Source of the DNA: a bacterium
Lineage (GTDB): Bacteria > Myxococcota_A > UBA9160 > UBA6930
NCBI GenBank assembly: GCA_024228115.1
Contig: JAAETT010000376.1
Location: 1-32,700, forward strand
Reading direction: 5' to 3'
DNA length: 32,700 nucleotides
Under the pieces are notes generated by a model that saw nothing but the letters and a program-made list of their open reading frames with translations, was not told the DNA's origin and did not search any database. The translations under genes were made by a program, and so were the position numbers. This document shows positions 1 to 32,700 of this stretch, piece by piece. The first letter of the stretch is position 1, and each line of letters opens with the position of its first letter.

Positions 1-44
1 CCGAATAGAGCCTTGAATCAATCGCACTGAAGTGGCCTTGTTGG

Positions 45-2804
45 GTGTCGGTGGAGAAGCCTCGTAACTCCTTCATCTCACACTCGCAGGGCCATTTCAA
101 TGTCCGGCCTTCACCTCAATACGACGGATTGGAGCTAGATCCGCAGCTGGTCTGGCGCGGAAAGGACGATCCGGACTGGTCGGACTTGGTCGTGCAAGGG
201 CCCCCACTCTTCATCCAAGAGAAGGTCCACCCGAAAGTCCTGGTCGACGATCTCGTTCATAGGACCGAGGAAAACGAGGCGGAGATCGCCGCCAAAGAGC
301 CGGAGTTCCAGCCCGATCTGTTCGCCGATTTCAATGGAATATCGGAGGAGGCCGCCAAGACAGAGTTCTACCAGCACGATGCCAATTGGACGAACCGAAT
401 GATACTGGGCGACGGCCTCCAAGTGATGGCTTCGCTGGCAGAGCGAGAGGGTTTGCGGGGAAAGGTGCAGTGCATCTATATCGACCCGCCTTACGGGATC
501 AAGTTCAACTCGAATTTCCAATGGTCGACGACGAGCACAGAAGTCACGGACGGAAAACCCGATCACATCACGCGTGAGCCAGAGCAGGTGAAGGCCTTTC
601 GCGACACGTGGCGCGATGGAATTCACTCCTATTTTTCCTACTTGCGCGACCGCATGACTGTCGCGAGGGATCTCCTTAGTCAATCCGGGTGCCTAGTTCT
701 CCAGATTGGTGATGAGAACGTCCACCGGATCCGCTCGATTCTCGACGAGGTATTCGGTGACGAGAACTTTGTATGCCAAATAACTGTAAAGAAGACGCAT
801 CACCAGGAAGCCAATTTCGTCCCCTCGGTGGCTGACTACTTGGTCGTCTATGCGAAATCTAAGACTCAGCTGAAGTACCGGGCGATTCGGCCCGAGAAAT
901 CGTTGGCCGGAATCGATTTCTCAAAGTTCAACAAGACGCTGGACTCGGAGCTTCGCATTCATCCGATACCTCGGGAGTGGAAGGATGATCCGTCTCTGAT
1001 CCCCGACGACAGGGTGCCCATCCGAACAGACATTACGCTGACGCAGGATGGAGACTCGGGTACTTCTCAAGTGCCATGGAACGTCTTCTCGTCGGAGTAC
1101 TACCCCGGCTCAGGACGGCATTGGCGCACGCACGAGGACGGGAGACGTCGCCTCGCGCGGGCAGGCCGCGTGGCTAAAGGAAAGACGAGACCATTCTACA
1201 TCGAACCGTGGAACGACAAGCCGGCAGCTCCGATCAACAACATCTGGACTACGAGCCTCGCTGGCGCACAGCACAAGGTCTACGTCGTTCAAACGAATAC
1301 GCGAATCGTGCAAAACGTCCTGCTCTCATTCTCCGACCCCGGCGATTTGGTGCTCGACCCAACCTGTGGATCCGGTACGACTGCCTACGTCGCTGAGCAG
1401 TGGGGGCGCCGTTGGATCACGATCGATACCTCTCGTGTGGCGCTCGCTCTTGCAAGGGCTCGTTTGATGGGTGCTCGATATTCCTACTATCTGCTCGCAG
1501 ATAGTCGTGACGGACAGGAGAAAGAGGCAGAGATCGCTCGCGCGTCGGTTTCTGAGGCGCCCACTCGTTGTGATATTCGTCGTGGGTTTGTCTGCGAGCG
1601 GCTGCCGAGTGTGCAGCTCAAGTCCATTGCTAGCAACGGTGAAATTGATGTCATCTGGGAGAAGCACCAGGAGACGTTGGAGCGTCTCCGGGACCAGTTG
1701 AACAAGGCAGTGAAGCAGAAGTGGGAGGAATGGGAGATCCCCCGCGAATCAGAAGGCAAGTGGTCCGGCGACGCCAAGCAACTTCATGCCGAGTGGTGGG
1801 GGGCGCGAGTAGCGCGCCAAGAGGAAATCGACGCTTCCATCGCCGCCAAGGCGGACTTCGAGCACCTCTACGACAAGCCCTACCAAGACAGGTCGAAGGT
1901 GCGCGTCGCCGGTCCCTTCACTGTGGAGAGCGTCTCTCCGCACCGGTCGCTCGATGTTGACGAGAATGACGAGTTGATTGAGCGAGTTCGTGGTTCGGAC
2001 TCGGCGGATGGGCAGACTGCCGACTTCATCTCGATGATTTTGGAGAACCTCAAGATCGCCGGAGTCCAGCAAGCTCACAAGGAGGACAAGATCGAGTTCT
2101 CGAGCGTTATGCCGTGGCCGGGAGATTTGATTGGTGGGGAGGCCCGCTATCAAGAGGGCGTCGATGAGTCGGCGCCCGAGAGGCGCGCAGCGGTTTTCGT
2201 CGGTCCTGAGTTTGGCACGGTTGCAAGACCCGATCTTGTCGCAGCTGCTCGCGAGGCGGGGGATGCCGACTTCGACGTTCTTATTGCGTGCGCCTTCAGC
2301 TACGACGCTCACGCATCCGAGTTCGACAAGCTCGGTCGAATACCGATTCTGAAGGCGCATATGAACGCGGATCTGCATATGGCGGAAGATCTCAAGAGCA
2401 CTGGCAAAGGGAACTTGTTCGTGATCTTCGGCGAGCCGGATATCGACATCCTCTCAGTAGATGATGTGCCTGATCGGATTCAGGTGAGGATCAATGGGGT
2501 AGACGTCTTCCATCCGAATACCGGAGAAGTGCGTAGCGATGGAGCAGAGGGCATAGCCTGCTGGTTCGTAGACACTGACTACAATGAAGAGAGCTTCTTC
2601 GTGCGCCATGCATACTTCCTCGGGGCGAGTGACCCCTACAAGGCGCTCAGGAATACGCTGAAGGCTGAAATCAACGAAGAAGCCTGGGAGTCGCTCCACA
2701 GTGATACATCCCGGACATTCCCCAAGCCGGAGTCTGGCCGGATCGCTGTCAAGGTGATCAACCACCTGGGGGACGAGGTGATGAAGGTCTTCAGGGTCGC
2801 CTAA
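45..2804 (+). CDS. Type III Mod-like adenine-specific DNA methyltransferase (beta class)
   Basis: This 919-residue protein should transfer a methyl group from SAM to an adenine N6 in a specific DNA sequence. The catalytic motif DPPY is at residues 147-150 and the SAM-binding motif TCGSGT at 440-445. That order, catalytic first with a long recognition region (about 250-400) between, is the beta class used by type III Mod subunits. The N-terminal block on APPLF/IQEKVHPK-like text and the long C-terminal half also match long Mod proteins. The start is GTG at 45; the frame is open upstream only to a stop at 6-8. No Res helicase-nuclease follows, so it is either an orphan Mod, has its Res upstream of the window, or serves the downstream ABC-3C genes. 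It leads an apparent five-gene plus-strand array, with 66 bp to the next gene. Confidence 0.88.
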   Translation: MSVEKPRNSFISHSQGHFNVRPSPQYDGLELDPQLVWRGKDDPDWSDLVVQGPPLFIQEKVHPKVLVDDLVHRTEENEAEIAAKEPEFQPDLFADFNGISEEAAKTEFYQHDANWTNRMILGDGLQVMASLAEREGLRGKVQCIYIDPPYGIKFNSNFQWSTTSTEVTDGKPDHITREPEQVKAFRDTWRDGIHSYFSYLRDRMTVARDLLSQSGCLVLQIGDENVHRIRSILDEVFGDENFVCQITVKKTHHQEANFVPSVADYLVVYAKSKTQLKYRAIRPEKSLAGIDFSKFNKTLDSELRIHPIPREWKDDPSLIPDDRVPIRTDITLTQDGDSGTSQVPWNVFSSEYYPGSGRHWRTHEDGRRRLARAGRVAKGKTRPFYIEPWNDKPAAPINNIWTTSLAGAQHKVYVVQTNTRIVQNVLLSFSDPGDLVLDPTCGSGTTAYVAEQWGRRWITIDTSRVALALARARLMGARYSYYLLADSRDGQEKEAEIARASVSEAPTRCDIRRGFVCERLPSVQLKSIASNGEIDVIWEKHQETLERLRDQLNKAVKQKWEEWEIPRESEGKWSGDAKQLHAEWWGARVARQEEIDASIAAKADFEHLYDKPYQDRSKVRVAGPFTVESVSPHRSLDVDENDELIERVRGSDSADGQTADFISMILENLKIAGVQQAHKEDKIEFSSVMPWPGDLIGGEARYQEGVDESAPERRAAVFVGPEFGTVARPDLVAAAREAGDADFDVLIACAFSYDAHASEFDKLGRIPILKAHMNADLHMAEDLKSTGKGNLFVIFGEPDIDILSVDDVPDRIQVRINGVDVFHPNTGEVRSDGAEGIACWFVDTDYNEESFFVRHAYFLGASDPYKALRNTLKAEINEEAWESLHSDTSRTFPKPESGRIAVKVINHLGDEVMKVFRVA

Positions 2805-2870
2805 CGAATGGGAGTCCATCTGAACTAGCTGCTCATGTCCGCAGGTAGTTAGCCGTCGAGGTGCGCAGGC

Positions 2871-4088
2871 GTGGCGAAGTCTGGTAGTCAAAAGTTCTCA
2901 GCGATCGACTCGTCGCTTGGATATTTGTACCAAGTGCGCGCGGCTCTGCTTTGGGCTCTTCGCCGCCAGAAGAGCCAGCCAGACTTCCTTGTCTCAGTAG
3001 AAACCCTCGATGACGTGACTTTCGAGACAGCTGGTGGAGACGCGACTGATTTACTGCAGACGAAACACCACCTGTCGAAGGTGGCTGCCCTCACAGACGC
3101 GAGTGTAGACCTATGGAAGACATTGAGGATCTGGTTTGAGGGACATGCCTCCGGCGAGATTCCTGTCACTGCCAATCTGGTTCTCGTAACAACAGGATCT
3201 GCGCCCAGTGGTTCAGCGGCTTCGCGGCTTCGATGTTCCGGCCGCGATGCCCCCGCGGCTCAGAAGTCGCTGGACACGACAGCAGCGTCTTCCACTAACA
3301 AGGCGAATGCGAAGTGCTACAAGGCCTACCTCGCGGTTCACCCCACTCAACGAGCGTCGTTGCTTGATCGAGTTCTGGTGGTCGATGCTGCAGCAACAAT
3401 CGACGAGTTGGGTGAGGAGCTGCGGCTAGAGGTCTACTGGGCTGCTGGTAAGGAACATCATGGAGCATTCCTTGATCGGCTCGAGGGGTGGTGGTTTCGT
3501 CGAGTGCTCGTTCAACTCGCGAGCCCGACAGGCGAACGAATCGGGGCTGTTGAGCTCGAGGCGCAGATGGCTGACCTCCGCGAGCAGTTCAAGAAGACAG
3601 GGTTGCCAATCGACGACGACCTGTTGGAGTTCACTCTTGATGAAGTGACACACGCTGCGTATCAGGAGAATGTCTTTGTCCGGCAACTTGAGCTGATCAA
3701 GGCGGGAAAAGGGCGTGTGGCCGCCGCGATTAGAGACTACTACCGGGCATATGAGCAGCGTTCTAGATGGCTTCGCGACGATTTGGTCGTTGGCATTGAC
3801 CTCCACAAGTACGAACTGCGCCTGGTCGAGGAATGGGAGCTTGTGTTCGATGCTATGAGGGACGAGTTGGGAGAGGGCGCTACAAGAGCGGCGAAGCAGA
3901 CAGCAGCTCGAGCGGTTCTTCAGTGGGCAGAACAGGCAACGCTGCCGATTCGGGCAGACGTAACGGAGCCATTCGTTTCCCGCGGATCGCTCCATATGCT
4001 CTCCGACGACGTGCGAATTGGCTGGCATCCTGAGTTCCGTGAACTGCTCGCGTCGGTGCTCGGTCAGCAGCAAGGGGCCGCCTCGTGA
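2871..4088 (+). CDS. ABC-3C system effector: DUF4297-like nuclease domain plus ABC-3C C-terminal domain
   Basis: This 405-residue protein has two parts. Residues about 8-65 carry a GYLYQ block, then LDDV, then LLQTKHH, the acidic/QxK pattern of PD-(D/E)XK-type DUF4297 nucleases. The C-terminal 200 residues, ending in a FVSRGSLHML...IGWHPEF signature, look like the C-terminal domain of ABC-three-component (ABC-3C) proteins. By family knowledge, ABC-3C systems are predicted conflict systems in which this protein is the effector controlled by the ATPase. The GTG start at 2871 is preceded by GAGGTG at about 7 nt. The stop overlaps the next gene as GTGA, indicating coupled translation. Residues about 105-145 are poor in recognisable motifs, so a local frame error cannot be excluded. 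Confidence 0.8.
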   Translation: MAKSGSQKFSAIDSSLGYLYQVRAALLWALRRQKSQPDFLVSVETLDDVTFETAGGDATDLLQTKHHLSKVAALTDASVDLWKTLRIWFEGHASGEIPVTANLVLVTTGSAPSGSAASRLRCSGRDAPAAQKSLDTTAASSTNKANAKCYKAYLAVHPTQRASLLDRVLVVDAAATIDELGEELRLEVYWAAGKEHHGAFLDRLEGWWFRRVLVQLASPTGERIGAVELEAQMADLREQFKKTGLPIDDDLLEFTLDEVTHAAYQENVFVRQLELIKAGKGRVAAAIRDYYRAYEQRSRWLRDDLVVGIDLHKYELRLVEEWELVFDAMRDELGEGATRAAKQTAARAVLQWAEQATLPIRADVTEPFVSRGSLHMLSDDVRIGWHPEFRELLASVLGQQQGAAS

Positions 4089-4585
4089 CCTCCTGGGCCG
4101 CGCGGTCGATGGAGGAGAAAGCGCTGCTGAATCCGGCGTTCTGCGCGAATCTGCTTTGGCATGCGTCGCGTGGCCACGAAGAGGAGGATGAGGGCCGGGG
4201 GATGCCAGTTGAGGAGGCGTTCTTGGTTCTTCCTCTGGTTCTTCACCGAGAGACGCGTTCGAGCTTGCCTGCGTCGATTCGCACGAGCCTCGCTGTGTGG
4301 TTGGCACAGAATCCGCTCGCGCGGGGCAGGGTTTCGAGCCGGGCCCGACTGTTGGTCCCCTTCACTCGTGAGGCCATCTTAGTTGGAGGCTCACACCGAC
4401 TTGTCGCCCTGTCGGAGGGGCGGCTGACATCCATATCCACATTGAGCCGTGTCGTCTCTCGTTCGCTCAGGGACGCGAGTGACGAAGTACGCCTGTGCTC
4501 GAAGCGGGCTCGGTTCGTAGGGAGGTGGTTCGCTCGTGCGGGCAACTCGCGGACCGTGTTGGCGCTCGTCGGGGTCCGGCCGTGA
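4085..4585 (+). CDS. ABC-3C system middle component
   Basis: This small protein (166 residues) resembles the 'three component ABC system middle component' family. Visible signature blocks are LLNPAFCANLLWHA near residues 14-27, RGMPVEEAFLVLPLVLH near 38-54 and a LVPFTREAIL block near 89-98. Its role is inferred to be the bridge between the SMC-like ATPase and the nuclease-like effector; no catalytic residues are evident. The GTG start at 4085 lies inside the stop of the upstream gene (GTGA). Its own stop at 4583-4585 overlaps or abuts the ATPase start, so the three ABC-3C genes form one tightly coupled unit. Confidence 0.85.
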   Translation: MTSWAARSMEEKALLNPAFCANLLWHASRGHEEEDEGRGMPVEEAFLVLPLVLHRETRSSLPASIRTSLAVWLAQNPLARGRVSSRARLLVPFTREAILVGGSHRLVALSEGRLTSISTLSRVVSRSLRDASDEVRLCSKRARFVGRWFARAGNSRTVLALVGVRP

Positions 4586-4587
4586 CA

Positions 4588-6531
4588 ATGCAGATCCTAG
4601 ACATAGCGGTCTTCAGTCACGACGGCCGAAGCCGGGTGGTTTCGTTGCGGCCGGGCGAGTTGAACGTGATTACGGGAGCGTCGAAGACTGGGAAATCGGC
4701 ACTTGTCGATATCGTCGACTACTGCTTTGGTGCGAGCGAATGCAGAGTTCCAGAAGGGCCGATCTTGCGGTCGGTTTCATGGTTTGGCCTTCGGCTCCAG
4801 CTCAAAGACGGTCAGTCCTTTATCGCGCGTCGATGTCCCGGCGCGCGGGCAGCCGCGAGCGAAGACTGCTTTGTGGATATCGGCGACGAAGTGCGGGTAC
4901 CGTCCGGAGATGACTTGCGGAGTACCACGAATACGGAAGGGCTAGGCACGCTCCTCACGAGCTGGACCGGGATTGGCGATCATCTCCATGAACCGCCCGA
5001 GGGGCAAACACGCCGCCCACTTAGCGCGAACGTTCGGCACGCACTGCCGCTCTGCTTTCAGCCCCAGGACGAGATCATTCGACGGAATCAGCTCTTTCAT
5101 GGAGCGGCTGACAACTGGGTGGCTCAGGCACTCAAGGATACTCTTCCGTACTTCCTGGGCGCCGTGGATGATGACTATGTCCGAAAGAGAGAGGAGCTGC
5201 GACGACTCCGGGAGCGTCTTCGGGCGATCGATCGCGAGCTCGCTGAGCAGAGGGCAATTCAAGGCGACGGCACTAGCAGGGCGTCTTCTCTCTTGGCTCA
5301 AGCCAGGGACGTTGGGCTAACGACCGTTGTCGCGACTACTTGGGAAGAGCTTGTCCCGGCGCTGCGGGATGTCGGGAGCCGGCCGGTTTCCGACGCGGAG
5401 CTTGAGGCTGGCGAACCGAGCGAGTACCGGCGGCTATCCGAGGAGCGGGCGGGATTGCTGGCCGATCAGCGCGCTCTGAGCGAGGAGATCGGCTCCGCTC
5501 GTGCCTTCGGACGCGACGAAGAGGGCTTTTCGAGAGAAGCGACGGAGCAAAAGGCCAGGTTGGTCTCGATCGGGATTTTCGAAGGCTCTGAGTCAGCACA
5601 TGAGTGCCCGTTGTGCATGCAGCCTCTAGGTGAAGAGGCCATTCCAAGAGTCGAGCAGGTTAGTGAGTCCCTAGCTGAAGTCTCCGCACGACTTGACTCC
5701 GTCACCCGAGGGGCACCGCAGGTCGAGCGTGCGATCGCCGAGCTGGAAACGGGGTTGAGCGGTGTGCGCGTCTCTCTAGGGGCGAATCGCGCTGCGATGG
5801 AAGCGGTTCGGGCTTCGGACGAGCGGCTGCAGCAGGCGCAGGACGAAGCTACGAGACGATCCCATGTTCTGGGCCGAGTGAGCCTGTACTTGGAAAGCCT
5901 GCCGGAACTGCCCGACACAACGGCGCTTGAGAGTCAGTCTGTCGAGCTCCGAAGCCAGTGCGAGGCGCTTGAGGAAGAACTGAGTAGCGACCGGGTAGGC
6001 GAGCGGATCGAGTCAATCACGTCGATTCTTGGGCAGCGGTTGACAGCATGGGCAAGGCATCTGGAGTTGGAGCACTCGCGGTATCCGCTCCGCCTTGACA
6101 TTAAGAAACTGACGATTGTGGCGGATACCCGAAACGGACCCGTGCCTATGGCGCGAATGGGAAGCGGGGAAAACTGGGTCGGGTACCACTTGATCGCTCA
6201 TCTCGGACTTCACGAGTGGTTCGCAGAGGAGGACAGACCGGTTCCGAGGTTCTTGTTCTTGGATCAACCGTCGCAGGTATATTTCCCGCCTGAGCAAGAC
6301 AAGGACGGTTCGATGGAGGCTGTCCCGGACGATGATCGCGTGGCCGTCACGCGGATGTTTCGTTTCATATCCGATGTGGTCGAGGGGCTGGCTCCCCGGT
6401 TCCAGGTGATAGTTACCGAGCACGCGGATATTTCTGAGGACTGGTACCAGAAGTCAATCGTAGAGCGTTGGCGGCAGGGGAATAAGCTCGTCCCTGAGGA
6501 TTGGCCTTCCGACACAGATCTAGAGAAATAG
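4588..6531 (+). CDS. ABC-3C system SMC/Rad50-like ATPase (DUF3732)
   Basis: This 647-residue ABC ATPase begins with a DUF3732-type N-terminus. Walker A is GASKTGKS at residues 30-37. A long charged region, likely coiled coil, follows and is interrupted by a CPLC knuckle (C340, C343), like a Rad50 zinc hook. The ABC signature-like MGSGENW is at 524-530, Walker B FLFLDQPS has D559, and the switch histidine is H612. All core ATPase residues are therefore present. It is expected to sense DNA or a phage state and gate the effector encoded at 2871. The start is ATG 4588, 2 nt after the previous stop. An in-frame GTG at 4582 forms a GTGA overlap with a better-spaced G-rich upstream sequence and would add only two residues. 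Confidence 0.88.
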   Translation: MQILDIAVFSHDGRSRVVSLRPGELNVITGASKTGKSALVDIVDYCFGASECRVPEGPILRSVSWFGLRLQLKDGQSFIARRCPGARAAASEDCFVDIGDEVRVPSGDDLRSTTNTEGLGTLLTSWTGIGDHLHEPPEGQTRRPLSANVRHALPLCFQPQDEIIRRNQLFHGAADNWVAQALKDTLPYFLGAVDDDYVRKREELRRLRERLRAIDRELAEQRAIQGDGTSRASSLLAQARDVGLTTVVATTWEELVPALRDVGSRPVSDAELEAGEPSEYRRLSEERAGLLADQRALSEEIGSARAFGRDEEGFSREATEQKARLVSIGIFEGSESAHECPLCMQPLGEEAIPRVEQVSESLAEVSARLDSVTRGAPQVERAIAELETGLSGVRVSLGANRAAMEAVRASDERLQQAQDEATRRSHVLGRVSLYLESLPELPDTTALESQSVELRSQCEALEEELSSDRVGERIESITSILGQRLTAWARHLELEHSRYPLRLDIKKLTIVADTRNGPVPMARMGSGENWVGYHLIAHLGLHEWFAEEDRPVPRFLFLDQPSQVYFPPEQDKDGSMEAVPDDDRVAVTRMFRFISDVVEGLAPRFQVIVTEHADISEDWYQKSIVERWRQGNKLVPEDWPSDTDLEK

Positions 6532-6547
6532 CGGGTCGAGTGCACTA

Positions 6548-8647
6548 ATGGACCTTCGGATTGCGGATACCTTCACGGAGAGCCTTGCGAAGCTAACGGG
6601 GGAGGAGCAGAAGGCGGTAAAGACCACCGCCTTCGATCTGCAGCTCAATCCGGCGAACCCCGGGATGAAGTTTCATAGGCTCGACCGGGCGAAGGACAAG
6701 GACTTCTGGTCGGTACGGGTCAGTCGAGATATCCGGGTGATTGTCCACAAGACATCCGGAAGCCTGCTCCTGTGCTACGTGGATCACCACGACGCGGCCT
6801 ATCGCTGGGCAGAGCGTCGGAAGCTCGAGCGGCACCCGAAGACTGGCGCGGCCCAGCTCGTAGAGATCAGAGAAACGGTCAGGGAGATTGAGGTTCCGCG
6901 ATACGTCGAGGGGCCGGCGACGGCGGCGCCGAGTGCGCCGAAACCGGTGCTCTTCGAGGGTGTTCTAGACGACGATCTCCTTGGGTACGGCGTACCACCC
7001 GAGTGGCTTGAAGAGGTCCGCGGAGCCACAGAAGACACGATCTTGGAGCTAGCGGACCATCTGCCAGGCGAGGCGGCCGAGGCGTTGCTGGAGCTGGCGA
7101 CGGGAAGCACTCCTGTGCTCCCGGTTCACGCTAGCGACGAGGTGGATCCGTTCGCTCATCCGGATGCGCAGCGGCGCTTCCGGGTGATGACGAACGCGGA
7201 GGAACTCGAGAGGGCGCTCGAGTACCCGTGGGAGAAATGGACCGTCTTTCTCCATCCCGCGCAGCGGGAGCTCGTCGAACGTGCGTACTCTGGTCCCGCC
7301 AGGGTCTCTGGGTCTGCTGGCACAGGCAAGACCATCGTCGCCTTGCACCGCGCGGTCCACCTCGCGCGGGAGCATCCGGAAGCGCGTGTCCTACTCACGA
7401 CATTCTCGGAGATTCTGGCCAACGCGCTCCGGGCGCGCCTCAAGCGGCTGATTGGGAATGAACCTCGGCTGGGCGAGCGGCTGGAAGTCCATTCCATGAG
7501 TGGGATTGGGATGAGGCTCCACGACGCCAACTTCGGTCGAACGAACCTCGCGAGCGAAGAACAAGTGAAGGGTCTGCTCCTTGAGGCCGCGAGCGGGCTG
7601 GAGAACCAGCGGTTCAGCCCCCACTTCCTGTGGATGGAATGGTCAGACGTCGTCGATGCCTGGCAGCTGAGAAGCTGGGAGGACTACCGAGACGTCCGGC
7701 GGCTTGGCCGCAAGACCAGATTGGCGGAGAAGCAACGCGCAGCGCTCTGGACCCTGTTCGAGGGTGTCCGAGCGGCCCTGGACGATCAGGGGCTCCTCAC
7801 CCAGGCGGATGTATTCGGAAGGTTGGCGGAGCAGGTGGGTAAGGCGAAGCATCCTCCCTTCGATTTCGCCGTGGTGGACGAGGCCCAAGACATCGGTGTG
7901 GCCGAGCTTCGCTTCCTTGGGGCTCTCGGCGGCGGCCGGCCTGATAGCGTCTTCTTCGCGGGTGATCTGGGCCAGCGCATCTTCCGCCAGCCGTTCTCGT
8001 GGAAAGCTCTTGGCGTTGAGATCCGGGGGCGCTCGGCGACCCTTCGGATCAACTACCGGACATCGCACCAGATCCGGATGCAGGCGGACAGGCTGCTCGG
8101 TCCGGCCCTCGCGGACGTGGACGGGAACCTGGAGGACCGCCGGGGGACCGTCTCGGTGTTCAACGGGCCCGCCCCGATCATCCAGGTCCTTGGCTCTGCG
8201 GAGCAGGAGCGGGAGGAAGTCAGCTCTCGCTTGCAGGGCTGGCTGGCTGAGGGACTTGAGCCCCACGAGATTGCCGTCTTCGTCCGATCAGATGCGGAGC
8301 TTCCCAGGGCTCAGGCGGCCGTCGATGCACTGGACGTGCCGTCCCAGGTCGTTGGCGACCGGATGGAGACCACGCACGGGAAGCTGTCCATCACGACGAT
8401 GCACTTGGCCAAAGGGCTCGAGTTCCGGGCTGTCGCCGTGATGGCGTGTGACGATGAGATCGTGCCCCTGCAGAGCCGGATTGAGGGGGTCGCGGACGAC
8501 TCGGACCTGGAGGACGTCTACCAGACCGAGCGGCACCTCCTGTACGTCGCGTGCACCCGTGCTCGGGACCATCTGCTCGTGACGGGCGTTGACCCGGCGT
8601 CTGAGTTTCTGGATGACCTTCAGGGAGACGCGGGTCCGGCAGAATGA
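6548..8647 (+). CDS. RelE/ParE-fold domain fused to UvrD-like superfamily 1 helicase
   Basis: The 699 residues split into two modules. Residues about 1-95 look like a RelE/ParE/HigB toxin fold, ending in the typical DHHDAAYRW block. Residues about 235-690 are a UvrD/Rep-type 3'-5' helicase: Walker A GSAGTGKT at 255-262, Walker B DEAQD at 444-448, a GDLGQRIF block, INYRTS, the TTMHLAKGLEF motif V, and motif VI YVACTRARD with Y666, R671 and R673. The helicase core appears catalytically complete. Whether the RelE module cleaves RNA is unknown; it may act as a binding module. The gene starts 16 bp after the ABC-3C ATPase on the same strand and is probably co-transcribed. No antitoxin gene is adjacent, which argues against a simple toxin role. 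Confidence 0.88.
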   Translation: MDLRIADTFTESLAKLTGEEQKAVKTTAFDLQLNPANPGMKFHRLDRAKDKDFWSVRVSRDIRVIVHKTSGSLLLCYVDHHDAAYRWAERRKLERHPKTGAAQLVEIRETVREIEVPRYVEGPATAAPSAPKPVLFEGVLDDDLLGYGVPPEWLEEVRGATEDTILELADHLPGEAAEALLELATGSTPVLPVHASDEVDPFAHPDAQRRFRVMTNAEELERALEYPWEKWTVFLHPAQRELVERAYSGPARVSGSAGTGKTIVALHRAVHLAREHPEARVLLTTFSEILANALRARLKRLIGNEPRLGERLEVHSMSGIGMRLHDANFGRTNLASEEQVKGLLLEAASGLENQRFSPHFLWMEWSDVVDAWQLRSWEDYRDVRRLGRKTRLAEKQRAALWTLFEGVRAALDDQGLLTQADVFGRLAEQVGKAKHPPFDFAVVDEAQDIGVAELRFLGALGGGRPDSVFFAGDLGQRIFRQPFSWKALGVEIRGRSATLRINYRTSHQIRMQADRLLGPALADVDGNLEDRRGTVSVFNGPAPIIQVLGSAEQEREEVSSRLQGWLAEGLEPHEIAVFVRSDAELPRAQAAVDALDVPSQVVGDRMETTHGKLSITTMHLAKGLEFRAVAVMACDDEIVPLQSRIEGVADDSDLEDVYQTERHLLYVACTRARDHLLVTGVDPASEFLDDLQGDAGPAE

Positions 8648-8727
8648 GCCCCTAGAACCCGGGGCCGCTGCGGTTGAAGGGAAGGGTGCTTAGGTCTCCC
8701 GATCTTCCCCACGCAGGCTGAGTGCGA

Positions 8728-8748
8728 TCGGGTCGCCCTTGCGCCCGA
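8728..8748. terminator. Candidate hairpin between convergent operons
   Basis: In the 108-bp gap between the helicase stop and the cap4 stop, TCGGG-(T)-CGC pairs with GCG-CCCGA around a CCTT loop, giving an 8-bp stem with one bulge. No T-run follows on either strand, so this is only a candidate bidirectional terminator. Confidence 0.28.
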
Positions 8749-8755
8749 CCTCGAG

Positions 8756-10285
8756 TTATTCGACAGGTACGGTGAGGCTAGGCTTGTAGCCCCCGCCTTC
8801 AAGGCCCTCGAAGTCGAACTCGTACAGGGTGATGTGTCCGCCGCCCTTGGCGAGCTGGCCGAGCATGAACATCAACGCGTTCGGCGCGGCGGCAAAGATG
8901 TGAAGTCGCGCCGCGCGTTCGCGGATCGAGCGAGCCTTCAGGCGGCGGGCGAGTTCGTCAGCGATTGCGATTGCGTGGTTCGAGTCGCGAACCGCGCTTT
9001 GGCCGGTCCCTTCGCGGGGTTGGGCGGCGATGATGCGGCCGATCCCCGGGGACGATTCCGTTAGGAACTGCTCGACGTCGGGCGTGACGTCGTGGGTGAT
9101 GCCGAGGGCAAGGGCTACGTCGTCGCCTTCGCCAGCCGAGATTTCTTGGATCGAGAGGTCCGCGCCTGCTGCTTTGCCGCCGGTGGCCGTTGACCAAACC
9201 TGCACACCGCCTCGAGAGCTTTGCACGAGGCTAATGTCAAGCCCTTGTTTTGCGTCGAGAAGGTAGCCGGCGACAAAGGCGAGGCTGGCGTGAGCATCGA
9301 GGTGTAGCCGAAACACACGGTGTGCAGCCACGATCCGCCGAAAGAACTCGTCCATCCTTGCGTGAACTGAGCCCCAGGACTCGTCAGGGAGAAGGAACCG
9401 TCCGTCGAAGGCGTCGAGAAGACAAAGTAGATCATCCGACTGGTTAGCGAGCTCAACGCCAGGGCGTTTGAAGCTGCGTACTCCGACAGTGTGCGGCGCC
9501 GGTGAGGGAGGCGAGATCTCTGTGGCAAGGCCCGCCTGCTCGCACTCCCTCATGAGCGAATCGGCCGAGAAGTAGTAGGTCCCCTCTTGATGAAGCTTCC
9601 AGATGAGGTCGTCGTACGGTGCCACAGCACCCTCGCCCCTGGTCGCTCGAAGGCCCACGGCCGGGAGTAGGCGGTCGAGCTCGTCTTGGACGCGTCGCAA
9701 GTCTGGAGCCGCAGACCAGATGCGGAGGGGCCGAAGGAGCTCGAAGAGCTCTTGGTCGGACGCAAGCTCGAGGTGCTCGCGCCATCTGGTGCGGAGCTTC
9801 CCCATCGCAGATCGAGCTCCGCCACGCTGAAGGAGCGACATTCGGATTGCTCCGCCCTGACTGTTGTCTACGAGTTTCGCCAACGGGTCGTCGCGGGCGA
9901 CTGGATAGGTCGAGACGAAGTGAAAACGAGCATGGGCCACGCGCTCGCCGAGCTGGTCACGCAGCTTCTGCATGCGGCCAAGAAGCGAAATCGCGGTCGC
10001 TCCAATCTCCGCGGGATTCGTCAGCGTCTCAGCGGTCAGAGCGCCGGTCTGGTCAACATGGAACTTCACCTGAAAGTAGTCGAAGGAAAACAGGTCGCCG
10101 AACTCTCCGCGCTGTGGCTGAGCGTGTTCGATTACAACGTCGTCGAACCCAGGAATGTCGGGGACGTCAAATCCGATTCGCGCGACGGTGCCATCGCGGT
10201 GTAGCAGCGCTGTCGCTGCCTGCAGCCAGAAGAAGCGCGCCTGGTAGTCAAGGCCCGCTTGGATCGGGTCGACGCTTCGGCTCAA
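8756..10285 (-). CDS. cap4: CBASS effector Cap4: endonuclease domain plus SAVED sensor domain
   Basis: This 509-residue protein is the likely killing effector of the CBASS operon. The N-terminal domain (about 1-210) has AGLDYQARFFW, an acidic pair D48-D49 and QVK at 72-74, the DUF4297-type PD-(D/E)XK nuclease pattern. The C-terminal part (about 330-509) fits a SAVED domain, ending in a HIFAAAPNALMFMLGQ block and an LYEFDFE strand. In the family, SAVED binds a cyclic oligonucleotide and activates dsDNA cleavage. The start must be TTG at 10285: an in-frame TAG lies about 45 nt upstream and no other start codon lies between. It is last in the operon, 106 bp beyond cap6. Its stop faces the helicase gene. 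Confidence 0.88.
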   Translation of the reverse strand: MSRSVDPIQAGLDYQARFFWLQAATALLHRDGTVARIGFDVPDIPGFDDVVIEHAQPQRGEFGDLFSFDYFQVKFHVDQTGALTAETLTNPAEIGATAISLLGRMQKLRDQLGERVAHARFHFVSTYPVARDDPLAKLVDNSQGGAIRMSLLQRGGARSAMGKLRTRWREHLELASDQELFELLRPLRIWSAAPDLRRVQDELDRLLPAVGLRATRGEGAVAPYDDLIWKLHQEGTYYFSADSLMRECEQAGLATEISPPSPAPHTVGVRSFKRPGVELANQSDDLLCLLDAFDGRFLLPDESWGSVHARMDEFFRRIVAAHRVFRLHLDAHASLAFVAGYLLDAKQGLDISLVQSSRGGVQVWSTATGGKAAGADLSIQEISAGEGDDVALALGITHDVTPDVEQFLTESSPGIGRIIAAQPREGTGQSAVRDSNHAIAIADELARRLKARSIRERAARLHIFAAAPNALMFMLGQLAKGGGHITLYEFDFEGLEGGGYKPSLTVPVE

Positions 10286-10391
10286 TTCTTCGCACCGTAC
10301 CCCTGCGCCGCCAGATTGGGGCGAACACTAGCAAGGCGCTCCCCGACGGCTCGACGAGGAGAGGGCAGACGTAGAGCTCGCGAACAGCTAC

Positions 10392-11330
10392 TCAAGGGTG
10401 CTCCTCCCGAAACGGCGGCGTTGGCGCCAGGCCGTCGGCGACCGCAAGGGCACGCGTAGGCGTCACAGGGTGATTCGGATATGCGTCGAGGGCGATTGCG
10501 GGCAGCAGGCGCTGGACAAGGTCCGAGAAGGTGAAGCCGTAGTCTCTCCCGTTCTGGCGACCAGTTGCAGCGACGATCGCATCGATCTGCTGCGGGGAGA
10601 AATCTAACGGAGAGAGCGCATTTGCGAGGACTGCCCGTCGCTGGGCTGCGTTGGGCCGCTGGAACGTCAGTACATCGGCCGCGCGGCGTCTCACTGCCGG
10701 GTCAAGAGCACCAAGACGGTTCGTGCACATGATAACCGCTGCGGGCGCCTTGCTGTTGGCGATCCGGTCCACGCCGCGGATGAACGCATTCACCCCTGCG
10801 CGGTCCTCGTGGTGCATTTGCGCGTTCTCCCGCGATTGGGCTAGGGCGTCGGCCTCGTCAACTAGGAGGATGACAGCTCCGCGTGCGGTACCGGAGGAGG
10901 ACATGAGCTTGCGCGCCTCATCGAGTGTGGCGTCGAACGCTGCGGAGAGAAGCTTCGTCATCTCGCCCACTCGCCCTTGACCTCGCGTCGAGAGGCTGAG
11001 CGGTAGGAGGGTGATGTCGATCTTCTCCTGGCGCGCAACCGCATCGCCGATGGTCTCGGCGAGCTCCGTCTTTCCTGAGCCTACGTCGCCTGCGAGGACG
11101 ATTAGCGGGGGACGCGACAAGACCACGTCGAGAAGTGCACCAGCGTGCGCGTGATGCTGTTTGGCCCAAGTCGCGAGACCCTGCGGGTTCACAAGAAGGC
11201 CGAGGATCTTGGTTAGGCGGTCCTTGTGGTCGTCGAGGCCGACAAGGCGCCCAAGCCTCTCCTGGGCGTCGCTGTCGGGAAGGTCGATACGATTCTCGAA
11301 GAGGTCGTCGAAGGAGAGATCGGACGACAT
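10392..11330 (-). CDS. cap6: CBASS Cap6: TRIP13/Pch2-like AAA+ ATPase
   Basis: This 312-residue AAA+ ATPase has Walker A GDVGSGKT (81-88), Walker B with D158-E159, sensor-1 N204 after VIMCT, and an arginine-finger region in LDPAVRRRA. In type III CBASS the TRIP13-like ATPase pulls apart the HORMA-cyclase complex and so switches off signalling; this role is taken from the family and its neighbours. The stop of the HORMA gene overlaps the start as TGATG. ATG 11330 is chosen, and an in-frame GTG at 11333 would add one residue. Position directly after a HORMA gene is strong support over a generic AAA+ assignment. Confidence 0.9.
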   Translation of the reverse strand: MSSDLSFDDLFENRIDLPDSDAQERLGRLVGLDDHKDRLTKILGLLVNPQGLATWAKQHHAHAGALLDVVLSRPPLIVLAGDVGSGKTELAETIGDAVARQEKIDITLLPLSLSTRGQGRVGEMTKLLSAAFDATLDEARKLMSSSGTARGAVILLVDEADALAQSRENAQMHHEDRAGVNAFIRGVDRIANSKAPAAVIMCTNRLGALDPAVRRRAADVLTFQRPNAAQRRAVLANALSPLDFSPQQIDAIVAATGRQNGRDYGFTFSDLVQRLLPAIALDAYPNHPVTPTRALAVADGLAPTPPFREEHP

Positions 11331-11845
11331 CACGAGGCCTTCACGCTTTGCCGATCAAGCGACCGGCCGCCTGCGGAGTAGATTCGATCGGAACGCAGGA
11401 CCCCGTTCACGGCGGGCTCCGGGGCGGATCCGCGCGTGATAGGGAGCTTTGACTCGAAGGTCTGCTGGTCGGCCGAGGAGAGCTGGTCCCATGCCGCGCT
11501 GTAGGTCAAGTAGCTGTAGAACGTGGCGCCGCTCGTATCGGCTCCGGGGCGAACGCGCCCCGGGTCATCATCGTCGGTGGTTGACCCGGCGAGATCGTGC
11601 GCGGTGTACCGGAGCGACGGCTCGATGAACGCTCCATCCCTGCGGAAGCCGTAGGTGACGGTCCCGAGATAGCCCTCCCTGAGGAGCTGAGTGACTTCGT
11701 CTTGGTAGGCGGTGATGGCGGCATCGCTGGGCTGGCCGTAGAAGCGCTGGAGACGTTTGAGGTCCGCCGCGACCTTCGCCGCCATATGTCTGGCGTGGGT
11801 GATCGTGAAGGTATCGGTCTCGGAGAACGTGTAGCTCGTCGTCAT
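11330..11845 (-). CDS. cap7: CBASS Cap7: bacterial HORMA-domain regulator
   Basis: This 171-residue protein starts MTTSYTFSETDTFTITHARH and continues with AADLKRLQRFYGQPSD, matching the bacterial HORMA family-1 N-terminus as I know it. In type III CBASS the HORMA protein closes around a peptide, then binds and activates the cyclase. The middle and C-terminal strands (TVTYGFRRDG, FYSYLTYS) fit the family, but I cannot verify the safety-belt region by eye. ATG at 11845 lies 9 nt after the cyclase stop, and its stop overlaps cap6, so the three genes are co-translated. There is one HORMA gene only, as in CdnC-type rather than two-HORMA operons. Confidence 0.88.
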   Translation of the reverse strand: MTTSYTFSETDTFTITHARHMAAKVAADLKRLQRFYGQPSDAAITAYQDEVTQLLREGYLGTVTYGFRRDGAFIEPSLRYTAHDLAGSTTDDDDPGRVRPGADTSGATFYSYLTYSAAWDQLSSADQQTFESKLPITRGSAPEPAVNGVLRSDRIYSAGGRSLDRQSVKAS

Positions 11846-11854
11846 GGTCGTGTT

Positions 11855-12820
11855 CTATGCCTGGAAGGAGGAGCCGAAGACCTTCTGCCAGTAGTAGACG
11901 GTCTCCTGCTTGGTGGGGGCCGCGAGGGCCGCATCGATGGCGTCACCTGCGTCAAGAGCGGCATCAACGAGCGCATCCGCCTGCGAGGACGTGTAGAGGC
12001 GGCTCACGTTGTTCTTTGCGTTGACCGGGTCGATGATCTGAATGCGCTCCGAGAACGTGCCGCAAGCGGATGGGCTGTAGTAGTCCGAGAACACGAGGCG
12101 TTCGCGCAGGTCGGTTTTTGCGATGTAGGTGAAGAAGTTCTGGAGCGCCTCGGGATAGTCGGAGAAGGCGGAGCCCTGGTCCGAGAGCCTCGCGAGGATG
12201 AGCTCGATCATGAACGACTTCAGGCGGAAGCCTTCGTTCTCGCGCTTGGTCTTGCGTGCCCAGTACTTCACGAGCCGGACAACCTGGGCGAAGTCCTTGT
12301 CATGCTTGCCCTTGCGAGCCCCGACGAACTCCAGGTGCCGTGGGATGCAAGTTTCAAGGAGGGAGCCGTCTTCCTGGCTGACCAGGTTCCCGTACCAGTT
12401 CGGGTCGCCGCTGTACAAGATGGGTACGACGTCGACGTCAAGCCCCGAGGCACGAAACGACACCGTCACGCAGTAGGTCTGAGGCGTGATCTGGTCGGGG
12501 CTGAAGTTTGGGAACGCCGTCCGCAGACGCTCAGCGAGGTAGTCGAGGAGCTTGGCGACCTCCGTGGGGGCGTCGGCGCCTTCGATGTAGCACGCGAGGT
12601 CTATGTCGTTCAGCGATCTGAGCGCGGTCCCCTTCGCGAGGCTCCCCGAGACCAGCATCTTCTTGAGGGAGAAGTCGGGATGCTCCTCGAGGTACGACTC
12701 GAGCTTTTCGCGCAGCCTGCGAGCCTGCGCCCGATGCTCGTTCGCTTTTTCCTGGGGGAGGTTGACCTTATCCTGGGCAAAGGACGCAAGGTCCGCGTGG
12801 TCGACGTGCTGGCGTGCCAA
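11855..12820 (-). CDS. cdnC: CBASS CD-NTase, CdnC-type cyclic oligonucleotide synthase
   Basis: This 321-residue nucleotidyltransferase has the cyclase signature GSLAKGT starting at residue 59, D72-I-D74, and a third metal aspartate in GLDVDVV (D128/D130). Closely similar CdnC enzymes make cyclic tri-adenylate-type signals when activated by a HORMA protein; the product here is not known. The start is TTG at 12820. It gives MARQHVDHADL, which lines up with the CdnC N-terminus as I recall it, and it is preceded by GGAG with 5 nt spacing. A start at 12883 would add 21 residues that look unlike the family. The cyclase leads the operon cdnC-cap7-cap6-cap4. Confidence 0.92.
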   Translation of the reverse strand: MARQHVDHADLASFAQDKVNLPQEKANEHRAQARRLREKLESYLEEHPDFSLKKMLVSGSLAKGTALRSLNDIDLACYIEGADAPTEVAKLLDYLAERLRTAFPNFSPDQITPQTYCVTVSFRASGLDVDVVPILYSGDPNWYGNLVSQEDGSLLETCIPRHLEFVGARKGKHDKDFAQVVRLVKYWARKTKRENEGFRLKSFMIELILARLSDQGSAFSDYPEALQNFFTYIAKTDLRERLVFSDYYSPSACGTFSERIQIIDPVNAKNNVSRLYTSSQADALVDAALDAGDAIDAALAAPTKQETVYYWQKVFGSSFQA

Positions 12821-13144
12821 GGCTGCTCCATCGTGGCCGCGTCGGCCCCGAGGGGATGACGCGGTAGCTGGTTCTGGACGCATAGCCCCCCGGCGTGACG
12901 CATGTGGTCACGCCAAGAAGCTTCGATTTGGGGGGATGCGCCCAGCGTCGCCGGGGACGGAACGGAGCTGGCCTCTCTCACCCTCTGTCGCCGTGGGAGG
13001 CTCACGACCCAGTGTCTCTGTGCACCGAGTGGAGTGTTGTCAAGCCGCGCGTTGGCGGAGGGGAGGAGATCTGCAACTCCATCGGCAACTATCTGAAATT
13101 GATACATGTTTCGGATCAAGACGTTTACTGCGGAATGAGGGCCT
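12821..13144. other. Gene-free stretch upstream of the CBASS operon
   Basis: No credible gene is seen in these 324 bp. It should hold the cdnC promoter on the minus strand. A perfect TTGACA lies at 13038-13043 (minus), but its -10 position reads poorly. The part from about 13085 to 13140 is more AT-rich and has TTGAT/ATCAA as a short inverted pair. It separates the defence island from the sigma-54 activator whose end is cut short at 13145. Confidence 0.5.
12892..12914. promoter_or_regulatory. Perfect 8-bp inverted repeat, candidate operator for CBASS
   Basis: GGCGTGAC at 12892-12899 is mirrored by GTCACGCC at 12907-12914 across 7 nt. It lies about 70-95 nt upstream of the cdnC TTG. The arm length and spacing suit a dimeric repressor or a hairpin in the leader. 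No regulator gene sits in the operon, so any binding protein is unknown. Confidence 0.4.
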
Positions 13145-14383
13145 TTAGTTGTAGAGCCCCTCGCGAGTAATCCCGAGCGCGCGCGCAGTGGCCGCTCGTC
13201 TTCCGTCGTGTCGGTCGAGTGCCTGGCGAAGGAGCCAGGCTTCGGCCTGGGTCAGGCTTTCGCGCAGGGTCGCGCCGCCTTCGAGGCCTTGGCTTTCGAT
13301 CGGGCCGAGGACCTGGTGCAGGCGTGCGGAGAGGCGTTCGGCGGGGATGAGATCCCCGCTCTCGGAGAGGGCGAGGGCACGCTGCATCTCGTTCTCGAGC
13401 TCGCGCACGTTGCCGGGCCAGGGATGGGAGAGGAGCAACCGTTCGGCTTCCGGCCTCAGGTCGCAGCCGATCCGGTTCTCGCGCTTTCCATGCAGGGCGA
13501 GGAAGTGGCGGGCCAGGGGGAGGACGTCTTCGCTGCGGCTGCGAAGCGGCGGAACATCGATCGGGAAGACGGCGAGGCGGTAGAACAGATCTTCGCGGAA
13601 CGCGCCGCGGGCGATTTCGCTGCGGAGATCGCGGTGGGTTGCGGCGAGCACCCGGGCGTCGACGCGTCGGGAGCGGTTTCCGCCGACGGGTCGGATTTCC
13701 CGTTCCTGGAGGACGCGCAGGAGCTTGACCTGGAGGATGGGGGAGGTCTCACCGATTTCGTCGAGGAAGATGGTTCCGCCGCTGGCCTCCTGGAAGAGGC
13801 CGGTCTTCGCGCGGTCGGCCCCGGTGAAGGCGCCCCGAACGTGGCCGAAGAGTTCGCTTTCGAGGAGTGAATCGGGAAAGGCTGCGCAGTTGAGGCCGAC
13901 GAAAGGCCCGTCGGCCCGATCACTTCCGATGTGGATCGAACGCGCGAGCACTTCCTTGCCGGTTCCGGTTTCTCCGGTGAGTAACACGGTGGCATGGGTG
14001 CGCTGGGCGTGGCCCACCAGTTCGAAGGTTCGATGCATCGCGGGGCCGCGACCGATCACATGGGCGAGCCCCGGCGGCCGCGCGGAAGCGGCCGGGCCAT
14101 TATTGTCCGGTTTGCCCAGGTCGGCGGGGGTGGGGTAGGTGCCTGGCGACGAGGTGACGAGCACCCGTCTTGCGCCGGCCTGGAGCAAGCGTCGGACGAC
14201 GCCGTCGCGGGTTTCGTCGGGAGCGTCCATGACGACGGCATGAAAGTCCGGCAGCGGGAGGGAAAGGGCGTCGTCGAGAACCGGGGTCCAGACCAGGTCG
14301 ACGTCGGGAGAAGTAGCCATCGGGCTCTCTTCCAGCCCGTTGGCGGTTCCGATCCACAAGACGGTATGCGGCGTTTCGTTCAT
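13145..14383 (-). CDS. Sigma-54-dependent transcriptional activator (NtrC family), C-terminally shortened
   Basis: This 412-residue bacterial enhancer-binding protein has three parts. Residues 1-85 are a short receiver-like domain with D53 at the expected phosphoacceptor place but no clear N-terminal acidic pair. The AAA+ domain has Walker A GETGTGKE (137-144), GAFTGA (184-189, the sigma-54 contact) and Walker B D208-E209. A Fis-type helix-turn-helix closes the protein. It stops after GITREGLYN, about eight residues before Fis-type domains normally end (usually a K-L-K-R-like tail), so the recognition helix is clipped. ATG 14383 is chosen because GAGGAA precedes it by 7-8 nt and upstream sequence in frame is not protein-like. 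The stop marks the edge of the defence island. Confidence 0.87.
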   Translation of the reverse strand: MNETPHTVLWIGTANGLEESPMATSPDVDLVWTPVLDDALSLPLPDFHAVVMDAPDETRDGVVRRLLQAGARRVLVTSSPGTYPTPADLGKPDNNGPAASARPPGLAHVIGRGPAMHRTFELVGHAQRTHATVLLTGETGTGKEVLARSIHIGSDRADGPFVGLNCAAFPDSLLESELFGHVRGAFTGADRAKTGLFQEASGGTIFLDEIGETSPILQVKLLRVLQEREIRPVGGNRSRRVDARVLAATHRDLRSEIARGAFREDLFYRLAVFPIDVPPLRSRSEDVLPLARHFLALHGKRENRIGCDLRPEAERLLLSHPWPGNVRELENEMQRALALSESGDLIPAERLSARLHQVLGPIESQGLEGGATLRESLTQAEAWLLRQALDRHDGRRAATARALGITREGLYN

Positions 14384-14422
14384 CGGGGATTCCTCGTGAA
14401 GAAGGGACGAACGCCTGGCAAC

Positions 14423-14437
14423 GCAAGCTCCATGCCG
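14423..14437 (-). promoter_or_regulatory. Candidate sigma-54 (-24/-12) promoter of the activator gene
   Basis: Read on the minus strand, CGGCATG-N4-TTGC matches the TGGCACG-N4-TTGC consensus at 9 of 11 defined bases, with the invariant GG and GC correctly spaced. The start site would fall near 14411, about 28 nt before ATG 14383. This suggests autoregulation by the activator it drives. Confidence 0.45.
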
Positions 14438-14503
14438 GGCGCCCGGGGCATGAGGGCGCCGTTCACCTTCGAAACGGCCAACTCTGGCCGGCCGAGGCCG
14501 GCC
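14438..14503. promoter_or_regulatory. Inverted repeats upstream of the sigma-54-type promoter
   Basis: GGCGCCC (14438-14444) mirrors GGGCGCC (14454-14460), and the self-complementary GGCCGGCC occurs twice with 2 nt between (14486-14493 and 14496-14503). The second pair lies about 75-92 nt upstream of the predicted start site and could be an activator site. In such GC-rich DNA chance is a real alternative. Confidence 0.25.
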
Positions 14504-14650
14504 CTGGCCACGCGCGAGCTGTTCGGATTGCGCGGCGGTGTCCGGAGACGACGAACGGGTCAATGGGTGACCGATTCTCGATCCACGAAGGGTGGCCCAG
14601 CGGGCACGCCGGAGAAGCGGCGATGCCCTGATCGCGCAACTGGCGGAGGG

Positions 14651-14666
14651 AGCCCGCCGACGGGCT
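14651..14666 (-). terminator. Short hairpin at the LysM gene stop
   Basis: AGCCCG and CGGGCT form a 6-bp perfect stem around a 4-nt loop that overlaps the TAG stop of the LysM gene. There is no T-tract, so terminator function is weakly supported. Confidence 0.25.
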
Positions 14667-15213
14667 AGGGCAGGGTCAGGATCTGGCCGGGGATGAGCCG
14701 GTCCGGATCCACGATCTGATCGCGATTGGCTTCCAGAATCGCAGCGGTATGCGCGGGCGAGCCGTACTGGTCTCGCGAGATCTGTGTGAGCCAATCGCCC
14801 TCGCGCACGGTGTACTGCCGCGGTCGATCTTCAGAGGGCACAGCCGGAGGAATCGTTACGGGCTCTGGATCAGCTGGCTCACTCGGAGCTGCTGCTTCGG
14901 GCTCGGGCAGTGCGCGCCCAGGAGTCGCGGCCGTTCGATAGGTCGGCGTCTGCAAGGAGTCGTCGGTGTCCGCGTCACGCTGCTCGGGTTCGGCCTTCTT
15001 GGCGGGCATGCCGGGCTCGCGCTGCTCCTCTTCGATCTCGACGATCAACACGTCGGGCCGCTCGCCGGGCGGAAGTGCGGGAGCCGAGACATCCGGTCGG
15101 TGTTCGGGTTGCGGAGAAGCGGGCGGCGCGCTTCGATGGGTGTCGCGCACGCAGGCAACGAATCCGACCATCGCAGCCGCCACGATCACAGCCGTTCTCG
15201 AAGCCGATCGCAC
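14665..15213 (-). CDS. LysM-domain envelope protein, probable lipoprotein
   Basis: This 182-residue protein has a short basic N-terminus, a hydrophobic stretch (about 7-20) and a cysteine at residue 21 in a FVAC context. That is an imperfect lipobox, so lipoprotein sorting is likely but not certain. Residues about 30-130 are a Pro/Glu-rich, low-complexity spacer. The last 50 residues are a LysM domain (YTVREGDWLTQIS ... IVDPDRLIPGQIL), which in known families binds peptidoglycan glycans. The GTG start at 15213 is chosen for its AGGGGGG Shine-Dalgarno and because it places the hydrophobic segment correctly; an ATG at 15270 would add 19 odd residues. It lies downstream of the repeat protein on the same strand. 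Confidence 0.82.
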   Translation of the reverse strand: MRSASRTAVIVAAAMVGFVACVRDTHRSAPPASPQPEHRPDVSAPALPPGERPDVLIVEIEEEQREPGMPAKKAEPEQRDADTDDSLQTPTYRTAATPGRALPEPEAAAPSEPADPEPVTIPPAVPSEDRPRQYTVREGDWLTQISRDQYGSPAHTAAILEANRDQIVDPDRLIPGQILTLP

Positions 15214-15316
15214 GTTCCCCCCTGAGTCCGATGCGCCGCCCTCGACGCGATCACCGCCAATGCGGCGCATCCGCGTTCGGGCATGCTCACCACACTTCCC
15301 AGGCCCCCCTGGAGTG

Positions 15317-18300
15317 CTAACGCCGTTCCCGCCAGAAGGGGTGAAAACGGCCGCAGCCGAGCTTACCCAGCGGGGTGCTCAAATCGGTGACGCCGCGCAC
15401 ATCGACGAGGGTCTGGCCTTCGAAGCAGCGATCCACCGTGCCGTCACGGGTCGAGTCTTCGCATTGAAGGGATACGGCCCCACCTTCGATGTATTGGATC
15501 ACGTCGGCACGGCCGTCTTTGTCGGTGTCGATCTCGCTCCGGCTGACGTGGCCGCCTTCGAAGAACTGGCGGATGTTGCCCTGGCCGTCACCGTTGTTGT
15601 CGATGAGGCCTTCGGTGATCGTGCCCCCCGACAACCGGTAGCGGATGTCGAGGCTTCGATTGGCGTCGCTGTCCACGCATTGACTGCGCGGGGCGCCGTC
15701 CGCACCGAGGACGACCTTCACGTCGGGGCGCTTCTTGCCCTCACTGACCAGCTCCTGGTGCGTGGGTGCGCCACTGGCATCGAAACGTGTGAGGACGGTC
15801 GGCCGGCCCGCCTGGCGCTGGTCTTGAGCCTGCCAGACCATGGCGCCGTTCTTCTGGTGGGACCACAGGTCGAACTTGCAGTCGGCGTTCTGGTCGACGG
15901 CTTGATTCGTAAGGTTGCCTGCGGCGTCGTAGCGTTCTTCGAGGTCGAAGCAGCCGCGCAGCTCGCGATCCTGGCGTACGAGGCTGGGTGTGCCGTCAGC
16001 GTTGAACTGCGTGAGCGAATCCTTCTTCCCGTCGAAGTTGCGATCCTCTTCCTGCCGGATCACCGAACCGTCCGCATTCCTCGTCACCCAGAGGTCCGGG
16101 TTGCCGTCCGCGTTGCGATCCTGGGTCTGCTCCTGGGTGCCCTTGGGCCCTAGCGCCACCTGGATTTCGAAGCTTCCGTCGAAATCGTCATCTTGCTCGA
16201 TGTGTGAGGGCTCGCCCTTCTCGAAGCGGGTGCGCACGTCGGGTTGGCCGTCGCCGTTGCGGTCGCGTTCGCTGCGGACGGGCGTACCGGCTTCCAACCA
16301 GGTCCTCATCTCGCGGGTTCCGTCGCCGTCGCCGTCCTCGGCAATCTCGATGGGCTGTTCGTCCGCTCCGAATGAGGTCTCGACATCCATCGTTCCGTCG
16401 AAGTTCCGATCTTCCTGCTGGGTGTGCTTCCGGCCGTCCTGGTAGGTGATGAGGATGTCCAGCTTGCCGTCGCCGTTGCCGTCCCGCTCCGAGCGCGTGG
16501 GCAGCCCCTGCTCCAGGTAGGTCGTCAGTTCGAATGTGCCGTCGAGATCTGCATCGTGTTCTTCACGAGAAACCGCGCCGCTCTCGTAGTGGCGGCGCAC
16601 GTCGGGCTGGCCATCCGCGTTGGTATCGGTCTCGTCGCGGACGGGAATCTCGTCCGGGCCGTAGAACACGATCTGGTCCACCTTGCCGTCGCCCGTGGTG
16701 TCTTTCTCCTGGCGGGCCCGGCGCCCATCTTCGAAGACCAGGAAGGTGTCCTTGTCGCCGCTCTCGTTGGTGTCGAGTTCCTGTCGAACCATCTTCCCGT
16801 CGCGGAAGAGGGTGATCGCATCGGGTTTCCCGTCGCCCGTCGTGTCGCGGAGCTCCCGCGCTTTCTGGCCGTCCTCGTATTCGACACTCACATCGAAGCC
16901 CTCGACCCCGCCGGTGGCGCGTTGCTCCGCGACGACCTGGCCCTTGGCGTCGAGACTGCCCTTCAGATCCGGCTGCCCATCGAAGTCTGAATCCTCTTCG
17001 AAGCGCACCGCCGTGCCGCCTTCGTAGAAGACCGTCCGGTCGGCTTCGCCGTCGGCGTTGCGATCCTCTTCGAGCTTCTCGGTCTGGCCTTCGGCGTTCT
17101 TGGTCACCCAGCGATCGACCTTGCCGTCGGCATCCGTGTCCTCGAGCACGCGGCGTTCATTGCCGGTCGCGACGTCCAGGGTGATGAACTTCTCGGAGTT
17201 CCCGTCTCCGTCGTTGTCCTGTTCCTGCTTCTCGAGCTGGCCCTTCGGGTCGTAGAAGTTGCGCAGCTCGAACTTCCCATCGCCATCTTCATCCAGATCG
17301 ACACGCAGGAGCCGGTCTTCCCCGTGGATCTCGATCCGGTCCGGCCGCCCTCGGCCGGCGCGGTCGATTTCGGTTCGCGCCAGCAGGCCGCCTTCGTAGC
17401 TGTTGCGGGTCTCGAAGGTGCCATCGAAATCGGTATCCAGTTGGCTCCGCAGCAGGGATTCGCCGTCGACGGCGTACTCGAAGACGGCATCGATCTCGCC
17501 ATCTTCGTTCTGGTCTTCTTTCTGTTCGAATCGGAGGCCGGCTTTGTATTCGACGAAGGTGTCTCTTCGTCCGTCCTTGTTCGAATCCGCCTCGGTCCGG
17601 AGGGTCATCTCGCCGGCGAACCAGGTCTCCAGGTCGACCCGGCCATCGTCGTCCTGGTCTTCCTCTTCGCGGGCCTTCTGGCCGTTCTCGTAGAAGCGGT
17701 GCAGATCCGTGCGCCCGTCATCGTCCGGGTCGAAGCTCTCCTCCGCACGTTCTCCGCTCGGCAGATACAGAACGATGGCTTCGGGCACGCCATCGAGATC
17801 TTCGTCTTTCACCTGGCGGTGCTCGTTGCCTTCATGGTAGGCCGATTCCGTATCGAATCGCCCGTCGCCCGTGGTGTCGGCCCGGCGAGCGGTGGTCTGG
17901 CCATTCCGGTAGTCGGTGACGACATCCACCTTTCCCGAGTGGTTCGTGTCCTCGTCCACGCGGGCCTTCTTGCCGTTCTCGTAGCGGATCGTGATATCGA
18001 AGCGGCCGTTGCCGTTCGTATCCTGTAGCTCGAGCTTCTTCGAGCCATCGGCATTGTATTCGGCACGGAGCTCCGGCTTGCGGTCTCCGTCCTGGTCTTC
18101 TTCGACGATCGAGGGCTCGCCGCCGGCGTAAGTGATGCGGCGCTCGATGGTTCCGTCGAAGTCCGGGTCTTCTTCCTTGCGCACGGGGATCCCGCCCTCG
18201 AAGAAGATCGTGGCGTCCGCATTGCCGTCAAAGTTGTGGTCGTCGCGTTGCTGGGCGGGTTTGCCGTTTTCGAAATCGATCCACTGGTCCTTGCGGCCGT

Positions 18301-18500
18301 CGGCGTTGGTATCCCTTTCCTGGTGTTTTGGTTTGCCCGAGGCATCGAATTGCATCCAGGTATCGATCTGGCCGTCGAAGCTGGTGTCCTGCTCGGCCGC
18401 GCTGGGCTTTCCGCCCGAGTAGGTGACGAACTCGTCATAGCGGCCGTCCCTGTTCGTATCGGATTTCTTCGAGCGCACGTTCTCGTCTTCGTCGAAATCC
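15317..18500 (-). repeat. Degenerate 72-bp tandem repeat array inside the repeat protein gene
   Basis: The DNA repeats with a period of about 72 bp (24 codons) through most of the gene. Recurrent codons for Asp-Gly-Asp loops show as gtcg/cgtc-rich blocks on the plus strand. Units differ in sequence, so the array is old and kept for protein function, not a recent expansion. Confidence 0.7.
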
Positions 18501-18598
18501 AGAACCGTAGGGAGACCCTGGGCGACGGCAGACGAGGGCATTGCGACGAAAACCGCGAGTACGAATGCGAGAGGAAGAAGAGCGCTAGTTCGAGACAA
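15317..18598 (-). CDS. Secreted protein of about forty calcium-loop-like tandem repeats
   Basis: This 1093-residue protein has a signal peptide (about 1-27, hydrophobic core LPLAFVLAVFVAM, cleavage after AVA). Nearly all of the rest is a repeat of about 24 residues. Each unit has an Asp-rich loop of the DxNxDGxxD type followed by a short strand ending in G-x-P/K and charged residues. The loops resemble EF-hand, dockerin or thrombospondin type 3 calcium sites, so a calcium-stiffened rod at or beyond the outer membrane is inferred; no enzymatic domain is seen. Start TTG 18598 overlaps the TonB-like gene by 14 bp and is the only start giving a full signal peptide, although no clear ribosome site precedes it. 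The overlap suggests coupling with the transducer. Confidence 0.78.
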   Translation of the reverse strand: MSRTSALLPLAFVLAVFVAMPSSAVAQGLPTVLDFDEDENVRSKKSDTNRDGRYDEFVTYSGGKPSAAEQDTSFDGQIDTWMQFDASGKPKHQERDTNADGRKDQWIDFENGKPAQQRDDHNFDGNADATIFFEGGIPVRKEEDPDFDGTIERRITYAGGEPSIVEEDQDGDRKPELRAEYNADGSKKLELQDTNGNGRFDITIRYENGKKARVDEDTNHSGKVDVVTDYRNGQTTARRADTTGDGRFDTESAYHEGNEHRQVKDEDLDGVPEAIVLYLPSGERAEESFDPDDDGRTDLHRFYENGQKAREEEDQDDDGRVDLETWFAGEMTLRTEADSNKDGRRDTFVEYKAGLRFEQKEDQNEDGEIDAVFEYAVDGESLLRSQLDTDFDGTFETRNSYEGGLLARTEIDRAGRGRPDRIEIHGEDRLLRVDLDEDGDGKFELRNFYDPKGQLEKQEQDNDGDGNSEKFITLDVATGNERRVLEDTDADGKVDRWVTKNAEGQTEKLEEDRNADGEADRTVFYEGGTAVRFEEDSDFDGQPDLKGSLDAKGQVVAEQRATGGVEGFDVSVEYEDGQKARELRDTTGDGKPDAITLFRDGKMVRQELDTNESGDKDTFLVFEDGRRARQEKDTTGDGKVDQIVFYGPDEIPVRDETDTNADGQPDVRRHYESGAVSREEHDADLDGTFELTTYLEQGLPTRSERDGNGDGKLDILITYQDGRKHTQQEDRNFDGTMDVETSFGADEQPIEIAEDGDGDGTREMRTWLEAGTPVRSERDRNGDGQPDVRTRFEKGEPSHIEQDDDFDGSFEIQVALGPKGTQEQTQDRNADGNPDLWVTRNADGSVIRQEEDRNFDGKKDSLTQFNADGTPSLVRQDRELRGCFDLEERYDAAGNLTNQAVDQNADCKFDLWSHQKNGAMVWQAQDQRQAGRPTVLTRFDASGAPTHQELVSEGKKRPDVKVVLGADGAPRSQCVDSDANRSLDIRYRLSGGTITEGLIDNNGDGQGNIRQFFEGGHVSRSEIDTDKDGRADVIQYIEGGAVSLQCEDSTRDGTVDRCFEGQTLVDVRGVTDLSTPLGKLGCGRFHPFWRERR

Positions 18599-19721
18599 GG
18601 GTGTTCGAGAAAGTGCCGATGAGGTTGTGATTGGCGAGGCAGCGAACCTGGGCGCCCATGTGCGGGAAGGGCGATGCTGCGAGCAGCGCATCCACGGCGG
18701 ATCTTGCCGCCGCAGGATCCGAAGGCGTGCCCTGGAACTCCACGTGGCTGGCCGAGCCTGCGGGATCGATGCGGAAGGCAAGGGTGGCCGATGAATCGGT
18801 CACGCCGGTCGGCAACGTCCAGCGACTGATGGTGCGATCCCGTACCTGGCTCAGATAGGCCTGGACCTGGGGCCGGGCGAGGCAGGCGTCGAGGCTCAGG
18901 TTGTTGAGGCCGGTTCCGGACCCGCCCGGGCCTCGACCGTTGTTGCTTCCCACTTTCATGTTCGGGTTGGCAACGATCCCGGTCTTCGCCCCGAACACAT
19001 CGCGGCCGGACGAGATGCCGTCACGAACGCTCGAGCCTCGCCCGAGGGAATCTGGCCGGCCCGTCCCCAGGGTGTTGCCGGAACTGACGACCTGTCGCGG
19101 GCCGCTCACCACACCGGTCGGTGCCTGGTGTTGGATGGGGCCGGCGAGGGCGGGGCCCTGGTAGTTGGTGACGACCGGCGCGACGACGGCGCTGACGACA
19201 GACGCGACGTTGCCGACCTGGTCCACCGAGACCGCGCGTTGGCTGATCTCGACGGGTGCGGCCGTGGGGACGACGGCCGCGGTATTGATCTCGACCGCCT
19301 GGGTCTTCTGGCTCATGTTCTGGATGACCGCGGCGTTCACGATCTGCGGTGCCATGGCCATGGGTGCCGGAGCGTAGTTCGCGGAGCTTTCGGCAAGCAC
19401 TTGCGGAGCCGGGGCAGGCTCTTCCTCGCCGACGACCTCCTCAATCGGGACGAAATCCAGGACCGGAACCTCTTCTTCTTCCACGATGCGGCTGGCGAGG
19501 AAGAGCAGGAGACCGATCATCAAGCCGTGGCCGAGCAGCGAGATCACGCCGGAGAGCCAGCTGCGCGTGCCTCCCTCGGGCTCGGGCATATCCGAACCGG
19601 GGAATGCGATCTCTCCGCCCGCGGCACCTGCACCGGCTAGCGAGCCGATTCCGCCGATGCGGCGGGTGTGCATCGGGTGCAGGCGCCTCGCACGCCGACG
19701 AACGACGAAGCCTTCGATCAC
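18585..19721 (-). CDS. TonB-like energy transducer
   Basis: This 378-residue protein has a cytoplasmic basic N-terminus and one membrane segment (about 56-79, GVISLLGHGLMIGLLLFLAS). A long Ala/Pro/Val/Gly-rich periplasmic linker (about 80-285) follows. The last 90 residues fit a TonB C-terminal-like domain (VRDRTISRWTLP ... ATLAFRIDPAGSASHVEFQG), with cysteines near both ends that could form a disulphide. It should carry proton-motive force from an ExbB/ExbD motor to an outer-membrane or surface partner. GTG 19721 is preceded by GGGGGA at about 8 nt. It diverges from exbB-exbD, and its 3' end overlaps the repeat-protein gene. The linker lacks the usual Lys-Pro repeats, so it is not classical TonB. 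Confidence 0.78.
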   Translation of the reverse strand: MIEGFVVRRRARRLHPMHTRRIGGIGSLAGAGAAGGEIAFPGSDMPEPEGGTRSWLSGVISLLGHGLMIGLLLFLASRIVEEEEVPVLDFVPIEEVVGEEEPAPAPQVLAESSANYAPAPMAMAPQIVNAAVIQNMSQKTQAVEINTAAVVPTAAPVEISQRAVSVDQVGNVASVVSAVVAPVVTNYQGPALAGPIQHQAPTGVVSGPRQVVSSGNTLGTGRPDSLGRGSSVRDGISSGRDVFGAKTGIVANPNMKVGSNNGRGPGGSGTGLNNLSLDACLARPQVQAYLSQVRDRTISRWTLPTGVTDSSATLAFRIDPAGSASHVEFQGTPSDPAAARSAVDALLAASPFPHMGAQVRCLANHNLIGTFSNTLVSN

Positions 19722-19993
19722 GACACATTCCCCCAGGTCTGAACTCTCGGAACCCGAAGGTTGTGACGTGGTTCCGACCCATGCTGCCGCTCTAGGAGAG
19801 GCTGCGGGAGAATCTCGCTCAGAAGAAGGCAGGGAAGACGCAAGTTACCGGCACCATTGTGGATTTTCTGACCCAAGTTCGATCCTATGTGAGCCACCCG
19901 GGGGTGTCAACGTGGCACTCACGTAGGTAAGGTAGGTCGACTTTCAGCCCGGTTGGTGTCAGTGGGTCCACCCCCGGAACGGAGAAATACACC
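19722..19993. promoter_or_regulatory. Divergent promoter region between the TonB-like gene and exbB
   Basis: These 272 bp separate two divergent operons and must hold both promoters. Ribosome sites are clear at both ends (GGGGGA for the minus gene, GGAG for exbB). A weak plus-strand box pair, TTTTCT-N16-TATGTG, lies near 19870-19900. No strong consensus promoter was seen, and no gene. Confidence 0.4.
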
Positions 19994-20692
19994 GTGAACA
20001 TGGAATTGAAAGACCTCCTGGAGCTGTTGCACCAGGGGCGCCTCACCGTTTATCCGCTTGGCATCTTGTCGGTGATCGTGATCGGCATCGCCATCGAGCG
20101 GTTCTGGCGGTATCGGGGGTTGGCTCGCACCACGCGGGATCTGACGCGAAAGCTCGTGGATAGCCTCGTGCGCCACGATCTCTCGGCGGCGCGCACGCTT
20201 TGCGAGGCCTCGAGCACGCCGATGGCCGAGGTTTTCGGCGAGGGACTGCGCTGGCGGAACATCGCATTGGAAGACCTGAACGAGGTTCTGAGCACCGCAC
20301 GCAATGAGGTGGTGACGGAACTTCGCCGCGGGCTCTGGTTCATCGGAACGATCGGATCCCTCTCGCCCTATATCGGTTTGCTGGGCACCGTGGTCGGCAT
20401 CATGGTCGCGTTCGGCGCCATCGCCTCGAGCGGAGACGCTGGTTTCGAGGTCGTTTCCGCCGGTATCTCGGAGGCGCTGATCGCCACGGCCGTGGGCCTG
20501 CTCGTGGCTATCGTTTCCCTCGCGTTGTTCAACTTCCTGCAGGTACGGGTCAACAACATCTCGTCCACGTTCACGCGGGCCAGCGAGCGCTTCGTTCAGG
20601 CGCTGCTCTTCGTCGAGGCTGGAACCAACGATTCGGCCAATGACCAAGAAGGGAAGCCGAGCCATGGCGCTCTCTCTCCCGCAAGAGGGTGA
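19994..20692 (+). CDS. exbB: MotA/TolQ/ExbB family proton channel protein
   Basis: This 232-residue inner-membrane protein shows the ExbB layout: membrane segment 1 near residues 17-36, a cytoplasmic stretch, then two helices, one in the SPYIGLLGTVVGIMVAF block and one in ALIATAVGLLVAIVSLALFNF. It forms the proton channel that with ExbD drives a TonB-type protein. GTG 19994 is preferred over ATG 20000 because GGAG lies 9 nt upstream of it. It overlaps exbD and diverges from the TonB-like gene, which is its most likely partner. TolQ is possible, but no TolA, TolB or Pal gene is near. Confidence 0.9.
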   Translation: MNMELKDLLELLHQGRLTVYPLGILSVIVIGIAIERFWRYRGLARTTRDLTRKLVDSLVRHDLSAARTLCEASSTPMAEVFGEGLRWRNIALEDLNEVLSTARNEVVTELRRGLWFIGTIGSLSPYIGLLGTVVGIMVAFGAIASSGDAGFEVVSAGISEALIATAVGLLVAIVSLALFNFLQVRVNNISSTFTRASERFVQALLFVEAGTNDSANDQEGKPSHGALSPARG

Positions 20693-21083
20693 TGATACCG
20701 GCGGCATCGTCGCCGAGATCAACATCACCCCGCTGACAGACGTCTTCCTCGTCCTGCTGATCATCTTCATGGTGACGTCTTCGGTCATCGCGAACACGGG
20801 CAAGCAGGTGAGCCTGCCCGAAGCTTCCGTGAGCAGCGCGACCGACAAGCAGGCCGTGAATGTGACGATCACCGAGGCCGGCGAAGTCCAGGTCAACGGA
20901 AGGAGCGTGCCCTACGACCAGCTTGGCCCGCACCTGAAGGTTGCCCTCGATGCCGCCGAGCAGAAGACCGTGATCCTCCGAGGTGATCGGATGGTCATCC
21001 TCGAAAAGGCCGTCTACGTCCTCGACCAGGCCCAGCTCAACGGAGCCAAGGGCTTCGCCCTGGCGACCAAGAAAGCGAAGTAG
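20664..21083 (+). CDS. exbD: ExbD/TolR family biopolymer transport protein
   Basis: This 139-residue protein has one membrane helix (about 22-45, ITPLTDVFLVLLIIFMV) carrying the essential aspartate D26, then a periplasmic domain of ExbD type. D26 takes part in proton passage through the ExbB channel. ATG 20664 is chosen because AGAAGGG lies about 10 nt upstream; an ATG at 20640 would add 8 residues and has no ribosome site. It overlaps exbB by 29 bp, showing tight coupling. A perfect palindrome follows directly. Confidence 0.9.
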   Translation: MALSLPQEGDDTGGIVAEINITPLTDVFLVLLIIFMVTSSVIANTGKQVSLPEASVSSATDKQAVNVTITEAGEVQVNGRSVPYDQLGPHLKVALDAAEQKTVILRGDRMVILEKAVYVLDQAQLNGAKGFALATKKAK

Positions 21084-21088
21084 CCAGC

Positions 21089-21114
21089 CGAGGGGACGCC
21101 ATGGCGTCCCCTCG
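21089..21114. terminator. 26-bp perfect palindrome between exbD and the DUF1302 gene
   Basis: The half-site CGAGGGGACGCC is mirrored exactly, giving a hairpin of about 11 bp with a tiny loop. It fills most of the 38-bp gap between two convergent genes, so it is the natural bidirectional terminator. It lacks a T-tract on both strands, so it may instead work as a barrier or mRNA 3' end stabiliser. Confidence 0.6.
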
Positions 21115-21121
21115 ACTGCGT

Positions 21122-24100
21122 CTAGAACGTGTACCGGATTCGCAGGAAGAACTCGTCGCGATCTCTCACCGCAGCGAGGCCATTCTCCACGAAGTCCTTG
21201 TTGGCGTGGCGGCCGACTCGATTCGAAAGCGCGTTCGGCACGAGCGGCATCGTCCGGGCTTCTTCTCGTCCCTGGAAGAGCGCGAAGCCGAAGGTCACGG
21301 AGAAATCCGACGAGTATCGGTAGGTCACTTGACTGATGGCGGCACTCGAATTCGACTGGAAATCGTAGACGAGCTGCACGCTGGGGTTCAGACGGTCGTC
21401 GAAGTAGCCCGTGTTCACGGCGAGGACGGCCAGGATGTTCCACGGGCCGTTGGTCGGGAAGCTCTCCTCATAACCCGAGGTGTACCGGAAGAACCACTGG
21501 GTGTTGATGAAGAAGGTCCGGTTGGCGTTCATGAAGTTGATGAACGTGGGCCGATCGACGGAGACGGTCAGGTTGAATTGATCGACCTCGGTCAAGCCCT
21601 CGACCTTGTCCCAATCCGCCAGGTGGACGTCGTTCTCCCAGGTGAACTCGACGCCGATGTTGGACTTGGTGTAGTCCTCTGCGAAGTCCATCGCGAAGCC
21701 CAGGATGTTCCGCTTCTCGTAGCGCAAGACGAGATCGCGGCCCCCATGCCAGGTGAAATCGCGACGCCCGAATCGCCCGTTCCCACCGGCTCGGATCGCG
21801 TTGCGCTGGACACCGGTGATCTGGAAGAACGATTGCACCGAGCTGCAGAACTGGGGCTTGGCGAACGAGCAGCCGTTCCTGCGGAACGGATGGGCGGCAT
21901 CGAAATCGCTCTCGGTCGGTCGGAGCGGGTCATCCGCGCTCGATAGCGCGACGAGTGCCATCAACAGGTTCCAGGACAAGATGCCCAACTCGGTCCGGAA
22001 GGCCTGGCCAACGAAGGGGTGGAGCGCACCGCCGGTCGAGCCGTCCACGCGCGGGTCGTAGCCGGAATCGCCCGGGCCGCGGCAGCCGGGCAGGATGACC
22101 ATGCTGCCACCGTGGTAACGGGTGCAGATCGGGCCTCCTTCGAAGCCGACCGTGCCAGGCTGGATGACGCCCCGATCCGTCGTGTCCCAATCCATGCCGA
22201 AGGTGCCCTCGACTCCGGGAAAGGATTGGAAGAGCGCGCTGGCCTCGGCGTTCAGCAGGTCCATCCCCTCGATGTCGCAGTTGGTGTCGTAGTAGGGCCC
22301 GCAGCCGAGCAAGGCCTCCTGCTCGTCCGTGAGGAACGGCGACAGCCCGTTGCCCAGGAAAAAGTTCGAGAGACCAGGGACGGCGCCGCCTGCGATCAGC
22401 GCAGCCTGCACATCAGCCGGGTAGTCCGTGAACAGGGCTTGCGCACCGTCGGCCGGATCCATCCACAACGGCACGAACACCGTGGGATCGATGGTACCCG
22501 TGAGGAGGTTGGAAAAGACCCGGCCAAAGGGAGCGTTCGCGGTGATCGCTGCCAATGTGGTCGGGGTGAAGTTGCCCAATGCGGGAAGGAACACCGCCCC
22601 GCCAAAGAGGTTCCCAGCTCCGCTTTGTCCCGACCCCATGGCGCCGACGAGGCCCACCACCGGCAGCGGCGCCGACTGAAGGCCCGGTGTGGCGTCATCG
22701 GTATCCACCAGTGCATGGCTGTTGAACACGGACTGGCCGCAGGCACTGAGATCCAGGGTGCTGAAGCCGATGCTGGTGGCGCAGATCATCGTGAAGACCT
22801 GCTGGTTCACGCTATGCCGCGTGAGTGCGTCCTTGCCTTGCAGGCAGGCCGCCTCGCGCCCGGTCCGACAGCTTCCATCCGCCATGGTGTGGCGGGGGCG
22901 GCCGGTCTTCGGGTCGACGTTCCGGGAGTAACGGAACAGCGTGTCCTGATACGGCATGTCCGTGAAGCCGTAGTAGTCGCTCACAGCGAACGAGAAGCGG
23001 TTGTAACGCCACTCGACCCGGACGCCTGCCTCGACACCATGCCAGCTGTTCCACGGGTTGGGCGGGCGACGCTCGCCGGCGACGGTGAGGCCCGTGAGCC
23101 CGTGGATGAACAAGCCGAAGGTCTTGTCGCAGACCGGATTCGGCGCATAGGGCTCGCCGCAGCGTCCGAGATCCGTCGGCTCGAACTGATCCATCAGCAC
23201 GACCAGTTCGGCGCGCACGTCCTCGAGCGGACCGACACTCCAGAACGACCACACGGCCCGGCCAGCCCACAAGCCGATGCGCGAATCCTCGAGGCTCGGC
23301 AACGAAGCGAGTGCCAGATCCTGGGGGTTCCACTGGTCCTGGTTGCGGAAGAGCTCCGTCTTGCCCCACACCACGGTCTGCTTGCCCAGGCGTAGCCAGA
23401 GCCGACTATCGAAGGCTTCGATGTCGAAATAGAGCTCTTTCAGCGCCTTTTCGTCCTGCTGGCTCGCGCCCTGGTTCCACTGCAATTCGTTGACCGTGAA
23501 GTTCTGGTCGAAGCTGTCGAACCGACCGTCGCGAAGGGCCGCGGCCAGACGCTCGTTCGGGTAGTAGACGCCACGCGCCTCGTGCTTCGGTGCCCATTCA
23601 TCCGCGCGGCGTTCCGGAGCGGGGCGATAGGGGAGGGCGCCGGCGCCGACATCCCCGGTGATCGGCGAAAGATCCATCGAAGAGAACGGGTTGGGCTTGC
23701 CGGCGAGTTTTCCGGTGGGACGGATCGTGCAGGCCGGCTGCCAGGGGCCCATGATCTGGGTACCGACGCCATCCATGCTGCCATGCCGCTTGCGGAAATT
23801 GAAATCGCAATCGTCGGCCAGGATCTCGGAGAAGTAGAAGGGAGCGGGGTCGTCCTCGTTGCCGAACACGCCGTCGGCCCCCGGCGAATCGAAGAGCGTG
23901 TCGACGCCTTGGATGCTGAAGAACGGTGAAGCCACGCGGGAGCCGCGGTCGCGATCCCGGAAGCGGTAGGGAAGGAATTCCCGCGGAATGTCGCGGAAGT
24001 AGCGCTCGTCCCCGTTGTAGAGCTGGCCGGTGGACCGGAAGCCGGCCCTACGCCCATCCGAGAGCCGCTTGGGCTGGCGTTCAGGGCGATCGCCATACAC

Positions 24101-24460
24101 GGAGACATTGGGGAAAAGCCCACACCCTCGGCGCCAGACGCAGTCGTAGCGGCCCTCGACGCGTGCGAATGCCGAAATCAAGTCGAAGGGGCCCCATCCA
24201 TCGGGAGCAATGTTCGCCTCGATCTCGATGTTGAGGATGTTGTACCACTGCGTCAGGTCGAGGCCGTCGGACATGTCGAGATCGCGCGCAATCGTGCGCA
24301 GCTGCATCTCGAATGCACCGTGGACCTCCACGCGATCTTCGAGGAACTCGATGGCGTTGGCCGAAGAAGCGGCGGCCAGAAATGCCAAGGCCCCGAGCGC
24401 ACTCGTGACGCGCGCTCGAAGACCCGACTTCGCGAACGTATGGCGACAACCACCCAGCAT
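21122..24460 (-). CDS. DUF1302 family outer-membrane protein
   Basis: This 1112-residue exported protein has a signal peptide (about 1-37, core LGALAFLAAASSANA). The N-terminal third has strand-rich, aromatic text including GKQTVVWGKTELFRNQDQWN, and the C-terminal third is regularly alternating beta strands ending in FFLRIRYTF. The final Phe is the usual outer-membrane insertion signal. DUF1302 proteins are predicted beta-barrels often tied to hydrophobic substrate uptake or export; the substrate here is unknown. At 1112 residues it is longer than many relatives because of a Gly/Asn/Cys-containing middle insert (about 540-800). ATG 24460 has a strong GGAGGGG ribosome site. It converges on exbD. 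Confidence 0.85.
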   Translation of the reverse strand: MLGGCRHTFAKSGLRARVTSALGALAFLAAASSANAIEFLEDRVEVHGAFEMQLRTIARDLDMSDGLDLTQWYNILNIEIEANIAPDGWGPFDLISAFARVEGRYDCVWRRGCGLFPNVSVYGDRPERQPKRLSDGRRAGFRSTGQLYNGDERYFRDIPREFLPYRFRDRDRGSRVASPFFSIQGVDTLFDSPGADGVFGNEDDPAPFYFSEILADDCDFNFRKRHGSMDGVGTQIMGPWQPACTIRPTGKLAGKPNPFSSMDLSPITGDVGAGALPYRPAPERRADEWAPKHEARGVYYPNERLAAALRDGRFDSFDQNFTVNELQWNQGASQQDEKALKELYFDIEAFDSRLWLRLGKQTVVWGKTELFRNQDQWNPQDLALASLPSLEDSRIGLWAGRAVWSFWSVGPLEDVRAELVVLMDQFEPTDLGRCGEPYAPNPVCDKTFGLFIHGLTGLTVAGERRPPNPWNSWHGVEAGVRVEWRYNRFSFAVSDYYGFTDMPYQDTLFRYSRNVDPKTGRPRHTMADGSCRTGREAACLQGKDALTRHSVNQQVFTMICATSIGFSTLDLSACGQSVFNSHALVDTDDATPGLQSAPLPVVGLVGAMGSGQSGAGNLFGGAVFLPALGNFTPTTLAAITANAPFGRVFSNLLTGTIDPTVFVPLWMDPADGAQALFTDYPADVQAALIAGGAVPGLSNFFLGNGLSPFLTDEQEALLGCGPYYDTNCDIEGMDLLNAEASALFQSFPGVEGTFGMDWDTTDRGVIQPGTVGFEGGPICTRYHGGSMVILPGCRGPGDSGYDPRVDGSTGGALHPFVGQAFRTELGILSWNLLMALVALSSADDPLRPTESDFDAAHPFRRNGCSFAKPQFCSSVQSFFQITGVQRNAIRAGGNGRFGRRDFTWHGGRDLVLRYEKRNILGFAMDFAEDYTKSNIGVEFTWENDVHLADWDKVEGLTEVDQFNLTVSVDRPTFINFMNANRTFFINTQWFFRYTSGYEESFPTNGPWNILAVLAVNTGYFDDRLNPSVQLVYDFQSNSSAAISQVTYRYSSDFSVTFGFALFQGREEARTMPLVPNALSNRVGRHANKDFVENGLAAVRDRDEFFLRIRYTF

Positions 24461-24654
24461 GGAAACCCCTCCAAGGACGCGCTGAGGTGGAGCGATTGGC
24501 CCATGTTTACCCAGCGTGCCGGGGAAAACTGTCCCCCTTTACACTGGTGACGCGTCAGGCGCGCCTCCTTGCCCCACTACCGGGTCCTTGGTGGTCTGCA
24601 CAGCAGGATTCGTGCCGGTTCTCGGCTCGGGCGTCGAGTTGCCGGAGCTCGGCC

Positions 24655-26079
24655 TCAGGGCACGGTGATGACGCGGATCATGCTCGTGCTGCCCGTTTCG
24701 CTGGAGATTCCGGCGGTCACCACGACGGTATCGCCACTGCGGAGGTAGCCCCGTTCGGAAGCCCATTCGACGGCATGCTCGAGCTTCTCTTCGTCCGAGG
24801 CCGCATCCTTGGTCAACCAGGCGGTGACGCCCCAGTTGAGTGCGAGCCGCCGCGCCACCTGAGGAGAGCGGGTCGCTGCGAGGATCGGGCAGCGCGGCCG
24901 ATACTTGGAGATCTGGCGCGAGGTGAAGCCACTCTCGGTCAAGGTCAAGATGGCGCTGGCCGCCAGATGATTGGCCATCTCGCTGGCCGCGCGGCTCACC
25001 GCGTCCGTGATGCGTGCGGTGGGGTGGGCGGAGATCTGCTGCAGGTAGCCGTATTCGCGCAGCGAGGCCTCGGCCACGGAAGCCAACTCGGCCATGTTCT
25101 GGACGGCTTCGACCGGGTAGCGCCCGCGCGCGGTCTCGCCCGATAGCATCACGGCGGAAGTTCCATCCAGCACCGCGTTCACCACGTCGCTGGCCTCGGC
25201 CCGGGTGGCCTCCGGATTCCGCTCCATCGAGTCGAGCATCTGGGTCGCGGTGATCACCGGCTTCCCGCTGCCGACCGTGTGCCGGATGATCCGCTTCTGG
25301 GCCACCGGAACCTGTGCAGCAGAAATCTCCACTCCGAGATCGCCGCGCGCGACCATCGTTCCATCCGCGACCTCGATGATCGCGTCCAGGTTCCGGATAC
25401 CGTGGGAGCTCTCGATCTTGGCAATGATCGGGATGTGCTCCCCGCCGTGCTCGGCGAGGAAACTGCGAATCGCGGTGACGTCGTCCGCGCTCTGCATGAA
25501 GGAGGCAGCGATGTAGTCGATGCCGGCATCGGCGGCGAACGCCAGGTCCGCGCGGTTGGCGTCGTTCAGTCCGTCGAGGAGCAGGGAGACCGAGGGTACG
25601 TTGACACCCTTGTGGCTTTCGAGCGGGCCACCTCGCAGCACGCGACAGGCCAGCTCTCCGGGCAGGACCGTTTCGACCTCGAGCTCCAGGTGTCCGTCGT
25701 CGATCAGGACGCGGGTCCCGGGCTCGAGCCGCTCGACCAGTGCCGGGTAGGAGATCGAAACGCCGGCTTCGTCCCCAAGGATGTCGGCCGCAAACAGGCT
25801 GAAGACCGCACCGGGCCGGATCACGACATCCCGCGCAACACTGCCCGTGCGGATTTCCGCGCCCTTCGTGTCCATCATCGTCGCGACCATCGCGCCAACG
25901 CGCTCACTGGCCTCGCGCACGCTCTCGAGGCGCCGACGATGGCTCTCATGATCCTCGTGGGACATGTTGAGGCGGGCCACGTTCATGCCGGCTTCGATCA
26001 TGCGCGCCAGGACATCCACGTCGTCACAGGCCGGGCCGATCGTAGCCACGATCTTGGTCTTGCGGAGCGAACTTCTCAT
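24655..26079 (-). CDS. pyk: Pyruvate kinase
   Basis: This 474-residue enzyme converts phosphoenolpyruvate and ADP to pyruvate and ATP, the last step of glycolysis. Visible family marks are KTKIVATIGPA (8-18), ARLNMSH (35-41), the DTKG block near 70-73 (with GAEIR where GPEIR is usual), the catalytic AKIES with K221 and E223, and metal-site GDLGVE (246-251). The TQMLDSM and MLSGETA blocks follow. ATG 26079 overlaps the stop of the upstream crotonase gene (ATGA), so the two are co-transcribed. The C-terminal domain is complete to TSMIRVITVP. Confidence 0.95.
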   Translation of the reverse strand: MRSSLRKTKIVATIGPACDDVDVLARMIEAGMNVARLNMSHEDHESHRRRLESVREASERVGAMVATMMDTKGAEIRTGSVARDVVIRPGAVFSLFAADILGDEAGVSISYPALVERLEPGTRVLIDDGHLELEVETVLPGELACRVLRGGPLESHKGVNVPSVSLLLDGLNDANRADLAFAADAGIDYIAASFMQSADDVTAIRSFLAEHGGEHIPIIAKIESSHGIRNLDAIIEVADGTMVARGDLGVEISAAQVPVAQKRIIRHTVGSGKPVITATQMLDSMERNPEATRAEASDVVNAVLDGTSAVMLSGETARGRYPVEAVQNMAELASVAEASLREYGYLQQISAHPTARITDAVSRAASEMANHLAASAILTLTESGFTSRQISKYRPRCPILAATRSPQVARRLALNWGVTAWLTKDAASDEEKLEHAVEWASERGYLRSGDTVVVTAGISSETGSTSMIRVITVP

Positions 26080-26876
26080 GACTTCTTGCGGAACTGTTTG
26101 AAGTCCGGTGCACGCTTCTGCATGAACGCCACCACGGCCTCGATGTTCTCCGGCGAGCCGGCTCGGAGCATCATTTCCTTGTCTTCGATCTCCCGCGCCG
26201 CAGCGATTCCGGCCTGATGGGCGGATTGAAGCGTGCGCTTGATGCCGACCAGCGCCGAGATCGGCCACTGCGCGATCTCTCGCGCCTTGTCCATCGTGGC
26301 TGCCAACACCTCGTCATCGGGAAAGGCGCGTGCCGCCAGGCCGACTTCCAGCGCGCGTTTCGCATCGATCCATTCCGCCGTGAACATCAGCTCGTTGGCG
26401 CGTTGGCGCCCGATGGCGGATTGGAGCGTGTAGCTGCTCGCAATTTCGGGCACGAGGCCGAGGTTCGCGAACGGCAGGCGCATCCGCACGCTCTCGCCCA
26501 CATAGACGATGTCCGCCGCCACGGCGAGGGTGCAGCCCCCGCCCACCGCGACGCCCTCGACGCTGGCCAGGAGCGGTTTGTCGAACGCAAAGATCGCATC
26601 CACGCAGGCAAAGAAGGCACTGGGCTTGCCATCGGCACGTGCTGGCGGGGGCTCTCCGCTGAAGCTGCTCAAATCGGCGCCGGAGGAGAAGTTGCCGCCG
26701 GCTCCCGTGAGCACGACGACGGCGACCTGGGCGTCCTCACGCGCCGCGTCCAGGGCCTGGGCCAGCGCATCCCATTGGACCTCATCGAAGGCATTCTTCC
26801 GCTTGGGCCGGTTGAGGGTCAACTGCAGCACGCCCTCTCCATCCAGGTCGGTCAGGATGCGCGGCTCTTCGGTCAT
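26076..26876 (-). CDS. Enoyl-CoA hydratase/isomerase (crotonase) family protein
   Basis: This 266-residue crotonase-fold enzyme acts on acyl-CoA thioesters, probably in beta-oxidation. The oxyanion-hole blocks are SGADL (65-69) and GGG at 112-114 within GVAVGGGCTLAVAADI. A glutamate sits at 144 in LVPEIASS, the general acid/base place used by hydratases and isomerases. The second hydratase glutamate is not obvious, so isomerase activity is equally possible. ATG 26876 is preceded by GAGGAG at 6 nt. It leads a two-gene unit with pyk, an odd metabolic pairing. Confidence 0.9.
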   Translation of the reverse strand: MTEEPRILTDLDGEGVLQLTLNRPKRKNAFDEVQWDALAQALDAAREDAQVAVVVLTGAGGNFSSGADLSSFSGEPPPARADGKPSAFFACVDAIFAFDKPLLASVEGVAVGGGCTLAVAADIVYVGESVRMRLPFANLGLVPEIASSYTLQSAIGRQRANELMFTAEWIDAKRALEVGLAARAFPDDEVLAATMDKAREIAQWPISALVGIKRTLQSAHQAGIAAAREIEDKEMMLRAGSPENIEAVVAFMQKRAPDFKQFRKKS

Positions 26877-27009
26877 CGGGGCTCCTCGTGCCAGATGCGG
26901 GCACGGTACCGGATCGCTTCCGCGGTAGCTGATCCGTCGGCTTTCACGTTTGGCCGGAGTTGGTATCCACAAGCGATCAGATCCGCGCTGCCAAGAGGTA
27001 CGAGGTCGT

Positions 27010-28242
27010 ATGAGTCGGGGCCGAGGCTGGGACGAGCCGCCGCTGCCCGAGGGCGAGCGACCCCACCCCATGCCCGCGTGGAAGTTCGTCCTCCACGGCC
27101 TGCTCGCGGCGGCGATCATGGTCGTCATCCTGCTCACCCTGGAACCCTCGCCGGAGAGGCTTCCCGCGGAATCTCTCGGCGGATTGTCGAGCAAATTCGC
27201 CTATGTCGAAGAGCATCGCGACGAGCTCGATATCTTTTTCGTGGGTTCCAGTCGGGTGCTGCGCGCGATCGTTCCCGAGCGGGTGGACTCCGCGCTGGCG
27301 GCGCTCGGTTGCCCCGGTGTGCGGAGCTACAACCTGGGCTGGGCGGGAATGTCGGCACCCACCATGGCGCGGGTGGCCGAGGTTGCCTCCCGCGGGCCGG
27401 GCGAGCGACCGCGTCTGGTCCTGATCGAGCCGATGGCCGCGTTCGGGCCGGCCCTGCGGACACCCTCCGATGTCCGCGCGCGTTTCGGAAATCGCGCTTC
27501 CACGGTGCCTCTGGGCTTCTTGCAGATCTGGGCTCGCCCGGCGCCAGGACAGTTTGCGGAACACCCGGTGTCTCGCGCATTGATCTTCTTGGGTGTCGCA
27601 TCCCGCTCGGCGATCAGCGTCGGATTGTCGCTGGATTATCTGCGGACTGTCGCCACGACCGAGCTGGGCATCGGTCGCGCTCAGCGGCTCGCCTTCGGGG
27701 CTCCAGAAGCGTGGCCCCGGGTGTCGCCGGAGCAGCTTGACCAGCGTGGTTACCTCTCTCTCGAGCAGTCGACAGCGGAAGCCACCGGTGAGATGCGCAC
27801 CCGGCTGCTCGAACGTCGCATGGATCCCGTGGCCGACCGCGAGAGATTCGAGGTGGTGACTCGCCAAATGGCCGACGTTGCGGTCGCCCCGGCCGAGTCG
27901 CTCTCTACCGTGGAGCGTCTATTCGTCGAACGTCTACTGGCCTCGGGAGATGGCCCTCATTCGCGAGCGGGAGCGCTCCTGCCTCCGACCGTTCGCACCG
28001 ATGCCCTCAAGTGGGTGCGGGATGTGGCGCACCATCTCGCGGAGACGGCACCCGATCGGCCGGTCGTGATCGTACCGCCCGACGAACTGCCCGAGCTCTA
28101 CGAGATCGAGAGCTGGCACGATCGGGGGCATCTGGCGGAGCGCGGCGCACGTCTCTTCTCGGAGGCGCTCGCAAGCGATCTCTGTCCCTCGACGTTTCTG
28201 ACGAAGGGTGAGCGGGGCGCGGTCAGAACTGGAAATAGATGA
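27010..28242 (+). CDS. SGNH-hydrolase-like membrane protein, probable partner of an O-acyltransferase
   Basis: This 410-residue protein has one N-terminal membrane helix (about 26-44) and a periplasmic body. VGSSRVLRAI places a serine nucleophile candidate at 80-81. A DxxH pair (D371, H374 in HDRGHL) near the C-terminus matches block V of SGNH hydrolases, the fold used by AlgJ/AlgX/DltD-type acyl-transfer partners. It probably passes acyl groups to a cell-surface glycan or lipid with the neighbouring MBOAT protein. ATG 27010 has GAGG at about 4-5 nt. It converges on the MBOAT gene and overlaps its end by 20 bp, so the pair is linked but not one operon. Confidence 0.7.
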   Translation: MSRGRGWDEPPLPEGERPHPMPAWKFVLHGLLAAAIMVVILLTLEPSPERLPAESLGGLSSKFAYVEEHRDELDIFFVGSSRVLRAIVPERVDSALAALGCPGVRSYNLGWAGMSAPTMARVAEVASRGPGERPRLVLIEPMAAFGPALRTPSDVRARFGNRASTVPLGFLQIWARPAPGQFAEHPVSRALIFLGVASRSAISVGLSLDYLRTVATTELGIGRAQRLAFGAPEAWPRVSPEQLDQRGYLSLEQSTAEATGEMRTRLLERRMDPVADRERFEVVTRQMADVAVAPAESLSTVERLFVERLLASGDGPHSRAGALLPPTVRTDALKWVRDVAHHLAETAPDRPVVIVPPDELPELYEIESWHDRGHLAERGARLFSEALASDLCPSTFLTKGERGAVRTGNR

Positions 28243-29638
28243 AGGGTTTCGCCTCGAGCGGAACCATCAGGAGCGCCAGGCTCCAGGCCAGGCCATAGGC
28301 CGGCGCGAACGCGATGCCGGGGATCTCGCCGGCTCTTTCTTCGGGTCGCAGGCGCCAGCAGAGTGCGTGCATGCCGACCAAGAGGGCCAGGATCGGCCAC
28401 ACGACCCCTGGCAGGGCCGTGTTCCCGTGAGATGCCCAGGTGAGGTAGGCCTGGGCCGCGATCCAGGCGTCGGAAAGCGTCGCTGCGCGGAAGAAGATCC
28501 AGCAAAAGACCACCCACCAGGCGGTGAACAACAGGGCCGCAAGCCGCGAGAGGGGCCTGAGCCCGCCGGGGGCGTGACGGATGCCCACCAGGGCCCGCCA
28601 CTGCCGGTGGACAACGAGGGCGAGGCCATGCAGTCCACCCCAGATGACGAAATTCCAGAATGCACCGTGCCAGAGACCGCCTAACAACATCGTGGCCATC
28701 AGGTTGACGCGCGTCCGGACCGAGCCGTGTCGATTGCCGCCGAGCGAGATGTAGAGGTAGTCCCGCAGCCAGCTCGAAAGTGAGATATGCCAGCGGCGCC
28801 AGAATTCCGTCGCGGAGAGACTGAAGTAGGGAGCGGCGAAGTTGCGCGGAAGCCGATAGCCGAGGAGCCCCGCCGTCGCGATCGCCATGTCGGAATAACC
28901 TGAAAAATCGCAGTAGATCTGCACGGCGTAGAGCCAGGTGGCTCCGATCAATGCGCTCGCAGTATGGGCCGCCGGTTCCGCATAGACGGGGTCGATCCAG
29001 AGCGCCAGGTTGTCGCCGACGCAGGCTTTCTTGAAGAACCCGATCCAGAAGAGGGTGAGGCATGCGCGTACGGGCACGATGGAGAAGAGTGGGCGGCTCA
29101 CGAGCTGGGGGAGGAAATCCCGGGCGCGCACGATCGGTCCGGCAACGAGTTGGGGGAAGAAGGCAACGAAGAGGGCGAAGTCGAGTGGCTCTCGCCTCGC
29201 CTGAATCTCCCGCCGGTAGACGTCGATCGTGTAGCTCATCGACTGGAATGTGAAGAAGCTGATCCCCACCGGAAGTGTGAGGTGGAGTGTCGTCCAGCCG
29301 GCTTGCAGGCCGACGGCTTCGAGCAGCGCGGTTGCCGAGCCGGCGAAGAAATCCAGGTACTTGAAGGTGAAGAGGATGCCGAGGTTGGTGGCCAGACTCG
29401 CCCACAGCCAGGTGCGTCTCCGCGTCTGGTCTTCGCTGGCCTCGATTCGCAGGGCTGCGAGGTAGTCGATCGCCGTGGAGAGCAGGATCAAGCCCAGGAA
29501 GCGCCAATCCCACGCCCCGTAGAAGAAGTAGCTTGCGGCCAGTAGCCAGGCCTTGTGGTTGCGGTGGCCACGGCAGGCCCACGCCACCGCGAGCACGACA
29601 GCGAAGAAGACGAAGAAGGTCGATTCGACGAACAGCAC
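28223..29638 (-). CDS. MBOAT family membrane-bound O-acyltransferase (AlgI/DltB-like)
   Basis: This 471-residue polytopic membrane protein moves acyl groups across the inner membrane to a surface polymer. Family blocks are LPVGISFFTFQSMSYTIDVYR, FFPQLVAGPI, QIYCDFSGYSDMAI, EFWRRWHISLSSWLRDY and LGGLWHGAFWNF, with the catalytic histidine at 324. GTG 29638 gives MLFVESTFFVFF, the usual MBOAT beginning; a GTG at 29671 would add 11 residues. The substrate is unknown: no alginate or teichoic acid genes are near. The SGNH-like gene on the opposite strand is the natural partner. Confidence 0.92.
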   Translation of the reverse strand: MLFVESTFFVFFAVVLAVAWACRGHRNHKAWLLAASYFFYGAWDWRFLGLILLSTAIDYLAALRIEASEDQTRRRTWLWASLATNLGILFTFKYLDFFAGSATALLEAVGLQAGWTTLHLTLPVGISFFTFQSMSYTIDVYRREIQARREPLDFALFVAFFPQLVAGPIVRARDFLPQLVSRPLFSIVPVRACLTLFWIGFFKKACVGDNLALWIDPVYAEPAAHTASALIGATWLYAVQIYCDFSGYSDMAIATAGLLGYRLPRNFAAPYFSLSATEFWRRWHISLSSWLRDYLYISLGGNRHGSVRTRVNLMATMLLGGLWHGAFWNFVIWGGLHGLALVVHRQWRALVGIRHAPGGLRPLSRLAALLFTAWWVVFCWIFFRAATLSDAWIAAQAYLTWASHGNTALPGVVWPILALLVGMHALCWRLRPEERAGEIPGIAFAPAYGLAWSLALLMVPLEAKPFIYFQF

Positions 29639-30001
29639 GGCGGAGGACCTACGTGTAGCGAATCGGGTCACCCACGTCGTGACAGAGGCGTGCTACCGGA
29701 CACTCCCAGGCTGAGTAACGAGAGGGCGGCCCCGAGCTTGGACAAGGGCAGCGTCAGTAAGGAAGGCTCCCTCGTGGCTCACATTCGAACCATCTCTTGT
29801 TGAAGGAGGCCGGCAGTTCTCTGAGATCGGTGCAGAACTCGGGGAGGCGGTCGTCGTGCACGGCGTGGTTCGTCTCGACAGCGACTTCGGCTATGGGCAC
29901 CGGTACGAACCCCTGGAAGAGGCCAGCAGCGTGACGACCGACTGATCGGATTCACCCAGGTCGTGGGGCATGTGCGGAGAGGGGAAGCAGCAATCGCGTG
30001 C
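29639..30001. other. Gene-poor stretch with a possible coding remnant
   Basis: No complete gene is recognised in these 363 bp. On the plus strand a frame is open from about 29713 to a TGA at 29943-29945. Its last 50 codons read like protein (GEAVVVHGVV, DSDFGYGHRYEPLEE), but there is no ATG or ribosome site. It may be the 3' relic of a lost gene or chance. Confidence 0.3.
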
Positions 30002-31009
30002 TCAGGCCGGATCCGGGCCCACGCGAATCATACGCTTGCCGCGGTTCTCGCCGGCGAGCAGGCCGATCAGGCCGCGGGGTGCGTTCTCGAGGCCGTCGAG
30101 AATGTCCTCGATGACCTTCAGCTCGCCGCTCTCCAGCCACTGCGTGAGATCACGCTCGGCTTCCTGGTCGCGGTCGAGGAAGTCCATCACGATGAAGCCT
30201 TCCATGCGGAGACGTTTCACTACCAGCAGGCCGGGGATGCCGATCGGGCTTGCCGGCGAGCCGCCGTCGTATTGTGAGACTGCACCGCAGCAGGAGATGC
30301 GTCCGTGTAGCTTCATCGCGAAGAGGGCGGCCTGCAGAATGCGTCCACCGACGTTGTCAAAGTAGACGTCGATACCGCCTGGGCAGAGATCCGAGAGGCG
30401 AGCCGAGACGTCATCGTTCTTGTAGTCGATGCAGGCATCGAAGCCGAGTTCCGCTTTGACCCAATCGCATTTCTCGGCGCCGCCTGCGATACCGACCACA
30501 TGGGCGCCCTTGATCTTACCGATCTGTCCGACCAACGAGCCCACCGAGCCCGCCGCCGCCGAGACGACGAGGGTTTCGCCCTCCGCGATTCCTGGCACGT
30601 TGAGAAGGCCGTGGTAGGCCGTCTTGCCGGCGATGCCCAATACCGAGTGCAGGTGCGAGAGCGGCCGGTGGTCACTGCAACGTTGAACCTGCCTGGCGTC
30701 GAGTGCGGCGAATTCCTGCCAGCCGATCTCGCCGGCCACGACGTCGCCGGAGGAAAATCCGGGTGCGCGAGATTCGACGACTTCGCCGATGGCGTAGCCG
30801 TGCATCACGTCGCCTGCATTCACCGCGTCGCGGTACGTAGCGCCCTGCATCCAAGCGCGATTCGCCGCATCCTGGGAGAGCAGCACGTTGCGCACCAACA
30901 GCTGCCCCTGCTCGGGCGTGGGGAGAGGGGCCTGGCGGAGCTCGAAGTGGGATTCCGCAAGCTCCCCTTTGGGGGTCTCGACTAGAACGATCTGGGTGTT
31001 GTCTGCCAT
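30002..31009 (-). CDS. MDR-family NADP-dependent oxidoreductase (PTGR/CurA-like)
   Basis: This 335-residue zinc-free medium-chain reductase resembles prostaglandin/leukotriene reductases and CurA. It should reduce the C=C bond of alpha,beta-unsaturated carbonyl compounds with NADPH. Visible blocks are the N-terminal GroES-like domain (HGYAIGEVVES at 70-80), the nucleotide-binding AAAGSVG (151-157), IDYKNDD and the VYFDNVGG and GRISCCGAVSQY blocks of the family. ATG 31009 is chosen because upstream sequence belongs to the degraded GST relic. It stands alone on the minus strand. The natural substrate cannot be told from sequence. Confidence 0.9.
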   Translation of the reverse strand: MADNTQIVLVETPKGELAESHFELRQAPLPTPEQGQLLVRNVLLSQDAANRAWMQGATYRDAVNAGDVMHGYAIGEVVESRAPGFSSGDVVAGEIGWQEFAALDARQVQRCSDHRPLSHLHSVLGIAGKTAYHGLLNVPGIAEGETLVVSAAAGSVGSLVGQIGKIKGAHVVGIAGGAEKCDWVKAELGFDACIDYKNDDVSARLSDLCPGGIDVYFDNVGGRILQAALFAMKLHGRISCCGAVSQYDGGSPASPIGIPGLLVVKRLRMEGFIVMDFLDRDQEAERDLTQWLESGELKVIEDILDGLENAPRGLIGLLAGENRGKRMIRVGPDPA

Positions 31010-31420
31010 GGCGCGACGATACCCGATTCCGAATCGCTCTTGTCGAATTCCCCGAGGATGAAACGGACGTGGTATGGCCGGCGTCGGTGCATCGCTGGAA
31101 CCAGTAGCTCCTCCTCGCCGTAGGCTTCGAACTGCAGCGCAAGGAGCCAAAGGGCGCGCCTGGACGGATGGATCGACGCGGCGCTGGGTACGTTCTCCGC
31201 AGACCAGGTTCTCGGATGATCGATGATGGCTGTCGTGTCGTGAATCAATCCAGTGTCAGGCGTTCGCAACACCGGGATCATATGGAAGCCGGCCCGCTCG
31301 AAGGTCTCCGGGCTACCGGCCTCCTCGACGAACGGGGATGTCCCGATACCGCAGATAAGCGCGCGCCTTTCCCGTATAGAGCGAGATGGCAGCACCGTAG
31401 AGTCTGTACGCAGGAATCAT
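30982..31420 (-). pseudogene. Glutathione S-transferase relic, frameshifted and truncated
   Basis: Starting at ATG 31420 (AAGGA 5 nt upstream), the reading frame gives LYGAAISLYTGKARAYLRYRDIP, a thioredoxin-like GST N-terminus, then hits an early stop at 31313. The protein carries on in another frame as FVEEAGSPETFERAGF, IPVLRTPDTGLIHDTTAIIDH and ALWLLALQFEAYGEEELLVPAMH. One extra C in a CCCC run at the join explains the shift. The second half of a normal GST (100 or more residues) is missing, and the frame runs into the oxidoreductase start. A sequencing error could explain the shift but not the lost C-terminus. Confidence 0.7.
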
Positions 31421-31493
31421 CCGTCCTTCGCTCCTCAGCAGGCGGCGTGTCGTACCTCGAAGTCGTTCAGCTTCACCGGGGATTGTTGGCCGC

Positions 31494-31534
31494 ATATTAC
31501 ATATGTGGACAACAGGTGGAAAAGACTGTAATAT
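31494..31534. promoter_or_regulatory. Back-to-back promoters for the radical SAM gene and the GST relic
   Basis: On the plus strand TGGACA (31506-31511) and TAATAT (31529-31534) are 17 nt apart, a good sigma-70-type promoter 46 nt before the radical SAM start. On the minus strand TAATAT (31499-31494) with a weak TTTCCA/TTTTCC box 17-18 nt upstream points at the GST relic. The two -10 boxes form an inverted pair (ATATTAC ... GTAATAT), and the two promoters overlap. Confidence 0.55.
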
Positions 31535-31579
31535 TCTGGAATCGCCGGTACCGCCAGACTGCGAAGGAGCGAATCCACG

Positions 31580-32512
31580 ATGACCGCACCCACCTCCTCG
31601 CACAATCTGGAGCCCCCGCCCGAGCCTCTCGGGGCCCGACGTCTGACGATGGAGCCGCCGCCCCAGTACCCCGGCGCGATGGTGAACGTCACCAACCATT
31701 GCAACCTCGAGTGCGCACATTGCTTTGTCTTCCGAGATGGCAACCCCAACGATTCGGAAGGGGAGATGAAGCCCGAGCGCCTGCTCGCCGAACTCGAACG
31801 CTTGCGCGACCGCCACGGGATTCGCCGCATGATGTGGATGGGCGGCGAGCCCATGCTGCGGTGGCGCCTGGTCGAGAAGGGCCTCGCGCTCTTCGAGAAG
31901 AACACGATCACCACCAACGGTACTGTGGTGTTCAAGGATTTCGGTCCCGATGTCACATACGTCGTTTCTCTCGACGGCCCACGGGACGTCAATGATCCGG
32001 TTCGAGGTGAAGGAGTCTTCGATCGGGTCATGCAGAACGTCGCCGCCCTCCCAGACGGTTTTCAATCCCTGGTGATGGCGCAGTGCGTGCTGCACCGCGA
32101 GAACCAGCATCGTCTCGAGGATCTGGTGCGCGAGCTGCTGCCCACGAAGTTCCAAGGCTTGACGTTCAGCTTCTATGTTCCCCGCGCTGACGAGGTCTCA
32201 CCGAGGGCCTGGGATAGCCTCGAGGAGCGCGAGGCGGCGGTCGACATCGTCTTCGATTTGAAGCGCCGCTACCCGGGATTCATCTGGAACTCGAACCGCA
32301 GCCTGGAACTGCTTCGCCCTGCCACCGCCAAGCTCGTCACCGACCACTGCCCGATGCAGAAGGTGATGTTGCCGCTCTACATCGAGGGCAATGACTTCAC
32401 CACGCCCTACTGCTGCTACGGCAACGATGTGGACTGCGACCGTTGTGGCTCCTGGGGCGTGTTTGCTTCCGCGGCCAAGATGGCCGGGCCCTGGGATTCG
32501 CTCCCCACCTGA
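31580..32512 (+). CDS. Radical SAM protein of unknown substrate with C-terminal cysteine cluster
   Basis: This 310-residue enzyme has the [4Fe-4S] cluster motif CNLECAHC (C41, C45, C48) and the SAM-binding GGEP at 88-91, followed by TTNGT and SLDGP blocks typical of the fold. Five further cysteines lie at 257, 278, 279, 286 and 289, suggesting an auxiliary iron-sulphur cluster like SPASM/twitch enzymes, though spacing does not match SPASM exactly. ATG 31580 follows AAGGAG. No small precursor peptide gene was seen next to it. It ends 103 bp before an IS1182-type transposase start, so a lost downstream partner is possible. Reaction unknown. Confidence 0.85.
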   Translation: MTAPTSSHNLEPPPEPLGARRLTMEPPPQYPGAMVNVTNHCNLECAHCFVFRDGNPNDSEGEMKPERLLAELERLRDRHGIRRMMWMGGEPMLRWRLVEKGLALFEKNTITTNGTVVFKDFGPDVTYVVSLDGPRDVNDPVRGEGVFDRVMQNVAALPDGFQSLVMAQCVLHRENQHRLEDLVRELLPTKFQGLTFSFYVPRADEVSPRAWDSLEEREAAVDIVFDLKRRYPGFIWNSNRSLELLRPATAKLVTDHCPMQKVMLPLYIEGNDFTTPYCCYGNDVDCDRCGSWGVFASAAKMAGPWDSLPT

Positions 32513-32615
32513 TGCCGCAAGCGGGGGGCGACTCGAAGATTCGATGCTGCAGCTGCCTGCCTAGGAGTCTGCGCGGCAGAGGGCCATTGAGGGGTGAGTC
32601 TCGCTAGAGTGAGCC

Positions 32616-32700
32616 ATGCCGCGAGACTTTCGACGCTACGAGCCGGACCAGTCGCTTCTCCTGCCGCCCTCGCTTCGGGATTGGCTTCCCGAGGATCATC
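32616..32700 (+). CDS. IS1182-type transposase, N-terminal part (runs off window)
   Basis: Twenty-eight codons are visible, with RRYEPDQSLLLPPSLRDWL followed by PEDH. This matches the conserved beginning of IS1182-family DDE transposases as I know it. The gene continues beyond the window, so catalytic residues cannot be checked. The 103 bp between the radical SAM stop and this ATG should contain the element's left end, but I could not define its inverted repeat from one side. Confidence 0.75.
   Translation, partial: MPRDFRRYEPDQSLLLPPSLRDWLPEDH

What the first reader, a model, noticed from the sequence alone, without database searches (positions are those of the whole stretch)
14665..21083. 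Possible energised surface system: calcium-loop repeat rod, TonB-like protein, LysM protein and ExbBD
A 1093-residue secreted repeat protein overlaps a TonB-like transducer, followed by a LysM protein, with exbB-exbD divergent. A motor, a force transmitter, a wall anchor and a long Asp-rich rod together suggest adhesion, gliding or a mechanically driven envelope device rather than ordinary iron uptake, as no TonB receptor gene is present.
Basis: inference. Interest (0 to 1): 0.62.

Follow-up and report, generated by a model that had tools for sequence, protein, structure and literature searches.

The report
Proton-powered envelope machine with calcium-loop rod
This stretch encodes a proton-driven inner-membrane motor, a force-transmitting arm and a long, probably calcium-stiffened protein rod, kept together across a whole class of uncultured bacteria related to myxobacteria, which suggests an undescribed machine that moves or braces the bacterial envelope.

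Summary
In 66 of 73 genomes with the long repeat protein (REP), tonB lies directly upstream on the same strand; the other seven hits are partial or at contig ends. exbBD is divergent in nearly all fetched loci. One genus (nine genomes) lacks REP and tonB; the six searched also lack this ExbB, yet those checked keep tolB and 7-12 TonB receptors. The host (Myxococcota, class UBA9160 as inferred) has separate Tol-Pal, ExbB-ExbD-ExbD-TonB and MotAB systems, so this is a fourth proton-driven machine.
REP has a Sec signal peptide, a 24-residue DxDxDG repeat and a confident AlphaFold model (86 strands, pLDDT 89) like OspA's single-layer sheet: a periplasmic strut, not a proven surface rod. The arm ends in a TolA/TonB fold. 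In several members of a sister family the cluster also holds a vWA protein, an OmpA-type lipoprotein and a repeat lipoprotein; vWA is absent from exactly the same nine genomes.
LysM is not core. Shorter relatives in Desulfobacterota sit beside exbBD, often near TonB receptors, so an import role is not excluded. Best reading: Tol-Pal/Glt-like force transmission through a calcium-stiffened strut; cellular purpose unproven.

The parts
15317..18598 (-). REP: 1093-aa exported protein of 24-25-residue DxDxDG repeats (about 43 repeats, 86 predicted strands); predicted extended single-layer beta-sheet strut
   Evidence: orthologues in 73 of 91 class genomes
18518..18598 (-). Sec (type I) signal peptide of REP; TTG start at 18598 overlaps the tonB stop by 14 nt
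   Evidence: same layout in orthologues; 4-nt overlap in L066
18585..19721 (-). TonB/TolA-like transducer, 378 aa: TM helix 51-78 with invariant His65, about 195-residue disordered linker, TolA-III/TonB-type C-terminal domain 275-375
19994..20692 (+). exbB (TolQ/ExbB/MotA family motor subunit); groups with this genome's TolQ in the tree
20640..21083 (+). exbD (TolR/ExbD); invariant Asp34 in the transmembrane segment
14665..15270 (-). LysM protein, 201 aa, N-terminal hydrophobic segment with a possible lipobox (FVAC); accessory, present only in some loci of the same family
13145..14395 (-). sigma-54 enhancer-binding regulator (NtrC-like); the start at 14395 is inferred; a homologue lies downstream of REP in many relatives; regulatory link unproven
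   Evidence: no sigma-54 promoter found in the divergent region
21122..24460 (-). DUF1302-family outer-membrane protein, convergent with exbD; a neighbour, not a conserved part

Best explanation
A dedicated proton-driven force-transmission machine of the envelope, working like Tol-Pal or the force-transmitting part of Agl-Glt but built differently. ExbB-ExbD form the inner-membrane motor. The TonB/TolA-like protein docks on it through its His-bearing TM helix and crosses the periplasm by a disordered linker. Its TolA/TonB-type domain engages REP, a long single-layer beta-sheet strut in the periplasm whose DxDxDG turns bind calcium (or another divalent ion) and stiffen it. REP reaches the outer-membrane side and couples, probably through like-with-like repeat contacts, to a repeat-bearing lipoprotein, a vWA protein and a wall-binding OmpA lipoprotein encoded elsewhere in the genome, so that motor strokes pull on or reposition the outer membrane relative to the wall. 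Shown: gene content, order and conservation; joint absence of REP, TonB, ExbB and vWA in one genus; signal peptide by inspection; fold predictions. Inferred: complex formation, calcium binding, contact partners, cellular purpose.
For: Orthologous REP in 73/91 class genomes; 66 have tonB directly upstream. exbBD divergent in nearly all fetched loci. All nine g19 genomes lack REP and tonB; the six searched with ExbB have no window-type ExbB; vWA is absent from exactly these nine and present in the other 82. Of six g19 genomes checked, all keep tolB and 7-12 TonB receptors. In five f9 genomes OmpA-vWA-exbB-exbD and tonB-REP-lipoREP form one cluster. The host has separate TolQ+TolB, ExbB-ExbD-ExbD-TonB and MotAB. 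TonB His65 is invariant in 23 sequences; ExbD Asp34 in 21. The transducer C-terminal domain matches TolA (TMt 0.82, 2x9a_B) and TonB. REP model pLDDT 89, 86 strands; best VIA match is engineered OspA, Z 10.7, rmsd 9.3 over 275 residues. ExbB tree: module ExbBs group with the genome's own TolQ (99/96); f9-type and Desulfobacterota ExbBs lie in separate clades, as if the motor had been exchanged while its REP partner stayed.
Against: No physical interaction, localisation or phenotype is known. The joint absence is in one genus and may be a single event. G192 lacks REP and TonB but has vWA (fragmented genome). The lipoREP/vWA/OmpA locus is unlinked to the module in most families. In Desulfobacterota shorter REP relatives sit with exbBD, tonB and often a TonB receptor, which fits import. 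pTM of the REP model is 0.37, so its overall shape is uncertain; VIA matches at Z 8-11 with rmsd about 9 A show a common arrangement, not kinship.
Confidence: 0.5

Rival explanations
1. Import accessory: the module is a specialised Ton system that energises uptake of one substrate, with REP as a periplasmic scaffold or metal-binding shuttle for a TonB-dependent or DUF1302-type outer-membrane protein encoded nearby or elsewhere.
For: Shorter REP relatives in Desulfobacterota lie directly beside exbB-exbD, with a tonB-like gene in most, and a TonB receptor in at least seven loci; L172 is a compact operon TBDT - Mo/TP-methylase - tonB - dREP - exbB - exbD - FmdE. A DUF1302 gene is next to exbD in the window. 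Asp-rich loops could carry metal.
Against: No receptor is found in the class-wide locus; the DUF1302 gene is not conserved there; the genome has a separate ExbB-ExbD-ExbD-TonB; g19 lacks the module yet checked members keep 7-12 receptors; f9 clusters hold OmpA, vWA and a repeat lipoprotein instead.
Confidence: 0.22
2. Gliding or adhesion engine, a functional analogue of the Myxococcus Agl-Glt focal-adhesion machine, with the vWA protein as the surface adhesin moved by the motor through REP.
For: TolQ-like motor plus TolA/TonB-domain arm plus vWA protein plus OmpA lipoprotein; a GldG-like ABC transporter beside exbD in many loci; the vWA adhesin CglB serves Myxococcus gliding (own knowledge; papers listed).
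Against: Only one ExbD, and no Agl/Glt-specific gene identified at the locus; vWA has a signal-peptide-like start but no shown surface location; GldG-like transporters are not specific to gliding (own knowledge).
Confidence: 0.2
3. Structural calcium store or envelope stiffener that merely shares an operon with a Ton/Tol motor.
For: Extreme Asp content (152 of 1066 residues, pI 4.4); short repeat proteins without any motor nearby in other Myxococcota.
Against: The long form keeps the motor and transducer with it across the class, relatives do so in a second phylum with another gene order, and the partner ExbBs belong to three clades.
Confidence: 0.08

Closest known systems
Tol-Pal (TolQRAB-Pal)
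   Same: TolQ/TolR-type motor, TolA-III-like arm, exported periplasmic partner encoded next to the arm, wall-binding lipoprotein linked by neighbourhood in f9
   Different: No TolB and no Pal at the locus; REP is an unrelated beta-strut; the genome has its own tolQ and tolB elsewhere
Ton system (ExbB-ExbD-TonB plus TonB-dependent receptor)
   Same: ExbB, ExbD, TonB-like arm; Desulfobacterota relatives of REP lie in such operons
   Different: No receptor at the locus in this class; separate ExbB-ExbD-ExbD-TonB in the genome
Agl-Glt gliding machine of Myxococcus
   Same: TolQR-type motor, TonB-domain arm, a vWA protein as possible adhesin
   Different: One ExbD instead of two TolR-type proteins; no Agl/Glt gene identified; REP has no counterpart there that I know of
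vWA force transducers described in the 2025 survey PMC12204202
   Same: vWA protein encoded beside a TolQR-like motor (in f9)
   Different: There the vWA domain replaces the TolA/TonB domain on a TM helix; here vWA seems to be a signal-peptide protein and a TolA/TonB-like arm is present as well
Lsa25.6 family (NCBIfam NF050087); OspA single-layer sheet
   Same: Same type of repeat (NF050087, E 1e-20); same kind of extended single-layer sheet in the model
   Different: Score 74 against a cut-off of 150 and about five times longer; the OspA match is structural only

Membership tests
Tol-Pal | tolB and pal encoded with tolQRA | tested here: not met
   No TolB/Pal gene at the locus; TolB is elsewhere, next to TolQ on contig C425
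Tol-Pal | TolA-like arm: TM helix, linker, domain III fold | tested here: met
   (fold shared with TonB, so not discriminating)
Ton system | ExbB, ExbD and a TonB-type protein with the motor-docking His | tested here: met
Ton system | TonB-dependent receptor served by this TonB | tested here: inconclusive
   None seen at the class-wide locus; the genome has five elsewhere and a second TonB
Agl-Glt gliding machine | TolQ plus two TolR proteins (AglRQS) | tested here: not met
   One exbD only
Agl-Glt gliding machine | Glt periplasmic and outer-membrane proteins, CglB adhesin | not tested
   No Glt/CglB profile was searched; vWA gave no specific family
Lsa25.6 family adhesin (NF050087) | Score over the curated cut-off of 150 | tested here: not met
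   74.2 bits
vWA force-transducer class (PMC12204202) | vWA domain tethered by a motor-docking TM helix | tested here: inconclusive
   Two vWA proteins start with a signal-peptide-like segment; no TM prediction was run on them

The most novel reading that the evidence does not exclude
An undescribed trans-envelope machine in which a TolQR-type motor and TolA-like arm drive a roughly 40-nm calcium-dependent periplasmic beta-strut that moves a vWA/OmpA/repeat-lipoprotein complex at the outer membrane, used for surface movement or adhesion, and which has exchanged its motor at least once during evolution.
Probability: 0.28. Interest if true: 0.8.

Novelty: new variant of a known kind. Interest (0 to 1): 0.6.

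Why it matters
Only a few kinds of machine are known to carry proton energy to the outer membrane (Tol-Pal, Ton, Agl-Glt, T9SS/gliding; own knowledge), and a recent survey says that more remain to be discovered (PMC12204202). This one is conserved through a whole class known here only from MAGs, is missing as a unit in one genus, has a distinctive Ca-loop strut, and names its likely partners, so it can be tested directly.

Tried and rejected
DUF1302 protein as the motor's target: beside exbD in the window and L138 only; other relatives have a GldG-like ABC transporter or other genes there. LysM as the wall anchor: not in most loci. Module as the genome's only Tol or Ton: both exist separately. 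Sigma-54 control of the divergent promoter by the neighbouring regulator: no site better than chance in 22 intergenic stretches. Short repeat proteins as parts of the same unit: 18 loci of other Myxococcota show no ExbBD/TonB hit within the stretch fetched. The full 25-row REP alignment was too diverse for a collection scan; a 12-row one worked. Rhs/YD kinship: Foldseek local match, prob 1.0 but TM 0.11 and rmsd over 50 A, so shared hairpin geometry only. VIA lists no calcium-binding or MORN fold, which excludes nothing. A literature search for ExbB, TonB, EF-hand and repeat protein together found no paper.

Full report
What is there. The repeat protein (REP) most likely starts at the TTG at 18598, giving 1093 residues, a 14-nt overlap with the tonB stop and a standard-looking Sec signal peptide. 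The mature protein (1066 aa, pI 4.4, 152 Asp) has a period of 24-25 residues and 28 strict DxDxDG-type loops against 0.4 expected in shuffles.

Where it occurs. Named relatives from a collection scan are Myxococcota/Deltaproteobacteria MAGs, including UBA9160; I infer the GTDB class UBA9160 from that name. In 91 genomes of the class, 73 hold REP at E <= 1e-60 and 66 of these have the TonB-like gene directly upstream on the same strand; the seven others are hits that start at a contig's first bases or are partial. exbB-exbD lies divergent from tonB in nearly all fetched loci; some fetched contigs end before it. The neighbourhood in many genomes reads purA-serA, a GldG-like ABC transporter, exbD-exbB, tonB-REP, then in some metabolic genes and a sigma-54 activator. 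The LysM gene appears only in part of the window's family. Short repeat proteins in other Myxococcota do lack a motor nearby (18 loci).

Joint absence. All nine genomes of genus g19 lack REP and tonB. The six of them searched with the window ExbB have no window-type ExbB, only weaker TolQ-like and other matches. Of six g19 genomes checked, all keep tolB and 7-12 TonB-receptor plugs. A second, unlinked locus is affected as well: the vWA protein is found in 82 of 91 genomes and is absent from exactly those nine. This is one genus, so possibly one event; G192 lacks REP and TonB but has vWA.

Partners. In five f9 genomes (L066, L135, L205, L206, L207) everything lies in one cluster: M28 peptidase, OmpA-type lipoprotein, vWA, exbB, exbD, and facing them tonB, REP and a lipoprotein with the same repeats. 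Elsewhere OmpA-vWA (with lipoREP convergent in L202 and L209; vWA and lipoREP in L208) lies apart from the module. The window's own genome has OmpA-vWA on contig C82 (L204). The OmpA protein passes the YiaD glycine-zipper/OmpA lipoprotein cut-off.

Structure. AlphaFold gives REP mean pLDDT 88.9 with 86 strands and no long helix, pTM 0.37. Foldseek's best matches are Rhs/teneurin hairpin ribbons, local only (TM 0.11). VIA's best are engineered OspA single-layer sheets, Z 10.7, rmsd 9.3 over 275 residues. By sequence only EF-loop proteins such as lanmodulin match (E about 3e-5 to 5e-5). At 4.8 A a strand, 86 strands would make a sheet of about 40 nm (inference). The transducer has one TM helix with invariant His65, a disordered linker and a confident domain matching TolA and TonB C-termini.

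Other motors. The genome has four MotA/ExbB-family proteins: TolQ near tolB, an ExbB-ExbD-ExbD-TonB set, MotAB, and this one. In the ExbB tree the module proteins group with this genome's TolQ (99/96), while f9-type and Desulfobacterota ExbBs form separate clades; long branches make deep placement unsure. I read this as exchange of the motor with REP kept.

Desulfobacterota. A 633-aa relative in a Desulfobacterales MAG led to 15 of 198 phylum genomes with such proteins. Of 15 stretches fetched, all but L169 (whose contig ends in the repeat gene) show exbB-exbD beside it on the same strand (in L179 the repeat protein matches in pieces); a tonB-like hit is seen in eleven, plus L172 by Pfam, and a receptor in six, plus L104. 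L172 is TBDT - Mo/TP-methylase - tonB - dREP - exbB - exbD - FmdE, with dREP overlapping the tonB-like gene by 4 nt. Whether dREP and REP are orthologous or share only the repeat type is not settled.

Reading. The strongest facts are the constant grouping of motor, arm and strut, the joint absence, and the f9 cluster with wall- and membrane-bound partners. They favour force transmission (0.5) over import (0.22) and over a specific motility or adhesion role (0.2). Nothing here shows location, calcium binding or phenotype. Closest in the literature is the 2025 survey of periplasmic force transducers, which describes vWA transducers beside TolQR-like motors and says that further motor-driven systems remain to be found (PMC12204202).

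Noticed in passing
window 8756-12883 (-): Complete CBASS-like set: CD-NTase (SMODS), HORMA, TRIP13-like AAA, SAVED-PD(D/E)XK effector.
   Followed up: partly
window 45-8647 (+): Type III-like DNA methyltransferase, ABC-three-component / Lamassu-like LmuA-LmuC-LmuB genes and a UvrD-like helicase, beside the CBASS set: a defence island.
   Followed up: partly
window 21122-24460 (-): 1112-aa DUF1302 outer-membrane protein, found next to exbD only in the window and one close relative (L138).
   Followed up: partly
L172 1337-13876: Desulfobacterota operon with TonB receptor, molybdopterin-oxidoreductase/TP-methylase fusion, tonB, repeat protein, exbB, exbD, FmdE, and a PBP-like binding protein nearby; may hint at molybdenum or tungsten uptake.
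   Followed up: no
L043 13874-17018; many related loci: GldG-like (PF09822) protein and ABC ATPase convergent with exbD in about a dozen relatives.
   Followed up: partly
L202 2730-7671: Separate locus: M28 peptidase, OmpA lipoprotein, vWA protein, convergent repeat lipoprotein; vWA is absent from genus g19.
   Followed up: partly
L066, L135, L205-L207: f9 genomes carry a phylogenetically different ExbB with the same REP and TonB, as if the motor had been swapped.
   Followed up: yes

What the first reader, a model, noticed from the sequence alone, without database searches (positions are those of the whole stretch)
15317..18598. About forty diverged 24-residue Asp-loop repeats in one protein
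The DxNxDGxxD loop recurs with a near-constant period but sequence-diverse linkers. It does not clearly equal the EF-hand, dockerin or thrombospondin type 3 pattern, so it may be its own repeat class.
Basis: partly seen in the sequence, partly recalled or inferred. Interest (0 to 1): 0.5.

Follow-up and report, generated by a model that had tools for sequence, protein, structure and literature searches.

The report
Calcium-loop ribbon beside TonB-type motor
A secreted bacterial protein built from 42 stacked hairpins, most carrying a predicted calcium-binding loop, has kept almost the same number of repeats across a bacterial class and sits beside genes for a TonB/Tol-type membrane motor, which suggests a sized working part of that machine rather than a variable adhesin.

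Summary
The minus-strand gene 15317-18598 encodes a secreted 1093-aa protein with 42 tandem 24-26-residue repeats; 34 of 42 loops fit a relaxed Dx[DN]xDGxxD rule. No Pfam family reaches its cut-off. The one named sequence relative is NCBIfam Lsa25.6 (E 7e-21, but 75 of 150 bits). AlphaFold gives a single-layer stack of beta-hairpins (8-repeat model pLDDT 93.6), closest to OspA and MORN arrays, with the Asp loop joining consecutive hairpins. Two things go beyond the finding. First, the repeats are frozen: orthologues occur in 71 of 90 genomes of the class and in none of those sampled from the rest of the phylum, and 28 of 39 genomes examined have exactly 42 repeats, down to about 42% identity. 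Second, in 64 of 66 genomes holding both, it lies directly behind a TonB/TolA-like gene, with exbB and exbD divergent upstream in 19 of 22 loci, the other three being cut short. I read it as a metal-stiffened, fixed-length periplasmic ribbon serving a dedicated TonB/Tol-like motor. Metal binding and physical contact are inferred, not shown.

The parts
15317..18598 (-). REP: secreted 42-repeat protein, 1093 aa, TTG start
   Evidence: colinear orthologues
18521..18598 (-). Sec signal peptide (residues 1-26, cut placed by eye after AVA; no lipobox)
   Evidence: sequence read directly; orthologues with a sequenced N-terminus also have a hydrophobic stretch there (by eye)
18461..18520 (-). N-terminal cap, PTVLDFDEDENVRSKK, roughly conserved as VxLxYDxxExLxEK (by eye); two short strands in the full-length model, at low confidence
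15428..18460 (-). 42 tandem hairpin repeats (residues 47-1057), about 9-residue Asp loop + 6-residue strand + tight turn + 7-residue strand
15824..15970 (-). repeats 35-36, metal loops replaced by a conserved pair of Cys loops (C883, C907), likely disulphide staple
   Evidence: a Cys in loop 35 in 31 of 31 and in loop 36 in 31 of 32 comparable sequences
15317..15427 (-). C-terminal tail with conserved LxCGxFxxFW-type motif (C1082, perhaps paired with C974)
   Evidence: motif in 30 of 34 aligned sequences; C974 and C1082 both present in 32 of 34
18585..19721 (-). TonB/TolA-like protein (one N-terminal TM segment by eye, TonB-like C-terminal domain); its stop overlaps the REP start by 14 bases
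19882..19910 (-). sigma-70-like promoter match TTGACA-17-TAGGAT upstream of tonB-REP (consensus match only)
   Evidence: 1 found in 15150-20050, 0.3 expected
19994..20692 (+). ExbB/TolQ proton-channel subunit, divergent
   Evidence: PF01618 E 7e-31, over cut-off; TolQ model E 1.9e-32, below its cut-off
20640..21083 (+). ExbD/TolR subunit, divergent
   Evidence: PF02472 E 1.8e-26, over cut-off; TolR model E 3.9e-22, below its cut-off
14665..15270 (-). LysM protein with possible lipobox (by eye), directly downstream; found beside REP in few other genomes, so an optional neighbour
   Evidence: 3 of 22 loci, 2 of 21 genomes

Best explanation
REP is a Sec-exported, soluble periplasmic protein that folds into one continuous single-layer antiparallel beta-ribbon of 42 stacked hairpins. 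About 34 Dx[DN]xDGxxD loops, one between consecutive hairpins, each hold a divalent cation, most likely Ca2+. The metal neutralises the strongly acidic chain and stiffens the ribbon; disulphides lock the C-terminal end. REP is the dedicated partner of a class-specific TonB/Tol-like energy-transducing complex (ExbB-ExbD plus a TonB/TolA-like protein encoded in the same locus). The motor pulls or turns the TonB-like protein, which docks on REP, probably at its N-terminal cap or its conserved C-terminal tail, and REP carries that force over a set distance to the outer membrane, the peptidoglycan or a surface partner. Shown by sequence or computation: the repeats, leader, colinear conservation, near-fixed repeat number, gene linkage. 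Predicted: the fold. Inferred: metal occupancy, disulphides, binding to TonB, mechanical role, location.
For: 42 repeats. Ligand positions are the most conserved in the repeat across orthologues (mean commonest-residue share 0.94, 0.81, 0.89, 0.84 at positions 1, 5, 6, 9; all others 0.70 or less). The hairpin stack is predicted at pLDDT 93.6 for 8 repeats, all five models 92.9 or more, with OspA Z 11.8 (rmsd 4.7 over 173) and MORN1 Z 9.6 (rmsd 5.1 over 177). Repeat number 42 in 28 of 39 genomes and 39-43 in all but one of the rest. The k-th repeat is the unique best match of the k-th repeat in 662 of 1300 comparisons, same-index identity 0.49 against 0.26. TonB-like gene adjacent on the same strand in 64 of 66 genomes that have both. 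exbB and exbD divergent in 19 of 22 loci (18 of 21 genomes), the other three having under 2.0 kb upstream. Of 90 genomes 66 have both REP and the TonB-like gene, 14 neither, 10 one only. A TolB over cut-off lies with an ExbB-family gene on another contig, so this is an additional system.
Against: No physical or metal-binding evidence. The full-length model has pTM 0.34, three of its five models have mean pLDDT under 40, and its last ~170 residues are of low confidence, so overall length and curvature are unknown. The TonB-like domain is below the Pfam cut-off (20.3 against 22 bits). By textbook strand spacing (recalled) a straight ribbon would be about 40 nm, more than many periplasms, so it must curve, lie along the envelope or reach outside. 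11 of 39 genomes do not have exactly 42 repeats. 638 of 1300 repeat comparisons have a tie or a better match at another index. Linkage does not prove contact. Genus g34 (0 of 9) lacks the protein.
Confidence: 0.5

Rival explanations
1. Surface adhesin like leptospiral Lsa25.6: the repeats are displayed outside and bind host or environmental macromolecules.
For: Only named sequence relative is NF050087 Lsa25.6 family adhesin, E 7e-21; Lsa25.6 was reported to bind laminin, plasminogen and fibrinogen (PMC7662565, passages read).
Against: Half the family cut-off; no lipobox or surface anchor seen by eye; repeat number nearly fixed and repeats individually conserved across a class, unlike the variable arrays I would expect of adhesins; constant linkage to ExbB/ExbD/TonB.
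Confidence: 0.15
2. The ribbon closes into a hollow shell like Rhs/YD-repeat cocoons or teneurin, enclosing a cargo or forming a chamber operated by the motor.
For: Best Foldseek matches of the full model are full-length T6SS Rhs cores of similar size (8qjd_B E 4e-20, 1064 columns) and teneurins. A fixed length suits a closed object.
Against: TM-scores 0.08-0.11 and rmsd above 50 for the Rhs rows; 12-13% identity; no Pfam RHS-repeat match at E up to 10; OspA and MORN sheets superpose over most of the fragment; no cargo domain found in the protein.
Confidence: 0.08
3. Metal sponge: REP buffers or captures Ca2+ (or lanthanides) in the periplasm and the motor serves uptake of that metal.
For: 34 loops and net charge about -116; the two best PDB matches to an 8-repeat profile are an EF-hand domain protein and lanmodulin (E 5.6e-5 and 8.6e-5).
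Against: The lanmodulin match looks like loop composition (its fold is helical, recalled); a sponge need not keep 42 individually conserved repeats; no receptor conserved at the locus (the barrel 21122-24460 occurs beside REP in one other genome of 21).
Confidence: 0.1
4. An ordinary member of a known calcium repeat family (EF-hand, dockerin, thrombospondin type 3, FG-GAP/VCBS propeller).
For: The DxDxDGxxD loop resembles that of integrin-type calcium blades (recalled; PMC3123361 passages); FG-GAP_3 E 0.0095 on one 8-repeat fragment.
Against: All below cut-off; period 24 with one hairpin per repeat, no helix of four or more residues and an open sheet in the models.
Confidence: 0.03

Closest known systems
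Lsa25.6 family adhesin (NCBIfam NF050087, Leptospira)
   Same: Same kind of Asp-loop repeat, detectable by sequence (E 7e-21, 6 stretches)
   Different: Model is 196 positions long against 1093 aa; REP reaches half its cut-off, shows no lipobox, has 42 repeats and a motor neighbourhood
MORN repeat arrays (TbMORN1 and relatives, junctophilin)
   Same: Predicted fold: single-layer stack of hairpins, period 24 against 23
   Different: No MORN sequence match; in MORN the link between hairpins is 6 residues and the hairpin loop 5, here the link is a 9-10-residue metal-type loop and the turn mostly 2 residues
OspA single-layer beta-sheet (Borrelia, and engineered extended forms)
   Same: Best structural superposition, Z 11.8, rmsd 4.7 over 173 residues
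   Different: 11% identity; no metal loops and a shorter sheet (recalled)
Dx[DN]xDG calcium motif and calcium blades (integrin, FG-GAP)
   Same: Same ligand pattern (PMC3123361 passages)
   Different: In blades the loop sits at propeller blade tips; here it joins consecutive hairpins of an open ribbon
Tol-Pal / TonB-ExbBD systems
   Same: ExbB/TolQ, ExbD/TolR and TonB/TolA-like genes together
   Different: REP follows the TolA-like gene, where TolB stands in the textbook tol operon (recalled); the genome has a TolB on another contig
Rhs/YD-repeat shells and teneurins
   Same: Hairpin after hairpin; local Foldseek similarity
   Different: No closed shell shown, no sequence match, no cargo domain found

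Membership tests
Lsa25.6 family (NF050087) | score at or above the curated 150 bits | tested here: not met
   74.7 bits
Lsa25.6 family (NF050087) | recognisable repeat units | tested here: met
   E 7e-21, 6 stretches
MORN repeats | MORN sequence motif | tested here: not met
   no MORN match for REP or five fragments at E up to 10, with HMMER's filters on; MORN_2 only E 0.059 in a paralogue
MORN repeats | stack of single hairpins in one layer | tested here: inconclusive
   MORN1 Z 9.6, rmsd 5.1 over 177, on a predicted model
EF-hand / dockerin | helix-loop-helix, family profile | tested here: not met
   no helix of four or more residues in the models; no Pfam match at E up to 10, filters on
Thrombospondin type 3 | TSP_3 profile | tested here: not met
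   no Pfam match at E up to 10, filters on
FG-GAP / VCBS calcium blade | profile over cut-off, propeller | tested here: not met
   FG-GAP_3 17.0 of 26.9 bits on a fragment; model is an open sheet
Dx[DN]xDG calcium motif | D, D/N, D at positions 1, 3, 5, G at 6 and an acid at 9 | tested here: met
   34 of 42 loops under a relaxed rule (S/T/E also allowed at 3, N/S at 5, N at 9), conserved in orthologues; the strict D.[ND].DG..D form in 17
Dx[DN]xDG calcium motif | metal actually bound | not testable with these tools
   needs purified protein
TonB/Tol energy-transducing system | ExbB/TolQ and ExbD/TolR subunits | tested here: met
   PF01618 and PF02472 over cut-off
TonB/Tol energy-transducing system | TonB/TolA C-terminal domain | tested here: inconclusive
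   TonB_2 20.3 of 22 bits; TolA E 7e-6 below cut-off; an orthologue TonB_Cterm 20.9 of 27.1 bits
TonB/Tol energy-transducing system | physical contact of REP with the TonB-like protein | not testable with these tools
   only linkage shown
Rhs/YD shell | closed hollow shell | tested here: inconclusive
   local similarity only, TM 0.08-0.11, full-length pTM 0.34

The most novel reading that the evidence does not exclude
A previously undescribed class-wide envelope machine: a PMF-driven ExbB-ExbD-TonB-like motor whose working arm is a metal-loaded, 42-hairpin ribbon kept close to one length by selection, a molecular ruler or drive rod of a new repeat type (a calcium-loop counterpart of MORN/OspA sheets).
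Probability: 0.35. Interest if true: 0.85.

Novelty: new variant of a known kind. Interest (0 to 1): 0.6.

Why it matters
Long tandem-repeat surface proteins usually gain and lose units quickly (general knowledge). Here about 42 units have kept their own identities over a whole class, next to a motor that couples the inner-membrane proton gradient to the envelope. If confirmed, it would give TonB/Tol systems a new kind of mechanical partner, add a context for the Dx[DN]xDG loop, and supply a metal-dependent single-layer beta-ribbon of defined length that is testable and possibly useful for protein design.

Tried and rejected
EF-hand, dockerin, TSP3 and FG-GAP/VCBS membership: searched in Pfam up to E 10 with HMMER's filters on, none over cut-off. 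A conserved 325-aa gene on the same strand upstream (19919-20896): its conservation by tblastn is only the antisense of exbB/exbD, which lie on the other strand. TolB replacement: the genome has a TolB over cut-off on another contig, so REP does not simply replace it. Two-repeat super-period: lags 48/49 are not stronger than 24/25. The sliding-block alignment A1 only realigned identical overlaps and was not used. No match was found in the phylum sample outside the class at E 1e-30. With the Lsa25.6 model, 23 of 188 genomes sampled from the phylum match at E 1e-6, none over cut-off; 6 of the 23 lie outside the class, in open frames of 206-497 aa; none of 14 control genomes rings at that E, one (Lactococcus lactis) at E up to 1. 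Paper searches: (34 papers, 20 listed; none; 7; 2) showed no paper that by title or start of abstract treats this protein or the combination; two searches were also uninformative. Absence from print is claimed for those searches only. The first motif pattern was wrong and was corrected.

Points on counts. The 33 orthologues are among the best-scoring ones, so full-length proteins are favoured; six loci from weaker-scoring or other families were added by choice, one of them (G034) a second copy of a genome already present, hence 39 genomes from 40 sequences, the window included. L039 was left out of the statistics and the loop counts because of its 156-residue insertion and abnormal C-terminus; it is counted. 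L043 and L063 appear to be the same contig (same length, same matches), so 22 loci are 21 genomes. The alignment covers all 42 repeats in 27 of 33 (L039 among them); the notebook entry said 25, and 27 is the recount. In 'absent' means below the thresholds: G027, counted as lacking REP, has a piece at E 1e-39.
Full report
Observation. The gene lies on the minus strand, 18598 to 15317, and encodes 1093 residues. The TTG at 18598 begins a hydrophobic Sec leader with a cut placed by eye after AVA and no lipobox. Segmentation gives 42 consecutive units of 24-26 residues with the pattern D-x-N-x-D-G-x-x-D-x(4)-Y-x-x-G-x(5)-E-x. The motif count is far above shuffled sequence (36 against mean 1.4). 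34 of 42 loops keep a plausible ligand set. The mature protein is 120 kDa, pI 4.4, net charge about -116.

Known families. Pfam gives nothing over cut-off. NCBIfam gives Lsa25.6 family adhesin at E 7e-21 but 74.7 of 150 bits. In PDB sequence searches the best matches are an EF-hand domain protein and lanmodulin (E about 0.002 with the protein, 5.6e-5 and 8.6e-5 with an 8-repeat profile, which also gives a secreted esterase at 1.4e-4). Two further proteins of the same genome, of 460 and 476 aa with possible lipobox leaders, carry about eight and seven such repeats at their C-termini (by eye); the second also has DUF6802 at E 0.00015, below cut-off.

Fold. The full-length AlphaFold model (three sequences) has pLDDT about 62-90 over most repeats but pTM 0.34, a poor last 170 residues, and only two of its five models are usable (mean pLDDT 68, 65, 40, 37, 36). 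An 8-repeat fragment with 12 rows gives pLDDT 93.6 and pTM 0.83; its alignment A2 mixes repeat registers, so the confidence may be flattering. Each repeat is a loop of about 9 residues, a 6-residue strand, a tight turn and a 7-residue strand. The fragment superposes on OspA (Z 11.8, rmsd 4.7 over 173), on MORN1 (Z 9.6, rmsd 5.1 over 177) and, over about 95 residues, on the sheet of TarM-type glycosyltransferases (Z 9.6, rmsd 2.5); for repeats, Z values of this size can reflect a shared arrangement only. The full model's best Foldseek matches are Rhs cores and teneurins, with TM of 0.11 or less. MORN repeats are 23-residue hairpins with a 5-residue loop and a 6-residue link (PMC7725318, passages read); here the link is longer, carries the metal motif, and the turn is tight.

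Frozen repeats. At E 1e-40 the protein is found in 71 of the 90 genomes searched in its class; at E 1e-30 in 72 of 377 sampled from its phylum, all 72 listed as own genus, family, order or class. Among 33 high-scoring orthologues 27 cover all 42 repeats in the alignment, and 26 have no more than 6 inserted and 6 deleted residues over 1011, down to 42% identity. Counting repeats in 39 genomes gives 42 in 28; the others have 43 (1), 41 (3), 40 (3), 39 (3) and 36 (1, L039, with an abnormal C-terminus); one of these, L076, starts at a contig end. Repeat k matches repeat k as unique best in 662 of 1300 comparisons (1 in 41 by chance), with 0.49 identity against 0.26 for other pairs. The units are therefore old and individual, not recently amplified. 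Loop ligands are the most conserved positions. In loops 35 and 36 the metal motif is replaced by Cys in 31 of 31 and 31 of 32 comparable sequences; C974 and C1082 occur together in 32 of 34; C1046 and C1058 occur together in 11 of 34 and never singly. These pairings suggest disulphides and an oxidising location. The C-terminal tail motif is kept in 30 of 34.

Neighbourhood. The gene directly upstream encodes a TonB/TolA-like protein whose stop overlaps the REP start by 14 bases. Divergent from it are ExbB/TolQ (19994-20692) and ExbD/TolR (20640-21083). In 22 loci from 21 other genomes exbB and exbD lie divergently 2.0-3.0 kb upstream of REP in 19, and the three without have under 2.0 kb of upstream sequence; the TonB-like gene was found in 21, and for the remaining one. 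Of 90 genomes, 66 have both REP and the TonB-like gene, 14 neither, 5 only one, 5 only the other; in 64 of the 66 they are adjacent on one strand, and in the other two REP is at a contig end. Fisher p is 1e-8, or 0.002 without genus g34, which lacks both in 9 of 9; the genomes are related, so these values overstate independence. The genome also has a TolB over cut-off with an ExbB-family gene nearby on contig C425, and two more ExbB-family genes elsewhere.

Mechanism. Leader, cysteine pairs, near-fixed length and motor linkage point to a periplasmic part of a dedicated envelope motor. I propose that the TonB-like C-terminal domain grips an edge of the ribbon (N-terminal cap or C-terminal tail) and that the metal-stiffened ribbon transmits force to a partner in the outer envelope. 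The steps from 'linked' to 'bound' and from 'bound' to 'driven' are inference. With textbook strand spacing (recalled) 84 strands would span about 40 nm if straight; twist would shorten it.

Literature. A survey of Dx[DN]xDG contexts (PMC3123361, 12 of 20 passages seen) describes several folds; the words solenoid and beta-hairpin were not found in its main text. Lsa25.6 binding data come from passages of PMC7662565. Searches pairing the motif with ExbB/ExbD, single-layer sheets with calcium binding, DUF6802, or TonB with tandem repeats found nothing on this protein.

Verdict. A real, conserved, unusual protein: a new variant of the single-layer hairpin-repeat kind, in a setting with a TonB/Tol-like motor that I did not find described in those searches.

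Noticed in passing
window 8756-12883 (-): CBASS set with HORMA and TRIP13: oligonucleotide cyclase, HORMA, TRIP13-like AAA protein and a SAVED-PDDEXK endonuclease-type effector.
   Followed up: partly
window 2871-6531 (+): Three genes matching Lamassu LmuA, LmuC and LmuB models and the Pfam families CTD7, MC3 (ABC-3C) and DUF3732.
   Followed up: partly
window 45-2804 and 6548-8647 (+): Type III DNA methyltransferase (PADLOC E 0) and a UvrD-like helicase beside the defence genes, so a defence island abuts the REP locus.
   Followed up: partly
window 21122-24460 (-): 1112-aa DUF1302 protein, possibly an outer-membrane barrel, next to exbD; among 22 loci found only in the two copies of one close relative.
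   Followed up: partly
window 13145-14794 (-): Sigma-54-dependent activator; a tblastn match to it lies downstream of REP in 15 of 22 loci, one of them weak (28% identity). A regulatory link is untested.
   Followed up: no
L011:7214-8596 and L012:6091-7521: Two paralogues, probably lipoproteins, with about eight and seven of the same repeats at the C-terminus by eye.
   Followed up: partly
L045:2628-5902 and similar clusters in other loci: Genes matching GldA and GldF models (below cut-off, scanned in L045 only) sit just beyond exbD; blastp clusters place relatives in several other loci but not in the window.
   Followed up: partly
genomes of genus g34: All 9 genomes of one genus lack both REP and the TonB-like gene at the thresholds used, an apparent loss or replacement.
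   Followed up: no
L028-L032, L034-L038 and others, loop 1: In 15 of 33 sequences the first loop carries a Cys; by eye these also have a Cys in the N-terminal cap, suggesting a second disulphide staple.
   Followed up: no
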